This document shows positions 1-64,000 of a stretch of 64,000 nt of DNA, in pieces. Below the pieces are notes generated by a model. It was given only the letters and a program-made list of their open reading frames with translations. It was not told the DNA's origin and searched no databases. This stretch comes from Thermobaculum terrenum ATCC BAA-798. GTDB taxonomy: Bacteria > Chloroflexota > Chloroflexia > Thermobaculales > Thermobaculaceae. Positions within the stretch are counted from its first letter, which is position 1. Every line of letters begins with the position of its first letter. The translations under genes were made by a program, and so were the position numbers. The stretch lies in the NCBI RefSeq assembly GCF_000025005.1, contig NC_013526.1, positions 992,001 to 1,056,000 of the forward strand, read 5' to 3'.

Positions 1-689
1 GATTAGCGGCAAGCTGCACCTTTATAGCCTTCATCGACGACGACGAGACCGTTCACAGGGATTGGCTAGTACATCTGCTGGAGGCGCAGAGGAGATTCGA
101 GGCGGATCTTGTGGCCGGGCCTGCATTGCCGGTGCTCGATCCTCAGGCTCCTGAGTGGGCCTTGACGAGCAGGCTGTTCCATAAACGCAGGATGCCTACA
201 GGCGAGCGCATAGATTGGGCGAGCACCTGCAACTGCCTGGTGCGTACCTCAAAGCTGTTCGAGATCCCAGGTCCTTTCGACCAAAGGCTAGCAAACACCG
301 GTGGTTCAGATCGATTATTGACTTTGCAGCTATCCAGACGAGGGTGCAAGCTTGTATGGTGTGATGAAGCCCTGGTGATGGATCACATCCCCTTGGAACG
401 CACGACTGCTAAGTGGTACCTGCAAAGAAAGTACAGAGAGGGCAATACTATAGCCGTGTGCGAGGCCCTGCTTCCCCCCAACATACGTAAAGGAATGCAC
501 AGAGTTGCAGCCAAAGCACTGCTTTCCCTAGTACTGACCCTACCGCATACACCTCGGCTGATCGTTCCAGATACTGCAACCAGGCTCAAGATCCTTGGCA
601 GGCTTCTCACGAGCATTGGTATCCTAGCGGGACTCCTGGGCCATAGATATCGCGAATACGATAGGCAGCCGCCCAACAACACACCGTAG
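1..689 (+). CDS. Glycosyltransferase family 2, 3' part only
   Basis: This gene is cut by the left edge; the first complete codon is at base 3 and the reading frame is open to the stop at 687-689. It encodes the C-terminal part of a GT-A fold glycosyltransferase. The visible protein begins with FIAFIDDDE, the DXD-like metal and nucleotide-sugar site of GT2 enzymes, followed by the acceptor region (TGGSDRLL) and a C-terminal hydrophobic stretch (LTSIGILAGLLG). It aligns along its whole length with the complete glycosyltransferase at 801-1787 (FIAFIDDDE, TGGSDTLLSLRL, VWCE, GNT), so the two are tandem paralogues. It is likely to add a sugar to a lipid-linked glycan on the cytoplasmic side of the membrane. 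Donor and acceptor cannot be told from sequence. Confidence 0.85.
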   Translation, partial: LAASCTFIAFIDDDETVHRDWLVHLLEAQRRFEADLVAGPALPVLDPQAPEWALTSRLFHKRRMPTGERIDWASTCNCLVRTSKLFEIPGPFDQRLANTGGSDRLLTLQLSRRGCKLVWCDEALVMDHIPLERTTAKWYLQRKYREGNTIAVCEALLPPNIRKGMHRVAAKALLSLVLTLPHTPRLIVPDTATRLKILGRLLTSIGILAGLLGHRYREYDRQPPNNTP

Positions 690-723
690 CAGTAAGTAAA
701 TACCACTCTGTATTAATATATAT

Positions 724-740
724 CTCAACACAATCTTAAC
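724..740 (+). promoter_or_regulatory. Tandem CTCAAC-N5-CTTAAC box before GT2 gene
   Basis: CTCAAC (724-729) and CTTAAC (735-740) are direct repeats 11 bases apart, i.e. one helical turn, 61 bases upstream of the ATG at 801. The same arrangement occurs in front of at least six other transcription units in this window. Direct repeats at 11-base spacing are how OmpR/PhoB-type response regulators bind, and the hexamer resembles the cyanobacterial Pho box (YTTAACC). The regulator is inferred only. Confidence 0.6.
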
Positions 741-800
741 CGTCTACATGTACACTGATATCGTACACAGAAGCATGATATTATGTTCGAAGGTGTACAT

Positions 801-1787
801 ATGTCGGCTAATGCAAGTTGCAAGATGCTTCTTGACACCGGGCGAGCAGCCGCTGCTGCTACCGTTGGGGTGTGCGTGATCACCTACAAGAGACCCAAAG
901 GCCTCCACAGATGCCTCCAGTCCCTCCAACTCCTCCAGTTCAGACTCTCCTCCACACCCCACATCTCCATCTTCGTCGTCGATAACGACCCCTCAGCCTC
1001 CGCTCAACCCATCGTCCAACAACTCCAAACCCTCTCCAAATGGCCCATCACCTACGACGTCGAGCCCATCAGAGGCATCTCCTACGCCCGCAACCGCGCA
1101 GTCTCCCTGGCCAAAGACTGTGACTTCATCGCCTTCATCGATGACGACGAGTACGCCGACCCCTTCTGGCTGGATGAGCTGCTGGAAACCCAGAGACTCC
1201 ACAACGCCGACGTCGTCGCAGGCTCCGTCATCCCAGAGTTCGAGGGCAAGCCGCCTGCCTGGGTCGTCGACGGCGGGTTCTTTGAGAAGAGGTGGGCCAA
1301 AACCGGGGAGGAGATCCGCTCGGCGCACACCGCCAACGTGCTCATCAGGAGGCAAGTGCTCGCGGGAGTGGAGGGGCCGTTCGATCCTCGTTTCGCCCTG
1401 ACCGGAGGCTCCGATACCCTGCTCTCTCTGAGGCTGAAGAGGACTGGATCCAAGATCGTATGGTGCGAGCGCAGCGTGGTCTGGGAGTCCATACCTCCAA
1501 GCCGGAGCAACTTTTCCTGGGTGATCAGGAGGGCCTACCGCATAGGCAACACGAGGGTACGGTGCGAGAAGGCGCTGCCCCCCAACCTCAGGCGGAGCAT
1601 GCGCAGCCTGGTGATGGGAGCGGGCTTCACTTTGCTGAGGGAGAGCCTCAAGCTAGCGCCATCGCTGCTGCTGCAGGGCAAGGTCAGGGCGATCAAGAGG
1701 CTGACGTGGATGGCCACGGCCTGTGAGATAATCACGGGCTTCCTGGGTATCGGGTACGAGGAGTACAGGCAGATCCACGGCAGCTAG
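801..1787 (+). CDS. Glycosyltransferase family 2
   Basis: A 328-residue GT2 enzyme that probably transfers a sugar from a nucleotide donor to a growing surface glycan. The N-terminal half has the Rossmann-like donor site (VGVCVITYKRPKGL near residue 20, FVVDND near 60, FIAFIDDDE near 113 as the DXD motif); the C-terminal half carries the acceptor region with TGGSDTLLSLRLK. I prefer the ATG at 801 over the in-frame ATG at 783 because GAAGG at 789-793 lies seven bases before it. A paralogue ends just upstream (689), separated by 111 bases holding a tandem regulatory box. Bases about 890-1110 are almost free of G on the coding strand, unlike the rest of the gene. The substrate is unknown; the family call is secure. 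Confidence 0.88.
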   Translation: MSANASCKMLLDTGRAAAAATVGVCVITYKRPKGLHRCLQSLQLLQFRLSSTPHISIFVVDNDPSASAQPIVQQLQTLSKWPITYDVEPIRGISYARNRAVSLAKDCDFIAFIDDDEYADPFWLDELLETQRLHNADVVAGSVIPEFEGKPPAWVVDGGFFEKRWAKTGEEIRSAHTANVLIRRQVLAGVEGPFDPRFALTGGSDTLLSLRLKRTGSKIVWCERSVVWESIPPSRSNFSWVIRRAYRIGNTRVRCEKALPPNLRRSMRSLVMGAGFTLLRESLKLAPSLLLQGKVRAIKRLTWMATACEIITGFLGIGYEEYRQIHGS

Positions 1788-1799
1788 CGGCGGCAGAGC

Positions 1800-3119
1800 C
1801 TACAGGCCGGGATCGCCGCTGAGCACGAACAGCCGCTCCGGCGCGGACACCTGCCAACGATGCTCGACCAGCACCGACCCCTGATTGGCCGGTGGGAGGC
1901 GCCCGGATCCAAAGAAATCTCCCGGCGCGACGTCGAGGATGCCAGCCCCCTGCACCCAGTCGGCCAAGTCTGACCCCACCCTTGAGTACACGTTGAAGGT
2001 GTACCTGCCGGGCTGAAGCGGCAGACGGGGGATGAAGCACTCGAATGTCCCTTCCGGTGGTACCTCTTCGAAGTCGCTCCCGCTGGTGTTGGAGGCCAGG
2101 TGGAACAGCTTCTCGTCGTACATGCCGTGGATGGGCATCGAGACGTGCACGTTGCGCAGCGGCCTGCCATCCGAGGATCGGTAGTGCAGCAGCAGCTTGA
2201 TGGCCTGGCCGGTCATGGGCTGGGGGAGAGGTTCCCCGGTGACCGCGTCCACCACGGTAACTCCGGTGAACTTCAGCCTCTGGTTGCCCTTGCGATCCGT
2301 GCGCTCCGCAAGCGGGATGGACGCGCTCTCCATAACGGCCTTTAGATAACCTTCTATCACCTGCCGGGTGTCACCATCGGCGGACACCGTGCCACTCTCC
2401 AGCAGGATGGTGCGCTGGCAGAGGTTGAGTATCGCCTCCATGTTGTGGCTGACGAAGAGCACGGTACGCCCTGCCCTCGCCACATCGCTCATCTTGCCGA
2501 GGCACTTCTTCTGGAAGGCCGCATCACCCACGGCCAATACCTCATCCACCAGCAGGATCTCAGGCTCTAGGTGAGCAGCCACCGCGAACGCCAGCCGCAG
2601 GTACATGCCGCTGGAGTAGTGCTTGACAGGAGTATCCAGGAACTTGGAGACCTCGGCGAACTCCACGATCTCATCGAACTTCCGCTCGATCTCGGACTTC
2701 GGCATGCCCAGGACCGCCCCGTTGAGGTATATGTTCTCCCTGCCGGTGAGCTCGGGATGGAAGCCCGTGCCCACCTCGAGCAATGAGCCCACGCGCCCGT
2801 GGATCATGGCATAGCCCGCCGTGGGCTCCGTGATCCTGGAGAGCACTTTGAGCAGCGTGCTCTTGCCCGCACCGTTGCGGCCGACTATACCGACAACCTC
2901 GCCTTGTTTGATCTCGAACGATACATCCCTTATGGCCCAGAACTCCGGGCGATACTTGCTCCCAACGGAGCCTCGAGCTCGACCAGCGAGGGTGCCGATG
3001 GCCCTGATGGGAATAGACATACTCTGCGCAAGGGTATCCCTTAGGGCTTTGTACCGCTGCCTCTCACCTATAAAGTACCTCTTGCCCAGTCCATGGGCCT
3101 GAATAGCCAACTCTCCCAC
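1800..3119 (-). CDS. Polysaccharide ABC exporter, ATPase subunit (Wzt/TagH type)
   Basis: A 439-residue ATPase that drives export of a lipid-linked polysaccharide through the permease encoded just upstream. The nucleotide-binding domain fills residues about 1-260: Walker A VGRNGAGKST near 79-88, ABC signature YSSGMYLRL near 168-176, Walker B ILLVDEVLAVGD near 188-199, and the switch His in FVSHN. The extra domain of about 180 residues after it is the size and position of the Wzt C-terminal beta-sandwich that reads the terminal sugar modification in O-antigen exporters; this part is an inference from architecture. Translation probably starts at a GTG (3117-3119) with GGAGG nine bases before it, inside the 5-base gap after the permease stop, so the two are coupled. 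Confidence 0.9.
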   Translation of the reverse strand: MGELAIQAHGLGKRYFIGERQRYKALRDTLAQSMSIPIRAIGTLAGRARGSVGSKYRPEFWAIRDVSFEIKQGEVVGIVGRNGAGKSTLLKVLSRITEPTAGYAMIHGRVGSLLEVGTGFHPELTGRENIYLNGAVLGMPKSEIERKFDEIVEFAEVSKFLDTPVKHYSSGMYLRLAFAVAAHLEPEILLVDEVLAVGDAAFQKKCLGKMSDVARAGRTVLFVSHNMEAILNLCQRTILLESGTVSADGDTRQVIEGYLKAVMESASIPLAERTDRKGNQRLKFTGVTVVDAVTGEPLPQPMTGQAIKLLLHYRSSDGRPLRNVHVSMPIHGMYDEKLFHLASNTSGSDFEEVPPEGTFECFIPRLPLQPGRYTFNVYSRVGSDLADWVQGAGILDVAPGDFFGSGRLPPANQGSVLVEHRWQVSAPERLFVLSGDPGL

Positions 3120-3124
3120 CTGAT

Positions 3125-4012
3125 CTAACCTCCAGATCCTATAACATCAACGAAGGTGCGCTCGCACCGGCGAAACCATGCCATGCCGCTCAGGAAGATC
3201 GCTCCACCCACGACGGCCGACATCGCCATCAACTGCCAGGGCAATGGACCGACGCCCGTGACCGCCCAACGGAACCCCTCCACGACCCCAGCCATGGGGT
3301 TGAGCCCATACAGCAGGCGCCACTGCTCGGGTACTAGGCTGGTGGGGTAAACCACCGGCGTGATGAACAGCCAGAACTGATTGAGGAAGGGCATCGTGTA
3401 GGCCACATCGCGGTACTCCGCGTTGAGCGCCGACAGCCAGAAGCCCACCCCCAGAGCCGTGACCAGCATGAGCACCAGCACAAGCGGGACCAGCAGCAGG
3501 CTAGTGCCCGGAGTCACCCCGTAGATGACCATGAGCACCACTAGCAAGCCGGTGGAGACCGCGAAGTCCACCATGCCCGCGAGCACCGTGGCGGAGGGCA
3601 CGATGATGCGAGGGAAGTAGACCTTGGTGATCAAGCGCCGATCGTTGACCAGGCTGGAGGCCGCGCTGGTGATCGCCCTGGAGAACAGCTGCCATGGCAT
3701 GAGTCCCGCGTAGGCGAACACCGGATAGGGCACGTTCCCCGAATCCACTTTCGCCAGCTTATTGAAGAACAGCAGGAACACGATCATCATCGCCAGGGGC
3801 TGCAACACCGCCCAGGCGGCGCCGATCGCCGTCTGCTTGTACCTGACCTTGACCTCTCGCCAGGTCAGGAAATATATGAGTTCCCTGTAGTTCCACATCT
3901 CCCGCAGGTCGATCAGGTGCCAACCACTGGTGGGCTTGATCATCACCATTCTGGGGGACCTACCCTTTGCCGCCTCCGCAACCGACACAGGCACGAGCTC
4001 ATCAACAGCCAT
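3125..4012 (-). CDS. Polysaccharide ABC exporter, permease subunit (Wzm/TagG type)
   Basis: A 295-residue ABC-2 type membrane protein that forms the channel for polysaccharide export with the ATPase at 1800-3119. After a soluble N-terminus it shows the family features: an amphipathic segment RELIYFLTWREVKVRYKQT, then six hydrophobic helices (for example LQPLAMMIVFLLFF and FWLFITPVVYP), and a conserved GLNPMAGVVEGFRW before the last pair. An upstream in-frame GTG at 4039 is possible, but ATG 4012 has AAGGAG five bases before it and is preferred. It is the first gene of a two-gene unit whose leader contains a tandem regulatory box (4089-4105). The gene faces the acyltransferase and sulfotransferase genes to the right, which run the other way. 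Confidence 0.9.
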   Translation of the reverse strand: MAVDELVPVSVAEAAKGRSPRMVMIKPTSGWHLIDLREMWNYRELIYFLTWREVKVRYKQTAIGAAWAVLQPLAMMIVFLLFFNKLAKVDSGNVPYPVFAYAGLMPWQLFSRAITSAASSLVNDRRLITKVYFPRIIVPSATVLAGMVDFAVSTGLLVVLMVIYGVTPGTSLLLVPLVLVLMLVTALGVGFWLSALNAEYRDVAYTMPFLNQFWLFITPVVYPTSLVPEQWRLLYGLNPMAGVVEGFRWAVTGVGPLPWQLMAMSAVVGGAIFLSGMAWFRRCERTFVDVIGSGG

Positions 4013-4088
4013 TTGCACTCCTTGCTGCGAGTTTTCCACAATCCAGTGTCATATTAGTTGCAGCCAGTTATCCAGAGGTCTACGACAG

Positions 4089-4105
4089 GTTGAGAAAGGG
4101 TTCAG
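4089..4105 (-). promoter_or_regulatory. Tandem CTGAAC-N5-CTCAAC box before exporter genes
   Basis: Read on the minus strand, CTGAAC (4105-4100) and CTCAAC (4094-4089) stand exactly 11 bases apart, about 80 bases upstream of the permease ATG at 4012. It matches the boxes before the other polysaccharide and lasso units in this window. Confidence 0.55.
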
Positions 4106-4268
4106 CCACCACCGTGTCAGGGCCCACCCACCGGCAATCGATCGCAACCAACCCCCACAACTATCTATACCTTTTGTAAACCACACATTACTAGACTGAA
4201 AGATCATACACAGGTACGGACAGCGGAGGTGTGGCCGTGCTTCGGAGGCTTGCATCCCTAAGGAACAG

Positions 4269-4781
4269 GTGGATGGTAGCAGCGCCGTCAGGCAGGGACT
4301 GCGGATGGGCAAGAACGTGCGCATCATGGGGAAGCCCAGGTTCGGCAGCGAGCCCTACCTGATAAGCATAGGGAACAACGTCACCATCTCCCACGATGTG
4401 GCTTTCCTCACGCACGACGGCGCCACCTGGGTGTTCAGAAGGCAACCCGAGTACAGGGGCTTGATGCGCTTTGGGCGGATAGATATAGAGGACGACTGCT
4501 TCATCGGCGCCAGGGCCATCCTCATGCCTGGGATACGCATAGGCAGGAGGGCCATAGTGGGCGCGGGAGCCGCCGTCACGCGATCCGTACCGCCCAACAC
4601 CGTGGTGGCGGGCTTACCAGCGCGGCACATATGCAGCACGGACGAGTACATCGAGCGCGCCCTGGGCCGATGCTGCCGATACCCGGAGGAGGTGCTCAGG
4701 GACAGGCGCAAGCTGAAGGAGGTGCTCCTGCAGGAGCTCGCGCCCGTGGAGGAGGCGGGAGCCCAGATCTCAGGGTTTTAA
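4269..4781 (+). CDS. Hexapeptide-repeat acyltransferase (sugar O-acetyltransferase type)
   Basis: A 170-residue left-handed beta-helix acyltransferase, likely to put an acetyl group on a sugar of the surface polysaccharide. The repeats run through residues about 15-125 (IGNNVTISHDVAFLTHDGATW, then IDIEDDCFIGARAILMPGIRIGRRAIVGAGAAVTRSVPPNTVVAGLPAR). The THDG segment supplies the catalytic His of the maltose O-acetyltransferase/CapG-like branch. I take the GTG at 4269 as start because AAGGA lies four bases before it; another frame just upstream reads AVLRRLASLRNRW, which looks like a typical N-terminus for this family, so a one-base frameshift near 4265 is possible. The sulfotransferase follows 73 bases downstream on the same strand, so both decorating enzymes are probably co-transcribed. 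Confidence 0.82.
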   Translation: MDGSSAVRQGLRMGKNVRIMGKPRFGSEPYLISIGNNVTISHDVAFLTHDGATWVFRRQPEYRGLMRFGRIDIEDDCFIGARAILMPGIRIGRRAIVGAGAAVTRSVPPNTVVAGLPARHICSTDEYIERALGRCCRYPEEVLRDRRKLKEVLLQELAPVEEAGAQISGF

Positions 4782-4854
4782 CCACCAAAACCTACCTTAT
4801 CCTCAACAGCAAGGGCATACCCTAAGGAAGACAGCTCACAAGGGGGTATGCAAG

Positions 4855-5883
4855 TTGACCAGCACGGACCTGAGGACGGCCGCGGCCGATAGGCCGTACC
4901 TGCAATCGACTATCCATCCAGATCGTGGATCACCGAACCTGCGCTCGAGGGCGCGGAAGGTGGCCAAGAGCTTCCTGAGCATCCACCGACCGGACGGCAG
5001 CCACAACATATTCCTGTTCTCGCTGCCCCGCAGCGGCTCCACCTGGTTGATGGAGCTGGTGCAGACCCAACCCGGGTTCAAGACCTGTGATGAACCCCTG
5101 GACCTGCGCAACCCGTTCGTGCGTGCCCATTCGGGGTTGACCGAGTGGGTGCAGCTCTACAGGTCGGCCGACATGCCGACCATCGCGGCGTATTTCGATG
5201 GCTTCTGTCGGGGGTCTCTGCACTTCATGGACCCCAACCCTGTATCCAGGTACTACCGGCCGGTGACGCGTCGCATAGTGTTCAAGATGATTCATGGCTG
5301 CGAGCACAGGCTGCGTTGGTTTGCGGACAAATTCAACGGCAGGATAATTTACCTCATCCGGCACCCCATAGCGGTCGCGCTATCCAGAGAGTCCTATCCC
5401 ACGCTGCTGCCCATGCTGCGCACGGAGTACGCCGACCACTTCACTGCCAGGCAGCTTGCGGCGGCCGAGAAGGTCATCAGGCACGGCGATAAGCTCGAGT
5501 GCGGGGTGCTCTCATGGTGCCTGCAGACGAGCGTGCCGCTGCGCCACAGGCAGGATGACTGGGTGGTCATCTCCTACGAGCAGATGGTGGAGGAGCCCCA
5601 GAGGATCGTGGAGTATGTCTGCTCCCGACTGGGGCTCCCCTATCCAGATCGGATGCTGAGGTGGATCGACAAGCCCTCACACGTGAAGTACAAGTCAGAC
5701 CAGGCGACGCAACAGGTGCTGGAGAGCCGAGATGCCGAGAGGCGTCACTGGCTGGTGCGCAAGTGGCGAGAGAAGGTATCTCCGGAGGATGAGATGCGAG
5801 TAATGAGCCTGCTGGAGGAGTTCGAGCTGGACGCGTACTCCCCGGGAGAGCCCATGCCAGCCGCCCACCTGATGGTAAGCTGA
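4855..5883 (+). CDS. PAPS-dependent sulfotransferase family protein
   Basis: A 342-residue protein of the sulfotransferase superfamily, which moves sulfate from PAPS to a hydroxyl or amino group. The 5'-phosphosulfate loop is FSLPRSGSTWLMEL (residues about 55-68) and the 3'-phosphate region is RIIYLIRHPIAVALSRES (about 163-180), both in the expected order and spacing. There is no signal peptide or membrane helix, so it acts in the cytoplasm, presumably on a glycan precursor. The TTG at 4855 is the most likely start: AGGGGG at 4841-4846 lies eight bases before it, and the ATG at 4848 is in a closed frame. The adjacent acyltransferase and the opposite-strand TauE/SafE permease make a sulfated surface polysaccharide plausible. 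The acceptor is unknown. Confidence 0.85.
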   Translation: MTSTDLRTAAADRPYLQSTIHPDRGSPNLRSRARKVAKSFLSIHRPDGSHNIFLFSLPRSGSTWLMELVQTQPGFKTCDEPLDLRNPFVRAHSGLTEWVQLYRSADMPTIAAYFDGFCRGSLHFMDPNPVSRYYRPVTRRIVFKMIHGCEHRLRWFADKFNGRIIYLIRHPIAVALSRESYPTLLPMLRTEYADHFTARQLAAAEKVIRHGDKLECGVLSWCLQTSVPLRHRQDDWVVISYEQMVEEPQRIVEYVCSRLGLPYPDRMLRWIDKPSHVKYKSDQATQQVLESRDAERRHWLVRKWREKVSPEDEMRVMSLLEEFELDAYSPGEPMPAAHLMVS

Positions 5884-5891
5884 GCTCGCGT

Positions 5892-6779
5892 TCAGATCTC
5901 GAGGCCTCGCTGCAGGTTGGAGTAGAACCTCTCCACCAGCACAGCGCAAGACGCCACGGCCAGGGCGACCAGCCACAAGCCCCCTACCAGCAGGTAGGCG
6001 GTCAGGGCGGCAACACCAGGCAGCCTGAAGGTCTCGAGCATCGTATGGGCATTGGATAGCAGGATCAGGCCCCCTACAGCTACCCCCAACAAGCTGGGAT
6101 GCATATGCCTCACGAGCCAGGCCGCGACGGGGGCGGCGATCGCCCCGCCCAGGAGCAAGCAGGCAACGATGGGGAAGGCTATGCCTCCTGAGCTAATGGT
6201 CAGCAGAAATCCCAGGCTGGCAGCACAGGACACCAGGAACTCGCTCGTGTCCACCGTCCCCACCACCTTGCTGGGGTGCATGCGGGAGGCCACCATCAGG
6301 GTGGGGGTGGCCACCGGACCCCACCCACCTCCCCCCATGGCGTCCAGGAACCCCGCCACGCCGCCTGTGACCACCAGGGTCCTGGTGGAGGGATCAGCCC
6401 CGTGCGGGATACCCCTGCCCAGCAGGAACCTGAGAATTAGATAGCATCCCAGGCAGAACAGGAAAGCGGACACCCAGATCTTGGCTAGGTGTACAGGCAG
6501 CCTGCCAAGCAGCAGGGCGCCCGACAAAGCCCCCACCGCCCCTGGCAGGGCTATCCTCCTGGCCACGTGCCAGTCGACGTTGCCGAACTTGGCATGGGAC
6601 AGCCCGGAGATCAGGGTGGTGCCGATCTCGGCCAGATGGACGCTGGCGCTGGCCAGGACGGGCGACATCCCCACCACCAGCAGCAGGGTGGTGGACGTCA
6701 CTCCGTACGCCATGCCCAGGGAACCATCTATGAGCTGCGCGACACAGCCGGCCAGGGCGACGAGCAGCAGCTTACGCAT
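5892..6779 (-). CDS. TauE/SafE family membrane permease
   Basis: A 295-residue integral membrane protein of the TauE/SafE (DUF81) family, proposed to move sulfonates, sulfite or other small anions across the inner membrane. It has about eight hydrophobic helices arranged as two repeats; the first repeat opens with QLIDGSLGMAYGVTSTTLLL and the second with FLDAMGGGGWGPVATPTLM, the conserved Gly-rich starts of the two halves. Its ATG at 6779 overlaps the stop of the glycosyltransferase upstream by eight bases, making it the last gene of the long polysaccharide operon. Its place next to a sulfotransferase suggests a link to sulfur handling, but that is inference; substrate assignments in this family are poor. 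Confidence 0.85.
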   Translation of the reverse strand: MRKLLLVALAGCVAQLIDGSLGMAYGVTSTTLLLVVGMSPVLASASVHLAEIGTTLISGLSHAKFGNVDWHVARRIALPGAVGALSGALLLGRLPVHLAKIWVSAFLFCLGCYLILRFLLGRGIPHGADPSTRTLVVTGGVAGFLDAMGGGGWGPVATPTLMVASRMHPSKVVGTVDTSEFLVSCAASLGFLLTISSGGIAFPIVACLLLGGAIAAPVAAWLVRHMHPSLLGVAVGGLILLSNAHTMLETFRLPGVAALTAYLLVGGLWLVALAVASCAVLVERFYSNLQRGLEI

Positions 6780-7953
6780 CGTCCCCGACGCTCAGGTTGC
6801 GGGCGAAAGTCGCAGCCGTGGGCGCCCCCTTGCGCGCCATGAGCTGCATGTAGATCTCCTCGTACTGCCTGACCATGTGCTGGAGGCTGAAGGACTCCCT
6901 CACCATCCGCTGCGTCCGTTCGGCCAGCTCGGTGGCCTCCGCCCAGTGCCCCAGGAGCCACGACAGCTTCGCGGCCAGGGACGCGGGATCGTCGGGCTCC
7001 ACCAGGTAGCCCGTCACCCCGTCGCGGATCAGCTCCCTGTTCCCGCCGACGTCGGTGGCCACGACGGGTCGCCCCAGCGCCATCGCCTCTAGCACGGAGT
7101 TGGAGCAGCCCTCGTTGTCCCTGGAGGCGGATACCAGCAGGTCAAAGGCTCCCAGGAAGTCCGCCACGTTACGGCGGTACCCAAAGAAGACCACCCGATC
7201 GGACAGCCCTAGCCTGTGGGCGAGCGCCTCGAGCTCACCACGCAGGGGGCCATCGCCCACCAGGGCGTACCTGAGCTCCGGACGGCCCTCCGAGAGGGCG
7301 CCGGCGGCCCGCAGGAGAACATCTTGCCCCTTGGCCGGCGTGAGGCTGGCCAGCATCCCCACCACCTTGGAGCCCGGGCCGGCCCCTAGCTGCCGCCTTA
7401 TGGCGGCGACCTCGGATGGGTTGGGGGAGAGGCGTTCGAGGTTGATGCCGTTGTAGATCACCCTGATGCGGGAGGCGGGCAGCCCTCGCTCGATCAGCAG
7501 TTGCCTGCCCGCCTCGCTGTTGGGGATCAGCACGTCGGCGTAACGGCTCATAGCGTCCTCGAGCGCGCGGTAGGTCCTGTAGCCCGCTCCCCGTCGCCGG
7601 CGGACTCCGCACCTCTCGGTAACGATCTTTACCCTGACGCCCACGAGGAAGGCGGGCAACAACCCGAAGAAGGTGGAGGGAGTCAGGAAGGGCTGCACGA
7701 TATCCACCCTGCGCTCCACCAATATCCTGGCTATACGCCACAGGGGGGACAGGTCGTACTTGCCTCCGCGGTGGAGGTCGATCACCTCCGCCCCCTCGAC
7801 CGCCCTGAATTCCGGCTCCAGTGCTCCTCCCGGGTAGAGGGGAGCGACTATGGGATGGAACCTGGACTTATCGAGCCCCCTCACCAGCTCCAGCAGCTGC
7901 TGTTCCGCCCCGCCTATCTTCAGCTCGTTGACGGGATACAGGATCGTGTACAT
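6772..7953 (-). CDS. Glycosyltransferase family 4
   Basis: A 393-residue GT-B fold glycosyltransferase, probably building the repeat unit of the surface polysaccharide in the cytoplasm. The N-terminal domain starts YPVNELKIGGAEQQLLELVRGL, the glycine-rich acceptor loop of GT4 enzymes. The C-terminal donor domain has GMLASLTPAKGQDVLL, ALVGDGPLRGELEALA and the retaining-GT EX7E motif DNEGCSNSVLEAMALGRPVVATDVGG in the usual order. The start at ATG 7953 is preferred over the GTG at 7959 because GGAGG lies five bases ahead; it then overlaps the stop of the ligase-like gene. Both neighbours overlap it by a few bases, so translation is coupled. Sugar specificity cannot be read. Confidence 0.9.
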   Translation of the reverse strand: MYTILYPVNELKIGGAEQQLLELVRGLDKSRFHPIVAPLYPGGALEPEFRAVEGAEVIDLHRGGKYDLSPLWRIARILVERRVDIVQPFLTPSTFFGLLPAFLVGVRVKIVTERCGVRRRRGAGYRTYRALEDAMSRYADVLIPNSEAGRQLLIERGLPASRIRVIYNGINLERLSPNPSEVAAIRRQLGAGPGSKVVGMLASLTPAKGQDVLLRAAGALSEGRPELRYALVGDGPLRGELEALAHRLGLSDRVVFFGYRRNVADFLGAFDLLVSASRDNEGCSNSVLEAMALGRPVVATDVGGNRELIRDGVTGYLVEPDDPASLAAKLSWLLGHWAEATELAERTQRMVRESFSLQHMVRQYEEIYMQLMARKGAPTAATFARNLSVGDDA

Positions 7954-7955
7954 CT

Positions 7956-9440
7956 TCACCTCCCCAAGGGTTCTTGCTGGCTGCGCTGCCTGGCCAGGTA
8001 GGCGGCGTACAGCCTCGACAGGCTGTCCAGGCGCGCAAGACGCGCCAGCACCACAGAGAAGCCCGCATAGATCCAGAGCACCGAGCTGCTGTCCATGTAG
8101 TTATGGTAGGCGGAGTTGACGGCATAGAGCACGACTCCCCCTACGCAGCCCGCAGCCAGGCCGCTGATCAGCCTGTCGGAGTGGCCCAGGGCTGACATGT
8201 AGTTCCGGATCATCCCCCAGAAGAGCGCCAGGTAGGCCAGCAGGGCGAATATGCCCCAGGAGGTCCACACGCTGAGGAAGTCGTTGTGAGGTCTCTCCTT
8301 GCCCACGGCGCTGGTCCCCCCGGCAGCGTCGGCGCTAGTGTTGAGCTCATCGACGTACTGGGCCGAGACCTCCTCGAAGTGCTCGTGCCCTATGCCGAGT
8401 ATCGGGTGGTCCATCGCTATGGCGAAGCCCACGTCCCAGAGCGCCTGATGGGAGGCGGCGCTGCGATCGTCCTCGGCCGTCTTGTAGTACCTGGAACCTA
8501 TCAGTCCTGTGCCCCTCAGCAGCTGGAATGCCACCACCGCCAGCAGCACCATCGCCAGGAGCGCTATCCGAACCCTGCCCTTCAGGCACAGTGCCAGAGC
8601 GACCGTGGCGGGCGCGAGCGCGAAGAAGGCCGAGCGGGTGTACGAGAAGTTCAGTCCTCCTACCAGCAGCAGTATCCCAAACAGGGCGAGGATCCTCCTC
8701 CTGCCGACTCCAACCGCGCTCGAGAAGAACACACCCATGAGAGGCATGACGACAAAGGCTATCTGGTTGGCCAGCGTCACGGGGCTGGAGCTGAACCCGA
8801 TCGATCTACCTTTCCAATCCCGCACGGTGTTGGCATCACCCAAGCCGTAGGGAGCAATGCTGGGTGCGTAGTGCTGCAAGATAGAGGCTATCGAGACCAC
8901 CACCGTGATGAGGCAGAGCGCCGTCGCCAGCTTCTTCACGTCCCGCACGGTGGCGACAACCGCTATGATCAGCACCATCGCCAGGAGCTGGGTCGTCTGG
9001 TAGCGGGCGTACTTGATCACGTAGTCGGACTCGGAGTAGAGGGCATTGACCGCAGTGGCGATCACGAGCAGCAGCAGCGCCGGCAGCAGCACCCTGCGGC
9101 AGAGGGGATCCGAGAGAGACACTCGCCTGAGCATGGGCAGCGACACGATGAACCCCAGCAGCACCACTAGCAGCCTGAGGCTCATGCCCAGATCACCTAC
9201 GTAGTAGGAGGAGAGGGTCATCTCCGTGAGCAGTACGGGCATGGCCGCCCACGCGGGGGAATTGAGAACCAGCAGGATGGAGGCTAGGCACAGGCCAAGC
9301 ACCAGGCTGCCCTGCTGCTTGCCGGGGATGGGCAGCACCAGGCTGATGGCCATCGCCGCCAGGACGACCATCAGCAGGATCAGCCTCAGGTTCATTCCTG
9401 AGGCTCGGCGCCCCCTGAGGGCTTCGGTCGCCAGGGTCAT
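7956..9440 (-). CDS. O-antigen ligase/polymerase-like membrane protein
   Basis: A 494-residue polytopic membrane protein with about twelve hydrophobic segments and one large extracytoplasmic loop (residues about 325-385) that contains the O-antigen ligase signature region, GIGHEHFEE followed by GKERPHNDFLSVWTSWGIFALLAYL. The HND motif in this loop is typical of the WaaL/Wzy_C superfamily, which joins or polymerises lipid-linked glycans on the outer face of the membrane. ATG 9440 has GGAGG four bases before it and overlaps the chain-length gene stop. With an ABC-type exporter and a Wzz-like protein in the same locus, whether it polymerises or ligates is open. Confidence 0.85.
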   Translation of the reverse strand: MTLATEALRGRRASGMNLRLILLMVVLAAMAISLVLPIPGKQQGSLVLGLCLASILLVLNSPAWAAMPVLLTEMTLSSYYVGDLGMSLRLLVVLLGFIVSLPMLRRVSLSDPLCRRVLLPALLLLVIATAVNALYSESDYVIKYARYQTTQLLAMVLIIAVVATVRDVKKLATALCLITVVVSIASILQHYAPSIAPYGLGDANTVRDWKGRSIGFSSSPVTLANQIAFVVMPLMGVFFSSAVGVGRRRILALFGILLLVGGLNFSYTRSAFFALAPATVALALCLKGRVRIALLAMVLLAVVAFQLLRGTGLIGSRYYKTAEDDRSAASHQALWDVGFAIAMDHPILGIGHEHFEEVSAQYVDELNTSADAAGGTSAVGKERPHNDFLSVWTSWGIFALLAYLALFWGMIRNYMSALGHSDRLISGLAAGCVGGVVLYAVNSAYHNYMDSSSVLWIYAGFSVVLARLARLDSLSRLYAAYLARQRSQQEPLGR

Positions 9441-10654
9441 CTTTCCTCCGCCTTCACGGCGGCGCTGCCGTTGAGCGCCTCACGAGGCACGCCGGCCCTC
9501 TCTAGCGCCTGGATCAGCTTGTCGACGTCCACGTCGTCCTCGTCCCCATGCTGCCGCTTGCGCCTACGCCTGATGCTGTCTATCAGGAACGCTAGCCCCG
9601 CCATGAGTAATACGCCTCCGGCCAGGCCCAAGAGAAGCATTTTCTTCTTGCTCGTGGCGACTATTGGCGTCGAGGCGTCGCCGTACTGCACGAGGGGTGA
9701 GACGGCGTTGTGTGCGTCAAGCTGCAGCTGAGCATACTGGTTAGTCAGGCTCTGCAGCTGCTGGCTGTAAGCGTCGGCCAGGGCTGTGGACACGGTAGGA
9801 TCCGTGTTGCTAGGTAGTTTCTGGATCTGCACCTGCACGTCTCGCAGCTGCGTGTTCAGGTCATCGATGTTCTTCTGGATGCTCGTTATCTGCTGGATCA
9901 ACGTGTGCTGCCACTGTTGCCTGAGCTGCTGCAGAGTGGTGTCCGTCCCAGCGGAGGGGTTGCCTCTGTCGGCCTCGCGCTGCCTTTGCAACTCTTCCTG
10001 GTAGGACATCTGTAGCTGCAGCAGCCTGCTCTGTGCATCGGCTATCTGCTGCTGCAGGTCCTGCTGCTTCCTCTGCAGCTGGGCGTTGAGCAGCTTGTCC
10101 CGGGTGAAGTTGATCTGGTCCTGCAGCTCCTGCATCCTGGAGTCGAGGTTCTCCCTGGCGCGCTCGTTCACGACCCTGACGGCCACCGCGCTGAAGGAGT
10201 TGGCGATCGTCCTGGCCCTGTTGGGGTCGGGGTCCTTCACGACGACGCGTACGAAGTTGGAGTTGCGCACGGTCGATACGTCGACCTTACCGCTCTGCAG
10301 AGCCACCTGGAGCCGCGCCTGCGACATCGCGATCCCCTTGACTCCCAGGTCCTTGCTGACCTGCTCAAGGACGTAGGGGGAGGACAACTCGGCCGCGAAG
10401 TTCTCGGCCGCCTGCTGGCTCTGGTTGACATCGCTGGTGAGGGTAGCACCAGTCTGCTGCACTTGGATGTAGGCCGTGCTCTGGTAGGGCACAGGGCCGT
10501 AACGCAGGTAGGCCATAGCCGCCAGCCCCCCGAGGATGGCTCCTATAAGCAGCAGCCACCACCACCTGGTGATGAACTCCACGTACGGGTCCCTTCCCTG
10601 GTTAGTGGGAGGCATGAGGGGTATGTAATCATAGGGATAGGTACTACTGGACAA
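9437..10654 (-). CDS. Wzz-type chain-length determinant / polysaccharide co-polymerase
   Basis: A 405-residue inner-membrane protein of the Wzz family, which sets the length of polymerised polysaccharide chains. It has an N-terminal helix ([20 protein letters not shown], residues about 30-50), a long periplasmic part rich in Gln and Leu that is predicted coiled coil (about 165-300), and a second helix near 335-355 ([20 protein letters not shown]) followed by a basic Arg/Lys stretch. There is no tyrosine-kinase domain. The start is a TTG at 10652-10654 with AGGAGG nine bases before; it overlaps the aminotransferase stop by eleven bases. The C-terminal acidic and helical tail ([18 protein letters not shown]) is cytoplasmic. 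Confidence 0.88.
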
Positions 10655-11786
10655 CTGTGCTTACCTCCTGGGCTACAACTCTGCGCAGGCAGTCCGCAAC
10701 GTAGGCCACCTGCACTCCACTCATCTCTGGAAACATCGGCAGGGAGAGTATCCTCCTGGCCACCTGCTCGGTCACTGCCAGGTCGCCGGCCAGCCTCCCC
10801 ACGCCCTTGGCGGCCTTCTGGAGGTGCACGGGGATGGGGTAGTGGATGCCGGTGGACACCCCCCTGCGAGCGAGCACCTCGCGCACCCTGTCCCGCTCAT
10901 CGACCTGGATCACGTAGAGGTGCCAGACATGCTCCACACCGGGACGCACCGTCGGCAGGACCACTGGCAGTTCGCTCAGCACGCGCGCGTACGCCTCCGC
11001 GTGGGCGCGCCTGCGCGCGTTCCAGTCATCGAGGTATTTGAGCTTTACCCTGAGCACGGCCGCCTGGATCTCGTCCAGGCGGGAGTTGACCCCCATCTCC
11101 ACGTGCTCGTACTTGCGCACCGACCCGTGGTCCCGTAGCCTGCGCACGCACTCAGCCAGCGCCTGCGAGTTGGTGGTGACGGCACCCGCATCGCCGTAGG
11201 CGCCGAGGTTCTTCCCCATGTAGAAGCTGAAGGCCGCGGCGTCACCGAAGCTGCCGACCCTGCGCCCCCTGATGGTGGCGCCGTGGGCCTGGCACGCGTC
11301 CTCGATCACCGCCAGGCCGTGCCGATGGGCTATGGGCAGGATGGCGTCCATGTCCGCCGGTTGGCCGTAGAGGTGTACGGGCAGTATCGCCCGCGTGCGT
11401 GGCGTGATGGCGGCCTCGATCTTGGAGGGGTCCATGGTGTAGGTGTCCGGATCCACGTCCACGAACACCGGGATCGCGCCCACGTTGACTATGGCCTCGA
11501 CGGTGGCTATGAAGGTGTGGGAGACGGTGATCACCTCGTCTCCCGGGCCCACGCCACAGGCTCTCAGCGCCAGATAGAGCGCATCCGTGCCGTTGGCGAC
11601 GCCGATAGCGTGCCTGACACCGCAGTAGTCGGCGAACTCCTGCTCGAAGGCGTGCACGTTCGGCCCCAGGAGCAGCTCCATGCTCTCCAGGGCGTCCCTG
11701 ATCGCCTCCAGGACCTCTGCCTCTAGGGACTGGTATTGAGCTCGCAGATCAACGAATGGTACTGCTATCACTGTATCAAGCTCCAT
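10644..11786 (-). CDS. DegT/DnrJ/EryC1/StrS family sugar aminotransferase
   Basis: A 380-residue PLP enzyme that transfers an amino group from glutamate to a keto-sugar nucleotide. The fold-type I core is complete: the cofactor region [17 protein letters not shown] (residues about 60-77), the Asp of [11 protein letters not shown], and [16 protein letters not shown], in which the Lys forms the Schiff base. The substrate-closing loop [18 protein letters not shown] is also present. The Gfo/Idh dehydrogenase upstream could supply the 3-keto substrate, as in WlbA/WlbE-like pathways for 3-amino sugars, and the NeuD-like fusion could acylate the product. ATG 11786 has AAGGAA upstream, and the gap to the E1 beta stop is 19 bases. 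Confidence 0.92.
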
Positions 11787-11805
11787 ATAATTCCTTCCTT
11801 TCTGG

Positions 11806-12786
11806 CTAACCCTCTAGGCTGCTCAGGCAGCCCTCAATGATGTCCTCAAGCTGCGGCACGACCCGCGCCTCCAGCGGTCCCGCGGACGGTATGGGGCTGT
11901 CCTTGGCGGCCACGCGGATCATCCTCCCCCCAAGCGCCCCGGCGGTCTCCGCCAGGCGGGAGCACACCTCAGCGCCCACCCCGCCCGTGCCTTCCTCCAC
12001 GCACACGAGCCGGTGGGTGCGCCCAAAGGAGCGGGACAGCGTGGTGACGTCCAGGGGTTTGAGGGTGCGCAGGTCGATCACCTCGCAGCTCACGCCCTCG
12101 GGCTCGAGGACAGCCGCGGCCTCGAGGGCGTGCTCTACCATCCGACCATAGGTCGCGATCGTCACGTCCTCGCCCTTCCTGAGCACCTTGGCGGTGCCCA
12201 GCGGCACCGGCGGTATGCCCTCGGGCACAGGACCCTTCTTGGGGTACAGCAGCTTGTTCTCTATGAACACGACCGGGTTGGGATCCCATATGGCGCTGCG
12301 GAGCAGGCCGCCGGCATCCGCCGGGCTGCTGGGAGCCACCACCTTCAGCCCGGGCACCTGGATGAGCCAGGACTCCAGGCTCTGCGAGTGGCTGGCGCCG
12401 TAGCCCCTACCCGCGCCGGCCGGCGTGCGCACGACTATGGGCACCGAGTACTGGCCGGCGTACATGTAGTGGATCTTGGCCGCGTGGTTGACCAGCTGGT
12501 CCATCGCCAGGGTGATGAAGTCCATGAACATGATCTCCACCACCGGGCGGAGGCCCGTCATGGCCGCGCCCACCCCGACGCCCACGTAGGAGTTCTCGGA
12601 GATGGGCGTGCGGATGACCCTCTCGGGGCCGAACCTCTCCAGGAGGTCGCCGGCTACCCCGAAGGCACCGCCGTTGGCGAAGTCCTCGCCTATGAGGACG
12701 ACCGAGTCGTCGGCCTCCATCTCGCTGCGCAGCACCTCGTACAGCGCATCCTTATAGGACATCTCCATGGTGGCCGGGGCTACCAT
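11806..12786 (-). CDS. 2-oxoacid dehydrogenase E1 component, beta subunit
   Basis: A 326-residue beta subunit of a thiamine-diphosphate 2-oxoacid dehydrogenase (pyruvate/acetoin/branched-chain type). The pyrimidine-binding domain carries the cofactor-activating Glu in [18 protein letters not shown] (near residue 63) and the [19 protein letters not shown] segment; the C-terminal transketolase domain has [14 protein letters not shown] and [12 protein letters not shown]. It overlaps the alpha subunit gene by seven bases. Its setting is unusual: it sits between sugar-modifying genes rather than beside a standard E2 or E3. I infer that E1 decarboxylates a 2-oxoacid and loads the acyl group on the lipoyl domain of the fusion protein at 13787-14884. 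Confidence 0.92.
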
Positions 12787-13790
12787 CGGGCCGCTCCCGT
12801 CAGCACGCCGACCCTGCGAGCTGAGGTCGCGGGCTCGGCTGCAGCGTACACTCCCTCGAGGGCCTCCTCCTCGGCGTAGCGCGCCGCGAGGGCGTGCTCC
12901 ACCGCGAGATCCATCTCCTGTTGCACCTCCCGTTCGATATCGATCAGCAGCATCTCGGGCACGCCCATCTCCAGCAGGTCGCGCCGGAGGTTAGCTATCG
13001 GGTCGCGCCTGGACCACTCCTCGATCTCCTCACGAGGGCGGTACTTGGTGCCGTTGTCGCTCTTGGAGTGACCGCAGAACCTGTAGGTCTTCAGCTCCAG
13101 GAGCGTGGGCCCCCCGCCGGAGCGCGCTCGGTTGATGGCGACCGCGGCCACGTCCCGGACGACCCTCACGTCCATGCCGTCGGCCGTGACGCCCGGTATG
13201 TTGTAGGCTGCCGCCCTGACCGCTACGTCCCGCACGCTCGTGACGTCACAGCTGGGAGTGAACATCGCGTAGCCGTTGTTCTCGCACACGTAGACTATCG
13301 GGAGCTTCCACACGGAGGCCATGTTGAGCGACTCGTGGAAGGTGCCTTGGTTGGCTGCGCCGTCGCCGAAGAAGCACAGCACCACCTGCCCGGTGCGCCT
13401 GTACTTGGCGGTGAGGGCCGCGCCCGTCGCCACGGGGATGCCTCCCCCGGTTATACCGTTGGTGCCCAGGAAGTTGATCTCCTTCACCGCGATGTGCTGG
13501 GAGCCTCCCTTGCCACGGCAGAAGCCCGTCTCGCGCCCGCATATCTCGGCGATGAGCCTGGCTGGGTCGGCCCCCTTGGCTATCAGGTGGCCATGGCCTC
13601 GGTGGGTGCTCACCACGTAGTCCTCGGGCCGGGAGGCCGCGATCACGCCCACGGCGCTCGCCTCCTGCCCTATGGAGAGGTGGGCGGTGCCCATGGTCAG
13701 GCCGCGGCTGAACAGCCAGCCGATCTTCTCCTCACACTTCCTGATGCGCAGCATCTGCTGGTAGTAGCCGATAAGTTCGTCCTTCATCAC
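12780..13790 (-). CDS. 2-oxoacid dehydrogenase E1 component, alpha subunit
   Basis: A 336-residue alpha subunit that binds the diphosphate of thiamine diphosphate and pairs with the beta subunit next door. The GDG-X(about 25)-NN cofactor motif is clear: FFGDGAANQGTFHESLNMAS followed by VCENNGYAM (residues about 140-180). The phosphorylation-loop equivalent FCGHSKSDNGTKYR is also present. Pyruvate, acetoin and branched-chain enzymes share these features, so the substrate is open. The start is a GTG at 13790 (or ATG 13787) with GAGGAG before it, overlapping the stop of the lipoyl fusion gene. Gene order fusion, alpha, beta in one overlapping unit argues that the three proteins work together. 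Confidence 0.92.
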   Translation of the reverse strand: MMKDELIGYYQQMLRIRKCEEKIGWLFSRGLTMGTAHLSIGQEASAVGVIAASRPEDYVVSTHRGHGHLIAKGADPARLIAEICGRETGFCRGKGGSQHIAVKEINFLGTNGITGGGIPVATGAALTAKYRRTGQVVLCFFGDGAANQGTFHESLNMASVWKLPIVYVCENNGYAMFTPSCDVTSVRDVAVRAAAYNIPGVTADGMDVRVVRDVAAVAINRARSGGGPTLLELKTYRFCGHSKSDNGTKYRPREEIEEWSRRDPIANLRRDLLEMGVPEMLLIDIEREVQQEMDLAVEHALAARYAEEEALEGVYAAAEPATSARRVGVLTGAARW

Positions 13791-14884
13791 GCTTCTCCTC
13801 TACGGCTCTCGCCGATCACTTTGGCCGGCACCCCGCTGACCACCACGTCGTCCGGCACGTCGTTCATCACCGCAGCGCCGGGAGCTATGATCACGTTGCG
13901 CCCAACGTTCACGGTGGAGTTGATGGCCGCTCCCACCCCCACCAGGACGTTCTCCCTCAGGGAGACCACTCCGGAGAGCACGCAGCCCGGGGAGAGGTGG
14001 GAGAAGTCCCCCAGGTAGCAGTCGTGGGCCACCACCGCCCCCACGTCGACTATCACCCCCTCGCCTATCGTCGTCCCGGGGCCCACCACTGCGCCGGCCT
14101 CCACCAGCGCACCGTCCCCTATGGTCACGCCCATGCCGACTATGGCCCTGGGATCCACCAGGGGGATGATCCGCAGACCTATCTCCTGGGCGATGCGCCT
14201 GTGCACCCTGCGCCTCACCTCGGAATGGAAGGACAGGGCCACGCCATCCACCTCACCCGAAGCGGCTATGCGGGCCAGCTCATCGAACCCACCGAGCACC
14301 CTGTAGCCTCCAGCTTCCCCGCCCCGCATGTCCGGGTTATCGTCTATGAGCCCCACGACCTCGATGGTGTCCAGGTGGCGGGTGACCTCGAGCAGCTGCT
14401 TGGCCCCCAGGCCAGCACCGTAGATGACGATGCGGGTGCGCGAGGGTTCCGGCGCGGGCGTGGCGGGGAGGGCTCCCCGCTGCCTCAACCTCTCCCTTAT
14501 GGCGCGAGGGTCCAGCTTGCGCGGGGCCTCCTCCGAGGGACTGTCCTGTGGAGCGTGGTGCCAGGACTCGTACACCTGCTCCACGTGGGCCCCTGCGCCC
14601 TGCGGGGAGATGGTGGCGCGCGCCAGGATCTCGGAGATATCCTCTTCCGGGGCGGCTATGACGGCCACGATCTGGTTGACGTCGGCGTATTCGCCTTCCG
14701 GTACCAGGATCTTGCGCAGGACACCTGCCGCCTCCGCCTCCAGCTCGACGTTGACCTTGTCGGTCTCGATCTCGGCCAGAGGCTCACCCGTCACCACGTG
14801 GTCGCCCTCGCGCTTGAGCCAGCGCAGTATCCTGGCCGACTCCATGTTCATGCCGAGCTTGGGCAGGATCACCTCAGTGGCCAT
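13787..14884 (-). CDS. Lipoyl domain fused to NeuD/PglD-like acyltransferase
   Basis: A 365-residue fusion. Residues 1-78 are a biotin/lipoyl carrier domain like that of E2 subunits, with the modified Lys at position 43 in IETDKVNVE. A Pro/Glu-rich linker (about 90-145) follows, then a NeuD/PglD module: a Rossmann-like sugar-nucleotide domain (RIVIYGAGLGAKQLLEV, GLIDDNPD) and a left-handed beta-helix (VTIGDGALVEAGAVVGPG) with VVAHDC, where PglD-type enzymes keep the catalytic His. The normal E2 catalytic domain (DHxxxDG motif) is absent. The carrier and the acyltransferase are thus one chain, in an operon with E1 alpha and beta. I infer that an acyl group made by E1 goes from lipoyl-Lys43 to an amino sugar. 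It overlaps its neighbours by 4 and 11 bases. Confidence 0.88.
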   Translation of the reverse strand: MATEVILPKLGMNMESARILRWLKREGDHVVTGEPLAEIETDKVNVELEAEAAGVLRKILVPEGEYADVNQIVAVIAAPEEDISEILARATISPQGAGAHVEQVYESWHHAPQDSPSEEAPRKLDPRAIRERLRQRGALPATPAPEPSRTRIVIYGAGLGAKQLLEVTRHLDTIEVVGLIDDNPDMRGGEAGGYRVLGGFDELARIAASGEVDGVALSFHSEVRRRVHRRIAQEIGLRIIPLVDPRAIVGMGVTIGDGALVEAGAVVGPGTTIGEGVIVDVGAVVAHDCYLGDFSHLSPGCVLSGVVSLRENVLVGVGAAINSTVNVGRNVIIAPGAAVMNDVPDDVVVSGVPAKVIGESRRGEA

Positions 14885-15965
14885 GTGCCACCCCCGATAC
14901 GGCCATGCCGTCCTTGCCGGCTCCCACTAGGCGCGAGCCATCGAGGAGGCCCATCAGGGGCTTCCTGACGCCCCCCTCCTGCAGGGAGCGATCGGCCTGC
15001 TCGAGGATGCGGACCACCTGCAGGCCCTCCCTGCCGTCCGTCGTGGGGGTGGTACCGTGGCGGATGGAGCTCACGAAGTGCTCGCACTGCACGGCCAGCG
15101 GCTCTCGGAAGGGCACGTACGGGATGTGCACGCCCCCGTACCTGTACTCCAAGTGGAAGTCGCTGAACTTGTCGGTCACGTAGGTACGCTCGACGCCCTT
15201 GTCGTAGATGCGTATCTTCTCTACGTCCGCTACGTCGTTGCACACGACCATCTTCCTGCTACCGACCACGGTGACGCGCCTTACCTTGCAGGGGTCCAGC
15301 CAGCTCAGGTGCACGTGGGCCAGTATGTTGTGCGGGAAAGCGAACTCCGCGTACACCACGTCGTGCACCCCGGGGCGCACGTGGGCGCTGCCGTGGGCGC
15401 TCACCGACAGCGGCTCCATGCCCAGGATGTACCGCAGGATGGACACGTCATGAGGCGCCAGGTCCCACAGCACGTTGATGTCGGGCTGGAACAGCCCCAG
15501 GTTGAGCCTGGCGGAATCCACGTAGTAGATGTCGCCCAGCTCGCCACTGGCGATGATCTCCCGCAGCGCCTGGATGGCCCCGTTGTACACGAAGGTGTGG
15601 CCCACCATGAGGACCAGGCCCAGGCGATCGGCGATGGACACCAGTTCCTCGGCGTGCTCGGACCTATCGGTCAGGGGCTTCTCCACCATGACGTGCTTGC
15701 CGACGAGCAGGGACTGCCTGGCCAACTTGTAGTGGGTACGTATGGGGGTGGCGATCACCACGGCATCGACATCTGAGGCGAGCATCTCGCCCACGCTTGT
15801 CGTGACCTTGACGCCTGGGTAGTCCCTGTGCACCTTGCCCAACTTGGCCTCATCCAGATCCACTACCCACTCCAGGATGACCCCGGACATCTCAGCGAAG
15901 TTTCTAACGAGTTTGGGCCCCCAGTAACCGAAGCCTACGATACCAACTTTCAGGTCTCCCTCCAT
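14874..15965 (-). CDS. Gfo/Idh/MocA family NAD-dependent sugar dehydrogenase
   Basis: A 363-residue oxidoreductase that probably oxidises a sugar nucleotide at a ring carbon with NAD(P). The N-terminal Rossmann domain begins KVGIVGFGYWGPKLVRNF, and the conserved EKP motif is at VMVEKPLTD (near residue 97). The C-terminal alpha/beta domain includes DLAPHDVSILRYILG, with the His expected to act in catalysis. ATG 15965 is chosen because GGGAGAGAGG precedes it by two bases and the Rossmann fold starts at once; longer upstream reading in this frame has no homology. In WlbA-like pathways this enzyme gives the 3-keto sugar used by a DegT aminotransferase, which is encoded further down this operon. 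Confidence 0.9.
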   Translation of the reverse strand: MEGDLKVGIVGFGYWGPKLVRNFAEMSGVILEWVVDLDEAKLGKVHRDYPGVKVTTSVGEMLASDVDAVVIATPIRTHYKLARQSLLVGKHVMVEKPLTDRSEHAEELVSIADRLGLVLMVGHTFVYNGAIQALREIIASGELGDIYYVDSARLNLGLFQPDINVLWDLAPHDVSILRYILGMEPLSVSAHGSAHVRPGVHDVVYAEFAFPHNILAHVHLSWLDPCKVRRVTVVGSRKMVVCNDVADVEKIRIYDKGVERTYVTDKFSDFHLEYRYGGVHIPYVPFREPLAVQCEHFVSSIRHGTTPTTDGREGLQVVRILEQADRSLQEGGVRKPLMGLLDGSRLVGAGKDGMAVSGVAHGH

Positions 15966-15994
15966 AACCTCTCTCCCTTCGGACAGAATCCAAG

Positions 15995-16672
15995 CTACCT
16001 GCAATCCCTGGCCAGCAGGACCACCGGCAGGGTCATGAGCAGGATCCACAGGTCCAGCATGAGCCCTCGCCTGCGTACGTACTCTAGGTCCAGGGCCACC
16101 ATCTGCTCGAAGGTAGTCCTGTTGCGGCCCTTGACCTGCCATAGGCCGGTGATGCCCGGCTTGACGGTAAGCCTTCCAAGCTGTTCCGGCTTGTACTGCT
16201 CCACCTCGTATGGGATGGGGGGCCTTGGCCCCACGAGGCTCATCTCCCCTCGCAGCACGTTCCACAGCTGGGGTAGCTCATCGAGGCTGGTGCGTCGCAG
16301 CCACCTGCCGATCCTGGTGACCCTGGGGTCGTTAGGCAGCTTGTAGAGGCCATGCTCATCGCGCAGGCTATCATCCCCCTCGGCAGCCATCAGCGCCAGC
16401 ACGTATTGCTTGTGCAGGGACTGGTCGGCGTCCACGTACATCGTGCGGAACTTGAGGCAGGTGAAGAGCCTGCCGCCCTGGCCGACGCGCTGCTGGCGAA
16501 AGAGCACGGGCCCAGGAGAGTCCAGCTTGATGAGGACGGCGCAGATGAACATCACCGGCGACAGCAGCACGAGCATCAGGACCGCGCCCACCAGGTCAAG
16601 CGCGCGCTTGCAGATGGCGTAAAGCCTCAGGTCACTCCGCTCGAGTAAGGGCAGCTCCAATGCTTCCTGCAT
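15995..16672 (-). CDS. Undecaprenyl-phosphate sugar-1-phosphate transferase
   Basis: A 225-residue initiating enzyme of polysaccharide synthesis that places the first sugar phosphate on undecaprenyl phosphate in the membrane. It is the short form with one N-terminal membrane segment (KRALDLVGAVLMLVLLSPVM, residues about 25-44) and the complete bacterial sugar-transferase core: SPGPVLFRQQRVGQ, LKFRTM, RRTSLDELPQLWNVL, MSLVGPRPP and VKPGITGLWQV. ATG 16672 is chosen over a longer reading to 16852 because GGAGAT sits five bases before it. It is the first gene of the run that continues without large gaps to 5892, so the triple regulatory box at 16755-16782 probably controls the whole operon. Confidence 0.93.
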   Translation of the reverse strand: MQEALELPLLERSDLRLYAICKRALDLVGAVLMLVLLSPVMFICAVLIKLDSPGPVLFRQQRVGQGGRLFTCLKFRTMYVDADQSLHKQYVLALMAAEGDDSLRDEHGLYKLPNDPRVTRIGRWLRRTSLDELPQLWNVLRGEMSLVGPRPPIPYEVEQYKPEQLGRLTVKPGITGLWQVKGRNRTTFEQMVALDLEYVRRRGLMLDLWILLMTLPVVLLARDCR

Positions 16673-16754
16673 ATCAGATCTCCTCGGGACCCTGCACAAC
16701 AGCAAGGGGTTGTGTGAACTAAGGATGATGTTAGAGGCAGGGTGTGAAGCCTCT

Positions 16755-16782
16755 ATTGCGAGAAGGTTACGAAGAGGTTGAG
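16755..16782 (-). promoter_or_regulatory. Triple 11-base-periodic box before polysaccharide operon
   Basis: On the minus strand CTCAAC (16782-16777), CGTAAC (16771-16766) and CGCAAT (16760-16755) follow each other at exactly 11 bases. The box ends about 80 bases before ATG 16672 and abuts the stop codon of the preceding gene. The same three-part pattern occurs at 33387-33414. Confidence 0.6.
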
Positions 16783-24787: not shown

Positions 24788-26113
24788 TCAAGCCTCCAAA
24801 GAGGGCTTTCGCAGGACAGCGATGTACCCTCGTACGGGCTCGCCCCTCTCCAGCCGAAGCGTGCACGCCTCCAGCTCGAGCAGCACCAATCCAGCCCGGG
24901 TGGAGGCCTCCCGCAGGTAGCCCTCGCTGTGCGCATACCTGCCTGCCGCGTGGAGGACGTAGTTGCCGGAGTCGGCGCGCTCGAAGGACGCAGCCACCAC
25001 ACCTCCAGCCCTGATAGCCCTGGATGCGCTGCTGAGTACGGGCAGGAGATCACCGAAGTAGACCAGCACGTCTGCCATTACTATCAGGTCGTAGAGCTCG
25101 TACGTGCCGGCGAGGCACTGCGTGAGCTCGGCGCATATCAGCTCGTCGTAGACCCCACGCTCCCTGGCCCTCTCCAGCATACCCCTGGACAGATCAACTC
25201 CCACCAGCCTGCGGGCAACAGGGCGCAGTAGAGGTCCACAGAGCCCCGTGCCACAGCCAGCATCCAGCACATCCAGCTGCCATGCCCTCGCGCCGAGCCA
25301 GCGCGTCGCCACACCGACCACCAGCTCGGGCGCGCGGTACCTCAGCACCTCGCGCAGCTGGGCATCAAAGCTGGAGGCGAACCTGTCGAAGTGATGGACG
25401 ATGAAGCCGTCCGGCGCCCGCGACGGGGCGTAGCTCCCCTTTAGTGCCTCGAGGATAAAGGGGATCTCGGGGTTGTCGGGGGCGAGGGCGCTGCCGCACT
25501 CCAGCACTCTCAGCGCCTCCGCGGTTCTGCCCTTGACACGGTACACGGTCGCCAGCGTCCAGTGAGCGTCGGAGTAGCTCGGATCGAGCGCCAGGGCGGC
25601 TCGGAAACACTCTCTGGCCTCCAGTAGCCTGCCCAGTGAGCATAGGGCGTTCGCCAGGAAGAAGTACGACCTGGGGCGTTCGAATTCGAGCGCCAAGGAT
25701 CTGCGACAGTGTTGCTCGGCCTCAGCGAATCTTCCCACCTCCTGCAAGGCGCCTCCCAGTGCGCAGTGGGCCTCGCCACACTCTGGGTCTAGCGCTATCG
25801 CCTGCTCAAACGATGCCAGGGAATCTGGGAGCCTACCCAAGTCGTACAGCACCTTCCCCAGGCTGCAGTGTATGGAAGGGCTACCCGGATCGCAGCTCAA
25901 CGCCTCTCGGAGGAAGCCCTCCGCAAGCTCCAGTTTACCCGTCCTGTGCATGATGCGCCCCAGCAGGTGCAGTGCCTGCGGCCTGGAACCTCGGTGCAGC
26001 AGGGCGCGGCGACAGGCTTCCTCAGCTTCGACGTACCTGTGCTCCCCGTACAGCCTGCGGGCCTCATCGAGCTCGTCTAACTCTGGCCTCGTACACATCA
26101 CACCGTCCTCCAC
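24788..26113 (-). CDS. TPR protein with SAM-dependent methyltransferase domain
   Basis: A 441-residue fusion. Residues about 10-215 are five to six TPR repeats (for example ALHLLGRIMHRTGKLELAEGFLREALSCDPGSPSIHCSLGKVLYDLG). Residues about 250-435 form a class I methyltransferase: motif I LDVLDAGCGTGLCGPLL, the acidic end of strand 2 VGVDLSRGMLERA, then YDLIVMADVLVYFGDL and the GGVVAASFE strand. The TPR part presumably holds a protein or peptide substrate. It begins four bases after the cyclase 1 stop, so it belongs to the lasso operon and may methylate the precursor. The start is GTG 26113 or ATG 26098; both have GAGG-type sites at proper distance. Confidence 0.85.
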   Translation of the reverse strand: MEDGVMCTRPELDELDEARRLYGEHRYVEAEEACRRALLHRGSRPQALHLLGRIMHRTGKLELAEGFLREALSCDPGSPSIHCSLGKVLYDLGRLPDSLASFEQAIALDPECGEAHCALGGALQEVGRFAEAEQHCRRSLALEFERPRSYFFLANALCSLGRLLEARECFRAALALDPSYSDAHWTLATVYRVKGRTAEALRVLECGSALAPDNPEIPFILEALKGSYAPSRAPDGFIVHHFDRFASSFDAQLREVLRYRAPELVVGVATRWLGARAWQLDVLDAGCGTGLCGPLLRPVARRLVGVDLSRGMLERARERGVYDELICAELTQCLAGTYELYDLIVMADVLVYFGDLLPVLSSASRAIRAGGVVAASFERADSGNYVLHAAGRYAHSEGYLREASTRAGLVLLELEACTLRLERGEPVRGYIAVLRKPSLEA

Positions 26114-26117
26114 AGGC

Positions 26118-28106
26118 TCACCTCGGCCCAGCCCCCAGCATGGCTCGGTCCTGCCAAGGTGGAGGGACCGTCACCAACTGCGGTCTTGGGAGCTCAAGGG
26201 CTCGCAGCCATGTTTCCAGCCCTATGATGTACATCACGTAGAGGAAGTCGGGGCCTCGCTCGCCCGCCCTCATCGCTTGGAGCCTCTGCCAGAACCTCTC
26301 CTGTACCACGTACCCGCGCTCGGCGATCCTGGGGGTGCCACCGGGACCGAACACTGCCTTGTAGTGATGCCAGTTGAGCTCCAGCTCTCGCTCAAAGGCT
26401 GAGGCAAAGTGAGTCTTGGAGGTGCGGGTGCGGATGGTCTCCGGCAGGATGCCCCGCATCGCCCCCCGCAGCAGCCGCTTGGAGCCCGCGTAGAACTCGT
26501 CCGTCTCGGGATGCGGCCGATACTTCACCTCCGGCGGCACCCTCAACAGATACTCGTGCAGCCGCCTGTCCGCATAGGGCTGTGCTACCTGCACGCTCCA
26601 AGGTACAGGATGTACCTCTAGCGGTGGCGGGTACAGCAGGTCATATTCCTCCTGCCTAGCGGGCGAGGAGAAATGCCTGCGGCGTTCAGATTCGAACATT
26701 GCCTCGATCTGCCTGGTACCTAGCTCAACCCTTAGCGCCTGCGGCATCCAGTCAGGCAGCAGCCTCTCCGGCGACTTGGGAGCGGAGCGACGCAGGTGCC
26801 CCAATATGATCCGTCGCTGGAGGGACATCGGGAGCAGAGGCGCCAGGCAGTATAGTAGCAGGATACGGCGCCAAGGATCACTATGTGTCCTTCTATAGGT
26901 CCGCAGGTACAGCAGCAGGTCTCCTACCTTCCCATGGCGGATGAGGGAGTCGAACACCAAAGGAGAGCCCGCAATGCAAGCATCGGCTATATCTCCGGTC
27001 AGGAGCAGCCGCACCCCTGCCGAGGTGACGGTCCCCATGATAAGGTCCCAACCCTCGCTCATGCCCATGTTCGGCGCCACCTGAAAGCCCATCGGCTGGG
27101 GCTGCAGCCTGCCGGCATAACCACCGGGCGGGACATAGTGGGCATCTATGCCATACATCTTCTGTATAGCCTCGATAAGAGGCCTCTCGTCGCACTCCAG
27201 ATCGTCATAGACCGTGCTGAAGGTCGCTATACCCCCGCCCTGCACTCTGCCCGCCGTGTACAGCGTCTGTGCGGTGCAGGCGATGGAGGAGGAGTCCAGG
27301 CCACCACTGAGCAGCACCCCCACAGGCCCCACAGACCTCAACCTGTCCCCCACACACCGCGAGAACACCTCCCACAAGTGCTCCGCATACTCCTCCTCCC
27401 GCCTGTACCGGATCTCCCTCACACCCCCAAGCTCCCAGTAGCGCTCCCTGCGTACCTCGGAGGGCGTCACCACTAACACACATCCCGCCTCTACGGACCA
27501 CACATCCTGATAATAAGTTGCAGCCTCCTGCTTCTCGCTGGAGAGCACGCTGGATGGCAACAGGAAGGTGCGGATCTTCTCCTCGTTGGGCAGCACGGGC
27601 ACTCGCGGGGCCTGCAGCAGCTGCTGGATCTCAGAGGCGGCATAGAATACGCTGCCATCCACCCTGTAGTACAGTTCCCTGCGCCCACTGGTGTCGCGGG
27701 CGCACAGCAGCCTGCGCTCGCGCGGGTCCCAGATGACTACCGCGAAGTCGCCCAGCAGCCTGGGGAAGGCCTCCAACCCCCACTCCTCATAGGCTAGCAG
27801 GACCAGCTCGGCATCGCTGATCGCGGTCGGCGTGAGCACGGATAGCATGTCAAGCAGCTCCCGCCTGTTATCCAACCGCAGGTCGGCCGAGATCGCACAC
27901 CCAGTGCGAGGACTCACCAGGGGCTGCAGATCCAGCTGATCTTCGGGAGTCACTACCATTCTCGCGTGTCCCAGCACTACCTCTCCAAGGAACCTGATCT
28001 GCACGCCATCTGGTCCTCTATAGGGCGCAGCGGCAAGCATCGCGCACGCCTCCAAATGGTCTGGAGCCCCACCATCGCGTCGGAAGATCGCTACCACGCC
28101 GCTCAT
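26118..28106 (-). CDS. Lasso cyclase 1 (asparagine-synthetase-like)
   Basis: A 662-residue AsnB homologue that in lasso clusters adenylates the core Asp/Glu side chain and closes the macrolactam ring. The N-terminal glutaminase-like domain starts MSGVVAIFRRDGG, so the catalytic Cys2 of true asparagine synthetases is replaced by Ser and no ammonia should be made; lasso cyclases often show this. The ATP pyrophosphatase loop is VLLSGGLDSSSIACTA (near residue 265). The C-terminal part has RPHPETDEFYAGSKRLLRGAMRGILPETIR, shared with cyclase 2. ATG 28106 overlaps the kinase stop as ATGA, and GAGGGTGAGG precedes it. Bases 27342-27448 are identical to 30888-30994 in cyclase 2. Confidence 0.9.
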   Translation of the reverse strand: MSGVVAIFRRDGGAPDHLEACAMLAAAPYRGPDGVQIRFLGEVVLGHARMVVTPEDQLDLQPLVSPRTGCAISADLRLDNRRELLDMLSVLTPTAISDAELVLLAYEEWGLEAFPRLLGDFAVVIWDPRERRLLCARDTSGRRELYYRVDGSVFYAASEIQQLLQAPRVPVLPNEEKIRTFLLPSSVLSSEKQEAATYYQDVWSVEAGCVLVVTPSEVRRERYWELGGVREIRYRREEEYAEHLWEVFSRCVGDRLRSVGPVGVLLSGGLDSSSIACTAQTLYTAGRVQGGGIATFSTVYDDLECDERPLIEAIQKMYGIDAHYVPPGGYAGRLQPQPMGFQVAPNMGMSEGWDLIMGTVTSAGVRLLLTGDIADACIAGSPLVFDSLIRHGKVGDLLLYLRTYRRTHSDPWRRILLLYCLAPLLPMSLQRRIILGHLRRSAPKSPERLLPDWMPQALRVELGTRQIEAMFESERRRHFSSPARQEEYDLLYPPPLEVHPVPWSVQVAQPYADRRLHEYLLRVPPEVKYRPHPETDEFYAGSKRLLRGAMRGILPETIRTRTSKTHFASAFERELELNWHHYKAVFGPGGTPRIAERGYVVQERFWQRLQAMRAGERGPDFLYVMYIIGLETWLRALELPRPQLVTVPPPWQDRAMLGAGPR

Positions 28107-29128
28107 GCCTCACCCTCCAGATCCCGTAGGAGCGCTGCGTACACTTTGTCCTGATGCTCGAACCCGCTGGGATAGCTGAGCAGCCTCACTGGCACCCGGC
28201 GGACGACCTCGCTGTAGACAGGCAACAACTGGGCCGCATCCTCGGGCTGCAGGAGCGCTCGCAGCGCCGTGTGCTGGGTGAGTGCAACCAGAGCCGCCCT
28301 GCCCTGCAGGGGCGTGATCACCACATCGTCGCTGCGCCATCGCCCTGGATCGTACCTGTCGAGCAGATAGATGGCCCTTACGCTCGTGGGGAGCTCGCTG
28401 AATGCTCCTGTACCTTCCAGGCTGAGCAGGTGCTTATCGTAGCCAGGTATCAGCGCGTGCAGGCCCTCCTCCCCGCCGAGCACCCTGACGGCAGTGTGCC
28501 GCCAGAGCCTGACTACCGGTACGCCCGGGAAACCCAGGACCCCGGAGGACGAGACCCCCAAGGGCAGGGCGTCGTCGGTGAGCACAGCGTGCCCCCTGAC
28601 CATGAAGGCGCTGAGCATGGTCGTCTTCCCCTGCCCCTTGTCCCCCAGGAACACCGCCGCGCCCCGATCGGTGATGACCGCGCCCGCGTGGAGCACCGGA
28701 CGCCCCAGCCTCTGGACGGCGAACACCCCGACCTGGCCAAGCAGGACGTGCCCCAGGATATCGGCGGGGACATCCCTCTCGGGGTAGACCTCTACTCGTC
28801 TCCGCTCGGGGAGCAGGTGGAACGTCCCGACCGTGTCATGCCAGAGCCAGAGGCCATCCTCGCCCTGGTGCAGGCGCGTGGCCACGCGGCCCTCGTGACA
28901 ACGGCCATAGCAGCGCATCTCGGCGAGCACTGGGCCCTCGAGGGGAGCTAGCCCTCCGCCGTCGCTCGCAAGGACCATCTCCAGCTCCGGCTCCGGTCGG
29001 GGCTCCCCTCGAACGGGAGCTATGGGCAAGGGCACGTCGCTGCGTACCAGGAGACCGTACATGGCGTACAGGTCCGACCCCTGGGGGAAGCTTCCGGGTT
29101 GGTCATCACGGGCGTGGTATCTAATCAA
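28103..29128 (-). CDS. Lasso-cluster HPr-kinase-like kinase 1
   Basis: A 341-residue relative of HPr kinase, the type that in some lasso clusters phosphorylates the C-terminal Ser of the precursor. Visible are VLHAGAVITDRGAAVFLGDKGQGKTTML, whose P-loop is GDKGQGKTT, and VLTDDALPLGV with the DD metal pair. The reading frame extends far upstream without homology; I place the start at TTG 29128, which has AGGAG eight bases before it and gives an N-terminus that aligns with kinase 2 (YGLLVRSDVPLPIAP against HGLRVRSQLELPIPE). The stop overlaps cyclase 1 by four bases. Precursor 1 has a Ser next to last; precursor 2 does not, so the two kinases may not share a target. Confidence 0.82.
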   Translation of the reverse strand: MIRYHARDDQPGSFPQGSDLYAMYGLLVRSDVPLPIAPVRGEPRPEPELEMVLASDGGGLAPLEGPVLAEMRCYGRCHEGRVATRLHQGEDGLWLWHDTVGTFHLLPERRRVEVYPERDVPADILGHVLLGQVGVFAVQRLGRPVLHAGAVITDRGAAVFLGDKGQGKTTMLSAFMVRGHAVLTDDALPLGVSSSGVLGFPGVPVVRLWRHTAVRVLGGEEGLHALIPGYDKHLLSLEGTGAFSELPTSVRAIYLLDRYDPGRWRSDDVVITPLQGRAALVALTQHTALRALLQPEDAAQLLPVYSEVVRRVPVRLLSYPSGFEHQDKVYAALLRDLEGEA

Positions 29129-29332
29129 TAAGAATTCTCCTGCTATAGGCTCTTGAGAGCAAGCATAGTGGGCGTACCTGCAGGATAGGTGGAGCAGCAG
29201 TTGAGGTAAGGTGTCGGACGGCAGGGATGGACAGAGCTCCTTTGGATGCCGTAGAGGTGCCAGGCCATGCGCGCGAGCACCCGCCCCAGTGCTCAGCCTC
29301 CCCCCGGCGATGCCAGCACCCAAAGATGAGAC

Positions 29333-29360
29333 CTCGGCAAGGCCGGTTGACCTTGCCGAG
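29333..29360 (-). terminator. 10-bp hairpin after lasso precursor 2
   Basis: A perfect 10-base stem (CTCGGCAAGG / CCTTGCCGAG) with an 8-base loop begins 29 bases after the precursor 2 stop. On the minus strand it is followed by a short T-rich run (TCATCTTT). It probably ends or attenuates transcription, raising precursor over kinase and cyclase message. The rest of the 261-base gap to the kinase TTG shows no gene; a single CTCAAC (29205-29200) with a weak partner CTCCAC lies in it. Confidence 0.6.
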
Positions 29361-29389
29361 TCACCCGCACCGGACGCCAGTAGTTACGC

Positions 29390-29563
29390 TTAGAAGCGCA
29401 CGCACGCGCCGTACGGCACGTTGTTGGTGCACGTAGGGTTGTTGTTGTCTATGACCAACTGATTGTTGGAGACGACGTAATCGGGCTTGTTGCCGGTTGC
29501 GCCAGCGGTTCTATCTTCTACCCTGCCGTACTCCTTGAGCTCGGGGCTCCTGTACTCCTTCAT
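29390..29563 (-). CDS. Lasso-type RiPP precursor peptide 2
   Basis: A 57-residue peptide. The leader has YRSPELKEYGRVEDRT (residues 4-19), matching YxxPxLxxxGxxxxxT. The core would start at Gly21 as GATGNKPDYV, with Asp28 at core position 8 for an eight-residue ring, the same GxxGNxPDY pattern as precursor 1. The 37-residue core is rich in Asn (DNNNPTCTNN) and has two Cys (core positions 25 and 34) that could form a disulfide, and ends VRF. GGGAGGTGA lies six bases before ATG 29563, a strong ribosome site that rules out the longer reading upstream. It sits right after cyclase 2 and before a hairpin, a typical precursor arrangement. Confidence 0.84.
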   Translation of the reverse strand: MKEYRSPELKEYGRVEDRTAGATGNKPDYVVSNNQLVIDNNNPTCTNNVPYGACVRF

Positions 29564-29687
29564 CCTGCTCACCTCCCTTCCGTGCCAGATATGCTTGGTC
29601 CGGTGCCGCGGCACGCTCGACACCAGGGAAGAAACGATCCTTGCCCCTGTCCGGTGCGGATAGCTGGGCCAAAGATCGGCGTGAGGT

Positions 29688-31652
29688 TCATGTGACCGCC
29701 ACCTCCTGCACGACGGTAAGCCTCTCTCGTGGCTGCTCCAGCGATCGCAGCCACGTCTCTAGCCCCACGAGCTGCATGAGGTAGACCGCATCGGTTCCAC
29801 TGCGGCCGTCCCGCAGCGCCACGAGCCTCTCCCAGAAGAGCCGTGGATCCACGTACCCGCGCTCGGCGATCCTGGGGGTGCCGCCGGGACCGAACGCGGC
29901 CTCGTACGAGCGCCAGCTCGAGGCGAGCTCCGCCGGCAGCACGTCGGCAAACACCGTCTTGGAGGTGCGGGTGCGGATGGGCTCCGGCAGGATGCCCCGC
30001 ATCGCCTGCCGCAGCAGCCGCTTGGAGCCCGCGTAGAACTCGTCCGTCTCGGGATGCGGTCGGTACTTCACCTCCGGGGGCACCCCCAGCAGGTACTCGT
30101 GCAGCCGCCTGTCCGCGTAGGGCAGGGACTGCTCCACCGGCCAGGGCGACGGGAAGCGCAGCACCTCCGGTGGGTACAGCAGCCGCCGCTCCTCTTCCCG
30201 CGCGGGGGAGGAGAAGAGGCGGGTCGCCGTCAGCTGCAGGGACCTGTCGAGTGACCTCGACACCAGGTCATCCCTGATCACGGGGTGGATCCATGTCGGC
30301 AGGAACCTGTCCCACCTGCGGAGGTACTGCCGACGCACGTGCACGGCCAGCAACCTCCTGTGCAGCCTCAGCGGCAGGAGCGGCAGGAGCGTGTGCAGCA
30401 CCAGGATGTTCCGCCAGGAATCCTGCGAGAGGCGACGGTAGGTCCGCATCCGGAAGAGCATCTCACGCCACTGCCCCTTGCGCAGCAGCGAGTCGAACAC
30501 CAGATGGCTCCCGTACACTATGCTATCTCCCACCTGCCCACTGAGCAGCAGGCGCACCCCCGCACGGGTGATCCGCCCGAACAGCTGGTTCCTCGGCTCG
30601 GATATGCTCATGTTGGGTGACTCCCTGAAGCCTGTGGGGGCCAGATCCAGCCTGCCGGCGTAGCTGTCGCTGCGCACGAAATCCACGGGCACGCCACAAG
30701 TATCCCTGATCACCTCGACGAACTCCCTCTCGTCGCAGGACATGCCCTCAAAGAGGGAAGTGAAGCCCCGGATGCCGGGGAACGCGGGGAGCTCGCCCCT
30801 CGTGGCGAGGGCCTGCGCGGTGCAGGCGATGGAGGAGGAGTCCAGGCCACCGCTGAGCAGCACCCCCACGGGCCCTACGCACCTCAGCCTGTCCCCCACA
30901 CACCGCGAGAACACCTCCCACAAGTGCTCCGCATACTCCTCCTCCCGCCTGTACCGGATCTCCCTCACACCCCCAAGCTCCCAGTAGCGCTCCCCGCGCA
31001 CCCCCGAGGACATCACCACCACCACGCCCCCAGCCTCCACCGAGTGAACGCCCTTATAGAAGGTGTCGGCGTACTGCTTCTCGTTGGTGAACATCTCCAT
31101 GGGGGAGAGGAAGTTCCTGATGCGGTCCTCGTTGGGCTCCACGGGTATATCGGAGGCCCGGATGATGGGGTGGATCTCGGAGGCGGCGTAGAACACGCCG
31201 TCGTGCAGGGCGTAGAACAGCTGCCTCTGCCCGCTGGTGTCGCGGGCGCACAGCAGCCTGCGCTCGCGCGGGTCCCAGATGACCACCGCGAAGTCCCCCA
31301 GCAGCTTGGGGAAGGCCTCCAACCCCCACTCCTCGTAGGCCAGCAGTACCAGCTCGGCGTCGGACGGGTCCTGCGAGGGCGGCACGCCCAACAGGGCCAT
31401 CAGCTCGCGCCGGGCGTCCAGCCTGGCGTCCGCGACCAGCATGCAGCCTGTGCGGGGGCTGGCAAGCGGCTGAGACTCCACCGCTTCCTGGGGGGTGACT
31501 ATCAGCCTGGCTATGCCCATCGCCACTTCCCCGCGGGAGGCCGAGGCTACGCCGTCCAGCGCCCGGTAGCGCATAGCGCCCAGCATCACGCCCACCGCAG
31601 CCGATGCCCTGAGTCCGCCACGAAGATCTAATGCCACGGCGATGCCGCTCAC
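29688..31652 (-). CDS. Lasso cyclase 2 (asparagine-synthetase-like)
   Basis: A 654-residue paralogue of cyclase 1, expected to close the ring of precursor 2. It starts at GTG 31652 with GGAGGTGGAGGG in front and overlaps the kinase 2 stop as GTGA. The N-terminus reads VSGIAVALD, so like cyclase 1 it has Ser, not Cys, at position 2. It keeps VLLSGGLDSSSIACTAQ and RPHPETDEFYAGSKRLLRQAMRGILPEPIR. Several stretches are nearly identical in DNA to cyclase 1, including 107 exact bases (30888-30994), while other parts are clearly diverged. The 124-base gap to precursor 2 holds a 12-base palindrome (29603-29614). Confidence 0.9.
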   Translation of the reverse strand: MSGIAVALDLRGGLRASAAVGVMLGAMRYRALDGVASASRGEVAMGIARLIVTPQEAVESQPLASPRTGCMLVADARLDARRELMALLGVPPSQDPSDAELVLLAYEEWGLEAFPKLLGDFAVVIWDPRERRLLCARDTSGQRQLFYALHDGVFYAASEIHPIIRASDIPVEPNEDRIRNFLSPMEMFTNEKQYADTFYKGVHSVEAGGVVVVMSSGVRGERYWELGGVREIRYRREEEYAEHLWEVFSRCVGDRLRCVGPVGVLLSGGLDSSSIACTAQALATRGELPAFPGIRGFTSLFEGMSCDEREFVEVIRDTCGVPVDFVRSDSYAGRLDLAPTGFRESPNMSISEPRNQLFGRITRAGVRLLLSGQVGDSIVYGSHLVFDSLLRKGQWREMLFRMRTYRRLSQDSWRNILVLHTLLPLLPLRLHRRLLAVHVRRQYLRRWDRFLPTWIHPVIRDDLVSRSLDRSLQLTATRLFSSPAREEERRLLYPPEVLRFPSPWPVEQSLPYADRRLHEYLLGVPPEVKYRPHPETDEFYAGSKRLLRQAMRGILPEPIRTRTSKTVFADVLPAELASSWRSYEAAFGPGGTPRIAERGYVDPRLFWERLVALRDGRSGTDAVYLMQLVGLETWLRSLEQPRERLTVVQEVAVT

Positions 31653-32626
31653 CCCTCCACCTCCGCATCGTTCACTATCGAACGGTAGACCAGGTCGGCA
31701 TGCTCGAAGCCGCTGGGGTAGGTCAGCCACCTCACCCGCCCGTGGGAGCTCAGGGCCGCCAGGGTGGGCACCAGCCTGGCCTCCTCCGCCGGCAGCAGGT
31801 AAGCCCTGTTGGCTACGTGCCTCAGGATCTCCGTGAAGGCCTCTTGAGGTGGCAGGACGGATATCTGCACATTATGACAAGTGCTCACGTCGCACCTGCG
31901 CAGCAGGTAGACGACGTCGATCGGCACGGCGCGATCCACCAACTCCCAGCGATCAGTCAGCAGCAGCCTCCGCTTCTCGTAGCCACACAGCAGGTGGGGA
32001 AGCTCCGCGAAGAGTCCCAGGGCATAGCGGGCGGTCTCCGGCCAGAGCTTCATCAAGGGCATGCTGGGCTCCCCCAACACCCGCCCATCCACCTGCCGCA
32101 GCGGCAGACTGTCGTCGGTAAGGAGCTGAGCGCCCCTCGCAAGCAGGAAGGAGGCCATAGTGGACTTCCCCTGCCCCTGGGAGCCTGCGAAGGCCAGGGC
32201 GCGCCCCCCGATCACTACGGCCGTGGCGTGCAGCACTGGGACGCCCATGCGCAGCAGGATGTATGTGCACACAGGGCCCATAGCCAGCAGGGCCATGGCC
32301 TCGAGATCCGCTCCCTCCTCGGGGTAGATGTCGACCACCCGCAGGTCGGGGTGCACGTGGCAGGTGGCCACCGAGCGCTGCCAGATCCAGGTGCCCGAGT
32401 CGCCCCTGTGCACGGTAGTGTCTACGCCGTGGATCTCGCAGGGGGCCCAGGCTACCATGCGCTCACCGTGCTCCGGCGCGGGCGCGGGCTGCAGGCGCAC
32501 GGTGAGATCGGGCTCCTCGAGGCCGCCCACCGCCTCGGGAATGGGCAGCTCCAGCTGGCTGCGCACCCGCAGGCCGTGCACCACGTACGGGCGATACAGG
32601 GTGACGACGCCGGTATCAGAGATCAT
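31649..32626 (-). CDS. Lasso-cluster HPr-kinase-like kinase 2
   Basis: A 325-residue paralogue of the kinase at 28103-29128. The core reads VLHATAVVIGGRALAFAGSQGQGKSTMASFLL, with P-loop GSQGQGKST, followed by LLTDDSLPLRQVDG with the DD pair. It overlaps the protease gene upstream by 11 bases and the cyclase 2 gene downstream by 4, so it is in one coupled unit: recognition protein, protease, kinase, cyclase, precursor. Known lasso kinases act on a C-terminal Ser; precursor 2 ends CVRF without one, but has inner Ser and Thr residues. Whether it phosphorylates precursor 1, precursor 2 or something else is not decided by sequence. Confidence 0.82.
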   Translation of the reverse strand: MISDTGVVTLYRPYVVHGLRVRSQLELPIPEAVGGLEEPDLTVRLQPAPAPEHGERMVAWAPCEIHGVDTTVHRGDSGTWIWQRSVATCHVHPDLRVVDIYPEEGADLEAMALLAMGPVCTYILLRMGVPVLHATAVVIGGRALAFAGSQGQGKSTMASFLLARGAQLLTDDSLPLRQVDGRVLGEPSMPLMKLWPETARYALGLFAELPHLLCGYEKRRLLLTDRWELVDRAVPIDVVYLLRRCDVSTCHNVQISVLPPQEAFTEILRHVANRAYLLPAEEARLVPTLAALSSHGRVRWLTYPSGFEHADLVYRSIVNDAEVEG

Positions 32627-33056
32627 ACGCCGCCTCCCGGTCGACCCGCCTGGGGCTCGTCATCGGGCTTATGCCCTGCAAGGACCTCCTGTCGTCGTTG
32701 ACGGGCACGCCCGCCAGCTCCACCCACGCATGGGCGCGGAGATCTTCCTCCGCCTTCCACACCCCAAAGCGCAGGCGGCTGGGCAGGCCCTGCCTCCGCA
32801 GCCACATATGCAGCACCAGCGACCGGTGCAGGCACCTTGCGCCCACCGGGCAGATGTGAGCGGCGAGGGCGATCCTTCTAGCGTACCTGCGAGCCAGCCG
32901 CAGGTGCTCCCGTGACACGTCTTGAGGAGGAGCAGCCTCGCTCTCGATCTTGATCAGTATAGGGTCCAGCCCTTCGTGGCTGAGCCGCCGGTCGATGAGG
33001 ATCAGGTCGCTCCAAGCTTTGGCTATCAGCTGCAGGTCTGCAAGCCTAAGCTTCAT
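32616..33056 (-). CDS. Lasso leader peptidase (B2, transglutaminase-like fold)
   Basis: A 146-residue B2-type protease that removes the leader peptide. The catalytic Cys is in CPVGARCLHRSLVLHMWLRR (near residue 76), the His in AHAWVELAG (near 119), and an Asn/Asp in PVNDD follows, the Cys-His-Asp order of bacterial transglutaminase-like lasso proteases. ATG 33056 is used because the family alignment starts there and because it overlaps the PqqD-like gene by 11 bases; the longer frame upstream has no homology. It is the only B2 gene in the window, so it must serve both precursors if both are processed. Confidence 0.9.
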   Translation of the reverse strand: MKLRLADLQLIAKAWSDLILIDRRLSHEGLDPILIKIESEAAPPQDVSREHLRLARRYARRIALAAHICPVGARCLHRSLVLHMWLRRQGLPSRLRFGVWKAEEDLRAHAWVELAGVPVNDDRRSLQGISPMTSPRRVDREAAYDL

Positions 33057-33312
33057 CAGCGTAGCCCTCCAGCAGCTCCTTGTTGGCCAGCGCGCGCAGG
33101 AAGTCCCGCAGGTCTCTCTCCACTGTGGGGCGGTCCACCGAGTACTCGGCGCAGATAGCGTCCACGATCTCCTCGGGGCGCTTACCCTCCTCCAGGAGGG
33201 ACCATATCCTGCTGCCCACAGCGTCCAGGCCAAAGTACGTGCCGGTCTGCAGGTGCAGCAACACCACCTCATCATCTATGTGGGCTGACACCACCGCATC
33301 ACTTATCTTCAC
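33046..33312 (-). CDS. Lasso leader-recognition protein (B1, PqqD-like RRE)
   Basis: An 88-residue PqqD-like protein: strands VVSAHIDDEVVLLHLQTGTYFGLDAVGSRIW then helices with IVDAICAEYSVDRPTVERDLRDFLRALANKELL. The B1 protein binds the YxxPxLxxxG part of the leader and brings it to the B2 protease and cyclase. The start is GTG 33312 with GAGG about eight bases before. It is the first gene of the lasso operon and is preceded by a triple 11-base-periodic box. As with B2, a single copy serves two precursors; both leaders keep the Tyr, Pro, Leu/Glu-Leu and Gly that RREs read. Confidence 0.9.
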   Translation of the reverse strand: MKISDAVVSAHIDDEVVLLHLQTGTYFGLDAVGSRIWSLLEEGKRPEEIVDAICAEYSVDRPTVERDLRDFLRALANKELLEGYADEA

Positions 33313-33386
33313 CTCGTGCACCTCGTTCTTGGGATGTTCTGGGATGATTCCATGCTTAGAAGGTAATCTCCACCAATTCGGGAAAG

Positions 33387-33414
33387 ATTGCGCTCGCGTT
33401 GAGTTGGTGTTGAG
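33387..33414 (-). promoter_or_regulatory. Triple 11-base-periodic box before lasso operon
   Basis: On the minus strand CTCAAC (33414-33409), CTCAAC (33403-33398) and CGCAAT (33392-33387) follow at exactly 11 bases, about 75-100 bases before GTG 33312. The same order and degeneracy, ending in CGCAAT, is found before the polysaccharide operon at 16755-16782, the clearest hint that one regulator controls both. Confidence 0.65.
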
Positions 33415-33481
33415 AAAGGTGGCTCGGCGCCGTGCCGCCCCGCGGCCTACCGCTCGCACACCCGCTGGCCCATTGTGAAGA

Positions 33482-34393
33482 TCAGACGGCTTTTTGCAGG
33501 AGGGAGGATACCTGCTGATCGGCGTGGTAGGAGGAGCGCACCAGGGGACCTGACTCCACATGCTTGAACCCCAGCTCCAAAGCCTCCTGCTTGAGCTCCT
33601 CAAACTCCTGGGGAGTGTAGTACTTCTCCACAGGCAGATGCTCCCTGGAAGGTCTCAGATACTGCCCCACCGTCAATATCTCCACTCCCACACTCCTGAG
33701 ATCCCTCATCACATCCCTCAGCTCCTGCCTGCTCTCCCCCAAACCCACCATCAACCCACTCTTGGTCAACACCTCTCCCCCAAGCTCCCCTGCCAGCTCC
33801 AACACCCTCAGACTCCGCTCGTACTTGGCCTGTGGCCTCACACGCCTGTGCAACCTCGGCACAGTCTCCACGTTGTGGTTGATGATCTCTGGCCCTGCCT
33901 CCACCACCTTCCTGATCGCATCCTCCTGCCCCCGAAAGTCCGGGATCAGCACCTCCACCGAGCAACCAGGTACCCTCCTGTGGATGGCCCTGATGGTGCG
34001 AGCAAAGATCTCAGCTCCCCCATCAGGTAGCTCATCCCTGGCCACGGAGGTCACCACCACATGCCTGAGCCCCAATCTGGAGACGGCCATCGCCACCCTG
34101 CCAGGCTCCAGCAGGTCGTACTCTGGAGGCCTGCCAGTCTCCACCGCACAGAACCCACAGGAGCGTGTGCACACCCTGCCCAGGATCATGAAGGTGGCTG
34201 TGCGCCTCTCCCAGCAGTCCCCTATGTTGGGACAGTGCGCCTCCTCGCACACCGTGTGCAGCCCCAAACCCCTCATCAACCCCTTGAGCTCCTGGTAGTT
34301 GGGGCCACTGGGTATCCTGGCCTTGATCCAACTGGGCTTGGGCAGCTCATAGGCAGGCCTGCCATCGCTCATGTGCTCTACGTCTGGCTTCAT
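33482..34393 (-). CDS. lipA: Lipoyl synthase
   Basis: A 303-residue radical-SAM enzyme that inserts two sulfurs into protein-bound octanoyl groups to make lipoyl cofactor. Both clusters are visible: the auxiliary cluster Cys in CEEAHCPNIGDCW (residues about 50-62) and the radical-SAM CxxxCxxC in CTRSCGFC (near 77-84). The C-terminal RSSYHA motif, whose Ser ligates the auxiliary cluster, is present (VRSSYHAD). Length is normal. It is two bases from the epimerase gene upstream. A lipoylated carrier is encoded at 13787-14884, so LipA on the same replicon is fitting. Most of its coding strand is strongly purine-rich, unlike its neighbours. Confidence 0.97.
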   Translation of the reverse strand: MKPDVEHMSDGRPAYELPKPSWIKARIPSGPNYQELKGLMRGLGLHTVCEEAHCPNIGDCWERRTATFMILGRVCTRSCGFCAVETGRPPEYDLLEPGRVAMAVSRLGLRHVVVTSVARDELPDGGAEIFARTIRAIHRRVPGCSVEVLIPDFRGQEDAIRKVVEAGPEIINHNVETVPRLHRRVRPQAKYERSLRVLELAGELGGEVLTKSGLMVGLGESRQELRDVMRDLRSVGVEILTVGQYLRPSREHLPVEKYYTPQEFEELKQEALELGFKHVESGPLVRSSYHADQQVSSLLQKAV

Positions 34394-34394
34394 G

Positions 34395-35351
34395 CTAGGC
34401 CACCCTCACCAGGGCTAGCTGCGCCTCCAGCCAGCGGACCTCCGCCTCGAGGCCCTCCCTCAGGGACACCCTGGGCTCGTAGCCCAGCACCCTGTTGGCC
34501 AGGGCGATGTCCGCGGCGGTGTGGCGCACATCACCGTGTTGGGGAGCTGTGTACTCGACCAGCAGCTCCCTGCCGAGGATCTCCTGCAGGATCGCCAGCA
34601 CCTGCCTGACGGTCACCCTGCTGCCGCCACCGACGTTGACCGCTATCCCCGCAGCCTCGCACAGGCCAGCGGCGATGTTGGCCTCGACCACGTCGGAGAT
34701 GAAGGTGAAATCCCTCGTCTGGTGGCCGTCGCCGTACACCTGGATTGGCCTGCCGTGCAGCGCCGAGGCGATGAATTTATGGAAGGCCATGTCGGGGCGC
34801 TGGCCAGGGCCATAGACGGTGAAGTACCTCAGGGCTATGGTGGGCACGCCGTAGTTCTTCCAATAGAGGTAGGTCAGCTGTTCCGCCGCGAGCTTCGTGA
34901 CTCCGTAGGGAGACACCGGCCTGGGGACCATATCCTCGTGCGTGGGGTAGGACTCGGCGTCGCCGTACACGGACGACGATGAGGCGTAGACGAACTTCCT
35001 GATGGGCAGAGCCTTCAGCAGCTCCAGCAGCCGCTGGGTAGCCAACACGTTGTTCCTGAGGTAAGATTCAAACTGCGCGCCCCAGCTGGCGCGCACCCCG
35101 GCCTGGGCCGCCTGATGGTAGACTATCTCAACATCTGCAAGCAGAGGCAGGAGGTTCGCTGTGACCAGGTCGAGCTCGTGGAACTCGAATCGGGGATCGG
35201 CCAACATATCAGCTATGTTGGATGCCTTGATATGGCGAGGGTAGTAGTTGGTGAAGTTGTCCACCCCCACCACGTGGTGTCCCTCGGCGAGCAGCCTGCG
35301 GGCGAGGTGGGAACCCACGAAACCGGCACAACCTGTAACGAGCACGCGCAA
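34395..35351 (-). CDS. NAD-dependent sugar-nucleotide epimerase (UDP-glucuronate 4-epimerase-like)
   Basis: A 318-residue extended short-chain dehydrogenase acting on a nucleotide sugar. The NAD site is LVTGCAGFVGSHLARRLL (residues about 4-21), the catalytic Ser region is YASSSSVYGD and the catalytic pair is YGVTKLAAEQL. The Tyr-rich NFTNYYPRHIK after the first Asp loop is common in UDP-glucuronate epimerases. The start is TTG 35351 with GGAGG eight bases before; the longer frame to 35477 has no homology. A single CTCAAC (35425-35420) lies about 70 bases upstream. It could feed a uronic or hexose unit into the polysaccharide encoded at the left of the window. Substrate not decided. Confidence 0.9.
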   Translation of the reverse strand: MRVLVTGCAGFVGSHLARRLLAEGHHVVGVDNFTNYYPRHIKASNIADMLADPRFEFHELDLVTANLLPLLADVEIVYHQAAQAGVRASWGAQFESYLRNNVLATQRLLELLKALPIRKFVYASSSSVYGDAESYPTHEDMVPRPVSPYGVTKLAAEQLTYLYWKNYGVPTIALRYFTVYGPGQRPDMAFHKFIASALHGRPIQVYGDGHQTRDFTFISDVVEANIAAGLCEAAGIAVNVGGGSRVTVRQVLAILQEILGRELLVEYTAPQHGDVRHTAADIALANRVLGYEPRVSLREGLEAEVRWLEAQLALVRVA

Positions 35352-35494
35352 AGCTCTATCCTCCAACAATTTGCTGATAACATTCTCGCAACGGGCAGTG
35401 TTTATGATGTGTGTGGAAGGTTGAGAAAGCCTATAGGAGATCCACGAATGGTCAACTCTTACAAAACAGGATCGCAAGGAGTATCATTTAGGCT

Positions 35495-36190
35495 ATGGAA
35501 ATGAGCAAGGAATTGAGACATCTCAGAGAGCTGGTTCTGGGCAAGACGCCCTCGGAGAACGCCCGCACGCTCATGGCGGCGCTGTCGCTTGCGGGATGCG
35601 CTTTCATGTGGAGGGATAACCTCAAGCTCCGGCGGGAAGTGCAGGCCCTCAGGGAGTCGGAGCACATCCTGGAGCACCAGGCGCTGCACGATCCCCTGAC
35701 GGACCTGCCCAACAGGGCCATGTTCATGGACAGCCTCAACAGGGCGCTCTCCCACGGGCGCAGGCACGGCCACCCGGTCGGTATCCTCTTCCTGGACCTC
35801 AACGGCTTCAAGCAGGTCAACGACATGTACGGGCACGAGACCGGCGACCAGGTACTGAGGGTGGCCGCGGAGAGGCTGAGGCTGTCGGTGCGCCCGGAGG
35901 ACATGGTCTCCAGGTACGGTGGCGATGAGTTCGCCATCCTGCTCAGCGACATCACGAGCGAGGAGCAGCTGGCGGAGATCGCCCAGAGGCTGGTGCGCAG
36001 GCTCAGCGCTCCCATCAGGCTGCACGACCGGGACGTAGCGCTCAGCGCAAGCATAGGCTACGCGCTGGGCTCGCCCGCGGAGGTGTCAGCAGAGGAGCTC
36101 GTCCGCAGGGCCGACCTGCACATGTACCGCGAGAAGGTGCAGGACAGGGACCACACGCTGCAGAACGGCGTCTGGGCGGTGGGCGACTAG
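35495..36190 (+). CDS. GGDEF-domain diguanylate cyclase
   Basis: A 231-residue protein that should make cyclic di-GMP from two GTP. The GGDEF domain covers residues about 60-225: HDPLTDLPNRAMFMD, ILFLDLNGFKQVND, and the active-site motif RYGGDEFAILL. RPED five residues before GGDEF is a product-inhibition I-site (RxxD), so feedback control is expected. The N-terminal 50 residues hold one weak hydrophobic stretch (TLMAALSLAGCAFMW) and a short helix that may form a coiled coil; no sensor domain is visible. The start may be ATG 35495 or 35501; no strong ribosome site favours either. The gene stands alone, with a hairpin terminator after it. Confidence 0.9.
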   Translation: MEMSKELRHLRELVLGKTPSENARTLMAALSLAGCAFMWRDNLKLRREVQALRESEHILEHQALHDPLTDLPNRAMFMDSLNRALSHGRRHGHPVGILFLDLNGFKQVNDMYGHETGDQVLRVAAERLRLSVRPEDMVSRYGGDEFAILLSDITSEEQLAEIAQRLVRRLSAPIRLHDRDVALSASIGYALGSPAEVSAEELVRRADLHMYREKVQDRDHTLQNGVWAVGD

Positions 36191-36223
36191 GGCAGACCAA
36201 CCAGCAGAGAGCACCACGAGCAC

Positions 36224-36255
36224 GACAGGGAGGCACACCCCAAAGCCTCCCTGTC
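36224..36255 (+). terminator. 11-bp hairpin after the GGDEF gene
   Basis: A perfect 11-base stem (GACAGGGAGGC / GCCTCCCTGTC) with a 10-base loop starts 34 bases after the stop. No long T-run follows on either strand, but the stem is strong and the site lies between two converging genes, so it may work in both directions. Confidence 0.6.
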
Positions 36256-36277
36256 GGCGTGTCTTGCACCTGGATGC

Positions 36278-36295
36278 GCTAGCTTGCAAGCTAGC
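36278..36295. repeat. 18-base perfect palindrome related to par repeats
   Basis: GCTAGCTTGCAAGCTAGC is a perfect palindrome between the GGDEF gene and the Rep-like gene. Its GCTTGC and GCTAGC words recur many times around and inside the partition genes at 41950-43992, so it may be a distant copy of the same protein-binding site or an origin element. Confidence 0.5.
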
Positions 36296-36357
36296 AATAT
36301 AGCAACTCACGGCCGAGCGCCCGCGCGTTGGCTGGGAAGCGCCGCCCACATGGGAGC

Positions 36358-37461
36358 CTAGGCCGTGAACTCCACCTTCACCCTCCTGCCCAGCAGCATC
36401 GCGAGCACCGTCTCCACGGCCATCACATGCTCGGGCTTGATCTGCGTTCGGTGCCACGGCTCGGCCAACAGGACGCAGATCCTATCCCCCTCCGCCGAGA
36501 GGATCCGTGCCCTCGAGAACAGCATGTTGCAGGTAGGCCTGCCGAGGTGCTGCGCCAGCAGGTCCGTCACCCTGGCCCAGAGGGCCGCGTACTGGTCAGC
36601 TTCGCCGGCAGGAGCCTCTCCCGTGATGCCCGCCTCCCCACTGGAGGCGTCCGCGGGGGCAGATCGCCGGTAGCCGGAGGGCGGGCCCCAAGACTGTCTG
36701 ATGGCCTTCACCAGCACGGCCGCGGGATCCTTGGGGCGCCTGTGGGGCAGCATCTCTATCTGTTGGGAGATGTGCTCGGCATCGAACTCCTCCACGAGCT
36801 CCTGAGCGGTGGACGGGGACACCCCGTATTTAATGAGCTCGGATATGAGCTTTAATTCCTCTGCTGTCTTTTGTTTAACTGTTTCTTGTGCTGTTTGTTG
36901 TGGGTATGCCTGAGCATACCCGTTTGGCTCCTCCTGGCATACTCCCCTATCCTGCTCTGGCAGACCCTGGGGTGCACCCTTTTGAACTCCGGGGTACGGT
37001 GGAGCATCCTGGGGAGTATGTTCTTCCATACTCCGGGGTATGCTGGAGTACACCCCGGAGTGGGAGTAGTCCTGCCGCAGGTTCAGGCTGTACACGGTGG
37101 GCTTGGAGCCTGTGAGGGGGTCGCGCTGCTGCTGGGCTATTATCAGGTTCTTCTCTCGCAGGGAGCGCAATGCCTCCAGCACGGTGGCCCTCTTGAGCCC
37201 TGTGCCCAGGTCCAGCCGCCTGCCGTCGCGCGTGACTATGCCGTTGCAGAGCTGCTCGATGCTGATGGCATCGGCCTCCTTCTTGAAGCCGAAGGTGCGC
37301 CTGATTATGTACAGCAACACCTTGAGCTCCGCCCCCGTCAGGTAGGGCATGATCCAATCGAACACCGCGTCGGGCGTCTGGGTATAGGTGGGCGCGGTTA
37401 TCCCCTCGAACCTGGACCAATCTATCTCGGGCAGGCCGTTGTTGTCTTGTCTTTTTGGCAT
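36358..37461 (-). CDS. Replication-initiator-like protein with DnaA-domain-I-like C-terminus
   Basis: A 367-residue protein. Residues about 20-130 form a winged helix-turn-helix of plasmid/phage replication proteins: DAVFDWIMPYLTGAELKVLLYIIRRTFGF, then AISIEQLCNG, and LKRATVLEALRSLREKNLI as recognition helix. The middle (about 130-280) is polar and rich in Gln, Pro and Tyr. The last 85 residues (LWARVTDLLAQHL, then LLAEPWHRTQIKPEH and LGRRVKVEF) follow the pattern of DnaA domain I, which recruits DnaB or other partners. I infer a replicon initiator that brings its own helicase-loading domain. AGGGGG precedes ATG 37461. An AT-rich region with repeats lies upstream (37462-37769). Family assignment is moderate. 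Confidence 0.7.
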   Translation of the reverse strand: MPKRQDNNGLPEIDWSRFEGITAPTYTQTPDAVFDWIMPYLTGAELKVLLYIIRRTFGFKKEADAISIEQLCNGIVTRDGRRLDLGTGLKRATVLEALRSLREKNLIIAQQQRDPLTGSKPTVYSLNLRQDYSHSGVYSSIPRSMEEHTPQDAPPYPGVQKGAPQGLPEQDRGVCQEEPNGYAQAYPQQTAQETVKQKTAEELKLISELIKYGVSPSTAQELVEEFDAEHISQQIEMLPHRRPKDPAAVLVKAIRQSWGPPSGYRRSAPADASSGEAGITGEAPAGEADQYAALWARVTDLLAQHLGRPTCNMLFSRARILSAEGDRICVLLAEPWHRTQIKPEHVMAVETVLAMLLGRRVKVEFTA

Positions 37462-37769
37462 TGGACCCCCTTCGTGCGCTCCTGCAGCTTACTCTACTTC
37501 AACTTAGATGTTACCATCGGGCGCCTGCCTGCCCGGGCTGCTGGTGCGGGGTTAACTTATTAATAGTTAGGGTGCGCTGAGCACCACCTGCCTCGCAAGC
37601 CCTGACGGCATCTGGACGAAAGTCGCCCTGCCCACAGTTACACACCCGATCACCTCGACTTGTGCACGTCATAACCCCGATACATGCACAATATAACCCC
37701 GACAACAGGTTATTACTAATAATTACCGGGTGGGCGATGCCCTTTATGTCGTGTGGTTTCATGTGAAAC
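37462..37769. other. AT-rich intergenic region with short repeats, candidate replication origin
   Basis: This 308-base gap separates the Rep-like gene from the TetR gene and holds no gene I can support. It contains two direct copies of ATAACCCCGA (37671-37680 and 37693-37702, 22 bases apart), and AT-rich stretches around 37553-37570 (TTAACTTATTAATAGTTA) and 37710-37725 (TTATTACTAATAATTA). Such iterons and AT-rich parts beside an initiator gene are typical of plasmid origins, but this is an inference. Confidence 0.4.
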
Positions 37770-38321
37770 TCAGCCCTCCATCGCTAGGGCCAGAAGGGCC
37801 CTGGCTACCTCCGGCAGGTCCTCTGCGCGCCCTGCATCCTGCAGGCCGAGGGTCGCGGCCAGCCAGCAACCGTGGGCGGCTCGCAGGGCCAGCCTGGCTG
37901 CCGGCGGGAGCGCGCCCGCCGACGTCAACCGCTCCTCCCATCGTCGTAGCCATTCGGTCACCAGCCCCAGTAGCTGGGGGGCGTTGGCCGCCGCGGCCAA
38001 CATCGGGGTAGTGTGCTCCCGGCGCTGCGGGGTAGAGGCCTCGAACAGCGCGTCCATGTAAGCCAGCAGCAGCTCTCTGCGTGTAGGCTGCTGGCCCGCC
38101 CTGGAGGTCACCTCTCTATCCAGCTCCTCAAGCATCTCCTCCAGCATGGCTTGTATCAGGGATTCTTTTGTGGGGAAGTGGTACAGCAAGCTGCCCTTGC
38201 TCACCCCTGCCTGCTGGACCACGGCGTCCAGTGTGAGCTTGTGGGCACCTTCCAGGAGCACGAACTCCCTGGCGGCTGCCAGTATCCTGTGGCGGGTCTG
38301 CTCAGATCGCGTGCCTCTCAT
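37770..38321 (-). CDS. TetR/AcrR family transcriptional regulator
   Basis: A 183-residue one-domain repressor. The N-terminal helix-turn-helix is typical: RHRILAAAREFVLLEGAHKLTLDAVVQQAGVSKGSLLYHFPTKESLIQAML (residues about 9-60), and the C-terminal ligand domain (about 70-180) has no clear subfamily. Upstream, bases 38331-38420 carry three copies of an 18-base operator, so it probably represses itself and possibly the lipoprotein gene at 38515, which runs the other way. The inducer is unknown; the C-terminal part resembles those of regulators of efflux genes, but no efflux gene is next to it. Confidence 0.9.
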   Translation of the reverse strand: MRGTRSEQTRHRILAAAREFVLLEGAHKLTLDAVVQQAGVSKGSLLYHFPTKESLIQAMLEEMLEELDREVTSRAGQQPTRRELLLAYMDALFEASTPQRREHTTPMLAAAANAPQLLGLVTEWLRRWEERLTSAGALPPAARLALRAAHGCWLAATLGLQDAGRAEDLPEVARALLALAMEG

Positions 38322-38330
38322 GCCTCAAAT

Positions 38331-38420
38331 ATAGTCCAATCAGACTGTTTATGCAATCCTTCGGAGTCTATTTATAGTCCGAGTGGACTATTTGGGTCAT
38401 TTACAGTCTGGCTGGACTAT
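38331..38420. promoter_or_regulatory. Three TetR-type operators
   Basis: Three 18-base inverted repeats share one consensus: ATAGTCCAATCAGACTGT (38331-38348), the perfect ATAGTCCGAGTGGACTAT (38374-38391) and ACAGTCTGGCTGGACTAT (38403-38420). Each has two 7-base half sites around four bases. The first starts 10 bases before the TetR ATG, so binding would block the regulator's own expression. Confidence 0.8.
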
Positions 38421-38514
38421 ATTTGAGGGCTGTGTCTGGATTGCTTGCGGATCCGGTCCCGGGCTGGTAGCCTTAATCGGTACATGCTGGAGTAATTAAT
38501 GGTGATGCTGCAAG

Positions 38515-39027
38515 GTGAAGATAGAGGGTCGGATAAGTAGAAGGCAAGCTATAAAGGTGATGCTAGCGGGGGCGGTCGGCCTTGGGCTTGCCGCCTGCGG
38601 GGGCGGAGGCCAGAAGGATTTCTCCTCCCGCTTTGCCGCCTACCAGCCGGCGAACGAGCCCAACGGCGATCTCTCCAAGGTGGTGTGGCCCGACTTCGTG
38701 CTCGCGGCGGGGCCCGAGGTCCGCAAGCTGTACGAGTTCCAGGTACAGCACGGGGAGATCATGCGCTACATGCCCTGCTTCTGTGGCTGCGGTCAGTCGG
38801 ATGGCCACAGGAACAACCGCGACTGCTACATCCAGGCGGTCAATCCCGACGGCACCGTGGTGTTCGACAGCATGGCTCCCACCTGAGGGGTGTGCCTCGA
38901 GGTCACGCGTGACGTGATGCAGATGCTTGATCAGGGGATGACCCCCAGGCAGATACGCCTGGCGATAGACAACAAGTTCGCCTCCCAGATCGACCTAGCT
39001 ACTCCAACCCCCTACCCTCCCCAGTAG
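38515..39027 (+). CDS. PCYCGC-family lipoprotein with in-frame UGA (possible selenoprotein)
   Basis: A lipoprotein of 170 residues if the UGA at 38884-38886 is read through, 123 if not. The signal peptide ends in a lipobox (GLGLAAC), and ISRRQAIK before it may be a Tat motif. The family motif is MPCFCGCGQSDGH followed by NNRDCYI. After the UGA the same frame continues GVCLEVTRDVMQMLDQGMTP and on to a TAG at 39025, matching the end of PCYCGC proteins, which have CGVCLEI at this point. The UGA thus replaces the first Cys of CGVC and would give U-G-V-C, a redox-like UxxC. Selenocysteine or a Cys-to-stop mutation are the alternatives. The start GTG 38515 has no strong ribosome site. Confidence 0.7.
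38902..38913 (+). promoter_or_regulatory. Palindrome downstream of the in-frame UGA, weak SECIS candidate
   Basis: GTCACGCGTGAC starts 15 bases after the UGA and can fold with a CGCG loop. Bacterial SECIS elements lie right after the UGA with the loop some 16-37 bases away, so the place fits; the stem (four pairs) is short and the structure is not convincing alone. Confidence 0.3.
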
Positions 39028-39219
39028 GGTGTTGGGGTCTTCCATGTGGTTGATAGGCTGCGGGTCATCCTCGGTGGCCGATGGCTGATCCTCGCCTTTC
39101 CCGAGGTATCTTCTGCCCTGCTCGCACGTGCAGGGGATGTCCCCGCCTATGAGGCCGCGATCGCGGCACAGCTCGCACCGGTACACGTAGCTCCACCTCC
39201 CTCTGTTCCCTGCCACCAC
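38995..39219 (-). CDS. Small Cys-motif protein, unknown function
   Basis: A reading frame of about 74 residues if started at GTG 39219 (VVAGNRGRWSYVYRCELCRDRG). It has CELC and a later CTC (DIPCTCEQGRRYLGKGE), a possible small zinc site, and an acidic tail. It lies 49 bases after the 105-residue gene and in the same direction, and its end overlaps the 3' end of the lipoprotein gene (to 39027) on the other strand. No good ribosome site is seen, and I do not recognise the family. Confidence 0.4.
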   Translation of the reverse strand: MVAGNRGRWSYVYRCELCRDRGLIGGDIPCTCEQGRRYLGKGEDQPSATEDDPQPINHMEDPNTLLGRVGGWSS

Positions 39220-39268
39220 TATAGGGGTATGAGGTGGAGAAGTGTACTCCCCGAAGGTGTAGTTTTCG

Positions 39269-39586
39269 TCACGGCTGGGAGATCGCAACCTGCACGGTCT
39301 CCGAGGCGTCCCAGTAGGCGTCTTCCGGCGAGTTGAAGGTCCGTGAGGCGGAATCGGCCATGAGCCCCTGCTCCAGGGGGTTGCCCTCAGCGTCCACCTC
39401 CACCACGCTCCAGGTGTAGATGGTGTGGTCCCGTGGGCCACGCCTGCGAACGGTGAGCTCGAACCTGCGCCTGCACCAGAAGGCTTGCACGGAGATGGCC
39501 GAGATCGCGTTGGGCTCCCTGAGGGGTCGCAGGGAGGCTATCACCCACTCAGCTAGCTTTATGTTCAGCTGGTCGCTGCACTCCAC
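39269..39586 (-). CDS. Hypothetical protein following the MBL-Rieske gene
   Basis: A 105-residue soluble protein starting at GTG 39586, with GGAGG nine bases before it, inside the end of the MBL-Rieske gene (38-base overlap). The middle reads RRRFELTVRRRGPRDHTIYTWSVVEVDAEGNPLEQG, alternating strands that suggest a small beta-rich fold, then a segment with SPEDAYWDASE. I do not recognise the family. The overlap and strong ribosome site make it a real, co-expressed gene, possibly a partner of the oxygenase-like protein. Confidence 0.6.
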   Translation of the reverse strand: MECSDQLNIKLAEWVIASLRPLREPNAISAISVQAFWCRRRFELTVRRRGPRDHTIYTWSVVEVDAEGNPLEQGLMADSASRTFNSPEDAYWDASETVQVAISQP

Positions 39587-41129
39587 CCTGGGCTACCTCC
39601 TCCCTCTCGACCGGCTGTGTGAAGAGGTGTCTGTCGGGGGATGTCAGGCACCGGCCGGTCGCCAGGTCGAACTGCCAGCCGTGGAGCCTGCAGGTGAGGA
39701 TGCCGTCGTGGACCTCGCCGAACCTGGTGAGATCGGCCTTCAGGTGGGGACAACGACGCTGCACGAGGTAGCCCTCGCACTCCCACAGCTGCTGGTCCTG
39801 GGTCTGCTCAGCGTACCAGCCCTCGGCGTACTGCAACCTCTCTTGGCTGAGGCATTTGAAGAAGTTGTAGACGTACTCGTTGTACGGGCCCTTGCGCTCG
39901 GCCTCGAACCTGCAGGAGAGGAACAGCTCGTTGACCCAGTCCTCGTAGTGCTGGCGCACGCACTCTTCCAGCAGGGCCCGATCGAACGCCATGCGGTACT
40001 CCCACTCCTCTCCCTGCCACCTGTAGACCTTCCGGTGCTGGAAGTCCAGCACGATGCCCTCGTCGCCGCAGTCGAGCAGCACGCGGCCGTTGACGCCCAC
40101 GCAGGTCATGTCGGCCTGCTCGAGCAGCGGCTCAAACCACTCCCGCAGCGCCGCCACGAGGTCCACCTCTCCCCTCCTCCAGGAGGACTTGATGGCGTCG
40201 ATCCTGGGCTGCTGCCGGGCCTTGTACGCCTCCAGGTACAACCGCTTGTCCTCGAAGATCGCCCTCACCTCGTCCTCTGGAAACGGGTGCGTCAGGGTGC
40301 AGCTCGCGGGCGAGATCTCGACCGTGCTGCCGGGGATCACCAGCAGGCCGTTGCCGTGCCCGTGCTCCGCCATGTAGTCGAGGAAGACCGCCGCGTCGGG
40401 GAAGGTGTTGGCGGGGTCGCGGTCGAAGTCGTTGAGGCCGAACAGGTCATCGTCCAGGAAGCACGGTGGCCCCGCGGACGGCACCACCCATCGGGCGCCG
40501 AGCAGCTCGATGTACCGCAGTGCCCTGTCCATGCCGTTGATGCGCTTCTTCCGTCCCAGCGCCTCCTTCATCTTCTGAGGCAGCTTGTACACCATAGGGT
40601 ACCATATGGCGCCCGAGAACTGCAGCATGTGCAGGTCGTAGGGGCCGAAGCTGGCCAGCCTCTCGAGGTCCAGCGGGCGGGAGTCGTTCTGGTCCAGGAT
40701 GCGCACCTCGCCGTCGTCGACCATGAGGGCCGAGTCTCCCAGCGGGCCGTCGGTGGGCGCCACGGCGGCGGCTATCATGATCCGCAGGCCATCCAGCTCT
40801 ACCGGCTCGTAGTTCCGTGTGCGCACGAAGTGCCGAAAGCCCATCGCCCTCAGCTCCCTCTCCAGCAGGTCCAGCGGGTAGTCCGGCAGGAGCACCACGG
40901 CGTCCTTGGAGACGTGCCGTCGAAGGAACTCCGGGTCCATGTGGTCGTGGTGCATGTGCGAGATATATAGGTAGTCCGGGCTGCCGATGGCAGCAGGATC
41001 TATGTGCTCGTTGCTGGGGAAAGGAAACCACGAGGCGAAGTACGCCGGGTTGAACCACGGGTCGGTCAGGATGGTCCCGTGCCTGGTCTCTATGAAGAAG
41101 CCTGCGTGGCCTATGCTGGTGACTCTCAA
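39549..41129 (-). CDS. Metallo-beta-lactamase fold protein with C-terminal Rieske domain
   Basis: A 526-residue fusion. Residues about 1-270 have the UlaG-like metallo-beta-lactamase fold: SIGHAGFFIETRHGTILTDPW at the start, and YISHMHHDHMDPEF as the HxHxDH metal motif. The last 80 residues are a Rieske [2Fe-2S] domain, with RRCPHLKADL and, after a gap, CRLHGWQFDLATGRCL supplying the two Cys and two His. The part between (about 290-420) is helical. CMP-Neu5Ac hydroxylase joins the same two folds in the opposite order, so an oxygenase or hydrolase fed by an electron chain is thinkable, but the substrate is unknown. It heads a three-gene unit and has no signal peptide. Confidence 0.85.
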   Translation of the reverse strand: MRVTSIGHAGFFIETRHGTILTDPWFNPAYFASWFPFPSNEHIDPAAIGSPDYLYISHMHHDHMDPEFLRRHVSKDAVVLLPDYPLDLLERELRAMGFRHFVRTRNYEPVELDGLRIMIAAAVAPTDGPLGDSALMVDDGEVRILDQNDSRPLDLERLASFGPYDLHMLQFSGAIWYPMVYKLPQKMKEALGRKKRINGMDRALRYIELLGARWVVPSAGPPCFLDDDLFGLNDFDRDPANTFPDAAVFLDYMAEHGHGNGLLVIPGSTVEISPASCTLTHPFPEDEVRAIFEDKRLYLEAYKARQQPRIDAIKSSWRRGEVDLVAALREWFEPLLEQADMTCVGVNGRVLLDCGDEGIVLDFQHRKVYRWQGEEWEYRMAFDRALLEECVRQHYEDWVNELFLSCRFEAERKGPYNEYVYNFFKCLSQERLQYAEGWYAEQTQDQQLWECEGYLVQRRCPHLKADLTRFGEVHDGILTCRLHGWQFDLATGRCLTSPDRHLFTQPVEREEVAQGGVQRPAEHKAS

Positions 41130-41275
41130 CGGTGCCCTCCGATCTCGTAAGCTATCTAGTGCTACATAAAGAATAACACTTCAGTGGCTAAAAAGTTTCA
41201 CCTCTTAATAATTTCCCGCGGGGGTGTGATCAGCCTGTATACTTTGTAGGATGAGATCGACCGAGCTGGAGGGCT

Positions 41276-41914
41276 ATGAACTTCTTTCTCAAGGCGCTGG
41301 TAGCGCTGTTCACCATAGTTGACCCGATAGGCATGGCGCCCATCGTGGTGGGGCTGACGGCCCACCTGAGCCCGGCGGTCAGGCGCAGGGTGGTGACGAG
41401 GGCCACCCTGATAGCCACCGGCGTGGTGGCCGTGTTCGCGCTGTTCGGCAAGCCGCTGCTGGAGTTCCTGGGGATAACGCCTGAGGCCTTCAGCATCGCC
41501 GGGGGTGCCCTGCTGTTCCTGGTGTCGATAGACATGCTCTTCGGGCGGGAGTCGGGCGCCAGGGAGACCGGTCGCGAGGCGCGGGAGGCCAGGACGCGCG
41601 AGGACATCAGCGTCTTCCCCCTGGCGATCCCCCTGATAGCCGGCCCCGGGACGATCACCACGGTGATCCTGCTGATGGACAGCGCCCAGGGTCACGCCTC
41701 CAGGCAGCTGGCGGTGGCCGCCGCCGTGGCGATCGTCATGTTCTGCACCTGGGTATCGATGAGCCTGGCGTTCCCCATACAGAAGCGCATGGGCACCACC
41801 GGCACGCTCGTGCTCTCCCGAGTGCTGGGCATGCTGCTGGCCGCCATCGCCATCCAGTACATCCTCAACGGCCTGAGCTCCTTCGCGGAGTCCCTCAGGA
41901 CGATCCTCTCCTAG
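41276..41914 (+). CDS. MarC family membrane protein
   Basis: A 212-residue integral membrane protein of the MarC/UPF0056 family. Six hydrophobic helices are visible, with family marks at LFTIVDPIGMAPIVVGLT (first helix pair), ISVFPLAIPLIAGPGTITTVIL (fourth) and VLSRVLGMLLAAIAIQYILNGL (last). GGAGGG lies two to three bases before the ATG at 41276, and a TATACT at 41237-41242 may be the -10. The role of MarC proteins is still unclear; earlier links to multidrug resistance were not confirmed. It is a single gene. Confidence 0.92.
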   Translation: MNFFLKALVALFTIVDPIGMAPIVVGLTAHLSPAVRRRVVTRATLIATGVVAVFALFGKPLLEFLGITPEAFSIAGGALLFLVSIDMLFGRESGARETGREAREARTREDISVFPLAIPLIAGPGTITTVILLMDSAQGHASRQLAVAAAVAIVMFCTWVSMSLAFPIQKRMGTTGTLVLSRVLGMLLAAIAIQYILNGLSSFAESLRTILS

Positions 41915-41949
41915 GCAGAGCGCCACTGGGGGTTAAAGCTGTTTTACAA

Positions 41950-42025
41950 GCATGCTTGCATGCTTGCATTCTGTGTTGCCTGTAAGCAGACTTACATCTG
42001 ACGCCCTTATACACAGGCAACACAG
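41950..42025 (+). promoter_or_regulatory. parA leader: centromere-like repeats and inverted repeat
   Basis: GCATGCTTGCATGCTTGCAT (41950-41969) is a run of overlapping GCATGC/GCTTGC words found again inside and after the parB-like gene. A perfect 12-base inverted repeat (CTGTGTTGCCTG 41971-41982, CAGGCAACACAG 42014-42025) surrounds a small hairpin (GTAAG/CTTAC) and ends at the ribosome site of parA. It is likely to be the autoregulation and partition-complex site. Confidence 0.65.
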
Positions 42026-42034
42026 GAGGCTTGC

Positions 42035-42841
42035 ATGACAGTGACCATGACCGCAGGCAAGGCAGCCCCTCCCCCGCAGGCTCTGGCCAGGGTGATCGCC
42101 GTGGCCAACCAGAAGGGAGGGGTCGGCAAGACCACCACGACCTTCAACCTGGGGGTAGCCCTCGCTCGGCTGGGCCACCGGGTGCTGCTGGTGGATATGG
42201 ACCCGCAGGCGGCGCTCACCGCGAGCACGGGGGTGCCCGTGGCGCAGCTGGAGGCCAGCATCTACGACCTGCTGCTGGACCCCAAGCTCGACCCCGACAG
42301 CGTGCTGCAGCACACCCGCTCGGGGGTGGACCTGCTGCCGGCCAACATAGACCTCTCGGCGGCCGAGATCGAGCTGGTGAACATGACCCTCCGCGAGCTC
42401 ATCCTCAGGGATATCCTTACTCCCCTGCGCGAGCGCTATGGGTACATCCTCATAGACTGCCCCCCTAGCCTGGGGCTGCTCACGATCAACGCGCTCGCCG
42501 CTGCCGACGAGGTGCTGATCCCCCTGCAGTGCGAGTACCTGGCCACCAGGGGGCTGGCGCTGCTGCTGCGCACCCTGTCGAGGGTCCAGGAGAGGCTCAA
42601 CCCGGGGCTGAGGATCACGGGGATCCTGCCCACGATGTACGACGCGCGCACGCTGCACGCGCGGGAGGTGCTGGCCGAGCTCCAGGACAACTTCCCTGGG
42701 CAGGTGTTCGACATCACGATCAAGGACAGCGTCCGCCTAAAGGAGTCGCCCGCAGCCGGGCTCTCGGTGGTGGACTACGACCCCTCACACGACGCCGCGC
42801 AATCATATATGAAGCTAGCAAAGGAGATAGCCGATGCCTAG
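42035..42841 (+). CDS. parA: ParA/Soj family partition ATPase
   Basis: A 268-residue Walker-type ATPase that moves replicon copies apart with a DNA-bound partner. The deviant Walker A is VANQKGGVGKTTTTFNL (residues about 23-39), the A' motif is VLLVDMDPQAALTAS, and the B motif is ILIDCPPSLGLLT. There is no long N-terminal DNA-binding domain, so it is the short Soj-like form. AGGAGG is eight bases before ATG 42035. It overlaps the next gene by eight bases, forming a parAB-like pair. Together with the two replication-initiator-like genes it shows that this window carries the maintenance region of a replicon. Confidence 0.93.
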   Translation: MTVTMTAGKAAPPPQALARVIAVANQKGGVGKTTTTFNLGVALARLGHRVLLVDMDPQAALTASTGVPVAQLEASIYDLLLDPKLDPDSVLQHTRSGVDLLPANIDLSAAEIELVNMTLRELILRDILTPLRERYGYILIDCPPSLGLLTINALAAADEVLIPLQCEYLATRGLALLLRTLSRVQERLNPGLRITGILPTMYDARTLHAREVLAELQDNFPGQVFDITIKDSVRLKESPAAGLSVVDYDPSHDAAQSYMKLAKEIADA

Positions 42842-43967
42842 AAACCAGCGAGTATCCATCAGGGGCAAGGGCTCAGACATCTTCTTCGAGCACCTGAACC
42901 CATCCGAGATAAGGCCCAGGCCCGAGGACGGGACCGAGCCAACCGAACCAGCAAGCAAGCATGCTAGCATGCAAGCAGCCAAGGAAGCAAGCGCGCAAAC
43001 TCACAAGCAAGCACAGAAGCAGCCAAGCGATCAGGCAGACCAGCTTACGGAGACGACTGAGGGGACGGAAGCGCTGGAGGGAGGCGGCAGGGCGCCGGTT
43101 CTGGAGGCCCGCCAACCTTCCCAGGGAGATGAAAGCGCCACCGATGCTCGAGATGAAAGCACAGCTCTACCTGATAGCAAGCAGGCAAGCGGGCTTGCTC
43201 GTGAGCTCGCAAGCAAGCATGCTAGCAAGCAAGCAGATAAGCCTGCTAGCGAGCGTGAAGGGGAGCATGCAAGCGGGTATGCTCCCGAGTATGCAAGCAA
43301 GCTTGAGCCGGCTGCTCGCTCCGATGCTGCCACTCGGGGCGCTGTGCCGGGCGCGGGCGAAAGCCTACAAGCTAGCAGGGATGCTGGCATGCATGCTGGC
43401 GACCAAGCAAGCGCGCAAGCAGGCGAGTATGCAAGCATGCTTGCAAGCAAGCAGGATGCTGGGTCGCGCGATGGAGCGGTGGGCTCCCAGCCTCCGTCCG
43501 ATGCGTCCCAGGGGATTGTCGCCGCTACCTCGCCCGCCCCTGTCCGTGATGAGGGGCATCATCCTGCCGCTGGCCAGGGGGAGCCTTGGAGCGAGAGGGG
43601 GGTGGAGTCTGGAGACCGCCTCGGTGGCTCACGGGGCGGTGAGGATGCGGAGGACGGCTTGCCCTCAAGCGTGCATGGGAGCAAGCTGCCTCGTACCGAC
43701 CACGCGGATGTGCTGCACGCCCTGTGGAAGGACCTCTCGGAGGCGGCGACCATCACGAACGCCTTCAGGTTCACCGACACCGACATGCGCCTTCTGACGG
43801 ACGCGACCTATGCGCTCGGGAAGGAGTTCGGGATCAAGGTCTCAAAGCAGGAGGTGGTGCGCCTGGCGCTGCGCGCGCTGCTGCTGGAGTACGAGCGCGA
43901 GGGGCCGGATAGCCTCCTGGCGCGGTACGCGCTGCGCAAGCAGCAGCTGCGCCGGGGTGATATCTAG
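42834..43967 (+). CDS. ParB-position centromere-binding protein with repeat-encoded linker
   Basis: A 377-residue protein in the parB place, overlapping parA by eight bases. The first 30 residues (MPRNQRVSIRGKGSDIFFEHL) may be the ParA-stimulating tail. Residues about 40-290 are low complexity, rich in Ala, Ser, Lys, Gln and His (ASKHAS, ASKQAS units), because the DNA is packed with GCAAGC/GCATGC/GCTAGC words. The last 85 residues (LHALWKDLSEAATI ... DMRLLTDATYALGKEFGIKVSKQEVVRLALRALLLEYE) look like a ribbon-helix-helix or similar small DNA-binding domain. No ParB/Srx nuclease motif is seen. I infer a type Ib-like centromere binder whose own coding sequence contains its sites. Confidence 0.7.
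   Translation: MPRNQRVSIRGKGSDIFFEHLNPSEIRPRPEDGTEPTEPASKHASMQAAKEASAQTHKQAQKQPSDQADQLTETTEGTEALEGGGRAPVLEARQPSQGDESATDARDESTALPDSKQASGLARELASKHASKQADKPASEREGEHASGYAPEYASKLEPAARSDAATRGAVPGAGESLQASRDAGMHAGDQASAQAGEYASMLASKQDAGSRDGAVGSQPPSDASQGIVAATSPAPVRDEGHHPAAGQGEPWSERGVESGDRLGGSRGGEDAEDGLPSSVHGSKLPRTDHADVLHALWKDLSEAATITNAFRFTDTDMRLLTDATYALGKEFGIKVSKQEVVRLALRALLLEYEREGPDSLLARYALRKQQLRRGDI
42950..43462. repeat. Dense GCAAGC/GCATGC/GCTAGC words inside the parB-like gene
   Basis: Clusters occur at 42950-43023, 43171-43255, 43262-43318 and 43367-43462. Typical pieces are AAGCAAGCATGCTAGCAAGC and GCAAGCATGCTTGCAAGC. The words are largely palindromic, so both strands read alike. They match the leader (41950-41969) and the 3' flank (43968-43992) and are proposed to be the parS-like sites. 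Confidence 0.65.
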
Positions 43968-43992
43968 CATGCTTGCATGCATGCTTGCTTGT
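43968..43992. repeat. Centromere-like repeat after the parB-like gene
   Basis: Directly after the stop codon the words GCATGCTTGCATGCATGC and TTGCTTG continue the pattern of the parA leader and of the gene itself. Confidence 0.6.
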
Positions 43993-44084
43993 GGGCTCAT
44001 GGCGGCCGGAGTCCTGGTTTGGGGCGACGCTTGCTACTTGGCGCTGCCCGGCTTACCTTTTAATAAGGTTAATAAGGAGCGAGC

Positions 44085-45416
44085 ATGAGCGAGGATCCCG
44101 TGCGAGACGATTCGGAGAGGGTAGTGCGCATCGAGGCTTCGGGCAGGGAGCTGAGGGAGGCGCTCGCGCCGATGCTCAAGGACGGCCACCTTACCGTCCT
44201 GAGCGCGGCGCACTACCACGCGCTGCGCGAGGCGCTCTACAAGAACACCTTCCGCCGTGCCGAAGGCACGCCCTGGCCAACGGCCGCACTGGAGAAGGGC
44301 AACGCTCGTGGCCTTGCGCAGCTCCGGCCCACGGTGATCGACCAGCAGCCGCTGCTGCCGCCCGAGGAAGAGGAGGCCTGGACGAAGGCTATGTGGAGGC
44401 AGCGCGAAGAGCTGTCGGACCTCGACGCCGACGTGCTGGACGCGCTCTCGGCGCTCTGGCTATATCAGGCGCGGTCCCCGCAGGACGATGCTGTGGCCGA
44501 TATCGACGGCTTGCTGGCGATGCGGGGCATCAAGCCCAAGCGGGGCGGGCAGGGCCGGCGCGGGGGCTACGAGCCCGAGCAGCGCGCCGAGATGCTCAAG
44601 GCACTTTCTCACATCCAGAACCTCTGGCTGGACATGGCAGAGATCGAGGTGTACGAGGAGGGCGCCAGGGGAGGTCGCAGCCGCACCATCAAGCAGACGG
44701 TCCAGAGTCGGCCCTTCGTCATCACCGACAGGATGGGGCAGGTGCGTCTGGACGGCTACATGCAAGTGCGCAAGTTCATCTTCCGCCCGGGGAAGGTGTT
44801 CGCCCACTTCCTGATGGGTCCCGGCCAGCAGACGGCGCTGCTGTCGGCCAAGGCGCTGAAGTACGATCCCTACAGGCAGCGCTGGGAGAAGAGGCTGGCG
44901 CGCTACCTCTCCTGGCAGTGGAGGGTGAAGGCCCGCAACGCCGACTACCTCAGGCCCTACAGGGTGGAGACGCTCATCGAGGCCGTGGGCGAGCGGGTGG
45001 ACACGCGCAACCCCGCCAGGACCCGGGATCGCCTGGAGAAGTGCCTGGACACCCTCCAGCGGGATGGCGTCATCGCCGCCTGGCAGTACGACCGCTGGGA
45101 CGAGCAGCTTGCGGGCAGAAAGGGCTGGATCCTCGACTGGCTGCAGGCGACCGTCCTCATCGAGCCCCCTGACCCGGTCAAGGATACCTATCAGCCCCTG
45201 GAGCGCAGGCGCGTGATCGAGCAGGAGCCGCTGCCGGACTCCCTGGGAGAGCGCATCAAGCGCGCCAGGAAGGCCAAGGGCCTGTCGCAGATGCAGGCTG
45301 CCGAGGAGCTCGGCATCTCCCAGGGCTACCTCAGCCTCCTGGAGCGCGGCAAGGTCAGGGAGTCGCAGCTATCGGGCCAGCTGCGCGCCCGCCTGCAAGA
45401 CTGGCTTGGATCCTGA
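44085..45416 (+). CDS. Plasmid-replication-like protein with C-terminal Xre-type helix-turn-helix
   Basis: A 443-residue protein. The C-terminal 65 residues are a Cro/C1-type helix-turn-helix (LGERIKRARKAKGLSQMQAAEELGISQGYLSLLERGK). The central part (residues about 110-375) is long, basic and includes KQTVQSRPFVITDRMGQVRLDGYMQVRKFIF and a winged-helix-like end (LEKCLDTLQRDGVIAAWQYDRW), a layout known from replication initiators of large plasmids. I do not recognise the exact family. AAGGAG is six bases before ATG 44085, and the gene follows the partition pair by 117 bases that hold centromere-like repeats. It is either the initiator of the replicon or a regulator of it; the protein at 36358-37461 is the other candidate. 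Confidence 0.6.
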   Translation: MSEDPVRDDSERVVRIEASGRELREALAPMLKDGHLTVLSAAHYHALREALYKNTFRRAEGTPWPTAALEKGNARGLAQLRPTVIDQQPLLPPEEEEAWTKAMWRQREELSDLDADVLDALSALWLYQARSPQDDAVADIDGLLAMRGIKPKRGGQGRRGGYEPEQRAEMLKALSHIQNLWLDMAEIEVYEEGARGGRSRTIKQTVQSRPFVITDRMGQVRLDGYMQVRKFIFRPGKVFAHFLMGPGQQTALLSAKALKYDPYRQRWEKRLARYLSWQWRVKARNADYLRPYRVETLIEAVGERVDTRNPARTRDRLEKCLDTLQRDGVIAAWQYDRWDEQLAGRKGWILDWLQATVLIEPPDPVKDTYQPLERRRVIEQEPLPDSLGERIKRARKAKGLSQMQAAEELGISQGYLSLLERGKVRESQLSGQLRARLQDWLGS

Positions 45417-45506
45417 GGCGGGGGCAACTCCCCGGCGCGGTGGCCGGCATCCTGGGCGGTAGCTGCGGCCGCGTGCCGGCAGGTGAGATCGGCGCCCGGG
45501 AACCCC

Positions 45507-46697
45507 CTACCGGAAGAACTCCGCAAGTCCCCGGGCCCTGCAGGACTCCCCAAGGCAGGGCAGTCGCCAGGACTGCTCTATCGTCCTGAGCAACGCGTAG
45601 TGGTCGTAGAGCCTGCACGACTCGTACCCAGCGGGTGTGCGGTGGGAGATCACGATCAATGGGACCTGTCCGCCCCCGTGCGCGGGCGTCGTACCCTCGT
45701 CCCAGGTGATGAAGATCACGGAGTTCGTCCTCTGCCAAGTGGGTGTATTGAGGATGTGGGAGGGCAACCACCCTCGCAGCCAGGCATCGCCGTGCATCTC
45801 GGAGCAGCTGTGCATGTCGTTGCACATGTTGGGCACGATGAGCTCGAAGCTCGCTGCCGAGGGGTCAAAGCTTCGGAAGTCCGTGATGTGCTGGAGGCAG
45901 CTGGACCTATCTCCGGAGACGTCCGCAAACGAGATGGCAGGCTCATGCGAGCGCACGTACAGCCCCGGCTCATCATCCGGATCGTGATAGAAGGGCGCCC
46001 TGCCGCAGACGGGAGCGCCCGTCCTGGGGTCGCGCACTCGCACGTTCTCGGCGAACACGCGCCACGTCCTGCCAGAGGCCTCCAGCTCATCCCCCAGGTG
46101 GGGAGCCTGGAACGTGTAGTCGAGGTCGTTATGCACCCCCTGGGTGGAGCCCGACCACAGCGCCAGGTAGTTGGGCTCCGAGGGGTGGGCCACGGCGTAG
46201 TAGTTCACCGCGAGGCCGTAGTGGGCCGCCAGCGAGTTGAGGTACGGCAGCTTGGGGTTCCCGATGATATCGTGGAGGTTCCTGTTCTCGAAGACTATCA
46301 GGTACACGTGGCTGAAGCGGGGGATGTGGCCTCCGGGGCGTGGGACGACCTCAGCCCTTGCGGCGTCATAGCCTATCTCCCAACCGTCGGCGCGTATCGC
46401 CACCGCCGCGAAGCGATGCTCCCCGCCCAAGGCCCCCTCCGGGTGCCAGCACAGGATGAACCTGCCCTCTGGATCCCTCTGGTCCGACACGCCGACCGTG
46501 CGCCCGTCCACCTCGAAGCGCACCTCGTACGTGCCCTGTGGCGCCCTCACCTCCAGCGGGGCGCCCTCGAGGTACCTCCCCGCCGAGGGATTAACCCACG
46601 CCAGCACCTTCTCCTGGCCTGGCCACAGCAGCCAGAGGGACGCCACCGCGCCAACCACCACCACGCAAGCCACAAGCAACCATCGCCAGATCCTCAT
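45507..46697 (-). CDS. Membrane-anchored phosphoesterase (phospholipase C/acid phosphatase family)
   Basis: A 396-residue exported protein. The N-terminus is one hydrophobic segment (WRWLLVACVVVVGAVASLWLLW) that acts as anchor or uncleaved signal. An Ig-like part follows (about 25-115: EGAPLEVRAPQGTYEVRFEVDG), then the phosphoesterase domain: HVYLIVFENRNLHDIIG gives the Glu-Asn metal site of the PF04185 family, later IVPNMCNDMHSC, FITWDEG with the Asp-Glu pair, and YDHYALLRTIEQSW with the His. Such enzymes hydrolyse phosphate mono- or diesters outside the membrane. ATG 46697 is taken since the anchor starts there. It is convergent with the Rep-like gene at 44085-45416. Confidence 0.85.
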   Translation of the reverse strand: MRIWRWLLVACVVVVGAVASLWLLWPGQEKVLAWVNPSAGRYLEGAPLEVRAPQGTYEVRFEVDGRTVGVSDQRDPEGRFILCWHPEGALGGEHRFAAVAIRADGWEIGYDAARAEVVPRPGGHIPRFSHVYLIVFENRNLHDIIGNPKLPYLNSLAAHYGLAVNYYAVAHPSEPNYLALWSGSTQGVHNDLDYTFQAPHLGDELEASGRTWRVFAENVRVRDPRTGAPVCGRAPFYHDPDDEPGLYVRSHEPAISFADVSGDRSSCLQHITDFRSFDPSAASFELIVPNMCNDMHSCSEMHGDAWLRGWLPSHILNTPTWQRTNSVIFITWDEGTTPAHGGGQVPLIVISHRTPAGYESCRLYDHYALLRTIEQSWRLPCLGESCRARGLAEFFR

Positions 46698-47002
46698 ATG
46701 CCACCACCCAGCACAACATCGCCTCGGCCAGAAAGCGCCTTCCAGCTCTTTAATGCGTCCGAAGCTCGTATAGTTCCCAGATTGAGATGGTGGGATCGGT
46801 TTGGCGGGATGCATGTGTGCGATCTCGTGACCTGCAAAGCGGACGGCCGGGAGTTAGTGCTCGTGCACATGCAAGTGAGCTTCAAGACACACGTAATGCC
46901 TTGGGATAGCAGGGGGGGGGGAGACACTTTGTCTGGACAACTATTGTCATAGTAATAGGTCAAAGATCAATAAATGGCTTTGTTACTTAAGATAAATAGG
47001 TA
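46698..47002. other. Intergenic region with a G10 tract
   Basis: No gene is supported here; a 47-codon frame at 46809-46952 has no recognisable product. It contains a run of ten G (46912-46921), about 80 bases upstream of the promoter of the secreted-protein block. Composition changes here from GC-rich to clearly more AT-rich. Confidence 0.5.
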
Positions 47003-47031
47003 TTGACAAGCGTTCCTGGCGAGCATATACT
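47003..47031 (+). promoter_or_regulatory. Consensus sigma-70-type promoter
   Basis: TTGACA (47003-47008) and TATACT (47026-47031) are separated by exactly 17 bases, a near-perfect housekeeping promoter. The start of transcription near 47039 would leave a 40-base leader with AAGGAGG before ATG 47079. Confidence 0.75.
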
Positions 47032-47078
47032 CGAGCTATATTTACTCTAAAACCAAGATATCTAACAAGGAGGATAAA

Positions 47079-47921
47079 ATGATGAGTAGGTTCTACCCCC
47101 CTTCTGAAAGGTTTCTTTGCGACCCTTTTGGTCCTCAGTCTGTGGCTGGGAGCAGGCTTCGTGTTCGGCGCACGTGCAGCGGGTGAAGATTTCTCGGGCG
47201 ACGGGGGCAAGATAAGCATCCCTGACCCTAGAGAATCAATCCAGCAGCAGGTAGCTAGTAGGAAAGAGGTTGACCTGCAGGCAGTGGGAGGAGGCGGCGG
47301 TGGAGGCTACCCCTCGAGCAAGATCCTTAGTGGTGTGCCTGGCATCAGGCAAGTCTGTAGTAACTACTGTGGCCCAGCTGCTACACAGGAGATCCTGCGA
47401 TACAAGGGTGTGAACGTAAGCCAATACACCATTGCTGATTGGGAGGGCACCGGTGCATGTGGCAGCAGTTCGGGCACATGTCTGGTACCCATACGTGACG
47501 TGCTCAACGACCACTTGCCCAATCTACCTTATGCTAATTACTATGTTGCCTATCACCTGGATGATGATACCATCAACGCCACCGCGCGAGACCTGGGCCG
47601 CGGGTGAAGTACGATATCGCGGGCCACAATCTGCCCGTCATGGTGCTGCTGGACCCCGATGGCAATGGGGAGGAGGATTCTTACCAACTACCTTCCTGGA
47701 AAGGCTATTATTCTACTGGCCATTACATCACCATCAACGGCTATGATGGGACATTTGACGGCACCGATGTCTCAGCTTCTCTATACTACAGGGATACGTT
47801 TCACATGTTACCAGACAACACAAAGCAGTTCAGCTATTACCTCCGGGGATTTGCCTACCTGATACGTTACAAGAATGGGGTTGGTAGCTGCTCATCGAAT
47901 AATTATGACCTCATATGGTAG
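47079..47921 (+). pseudogene. Secreted C39-like cysteine peptidase, two frameshifts
   Basis: A strong ribosome site (AAGGAGG) and ATG at 47079 open a frame that is broken twice. Removing one C from the six at 47096-47101 gives a normal signal peptide (LLKGFFATLLVLSLWLGAGF); adding one G to the run at 47602-47604 joins the two halves of the enzyme. The repaired protein would have about 280 residues with SNYCGPAATQEIL (active Cys), GHYITINGYDG (active His) and YYRD, the C39_2 peptidase pattern. Both breaks are at homopolymers, so sequencing error, phase variation or decay are all possible. The gene uses more AT-rich codons than the left part of the window. Confidence 0.7.
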
Positions 47922-47929
47922 GTGACATT

Positions 47930-49196
47930 ATGAACAGGTTAATCGTGATACTGATGGTGCTTGTGCTGGGGGCTGGGGCGCTGGCACCCAGCACAAGCAT
48001 AGCTAAGAGCGCCCCATGTCAGGGGCGATCACCTGTATATCTCTAAGCTCCCAGGTGTACGACCTTCCTCAAAGTTTCCTTCGGTAGTCAAGCATATAGT
48101 AGAAGTGAGAAGAACTACTTGCGACCACGTAGTTCTATGGTCCAGTGTTAACAATTCGCATTTCTCGATATTTGGACCTTTTATTCTTTATCCGAGCAAC
48201 GAGGATGGAACTGTTAAGCTATACGATCTTCGCACTCAGAGAGAATACGTGATTGCGAGGCGTGAGCAAAAGTATGATGTTATATCCACTCCTAAGTCAG
48301 ATGGTAGATGGGTCATATATAGAGAAGAGTTACTGAATCCCCACCAATCGGGTGAAGGCAATCCGAAAAAACCACGGATATTTGTAGTTGATCTCCTAAC
48401 GGGAAGCAAACGCCTCCTTGCAGCTAGCCACGTCCCTGGATACCCTCAAATCGTGTCCCCGTTGTACGACATATCTCAGGGCAAAGCGATATATAGGATA
48501 GTCAAAGGCGACCCAAATGCCCCCAGTAGTGAGATCCATATAGTGGACCTGGCAAGTGGCAAGGACCAACTTATTAGAAGCTACACTTGGCCTCGATATG
48601 CCCATGGTGTTGCTATAGATGATAATCGGGCTGTATGGTCCCTGATTATGGCTCCTCATGCTAATCATAAAAACACCTCAGGTGAGATATATTACTATGA
48701 TCTTAGAACTGGCAGGGGCAGATTGCTCACGATTACTGGTTATGAATGGATGCCTGATATTTCTGGAAGATATGTGATTTGGATTAGATCTAGTGGTTTT
48801 CTGTACTACGGCAGGGTAGTAATTATGGATTTGTACACCGGTAAGAAGCAAGTGATAGATTTACATTGCGCTGACAACCCTAAAGCCTTTGACTATAAGC
48901 GTCAAGCTATGTGGCCATCTATAGGTCGTAGGGTTGCTACTTGGGAGCAGTACTGTAGCACAAGGTATAGTGGGTATCATATGCACTACGATCTTTTGAA
49001 TAAGCGTCTGTCCATTGTGGATGCTACTGCAAGGAATATTGATTCTTACGCAGATGGATGGGTAGAAGCTTACAGGCACGTACTGAGAGATGAGCCGCCT
49101 GATATTAGAACCGTGATTATAATCTACAAAGGCGCTGATCAGGAGAGTCTTCCCCGCATGCCCAATGCGGGTGGTGGTGGGATGGTTGGAAAGTAA
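47930..49196 (+). pseudogene. Secreted beta-propeller (TolB-like) protein, frameshift after the signal peptide
   Basis: ATG 47930, with AGGTGA before it, opens a signal peptide (LIVILMVLVLGAGALAPSTS) that ends at a stop after 38 codons. Removing one G from the four at 48022-48025 links it to a long frame that runs to 49196 (also readable alone from GTG 48105, 363 residues). That part has five or six repeated blades of the type KLYDLRTQREYVI, IFVVDLLTGSKRLL, IHIVDLASGKDQLI, IYYYDLRTGRGRLL and VVIMDLYTGKKQVI, each followed by a GRYVIW-like strand. It is a WD40/TolB-type propeller for binding outside the cell. It is probably co-transcribed with the peptidase gene. Confidence 0.72.
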
Positions 49197-49201
49197 TCTT
49201 A

Positions 49202-49224
49202 GAGGCGGGAAACATTCCCGCCTC
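49202..49224 (+). terminator. 10-bp hairpin after the propeller gene
   Basis: A perfect stem GAGGCGGGAA / TTCCCGCCTC with a 3-base loop starts 5 bases after the stop codon. No T-run follows, so it may be a weak terminator or protect the 3' end. Confidence 0.55.
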
Positions 49225-49359
49225 AACATCCTGGGAGCAACTCGACATAAGGTCTATGGTACCGTTGCAGGCTCCTGGTAGTACCTATTGGCTATGGTCG
49301 CTCCTGTGCGCTTCCCTTAAGATAGTACCTGACTGGCTATATCTTCCGGAGGTAGTTTT

Positions 49360-51375
49360 CTGAACATCCGCAGGTCTGTATTGGTGTTGCTGCTTGCGCT
49401 GCTGTGCTTGCCCATGTGGAGTGGGAGAGCGTCCGCGGCGTCCGGAGAGGTGCTCCTTGTAGTGGATGGCGGCAGCAAGCACTATGTTGATTCCCGGGGC
49501 TTGGGCTACCTCCTGGGTGATGTGGAGCTCACCAGCAAGTGGGCGGTAGCGTTCGGGCGCAGGGTCCTCACCTCTGTTGAGGGCAGGAGCGATCCAAGGC
49601 TCGGTGGCTTCCCCTACGGGGTGTACGGCATCGACGAGACGGATGCCGACCGTGACATGAACTACACGGACGCGGGGGACGTCGACCCCGCGGCGCTCAT
49701 GGCCGACATCGCCAGCGAGGGGGTGTATAACGTAGGGGTATCGCTGAGCACCGGCAAGGTGGGTGTGGACAAGATCACCCGCAACCTGACTTATGCCCGT
49801 AAATATGGCCTGAAGCTCATCGTGCGCTCGCTGGCGGTAGACACCACTGGCGAGATGGACACCACCCGCACACGGGAGTCGCTGGCGCGCTTCCAGCAGG
49901 TCTTCAGGGAGCACCCCGAGCTGCGAGCGCAGGTGTACGCCTTCATCACCTACCTTGAGCCGATGGGGGATCGAGTGCCCCTGACGGAGCTGCAGGCGGC
50001 CTACAGGTTACATAAATCGGTGTTCCCCAATATCCCCGTGATGGCGGTCTTCAACCAGAGGTTCAACGTGGCCGACAGCAACCACGATGGGATAAGCGAT
50101 GGTGCGCTGGGCCAGCCCCTCAACCCCTATGGCCCGAACGTGGCGGACATCGTCGCGCTGGATGTATACCCCGTCCTGCCGGACTCCTATGGCTACGACA
50201 CCATCAGCAGGCAGTATGTGCACGCCCGCCGAGTGGTCGACCGAGTGGACGCCCAGACGGGCAAGCGGACGCCGATCTGGGCCTTCGCGCAGGCCCACGC
50301 CCTGAACATCGACCCCAACGACCGGCCCGAGCCCCACCAGCTGTATCGGCAGGTGAACGACTGGCTGAGGGCAGGCCCGGAGGCAGGGCTTCGCGGGGTG
50401 GACGGGCTCATCTGGTACGCCTGGCACTTCACATCCGGGCGGGAGCAGTCGCACGTGGACCTGGAGGACGTGCCCGCAAACAGGGAGATGGCCAGGTTGA
50501 TAGGTCAGCAGCTGAAGGCCAGTCGCTTCGTCACCCACGACCTGCCCTACTCTTCTGAGCTTATGGTGGAACCAGGGAAGTACCTGCGGGTGCGCAGCAG
50601 TGGGCATATAAACCTCTCCGCCGGCACCATAACCCTGGCGATCGGCCACCAATGGCCCGGCAACGACGGTCGTGCCCACGTCCTGCTCGATACCGGGGGC
50701 TCATCGACCCGCAACCGGCTGCGTATCGAGAAGACTTCGACCAACGTACTGCGTCTGGTGATCACTGATCGCTACGGTCGCACCAAGTGGGTGGGGATGA
50801 ACGTCGGTGATGCCAACATGCCAGGCAAGCGCTATTGGCCAGGCTATAGCGAGATCGCAGCCACCTGGAGCAACGGCGCGATGGCGATCTACCTGGATGG
50901 CGTCCGCGGGGGACTCTCCGGGGGCAATGGCACAGGTCAGCTCTCGGGGGTAGGGGAGTACATCTACCTGGGAGCCTCCCTGTCGGGCGGCAGCAGCGCC
51001 GAAGGGACACTCAGGCACATCACCATCCGCAGTGCTGCTGGCACCGCCACCGAGGTGAGGCGATGGACGCTGTATGCCCCCCTTGCGCAACTACCGGGCA
51101 GGCCCACGAGTCTCTGGCCATCGGCCACCACCATCACCGACCCCACGCCCACCCTGCGCTGGGGAGACTCGCCTTCGGCCACGACCTACGAGGTGCAGGT
51201 GTCGAGATCCTCAGGCTTCGGAACGGTACTGCTCTCGAGGGAGATCACCTCCACTAACTGGACGACGCCCTCTTCCCGGCCGCTGACGAGGGGCATGCGC
51301 TACTACTGGAGGGTCAGGGCCAAGGACCGCTACGGGATGGGGCCCTGGGCCACCGCGAGCTTCTACCTGAAATAG
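49360..51375 (+). CDS. Secreted multidomain protein: glycosidase-like, LamG-like and FnIII domains
   Basis: An exported protein of about 671 residues. The best start is CTG 49360, since GGAGG ends seven bases before it and the resulting N-terminus NIRRSVLVLLLALLCLPMW is a normal signal peptide; TTG 49381 has no ribosome site. Residues about 30-395 look like a TIM-barrel glycoside-hydrolase-type domain (ADIASEGVYNVGVSLSTG, VAFITYLEP-like FITYLEPMGDR, IVALDVYPVLPDSYGYD, GLIWYAWHF). Residues about 405-575 are a concanavalin/LamG-like sandwich (TITLAIGHQWPG, AIYLDGVRGG), and the end is one fibronectin-III domain (PTLRWGDSPSATTYEVQVS). It probably binds or cuts a polysaccharide. The exact family is not recognised. 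Confidence 0.7.
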   Translation: MNIRRSVLVLLLALLCLPMWSGRASAASGEVLLVVDGGSKHYVDSRGLGYLLGDVELTSKWAVAFGRRVLTSVEGRSDPRLGGFPYGVYGIDETDADRDMNYTDAGDVDPAALMADIASEGVYNVGVSLSTGKVGVDKITRNLTYARKYGLKLIVRSLAVDTTGEMDTTRTRESLARFQQVFREHPELRAQVYAFITYLEPMGDRVPLTELQAAYRLHKSVFPNIPVMAVFNQRFNVADSNHDGISDGALGQPLNPYGPNVADIVALDVYPVLPDSYGYDTISRQYVHARRVVDRVDAQTGKRTPIWAFAQAHALNIDPNDRPEPHQLYRQVNDWLRAGPEAGLRGVDGLIWYAWHFTSGREQSHVDLEDVPANREMARLIGQQLKASRFVTHDLPYSSELMVEPGKYLRVRSSGHINLSAGTITLAIGHQWPGNDGRAHVLLDTGGSSTRNRLRIEKTSTNVLRLVITDRYGRTKWVGMNVGDANMPGKRYWPGYSEIAATWSNGAMAIYLDGVRGGLSGGNGTGQLSGVGEYIYLGASLSGGSSAEGTLRHITIRSAAGTATEVRRWTLYAPLAQLPGRPTSLWPSATTITDPTPTLRWGDSPSATTYEVQVSRSSGFGTVLLSREITSTNWTTPSSRPLTRGMRYYWRVRAKDRYGMGPWATASFYLK

Positions 51376-51769
51376 GTGGCGACGACGCTCTTTGCAGCGG
51401 GACTTTTTGTCACCGGTGCGGCGAATCCGTGCTTCAAGCGCCTCATCTCTCGCTGGCAGCTTGCGGTCTTTGCCCACTAGTACAGCAACCCTCGGTCCCG
51501 ACCAGGCCGTAATGGCTGGTTATGGGAGATGCGGCTGCCACGCTCCCGCAGGTGCGCAGGCAGGCACGGTGTTATCCCCTCCATCTCAGGCCACCACCTT
51601 CTCCAAGCATGGGAGACACACCGGCCCACCCGCAAACACCTCCACAGGTAGGCCACGAACTGACACCCTACACCCCGAAGGGCGGGGATAGCTCGGATAC
51701 ATGCCTCGACCCCTTATATGCAGGCTATGAACTATGCCCTGAGTGTTGGGAGCATATTCGGGAGGAGTA
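51376..51769. other. CRISPR trailer with decayed repeats
   Basis: No gene is supported. Two degraded copies of the repeat 3' part are seen: ACAGGTAGGCCACGAAC (51644-51660) and CCCTTATATG followed by CAGGCTATGAAC (51711-51732), at close to array spacing before the first full repeat. Decay of this kind marks the old, leader-distal end. Confidence 0.65.
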
Positions 51770-54700
51770 GTTTCAATCCCTTATAGGTAGGCTACGAACC
51801 GCCGATATGGCGTGCCAGCCAGCTGGCTGGAATACGTTTCAATCCCTTATAGGTAGGCTACGAACGGCGTTCGGCGCGATCACGGATGGCGGGGCGGGCG
51901 GTTTCAATCCCTTATAGGTAGGCTACGAACTCGAGGAGATACGCTATGGTCATCGAACCTGAGACCCGTTTCAATCCCTTATAGGTAGGCTACGAACTGG
52001 GACAAATCTGACGCCTTTTTCCGTCTGTACGGCGGTTTCAATCCCTTATAGGTAGGCTACGAACCTGCCAGAACAGGGTCCACCTCGGAGCATCGGGATC
52101 GGTTTCAATCCCTTATAGGTAGGCTACGAACGGCGAGGCGCACGATGGTGGTGCGCCGGCAGTGGTAGTTTCAATCCCTTATAGGTAGGCTACGAACCAG
52201 CTGCTGCGCGCCGAGCTCTACGTCGACTCCGCCTTGTTTCAATCCCTTATAGGTAGGCTACGAACGCAGAAAAGGATCATCAATAAGATAATCCCGCATC
52301 GGGTTTCAATCCCTTATAGGTAGGCTACGAACAGCCCGCGCCAGTCACCCACGTCCGGAATGTACGTGGTTTCAATCCCTTATAGGTAGGCTACGAACGC
52401 GCAAGGGATAGAGAAATTCTAACCAAATTTTAACCGTTTCAATCCCTTATAGGTAGGCTACGAACTTGTTAGTGTCGGCATGTTGCCTTGGCTGCTGCAT
52501 GCGTTTCAATCCCTTATAGGTAGGCTACGAACCACTATACCCAGAACACGAAGGAGGTAGAGAAATGGGTTTCAATCCCTTATAGGTAGGCTACGAACGC
52601 ATATTTGGCAGAAGGCATGCAGGACGTGGAATTTGGTTTCAATCCCTTATAGGTAGGCTACGAACATCGCTCTGGTACTCTGCGCAGACTCCCAACATCC
52701 AGTTTCAATCCCTTATAGGTAGGCTACGAACGCAAGATGAAGTGGGACTAGATTAGTGTCGAAATTGGGTTTCAATCCCTTATAGGTAGGCTACGAACCT
52801 GCTGTCTGGAACTATGGTACTGGTCCGGGCGGTTCCGTTTCAATCCCTTATAGGTAGGCTACGAACACGTACTGGCATTGAAGGAAGCCTATGAGCAGTT
52901 ATGGTTTCAATCCCTTATAGGTAGGCTACGAACAGACGCCATCACTGACGCTGGTGCCGGCCTGGGCGCGTTTCAATCCCTTATAGGTAGGCTACGAACT
53001 ATCAGCGTGCTGCCGCAGAGAAACATAAGTTTGAAGTTTCAATCCCTTATAGGTAGGCTACGAACTGGTCGAGTATGTGGGCAGGCAGTGGGGCGTTTAC
53101 GGGTTTCAATCCCTTATAGGTAGGCTACGAACCACGTTCAGCGGTGCTAACGCTGGTACGGTCACTGAGTTTCAATCCCTTATAGGTAGGCTACGAACCC
53201 TAAGTGGCGCTTTCCTGAACACCTTTTGGAAGGAGGTTTCAATCCCTTATAGGTAGGCTACGAACTTTGTTCCTTACTGACCATATCACGGTCGATCCCA
53301 ACAAGTTTCAATCCCTTATAGGTAGGCTACGAACAGGTACGACCTGCGCCTTGCCCGAAATGTTTTCGCGGCGTTTCAATCCCTTATAGGTAGGCTACGA
53401 ACTCTGCTCACGGTCCATCTCACACCTCCTCATAGTGGGGTTTCAATCCCTTATAGGTAGGCTACGAACCGAATGAAAGCTATCGCAGCAGGATGCCGCG
53501 ATACTAGTTTCAATCCCTTATAGGTAGGCTACGAACTGTAACTATATAATGTCCAGATGTGTTTTGCCAATTTGTTTCAATCCCTTATAGGTAGGCTACG
53601 AACCAATGCAACAACAACACACTGAATGGAGGTAGACAGAGTTTCAATCCCTTATAGGTAGGCTACGAACCGGAGTACTGGCACAAGCGATATCCGGTGC
53701 ACCGGAGTTTCAATCCCTTATAGGTAGGCTACGAACGGTAAACCGCCCTTTTTCTCACGGTAAATTGCCGGGGTTTCAATCCCTTATAGGTAGGCTACGA
53801 ACGGTCCGCTCCCTGGACCTGCCTGATCCAGTGGAGCTCCGTTTCAATCCCTTATAGGTAGGCTACGAACGATCACGAGGCACATGTGGTAGTCCAGCAG
53901 CAGCGGTTTCAATCCCTTATAGGTAGGCTACGAACGCATCTCGAATGCTCGGGAGGCCATCCAGAAGGCGATGTTTCAATCCCTTATAGGTAGGCTACGA
54001 ACCTGCGCGCTCTCCTGACGACGTGCTGTATGTGTACGGGTTTCAATCCCTTATAGGTAGGCTACGAACGCATCGAGAAGTGGGTTCGACGGGGGCTCAC
54101 GGGACAAGTTTCAATCCCTTATAGGTAGGCTACGAACAGGGACGGTCCGGCGTGGCGGAATTGAGCGCGATCAGTTTCAATCCCTTATAGGTAGGCTACG
54201 AACCAGAGCCTCACCAACCTGTTGTTTTCAGGTGGCAACCGTTTCAATCCCTTATAGGTAGGCTACGAACCTCCCGTTTCGTTTACAACAGCATAGTAAT
54301 CGAACAGTTTCAATCCCTTATAGGTAGGCTACGAACTGTAACTATATAATGTCCAGATGTGTTTTGCCAATTTGTTTCAATCCCTTATAGGTAGGCTACG
54401 AACCAATGCAACAACAACACACTGAATGGAGGTAGACAGAGTTTCAATCCCTTATAGGTAGGCTACGAACCGGAGTACTGGCACAAGCGATATCCGGTGC
54501 ACCGGAGTTTCAATCCCTTATAGGTAGGCTACGAACCGAAGTAGGCGGGATTATCCTGTGCCCCTATTTCTAGTTTCAATCCCTTATAGGTAGGCTACGA
54601 ACGTAAACTCCATAGTAGCCATCTAATTCCCCACTCCCGTTTCAATCCCTTATAGGTAGGCTACGAACTATGAGCACAAAATAATCGGCATTGGCTACCA

Positions 54701-57700
54701 TGCTGGTTTCAATCCCTTATAGGTAGGCTACGAACGGGAGGAAGCGGCAGCTTGGGTGCCGGCTTGGCAGGGTTTCAATCCCTTATAGGTAGGCTACGAA
54801 CCTGTGGTTGAGGTACCCAAGAAGGCCGTGGAGGCGGGTTTCAATCCCTTATAGGTAGGCTACGAACGGGACTACCATGTAGGGATCTATTACCGGCATA
54901 TCCAGGTTTCAATCCCTTATAGGTAGGCTACGAACCTGAGCGGTGGCGCGAGCACCAGGCCCGCCAGTACCGTTTCAATCCCTTATAGGTAGGCTACGAA
55001 CCCTAATCAGGCCAGTCCAGACCAAGCACGAAGGGGAGTTTCAATCCCTTATAGGTAGGCTACGAACAGGGGCACAGGATAATCCCACCTACTTCGTGCA
55101 GGCGTTTCAATCCCTTATAGGTAGGCTACGAACCGCACTTGCCGGACTTGGCATCATAGTACCAGCCAAGTTTCAATCCCTTATAGGTAGGCTACGAACT
55201 GACCGCATTCAGTGCCTCAAACTGCAACCTCTCCCGTTTCAATCCCTTATAGGTAGGCTACGAACGGCTGTTCCTCGAAGAAGAATAGCCGCCAGGGGGC
55301 CTGTTTCAATCCCTTATAGGTAGGCTACGAACTCGGAAAAATAGATGCTTTCCAACTCCGCCTGCTGCGTTTCAATCCCTTATAGGTAGGCTACGAACGG
55401 TAAACCGCCCTTTTTCTCACGGTAAATTGCCGGGGTTTCAATCCCTTATAGGTAGGCTACGAACGGTCCGCTCCCTGGACCTGCCTGATCCAGTGGAGCT
55501 CCGTTTCAATCCCTTATAGGTAGGCTACGAACGATCACGAGGCACATGTGGTAGTCCAGCAGCAGCGGTTTCAATCCCTTATAGGTAGGCTACGAACGGA
55601 TCAGAATCGATGCACAGAGTTTCGCCAAGGCTTTGTTTCAATCCCTTATAGGTAGGCTACGAACTGTATAACGCCGTGCTCGTCACGCACCTCGAGAAGG
55701 GCGTTTCAATCCCTTATAGGTAGGCTACGAACAGGGACGGTCCGGCGTGGCGGAATTGAGCGCGATCAGTTTCAATCCCTTATAGGTAGGCTACGAACCA
55801 GAGCCTCACCAACCTGTTGTTTTCAGGTGGCAACCGTTTCAATCCCTTATAGGTAGGCTACGAACCTCCCGTTTCGTTTACAACAGCATAGTAATCGAAC
55901 AGTTTCAATCCCTTATAGGTAGGCTACGAACCGGGTGTGTGTCGGTCGTCATCGTTACCTCCTTCCGGTTTCAATCCCTTATAGGTAGGCTACGAACCTG
56001 GGAGGCGATGTGCCCTGCCCGCGGTGCGAGGAGGGTTTCAATCCCTTATAGGTAGGCTACGAACGATTCTACGGTAGGCTATCATGAATTTCACAGGAGG
56101 GTTTCAATCCCTTATAGGTAGGCTACGAACCCTAGTGCTGGCCTCAGGGGGGTTGTAGCCCCACCCCGTTTCAATCCCTTATAGGTAGGCTACGAACGGG
56201 TCCACGTGGATTGCAACATGCACAGGGTGCGGCGTTTCAATCCCTTATAGGTAGGCTACGAACCGGCCTACGCTCGGTGTTGACCATCTCTGCACACCCC
56301 GTTTCAATCCCTTATAGGTAGGCTACGAACGTGTGGGCTTGTGATTGGTCTCGGCTGTAGGGATGGGTTTCAATCCCTTATAGGTAGGCTACGAACCCTG
56401 GGGCAAGGACAGCACGGTGCTGCTGCACCTGGGTTTCAATCCCTTATAGGTAGGCTACGAACTTCAGGGTTCAGGGCTACCAGGGAGACGACGTCTCCCG
56501 TTTCAATCCCTTATAGGTAGGCTACGAACGTTACCTACTCCCTCTTTTTTTGTGCCCGCAACCTTGGTTTCAATCCCTTATAGGTAGGCTACGAACGATG
56601 CCGGATACACGCGCGCCGGTGATGTATCGGAGGTTTCAATCCCTTATAGGTAGGCTACGAACTCAAGATCAGTGATATACAGACCACCGGCGTCATCCGT
56701 TTCAATCCCTTATAGGTAGGCTACGAACTAGGTAGGCTACGAACGAATGTCCATCGCCACAACCCGTTTCAATCCCTTATAGGTAGGCTACGAACTATCA
56801 TAGAGGTATCACACAATCAGGAGGCTAAAAAGTTTCAATCCCTTATAGGTAGGCTACGAACCTGGTTTGGTGGCTGCGTACAATCCGCAAGATAAGAGGT
56901 TTCAATCCCTTATAGGTAGGCTACGAACCAACCTATTGGCATGGAAAATTCCTTGGCAACCTATGTTTCAATCCCTTATAGGTAGGCTACGAACAGCCAA
57001 CGCCGATTATTTTGTGCTCATACAGACCGCGTTTCAATCCCTTATAGGTAGGCTACGAACGAATTCGTGGACCCGGAGACGGACACGGAGAGCGCCGTTT
57101 CAATCCCTTATAGGTAGGCTACGAACTTGGCGTTGATCTCGACTATGACGACCCTGCAGCCGTGTTTCAATCCCTTATAGGTAGGCTACGAACACCCCTT
57201 ATAGGTAGGCTACGAACGTGCTCTGGATTGGCAGGGTCAAACGTCTCGCTTTCAGTTTCAATCCCTTATAGGTAGGCTACGAACCATGACCGGCATCTAC
57301 CTCACCTCCTACGCTATGCCCGGTTTCAATCCCTTATAGGTAGGCTACGAACGTCCCAGGAGCGGGTGGGTGACCTCTATGTGGTCACGGGTTTCAATCC
57401 CTTATAGGTAGGCTACGAACGAACACATGTTCTACACTCACGCGTCTTCCAGCATGGTTTCAATCCCTTATAGGTAGGCTACGAACTGGTAGCATGCTAC
57501 GATATAGACGTCGAAATCTAACGTTTCAATCCCTTATAGGTAGGCTACGAACGCGCTATCCCCTCTGGGCCGCACGCACGCACCTGTGTTTCAATCCCTT
57601 ATAGGTAGGCTACGAACGGATCAGAATCGATGCACAGAGTTTCGCCAAGGCTTTGTTTCAATCCCTTATAGGTAGGCTACGAACTGTACACAAGGGCGTT

Positions 57701-60700
57701 GTTGCTTCCATCATTGTTTCGTTTCAATCCCTTATAGGTAGGCTACGAACTCGAATTATGTGTTCGTGGACCCGGACACGGAGAGCGCCGTTTCAATCCC
57801 TTATAGGTAGGCTACGAACAAAATGGGGATCTAGAACATTACAGGAGAAGGAGAAGTTTCAATCCCTTATAGGTAGGCTACGAACTACACGCCTCTGGAT
57901 GGAGGCGTGCAGGCGGACGTGGGTTTCAATCCCTTATAGGTAGGCTACGAACCTCAGTACGTGGTAGAGGTTCTCAGCGAACAGCTGCGTTTCAATCCCT
58001 TATAGGTAGGCTACGAACTACCATCGGGGCTGTAGTATACTTCGCCCCGGTCAGGTTTCAATCCCTTATAGGTAGGCTACGAACACGAACCTCCTTTCCA
58101 CTAAGCGTTGAAACAATCAGTTTCAATCCCTTATAGGTAGGCTACGAACTACCAATCGGAACGCTTCTTGCAATTGCTGGAATCACGTTTCAATCCCTTA
58201 TAGGTAGGCTACGAACATCCACATATGCGCCGAGGGGGGTTTCGACCCCGAGGTTTCAATCCCTTATAGGTAGGCTACGAACTTGATGCCAATAGTATGT
58301 ATCCATCCGTCATGTTGCAGTTTCAATCCCTTATAGGTAGGCTACGAACGCACCCCCGGAGAAGCTGCTAAAGAAAAGCTAGGCAGTTTCAATCCCTTAT
58401 AGGTAGGCTACGAACTTTAGAACACTTGCACTTTTATTGCTTGTTAAGTAAGTTTCAATCCCTTATAGGTAGGCTACGAACCAGAAAACATAATGGCGGT
58501 TACGGTTGATGGTAGGCGTTTCAATCCCTTATAGGTAGGCTACGAACCTTTATCCGTGTCGAGCCCCTCGAGGAGGCCTCTGTAGTTTCAATCCCTTATA
58601 GGTAGGCTACGAACGTGACCGGCAAGCGTTACGATATGCACGTGGGTGGGTTTCAATCCCTTATAGGTAGGCTACGAACCGACCGTCGGGGCTGTAGTAT
58701 ACTTCGCCCCGTTCGGGTTTCAATCCCTTATAGGTAGGCTACGAACGGATTATAGCATCACATACAGACGGGAGGTGTGAGAGTTTCAATCCCTTATAGG
58801 TAGGCTACGAACAACTCGTGTCACACGAGGGGCTGAATTCGGTACCTGGTTTCAATCCCTTATAGGTAGGCTACGAACTGGTCTCGCGCACGAGTTGGCG
58901 CACCGTGAAAGGAGGTTTCAATCCCTTATAGGTAGGCTACGAACCTCGGGGACGTCGTCCCCCTGGCAACCTTGAACCCGTTTCAATCCCTTATAGGTAG
59001 GCTACGAACTGGTATCTGGTACATCTCGGAGGGCCCGGCTTGATAGGCGTTTCAATCCCTTATAGGTAGGCTACGAACCTTCATCAGAGTAGGAGACCTC
59101 AAAGCGCTCTTCGTGGTTTCAATCCCTTATAGGTAGGCTACGAACCAAATGGTATACCTTGTGCGCGCAAACTACGCGCGACGTTTCAATCCCTTATAGG
59201 TAGGCTACGAACTTCCCACTCATCCCAATGTTCACAGTCGAAGATAAAGGTTTCAATCCCTTATAGGTAGGCTACGAACAAGACCCTTCATCGCCGTGGA
59301 GGCCATCGATCATCGAGTTTCAATCCCTTATAGGTAGGCTACGAACGGCAAATGGAAATTACCCCGCGACAGAAAATTTTCGTGTTTCAATCCCTTATAG
59401 GTAGGCTACGAACGTTTATCACAGACCTAGAAACAGTCGACCCCAACTAGTTTCAATCCCTTATAGGTAGGCTACGAACCAGGTTGGCAAATCTCGCGGG
59501 AGAAGGAGGTGAGCCCCAGTTTCAATCCCTTATAGGTAGGCTACGAACATCCGGACATTATATAGTTACAAAGGAGCAGAAAAAGTTTCAATCCCTTATA
59601 GGTAGGCTACGAACAGTGAGATAAGGGTACCGAAAGTATTTGTGATAGGTAGTTTCAATCCCTTATAGGTAGGCTACGAACTTTCCTAAATGCACATAAA
59701 AAGAAAGGAGTGGGCAAAGTTTCAATCCCTTATAGGTAGGCTACGAACGCTACTGGTGCTCAGTCGATCCATAGGGCTCGCTCCATGTTTCAATCCCTTA
59801 TAGGTAGGCTACGAACTAATTTTTTGTCTCGGGATTCTACGGTAGGCTATCAGGTTTCAATCCCTTATAGGTAGGCTACGAACCATATTTCACGCGCGGG
59901 GAGTACGGTTATGTCGAGTAGTTTCAATCCCTTATAGGTAGGCTACGAACCCGAGGTGGAGGCGGCTTGGGACGTGGTGCTGGCTTCGTTTCAATCCCTT
60001 ATAGGTAGGCTACGAACTCCCCGCAAATACAACCCGGAAGATTCCATCCTGGACCGTTTCAATCCCTTATAGGTAGGCTACGAACTGGAGTTCGAGCTGC
60101 GCCCGCTGCGACAGATGCCGGAAGTTTCAATCCCTTATAGGTAGGCTACGAACTCGAGCGAATTTTGGAGAATTTTTTGGAAAAAAATCGTTTCAATCCC
60201 TTATAGGTAGGCTACGAACCCTCAGCACAATATACAAGTGGTTGTAGGGTACCCCTGTTTCAATCCCTTATAGGTAGGCTACGAACAAAATAGCCCCTAG
60301 TACATATGTGCTAGTTCCCCTGTTTCAATCCCTTATAGGTAGGCTACGAACCACCGACCTCAGGGAGTTCCCGAAGGTCGGTGGAGCCGTTTCAATCCCT
60401 TATAGGTAGGCTACGAACAAAATAGCCCCTAGTACATATGTGCTAGTTCCCCTGTTTCAATCCCTTATAGGTAGGCTACGAACTATCATAGAGGTATCAC
60501 ACAATCAGGAGGCTCAAAAGTTTCAATCCCTTATAGGTAGGCTACGAACCTCCTGGGTCCGTAGAAGTTCACGGACCCTTTCCCTTGGTTTCAATCCCTT
60601 ATAGGTAGGCTACGAACTCGTTGTGATATATGCGGAGAGGCACTAGTTACGCGTTTCAATCCCTTATAGGTAGGCTACGAACGCTTCACCTCCTCAGATG

Positions 60701-61544
60701 TCCGACAGTGGTCAGAAAGTTTCAATCCCTTATAGGTAGGCTACGAACGTATTCCCTCTATTCCGCTCTGCTGTCCGTGCAGGAGTTTCAATCCCTTATA
60801 GGTAGGCTACGAACCCAGGGCGCTCTCCAATATTGGGGATCTCTACCTATGTTTCAATCCCTTATAGGTAGGCTACGAACCTCTGGGGCCCGCCAGGCAC
60901 AGGGAAGACCGCCACCGGTTTCAATCCCTTATAGGTAGGCTACGAACGACTCGTGCACGCCGAGCAGCTGCGCCACCTGGCCGGGTTTCAATCCCTTATA
61001 GGTAGGCTACGAACGGCGCAGCGGCTGCAGGAGCTCGGGGACATGCTGGCGTTTCAATCCCTTATAGGTAGGCTACGAACAGGCTCGCCGGGTGCAGGAG
61101 TGGATAGCGGAGTACCGTTTCAATCCCTTATAGGTAGGCTACGAACCCGACCGTATTTTCCAGGAGATCGAGCGCAGGCTGTGTTTCAATCCCTTATAGG
61201 TAGGCTACGAACTCAAAACTGAATAGCCAACACGCGATACCCGTACCAGGTTTCAATCCCTTATAGGTAGGCTACGAACGAACACTGTACCAATCTGTGG
61301 CAGCATGGGCAGGAATGTTTCAATCCCTTATAGGTAGGCTACGAACCGAACAAGACTGCTTGATAGGATACCTATCACGATAGTTTCAATCCCTTATAGG
61401 TAGGCTACGAACCGTTTCCAAGGATATTCCCTATTCAGTTTTGGTTGGGTTTCAATCCCTTATAGGTAGGCTACGAACAAATAGTTTGTCAATAGTTTAG
61501 CAAGCGAATTTCTAGTTTCAATCCCTTATAGGTAGGCTACGAAC
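51770..61544 (-). CRISPR. CRISPR array, about 147 repeats
   Basis: A 30-base repeat (plus strand begins GTTTCAATCC and ends GGCTACGAAC) recurs at intervals of about 67 bases from 51770-51799 to 61515-61544; I count about 147 copies with spacers of 34-39 bases. Read on the minus strand the repeat ends ATTGAAAC, the usual 8-base 5' handle of type I-A/I-B and III crRNAs, and the decayed copies lie at the left, so transcription should run right to left with the leader to the right of 61544. Repeats are almost all identical. Several spacers are duplicated in blocks. No cas gene is in the window. All open frames in this stretch are translations of the repeat. Confidence 0.97.
57198..57216 (-). repeat. 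Truncated extra repeat inside the array
   Basis: The interval between the repeats at 57164 and 57255 is 91 bases, not 67, and contains the last 20 or so bases of the repeat (CCCTTATAGGTAGGCTACG and on). The spacer starting 56729 likewise opens with TAGGTAGGCTACGAAC. These look like slippage or recombination products. Confidence 0.7.
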
Positions 61545-62178
61545 TAAGGAAAGTATAAGCGGGATGCGGGGAAAATGCAAGAGGGTAATAAGGGGAAAAA
61601 GAGGGGATGTGAGGGGGGTGGTGGAGGTAAGTGCAGGTATTATGCGGAGTTAGGGGCAGGCAGGGGGTGTGTCGACCTCCCGGGGGTACTACAGGATTGG
61701 AGGTCGACACACTGCCCCCTCCCCACTCCTCTTCCACCACGCAGTGGTGTAAGGGGTATCCCCTCCTCCTGGGTCCCCAGACGATCCATGATCGTCTAGG
61801 GTGTTCCTGCCTCTCCATGACCTCACCACCCCCACAAAGCTGCACCATGGTGCCATCCAGGGAGGTTGTGGAGAACATATGGGAGCTCTGAGGTGTCCTG
61901 ACATGTCCTAAGGCCCCCTCTCCCCTGGCCCCTCTCCCACCACTGGAGAGGGGAACGCTGGGTGGTGTCCAGGGAACTTGGATATGGGTTGGGTCATGGA
62001 GGGATTTAGAGAGGTGGGTTGGGGATGGAGTTGGAGAGGATGAGGGAGGGTGGCCGACTGAGGTAGTGGGAGGACAAGGGCCACCCCCCTGCTGGAGAGG
62101 GACCGGTTGGGGAGGGGAGTGGGCCTGGAGGGTTTGGGGATGGAGTTGGGGTGGTTGAAGAGGGTAGCATTTATGGTA

Positions 62179-62223
62179 AATTCCCGATTTCCCGGTCCCT
62201 TAACAATCGGGAAATCGGGAATT
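62179..62223. repeat. 16-bp perfect hairpin element, copy 1
   Basis: AATTCCCGATTTCCCG (62179-62194) pairs perfectly with CGGGAAATCGGGAATT (62208-62223) across a 13-base loop. It is preceded by TTATGGTA, as is copy 2. Each arm itself holds two CCCG words. Confidence 0.8.
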
Positions 62224-62546
62224 ACTTCGGAGGGGTCCGTCGTGAGAGGGATGCATGGGGCCTGGGGGCTGGAGGTGACCCTGCGCTGAGGAGTAATTAG
62301 AAGTAGATATATCAAGGCCTGCGTGTGGCCCGGGAGTGAGGTATCGGGGCCAGAGGAGGCCGCCTGTCCCACGATGGACGGAAGCCTGGCAGGACCAGAG
62401 GTGCCCCTTGCCCGCAACTACACCCTGGGATTGCTCCGCAGGAAACAACGCCACAGACGGATGCCTGAGCGCAGGATCATGAGGACTTCCCTCAGGCGAT
62501 GCTACCACCATGGTGCGGGGTATCACTCATCTACAGCATTATGGTA

Positions 62547-62591
62547 AATTCCCGAATTCCCGGTTCTTAAGTAATCGGGAAATCGGGAATT
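62547..62591. repeat. 16-bp hairpin element, copy 2
   Basis: AATTCCCGAATTCCCG (62547-62562) and CGGGAAATCGGGAATT (62576-62591) pair with one mismatch across a 13-base loop. It lies 368 bases after copy 1 in the same orientation; together they could be ends of a small mobile element or two copies of a dispersed hairpin. Confidence 0.8.
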
Positions 62592-62795
62592 GCACATAAG
62601 TACTGTCCTCGCAGGTCACGTCTGTGGAGTGCCTTCCCGGCTGCCGGCTCACGAGGTCGCACCTCCCTCCTTGCCCCACCACCGACTTGAGGGGAAGACT
62701 CCTGGAGCTGATGTGCGGCAAGGGGAGGAGGCAGGGAGTGGACATGAGGACATTGAAACGACCTATGAAAATCTATTTCGGAGAAAAACGACTCA

Positions 62796-62825
62796 GTTCG
62801 TAGCCTACCTATAAGGGATTGAAAC
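62796..62825 (+). CRISPR. Isolated CRISPR repeat, inverted to the main array
   Basis: All 30 bases of the array repeat occur once here on the plus strand as GTTCGTAGCC to GGGATTGAAAC, 1.25 kb from the array end and in the opposite direction. No second copy follows at spacer distance. The bases before it differ from those before the main array. Confidence 0.9.
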
Positions 62826-63159
62826 AAATAAATGAGGACTGTGTGCCCTGCATGTCCGGAGGTGGAGTTCTTACAGCTGCAGGTGCATTGGGTGAGGGAG
62901 TTTGGCTTGTCCCGTGACCGGCTAGCAAGTGTCGCGAGCGCGCCGGACGGCCTGATGGTGGAGTTTGATGCTGAGAGTCTTGGGTGCGGACTTCTCTGAA
63001 GGGCCCTTGGGAGGCGCATCGAGGGGCACGATGTGCTAGCTGTGCAGGGCCGCGCCTACTGAAGCTCTATATGCGGGGGCTGGGTGCTCCTGCAGGGTTG
63101 GCCTCCGCCGCTGATATGCGTAGAGCGATTCGCTAGAATCTGGCGCTGTTCGGGACGGG

Positions 63160-63840
63160 CTACTCTGGTGTGGTGTGGATGGAGGAGATCCTCTCGGGGT
63201 CGCTTCGCCACACCAGGTAGGAGTAGAGCGTCAGCCAGATGACGTCCGCCACCAGCAGGAGGATCGCCCCAAGCACGAGCCAGCCATAGGGAGCTATCAC
63301 ACCCGCAAGGGCTATCAGCAGGCCCAGCGGGGTCATCGTGAGACCCGCCATCCTGTGGGTCCTCACCCAGGAGCGTTTGCTGGCTAGCGTCCAGGGCGTA
63401 CGTACCCCCACGAACCAGTTGGGGCGGATCTTCCCCATGAGGTTGCCCAGCAGCGCCATCGCCAGCCCGAGGGCGATCGCCAGCACCCGCACCATGTTGA
63501 CCTCCAGTCCCAGCGCCCACAGCAGGACGATGGCGTGGACTACCCCCATCATCAGGAGGATCACCAGACGGATGATGTAGTACGGCGTGGTGAACTGCCT
63601 GTAGTTGGCCCTGCCAGGATCGATGTTGGGCAGCAGCACCATCAGCAGGTAGATGCCCAGCGCTACCGCCGGCAGGAGGAATAGTCCCGGGAGCTTGCTC
63701 GCGTACTCGTCCGGCCTGCCCGAGATGTCCCAGTGGATGGGCACGCGCTGTGGGGCGAAGGGCCACACGATGAGGGAGCCCACGAGCATGAGCGCTATGA
63801 TCGTCAGGTGTGGCCAGTCCTTTCTAAGGGGTACTACCAT
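63160..63840 (-). CDS. SdpI-like membrane protein
   Basis: A 226-residue membrane protein of the SdpI/DUF1648 family. It has six helices; the N-terminal DUF1648 part reads FAPQRVPIHWDISGRPDEYASK after helix 1, and the SdpI part has GKIRPNWFVGVRTPWTLASKRSWVRTHRMAG, the family signature, near residue 140-170. In Bacillus subtilis SdpI gives immunity to the SDP toxin and takes SdpR out of action at the membrane; many homologues are simple membrane proteins of unknown use. ATG 63840 lies inside the end of the ArsR-like gene, so the two form an sdpRI-like pair. No SDP toxin gene is in view. Confidence 0.88.
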   Translation of the reverse strand: MVVPLRKDWPHLTIIALMLVGSLIVWPFAPQRVPIHWDISGRPDEYASKLPGLFLLPAVALGIYLLMVLLPNIDPGRANYRQFTTPYYIIRLVILLMMGVVHAIVLLWALGLEVNMVRVLAIALGLAMALLGNLMGKIRPNWFVGVRTPWTLASKRSWVRTHRMAGLTMTPLGLLIALAGVIAPYGWLVLGAILLLVADVIWLTLYSYLVWRSDPERISSIHTTPE

Positions 63841-64000
63841 CTCTTGACTCCTCGACCTGCTCGCCGATGTGCAGCAGGCGCATCACCGCCGCCAGAAGCT
63901 CCTCGTGGGCCGCCGTGTTGAGGCTGTAGACGATGCTGGTGCCGCTGCGCTCGGTGACCACCAGGCCTGCGTCGCGCAGCACGCCAAGGTGCTCGGAGAT
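63824..64000 (-). CDS. ArsR/SdpR-like repressor, 3' part only
   Basis: The last 58 residues of a winged-helix repressor cut by the right edge. It begins ISEHLGVLRDAGLVVTERSGTSIVYSLN, the recognition helix and wing of ArsR-family proteins, and ends after a helix VMRLLHIGEQVEES. The stop at 63824-63826 lies 17 bases into the SdpI-like gene. In sdpRI operons the repressor controls its own operon. No metal-binding Cys is present in the visible part. Confidence 0.85.
   Translation of the reverse strand: MSEHLGVLRDAGLVVTERSGTSIVYSLNTAAHEELLAAVMRLLHIGEQVEESRDGSTP

Follow-up and report, generated by a model that had tools for sequence, protein, structure and literature searches.

Bacterial sugar N-acylation is held to use acetyl-CoA or acyl-ACP as the donor. 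The locus described here, found in a 64,000-nucleotide stretch of the Thermobaculum terrenum ATCC BAA-798 genome (henceforth "the window"; contig C2 of genome G000, which consists of two replicons of 2,026,947 and 1,074,634 bases), raises the question of where a nucleotide-sugar N-acyltransferase that is equipped with a lipoyl arm of its own, and encoded right beside a pair of E1 genes, takes its acyl group from, and onto what this group is then passed.

The lipoyl-NeuD protein and its operon

The ORF at 13787-14884 (minus strand) of the window is confirmed to join a lipoyl domain to a complete hexapeptide N-acyltransferase of the NeuD/PglD kind and to lack an E2 catalytic domain, the features of the protein being the following:

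13787..14884 (-): lipoyl-NeuD fusion protein P0001, 365 aa, ATG start
14657..14875 (-): lipoyl domain, residues 4-76 (PF00364, Biotin_lipoyl, 67.5 bits, cut-off 22.1)
14756..14758 (-): Lys43 in IETDKVNVE, predicted lipoylation site
14561..14575 (-): VYESW, residues 104-108, linker motif conserved between P0001 and P0002
13820..14434 (-): NeuD/PglD domain, residues 151-355 (TIGR03570)
14339..14344 (-): Asp181-Asp182, predicted uridine/ribose contacts (Asp35/Asp36 of PglD)
14024..14026 (-): His287 in VVAHDC, predicted general base (His125 of PglD, His142 of Pcryo_0637)

The sequence-only reading, which had described an E2-like protein with a NeuD/PglD domain in place of the catalytic one, a lipoyl domain with Lys43 in IETDKVNVE and an acyltransferase motif VVAHDC, is borne out on these points: Lys43 lies within the PF00364 match, the protein scores above the curated cut-off of the NCBIfam NeuD model TIGR03570 (162.4 bits, cut-off 160.8; P0008 reaches 167.0 bits), Pfam scans found no E2 catalytic domain (PF00198) in the fusions, and His287 takes the position of the NeuD/PglD catalytic histidine. 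The transferase part comprises a PglD_N nucleotide-sugar lobe (PF17836, 25.4 bits, cut-off 23.4) and a left-handed beta helix (Hexapep, PF00132, 56.3 bits); its relatives in the PDB include 4m98, 4ea7 (PerB), 7txp (VioB) and 3bss (PglD), and the nearest solved ones are sugar N-acetyltransferases. In solved relatives, acetyl-CoA sits between trimer subunits, the histidine acts as the base and two aspartates hold the uridine nucleoside (PMC8040287); among the fusions, His287 is conserved in at least 98% and the Asp181/Asp182 pair in 100%.

The peripheral subunit-binding domain (PSBD) of E2s had no Pfam match in the fusions, that of the window included, and the linker profile of fusions from an Anaerolineae-like order (see below) aligns with the PSBD part of canonical E2s at an E-value of about 1e-6. 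VYESW is the conserved stretch of a linker that otherwise varies between P0001 and P0002, and is a possible E1-docking element. A structure prediction of the fusion from a two-sequence alignment had a mean pLDDT of 47, too low for use in a fold search.

The genes flanking that of the fusion are, in minus-strand order:

15995..16852 (-): undecaprenyl-phosphate sugar phosphotransferase (Bac_transf; PF02397, 233 bits; TIGR03025 above cut-off)
14874..15965 (-): Gfo/Idh/MocA oxidoreductase P0006 (PF01408)
12780..13790 (-): E1alpha P0003, thiamine diphosphate 2-oxoacid dehydrogenase (PF00676, 286 bits; TIGR03182, 357 bits)
11806..12786 (-): E1beta P0004 (PF02779/PF02780; NF006667, 355 bits, above the cut-off of 321)
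10644..11786 (-): DegT/DnrJ aminotransferase P0005, close solved relatives including QdtB and WbpE (sugar C3 aminotransferases)
9437..10654 (-): Wzz-like chain-length protein (PF02706)
7956..9440 (-): Wzy/O-antigen-ligase-like membrane protein (PF04932)

The fusion gene lies between those for Gfo/Idh and E1alpha, a glycosyltransferase gene follows the Wzy-like one, and neighbours in the run are separated or overlapped by about 26 nt at most. The overlap of the fusion and both E1 genes within one operon also containing Gfo/Idh and DegT genes, as had been claimed from the sequence, holds: fusion, E1alpha and E1beta are consecutive and joined by 4- and 7-nt ORF overlaps, the Gfo/Idh and fusion ORFs share 11 nt, and DegT begins 19 nt past E1beta. 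The E1alpha contains the GDG..NN motif; the Gfo/Idh protein scores 164.6 bits with the UDP-GlcNAc 3-dehydrogenase model NF040723, below its cut-off of 450. Its gene content, Gfo/Idh and DegT included, marks this as an exopolysaccharide operon; no ACP or NRPS genes were found among the operon genes scanned, and scanning the operon for promoters and terminators gave matches no commoner than in shuffles.

A chance reading frame is excluded for P0001, since it has an orthologue with 69% identity from end to end (P0002, from G002, another genus in this family), as well as about 100 further fusions. In G002, the fusion adjoins the orthologous Gfo/Idh and sugar-transferase genes, and another contig carries E1alpha (76%)-E1beta-DegT-Wzz-Wzy orthologues in the order seen in the window, so that the operon appears to have been split in two with every part retained. 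Five other members of the family that were searched have E1s of the canonical type only, at about 43% identity or less.

The T. terrenum genome encodes dihydrolipoamide dehydrogenase (above cut-off) and lipA, as well as three canonical PF00198 E2s, which are located on the other replicon (two of them clustered with E1s of their own) and rule out that the fusion is the main E2 of this genome. A second lipA (lipoyl synthase) is found in the window at 33482-34393 (minus strand), about 19 kb from the fusion; it is 99.7% identical over 927 bp to the lipA that neighbours canonical PDH/BCKDH genes on the genome's other replicon. The identity covers essentially the gene alone and marks a recent gene-sized duplication.

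Also on the minus strand of the window is a cluster resembling those of the lasso-peptide type (16783-17978 and 22464-33603), with two asparagine-synthase-like ORFs (26118-28106 and 29688-31730), HPr-kinase-like and PqqD-like ORFs, a transglutaminase-like ORF (32616-33275) and an ABC transporter, all judged by eye from the translations save for one PqqD profile match. Two Tat-signal proteins consisting mostly of Ser-Pro repeats (17957-18757 and 18827-19771, minus strand), near which a SPINDLY/O-GlcNAc-transferase-like TPR protein is encoded (20861-22450; all three likewise judged by eye), are possible candidates for O-glycosylated surface proteins.

The same gene order elsewhere in Chloroflexota

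A two-sequence profile run against 400 Chloroflexota genomes recovered three distant fusions, each encoded directly downstream of E1alpha-E1beta, and a five-sequence profile run against 301 genomes of one order (Anaerolineae-like) recovered about 100 full-length ones (families f18, f50, f97-f101 and f105). Comparison of about 115 genomic contexts revealed a nearly invariant gene order E1alpha-E1beta-(lipoyl-NeuD), and the check for the same fusion and gene order in other genomes, suggested by the sequence-only reading, yielded about 100 genomes, nearly always arranged in this way. In L117, L119 and L169, a single ORF encoding both E1alpha and E1beta precedes the lipoyl-NeuD gene. None of the plasmid and phage records searched with P0001, or of the plasmid records searched with P0008, covered 80% of the query, a viral-contig scan did not find relatives of the fusion, and full-text searches of the literature library used returned no report of it. 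L128 (7980-11070, minus strand) carries a third kind of E1alpha-E1beta-(lipoyl-NeuD) cassette, highly divergent and close to Gfo/Idh-like genes; its NeuD forms a long branch apart from other NeuDs and may have a separate origin.

A DegT gene, a PglC-like sugar transferase gene or both are found no more than 6 kb away in 53 of 89 cassettes, DegT mostly directly downstream and the PglC-like gene often upstream, resulting in clusters of the type PglC-E1alpha-E1beta-(lipoyl-PglD)-PglE-like. The flanks of f18 and most f50 cassettes are devoid of sugar genes, and in f18 the genes found close to the cassette include those for citrate synthase and malate dehydrogenase. The f18 cassettes could be taken to mean that, at least in families with no sugar genes nearby, the acceptor is some other small amine or an amino acid, a notion that we deem very unlikely, given that the NeuD domain has its closest solved relatives among sugar N-acetyltransferases and that the window operon is of the exopolysaccharide type, complete with Gfo/Idh and DegT.

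The lipoyl lysine, the adjacent E1 genes and the GxPA loop

Among the loci for which 3 kb or more of sequence upstream was available (with FETTK motifs taken as lysine-bearing), E1beta is adjacent in 77 of the 78 with an intact lipoyl lysine (both E1 genes in 74), and E1 is adjacent in 0 of the 24 in which the lysine or the whole lipoyl domain is missing (Fisher's exact p = 2e-22, a statistic that ignores relatedness, the independent events numbering only 3-4). In three E1-less proteins, a lipoyl fold can still be recognised but the lysine has been replaced (ESRRGS in L146, ESRHER in L148 and ISGTEE in L155), and their N-terminal domains are taken to be decayed lipoyl domains. As the E1-less genes are nested inside the lipoyl clade of the NeuD tree, the loss is secondary; independent changes of the lipoyl trait that are paralleled by E1 number three with good support, and four in the best tree. 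The E1-less NeuD sometimes occupies the very same PglC-NeuD-DegT slot. Genome-wide searches of tested genomes of the Anaerolineae-like order found a cassette-type E1alpha (>300 bits) in all of the lipoyl-bearing ones except for G449, a genome bin whose fusion (L144) has its lysine intact, and in none of the E1-less ones, the best matches in which are canonical and score <200 bits. In G678, G538 and G531, E1beta alone is adjacent and E1alpha is encoded elsewhere in the genome. As a separate observation, at the alignment position corresponding to residue 314 of the window protein every lipoyl-fused NeuD has Leu and every E1-less sister has Gln (100% in both groups), a difference possibly linked to a change of acyl donor.

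Trees of E1alpha and E1beta that took in canonical PDH/BCKDH, acetoin-type and NRPS-linked E1s (the latter recognised by gene content, e.g., NBC_01136, where ACP-E1alpha-E1beta-E2 adjoins NRPS genes, as described for SclQ1-4) group the cassette E1s of the Anaerolineae-like order with the Qnc/Ren-type C2-transfer E1s (100/100) and place the window E1s among those of the PDH/acetoin type, outside the Qnc/Scl/Ren-type lineage; a clade uniting window and cassette E1s is rejected (AU p = 7e-6 for E1alpha and 4e-7 for E1beta). The trees, then, indicate that the lipoyl-armed NeuD is paired with two different E1s, meaning that there were either two origins of the architecture or an exchange of E1 in one lineage. 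Taken together with the adjacency counts, the co-losses and the recurring sugar-nucleotide genes, these two lineages lend strong support to E1, the lipoyl lysine and the NeuD domain being functionally coupled.

Two rival explanations revolve around CoA. The C-terminal GxPA loop of the NeuD domain, tied to CoA binding in relatives, is retained in the window protein, which may for this reason still accept acetyl-CoA, and is replaced in 86 of 90 Anaerolineae-like fusions. As the E1-less sisters have likewise lost it, its absence does not single out the lipoyl users, and with the window copy keeping the loop, its loss is ruled out as proof of CoA independence. The fusion might, firstly, be an ordinary acetyl-CoA-dependent NeuD whose lipoyl domain serves assembly or regulation, with the E1 serving another E2 in trans; the loop of the window copy would fit, as would the persistence of the NeuD domain without a lipoyl domain in E1-less sisters. 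Such a NeuD would, however, hardly be expected to lose its lipoyl lysine together with the E1 genes and otherwise keep near-perfect adjacency to them, or to be paired with two E1 lineages, and no canonical E2 gene was seen beside the cassette E1 genes, all of which renders this explanation unlikely. Similarly improbable, in our estimate, is an alternative E2, loaded by E1, in which the hexapeptide domain would move the acyl group to CoA, so as to provide acyl-CoA to the cell at large or to the NeuD active site: hexapeptide acyltransferases do bind CoA, the window copy has its loop, and the f18 cassette lies near central-metabolism genes instead of sugar ones, but canonical PF00198 E2s are already present in genomes with the fusion (three in G000, two in G165 and four in G249), the UDP-sugar lobe and the Asp pair are conserved, DegT/PglC neighbours are common, and NeuD alone can fill the PglC-NeuD-DegT slot once E1 and the lipoyl domain are gone.

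Acyl donor, acyl group and acceptor

The reading we favour, at a probability of roughly three in four, is that the E1 loads the fused lipoyl arm and that a nucleotide amino sugar then receives the acyl group on its amine directly from this arm. The fusion would be an E2-like acyl carrier with a NeuD/PglD-type nucleotide-sugar N-acyltransferase in place of the usual acyltransferase domain. E1alpha/E1beta, with thiamine diphosphate, would generate the acyl unit and load it by reductive acylation onto the lipoyl group of Lys43, the lipoylation of which we infer; the arm would then swing into the active site between the beta-helix subunits of a NeuD trimer, where acyl-lipoamide would substitute for acetyl-CoA and His287 would deprotonate the amino group of a UDP- (or dTDP-) linked amino sugar, supplied by the Gfo/Idh and DegT enzymes of the operon, for the acyl group to be transferred. 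The dihydrolipoamide would be re-oxidised by the genome's dihydrolipoamide dehydrogenase, and the acylated sugar would go on to the sugar transferase encoded nearby and to machinery of the Wzx/Wzy type. Because the enzyme carries its own lipoyl arm and travels with the E1 pair that would load it, the arm itself, rather than acyl-CoA, is probably the direct source of the acyl group.

The earlier claim that an acyl group derived from a 2-oxoacid is handed from lipoamide to an amino sugar without acyl-CoA is, therefore, upheld as far as the coupling of E1, lipoyl lysine and NeuD goes, whereas direct CoA-free transfer is what we infer. The E1 of the window is of the pyruvate/acetoin type, for which reason the acyl group here is probably plain acetyl, with pyruvate or acetoin as the simplest guess for its origin. 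In the Anaerolineae-like order, the E1 is kin to the Qnc/Ren type, the C2 unit of which is proposed to originate from a ketose phosphate (PMC6335953) instead of a 2-oxoacid, and the acyl group would possibly be glycolyl. As to the acceptor, the Gfo/Idh gene and a DegT with QdtB and WbpE among its close solved relatives suggest a 3-amino sugar in the window, and the DegT of the Anaerolineae-like order, nearer to PseC/LegC, points to a 4-amino sugar there. A broader proposition, that N-acyl sugars are made free of CoA, with acyl-lipoamide as the direct donor, by a system assembled at least twice in Chloroflexota, once around a pyruvate/acetoin-type E1 (acetyl) and once around a ketose-phosphate-type E1 (N-glycolyl), is put forward tentatively, with the odds somewhat against it.

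The closest parallel in mechanism is found in quinocarcin and scleric acid biosynthesis (QncN/QncL/QncM and SclQ1-4), where an E1-like thiamine diphosphate enzyme loads a lipoyl domain and a C2 glycolic unit is passed on (PMC6335953), as well as in RenH/RenI: an E1-like enzyme, a lipoyl domain and a dedicated biosynthetic acyl route are shared. Those systems, however, have an ordinary E2-type catalytic domain (the NBC_01136 E2; RenI, a lipoyl plus E2-type protein encoded after RenH) and an ACP acceptor, in contrast to the left-handed beta-helix sugar N-acyltransferase seen here, and their E1 lineage includes the Anaerolineae-like cassette E1 and excludes that of the window; the fusion would work like these lipoyl-transfer systems while standing outside their membership. 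By family it is a NeuD with a new donor arrangement, sharing with NeuD, PglD, PerB and VioB (TIGR03570) the whole catalytic domain, the catalytic histidine and the UDP-binding Asp pair (PMC8040287), although the characterised relatives are acetyl-CoA users without a lipoyl domain, and this one has a lipoyl arm and co-encoded E1alpha/E1beta. With the E2s of PDH and acetoin dehydrogenase it has the N-terminal lipoyl domain and E1alpha/E1beta partners in common (the Anaerolineae-like fusions possibly also a PSBD-like linker), but not the PF00198 core, and Pfam shows no PSBD in the window protein. The window's Gfo/Idh, aminotransferase and hexapeptide acyltransferase recall WbpB/WbpE/WbpD-type (C3) pathways, and the cassettes' aminotransferase, PglD-like acyltransferase and PglC-like transferase recall PglF/PglE/PglD-type (C4) ones, the difference from both being an acyl donor that appears to be lipoyl-borne and to come from a dedicated E1.

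If the favoured reading is true, a dedicated E1 with a lipoyl arm would constitute a third donor system for nucleotide-sugar acyltransferases, and the fusion would be a rare case of an E2-like protein having its catalytic core swapped for an unrelated fold. The E1-less sisters with their decayed lipoyl domains offer a natural control set for a change of acyl donor, and the system as a whole would provide a handle on unusual acyl groups (e.g., glycolyl) in bacterial glycans.

Follow-up and report, generated by a model that had tools for sequence, protein, structure and literature searches.

A PCYCGC-type lipoprotein gene of Thermobaculum terrenum with an in-frame UGA that is very probably decoded as selenocysteine

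The window analysed here is a stretch of 64,000 nucleotides from Thermobaculum terrenum ATCC BAA-798 (NC_013526.1, positions 992,001 to 1,056,000), and all positions given below are counted from its first letter. The features of the locus are listed in Table 1. A reading frame that begins with GTG at 38515 and ends with TAG at 39025-39027 contains a single internal stop codon, a TGA preceded by 123 codons and followed by 46 (GVCLEV...PYPPQ), and standard ORF calling ends the gene at 38886. The neighbouring genes encode a divergent TetR-family regulator and a convergent MBL-Rieske protein, so that the context at the window is silent on function. Upstream of the frame lie three copies of a TAGTCC-N5-GACTA-like palindrome (38332-38347; 38375-38390, which is perfect; and 38404-38419), which possibly form an operator array of the gene. 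With two mismatches allowed, such sites are not uncommon across the window (15 found against 12.3 expected), but three of them cluster here.

Table 1. Features of the locus, in window coordinates
Feature	Position	Strand	Basis
Divergent TetR-family regulator	37770..38321	-	Gene neighbourhood
Three TAGTCC-N5-GACTA-like palindromes		38332..38419	.	Intergenic position, flanked by the TetR-family and putative selenoprotein genes
Putative selenoprotein gene, PCYCGC (PF13798) lipoprotein, 170 residues, predicted Sec at 124	38515..39027	+	Frame, profile match, alignment
Predicted N-terminal signal region	38515..38598	+	Sequence: SRRQ close to start, LAAC
PCFCGC motif (Cys88, Cys90, Cys92, invariant in alignment)	38773..38790	+	Sequence, alignment
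UGA probably coding for Sec (residue U124), which opens the U-G-V-C motif	38884..38886	+	Sequence, alignment, codon counts
Cys127, U-x-x-C partner (putative resolving role)	38893..38895	+	Alignment
Putative SECIS hairpin GUCACG-CGUGA-CGUGAU, 21 nt after UGA	38902..38918	+	Alignment, RNAalifold, covariation

In a Pfam search, the read-through product covered positions 6-153 of the 153 in the PF13798 profile and scored 104.8 bits against a gathering cut-off of 25 bits (E 5e-30). A search of the genome returned this gene as the only PF13798 match, with one TGA inside. The sequence-only reading had described a frame that stays open for 46 codons past the UGA and carries the C-terminus of the family, and this description was borne out, since read-through completes the PF13798 domain. 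It had also given CGVCLEI as the family sequence at this point, and Cys-containing relatives (L108, L128 and L097 among them) indeed read so or nearly so. The protein carries the P-C-x-C-G-C motif of the family as PCFCGC, and the invariant columns of our alignment (A1) are Tyr73, Cys88, Cys90, Cys92, His98, Cys104, U/C124 and Cys127. At the N-terminus, SRRQ near the start and LAAC, which we take to be Tat-like and lipobox-like motifs, respectively, look by eye like a Tat-type lipoprotein signal; the Pfam TAT_signal model gave the read-through protein just 11.9 bits, below its cut-off of 22.7. Comparison with five close relatives yielded pN values of 0.21-0.31 and pS values of 0.71-0.84 for codons +12 to +44 after the UGA, a span that begins past the hairpin. 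This is the pattern of a translated tail under purifying selection.

The position of the TGA recurs in homologues. PF13798 was present in 36 of the 400 Chloroflexota genomes searched, and in 14 of these 36 a TGA breaks the domain at one shared alignment column, which is occupied by Cys in the others. From a scan of named genomes we took the best 80 loci, and among these listed matches the column held TGA in 10 and Cys in 70. The 10 TGA loci belonged to Chloroflexota-type MAGs, Thermomicrobium sp. CFH 73360, and MAGs labelled Deltaproteobacteria and Acidimicrobiia (one each), while all 68 Bacillota loci among the best 80 had Cys. Altogether, 116 of 119 loci could be counted: the codon at the column was TGA in 24, TGC in 69 and TGT in 23, and neither TAA nor TAG occurred in any of them. 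No further in-frame stop was present in these 116 loci within the 40 codons before or the 35 codons after the column. Random nonsense mutations or sequencing errors would not produce such a pattern. At least two of the 24 TGA loci are one record entered twice (L076/L093 and L069/L165), and 21 Sec sites were unique over the 63 bases compared. The three loci outside the counts had escaped the search pattern and were viewed by eye: Cys is present in both L072 and L087, the latter apparently frameshifted after it, and L080 (a MAG; G209 contig 131, position 6319) has CGA, an Arg codon, over an intact SECIS-like hairpin. Either Sec was lost recently in L080 or a base error in the MAG conceals its Sec codon.

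A tree of 55 rows required at least six changes between U and C, with only 7 of its 52 inner branches strongly supported. One genus (g77) contains both a Cys form (L073, genome G075) and a Sec form (L082, genome G250). The Cys form L073 retains six of the seven hairpin pairs, with CGC instead of CGT as its loop codon, and this remnant may be a fossil SECIS. The residue four positions ahead of the U/C column is His at 89 of the 90 unique Cys sites and Met at the remaining one, whereas the 21 unique Sec sites have Met (15 sites) or His (6 sites). Once relatedness was taken into account, by independent pairs on the 55-row tree, the difference lost significance (median p 1). One frame in L058 that fitted a loose pattern was discarded as a chance frame.

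The 21 unique Sec sites align from the UGA onward without gaps, and on this alignment RNAalifold, unaided, predicted a hairpin of seven pairs with a 5-nt loop, in which 95.2% of the alignment cells are paired. Two-sided changes occur in three of the seven pairs (C-G/G-C, A-U/G-C and G-C/C-G). The covariation score was 0.241 as compared to 0.127 after shuffling, and none of 500 shuffles reached the observed value; shifting the partner by 1-3 columns lowered pairing to 9-65%. All seven pairs were present at the fixed position in 15 of 21 Sec sites versus 4 of 90 Cys sites. In the window itself, the stem consists of six pairs, one of them G-U, formed by 38902-38907 and 38913-38918 around the loop CGUGA at 38908-38912. 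The sequence-only reading had placed a palindrome with a weak stem at SECIS distance. That palindrome, GTCACGCGTGAC, exists at 38902-38913, and the conserved hairpin, which overlaps part of it, is shifted to 38902-38918.

Codon choice over the hairpin was restricted in the Sec forms. The Arg codon in the loop (+8) is CGT in 20 of 21, where local usage predicts 13%, Thr at +7 is ACG in 18 of 18, and Val at +10 is GTG in 19 of 19. Scores (z) for synonymous-codon conservation in the Sec forms were 10.4, 12.8, 8.5 and 11.6 at codons +7 to +10 and fell to about 0 from codon +13 on, past the hairpin; the same four codons gave 0.5, 4.9, -0.6 and 1.6 in 22 unique Chloroflexota Cys forms. These z values are inflated by relatedness, with the Cys forms reaching 7.0 at +1 and +20. 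Although the hairpin lies in coding sequence, its conservation is not explained by the protein, given the synonymous constraint at +7 to +10.

Published limits for bacterial SECIS elements are a loop of 3-9 nt, a stem of 4-16 bp, a spacing of 16-37 nt and a G at loop position 1 or 2 (PMC13188914, legend of Fig. 2). The window hairpin lies within them, with its 5-nt loop, G as the second loop nucleotide, 6-bp stem and spacing of 21 nt. For the minimum free energy (MFE), for which the bSECIS criterion is at most -7.5 kcal/mol, the window gave -11.7 with the hairpin forced and -12.8 when free, the free optimum being another fold, and the hairpin alone gave -5.4. With the hairpin forced, 19 of the 21 Sec forms were at or below the criterion. 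When the window RNA is folded by itself, a structure overlapping the hairpin is favoured and the hairpin has a pair probability of about 0.1, and single-sequence folding was rejected as proof of a SECIS since it fails for the window (z -0.49). The mean folding z against codon shuffles was -0.81 for the 21 Sec sites versus 0.05 for the 90 Cys sites. Thus, the window RNA is unremarkable on its own, and the element is visible only by comparison, as the covarying hairpin that RNAalifold finds across the Sec forms. With its compensatory changes and a conservation far beyond what the protein requires, this hairpin fits the published model of a bacterial SECIS in loop, stem, G position and spacing.

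For the machinery, we searched the whole genome (3,101,581 bases, two contigs). It contains a tRNA-Sec with a UCA anticodon (71.2 bits), SelA (441.5 bits), SelB (345.7 bits, with neighbouring pieces) and SelD (365.7 bits); an absence of this machinery, which would have spoken against the sequence-only reading, was thus not what we found. The selA, selB and selD genes each lie at a separate site on contig C1, and the tRNA-Sec gene is located apart from them (G000:C1:1788871-1788965). SelD has its own in-frame TGA, at ASCAGU, so that the cell probably decodes Sec routinely. By its gene content, then, the host cell is able to insert selenocysteine, which is necessary but not specific evidence for decoding at this UGA. 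SelA was found in all 14 genomes with TGA-type PF13798 genes and tRNA-Sec in 13 of them. Co-occurrence was nonetheless dropped as weak proof, because SelA is common both in the phylum (320 of the 400 sampled Chloroflexota genomes) and in PF13798 genomes without the TGA (21 of 22).

These observations bear on three ways of reading the UGA. It is very likely that the gene encodes a selenoprotein and that the UGA is decoded as Sec, in place of the first Cys of a C-x-x-C motif as the sequence-only reading proposed; 24 loci have TGA at exactly this column and 92 have Cys. On the basis of frame, homology, Sec machinery, TGA recurrence, the covarying hairpin and synonymous constraint, the apparent early stop is almost certainly read as Sec. 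Alternatively, the UGA might be a true stop, created by a nonsense mutation or a sequencing error in a decaying gene. The end of the standard gene call and the absence of an exceptional fold in the window RNA alone would agree with this, but relatives with 66-71% domain identity (L092, L094-L096 and L076) retain the TGA, the column never shows another stop codon, the downstream codons are under purifying selection and the genome has Sec machinery, all of which make a true stop very improbable. Still less credible is readthrough or suppression that inserts Trp or another standard residue without selenium: the downstream frame is open, as it would require, but the aligned residue is Cys in 92 of 92 non-TGA loci counted and never Trp, a hairpin with a fixed loop codon accompanies the TGA, and the SelD of the same genome needs Sec decoding.

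If the UGA is decoded as Sec, SelB would dock on the mRNA hairpin at 38902-38918 and bring Sec-tRNA(Sec) to ribosomes at UGA 38884, and translation would proceed 46 codons beyond it. The predicted product would be an exported PCYCGC lipoprotein with a C-terminal redox motif, U124-x-x-C127, instead of C-x-x-C. Lipidation and export of the product, like the docking of SelB and the insertion of Sec itself, are here deduced from sequence.

Selenocysteine in the PCYCGC family had been thought new in the sequence-only reading, and this did not hold. In a table of a 2026 review (PMC13188914), PF13798 appears under 'CYCXC family protein (hypothetical protein OS_HP4)' among the selenoprotein families, with the motif UxxC, and the review credits OS_HP4 to Zhang and Gladyshev 2007, from an Olavius algarvensis symbiont. 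OS_HP4 is also given with UxxC in PMC9312934, and the corresponding NCBIfam model, NF041379 (OS_HP4_CYCXC), carries the name '(seleno)protein'. The window protein is homologous to OS_HP4/CYCXC (54.5 bits, E 9e-15 with NF041379), and OS_HP4 too has U-x-x-C. Its 54.5 bits fall short of the 90 bits set for an equivalog, so that it is a relative rather than an equivalog; all nine further homologues scanned also scored under 90 bits. A further difference from the OS_HP4/CYCXC family would be the lipoprotein-type N-terminus of the window protein. With the PCYCGC lipoproteins of Bacillota it shares the domain and the invariant residues, but those proteins have Cys where it has Sec (68 of 68 among the best 80 named loci). 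We found no literature on Sec in PCYCGC lipoproteins of Chloroflexota in a search that excluded most subscription papers and so does not prove absence. The lipoprotein branch in this phylum and its SECIS seem to have been little described so far. What stood as a single line in a table (PF13798, UxxC) is extended here to 24 well-supported Sec-type loci that share a covarying SECIS; most of them are from Chloroflexota, and lipoproteins are among them. In such genes, ordinary ORF calling stops too early and loses half of the redox motif.

What the protein does is a more tentative matter. The predicted model of the domain (114 residues, pLDDT 97.2) is mostly helical with two short strands. Selenoproteins of the thioredoxin fold have at least four strands in a central sheet; with its two short strands and otherwise helices, the predicted model is not thioredoxin-like. 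Foldseek returned no match in the PDB at E<=0.001 for either model, and the sole match in a PDB sequence search, Saposin-A (E 0.017), was taken as chance. We consider it conceivable, though short of an even chance, that the U124 protein is a periplasmic thiol/selenol oxidoreductase or a metal handler for copper-site or cytochrome c assembly. If a link to copper or cytochrome c is true, it would point to a part for selenium in respiratory-chain assembly.

Gene neighbourhoods of homologues were compared by description. In the Chloroflexota family f13, which has Cys forms, genes for a cupredoxin, for an Fer4_5 protein resembling NapH/NosR and for a COX2-cytochrome c protein often come after the PCYCGC gene, and an HMA-domain gene before it. 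Two loci (L065 and L084) have CcmF/E/A-like genes nearby, and in one genome (G081) the PCYCGC gene adjoins CcmH, thioredoxin and DsbD_TM genes. In Bacillota, an ABC ATPase is a common neighbour, followed by EcsB and EcsC in one scanned example. Taken together, these contexts favour extracytoplasmic redox or copper chemistry, a broad reading to which we give somewhat less than even odds. The f13 neighbours point to handling of copper or another metal, in which Cys88, Cys90, Cys92, Cys104 and His98 would serve as ligands, and U124 would be a further ligand or a redox switch; the context differs at the window and in Bacillota, and we regard this function as possible but somewhat doubtful.

It is unlikely, although several comparisons suggest it, that the protein is a CcmH-like domain whose U-x-x-C acts on apocytochrome c thiols, as the C-x-x-C of CcmH is thought to do. 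In hhalign, a 116-row profile aligned with 14 CcmH sequences paired U/CxxC with the CcmH CxxC at a score of 25.6, compared to a mean of 11.6 and a maximum of 17.7 for 60 column shuffles. The N-domain of E. coli CcmH came first in a structural comparison (Z 4.4, 3.4 Å, 72 aligned), and some homologues lie near ccm genes. In both proteins, C-x-x-C is followed by a helix and by a G-x-S/T-x-x-x-I stretch that ends in Y/F. On the other hand, the hhalign probability was 30%, and smaller alignments gave 8.4% and 13.7%, aligning just the following helix and leaving CxxC unaligned. Unrelated GlnR rows tied in Z with the CcmH N-domain, the read-through protein had no PF03918 match at E<=1 in the Pfam search, and a proper CcmH is encoded elsewhere in the genome. 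In CcmH (PF03918), unlike in PCYCGC proteins, an insertion separates C-x-x-C from the helix, and the CxCGC block is missing. The resemblance in profile and fold is a weak lead and not evidence of membership. A broader, rather improbable proposal is that PCYCGC proteins form a remote CcmH-related extracytoplasmic redox class that helps to assemble cytochrome c or copper centres, and that this step gained or lost selenium-dependence several times in Chloroflexota; if true, it would imply a selenium-dependent step in respiratory-chain biogenesis.

Elsewhere in the window, a ParA-type gene (42035-42841) is followed by a frame at 42834-43967 with many repeats of the ASKHAS and ASMQA types.
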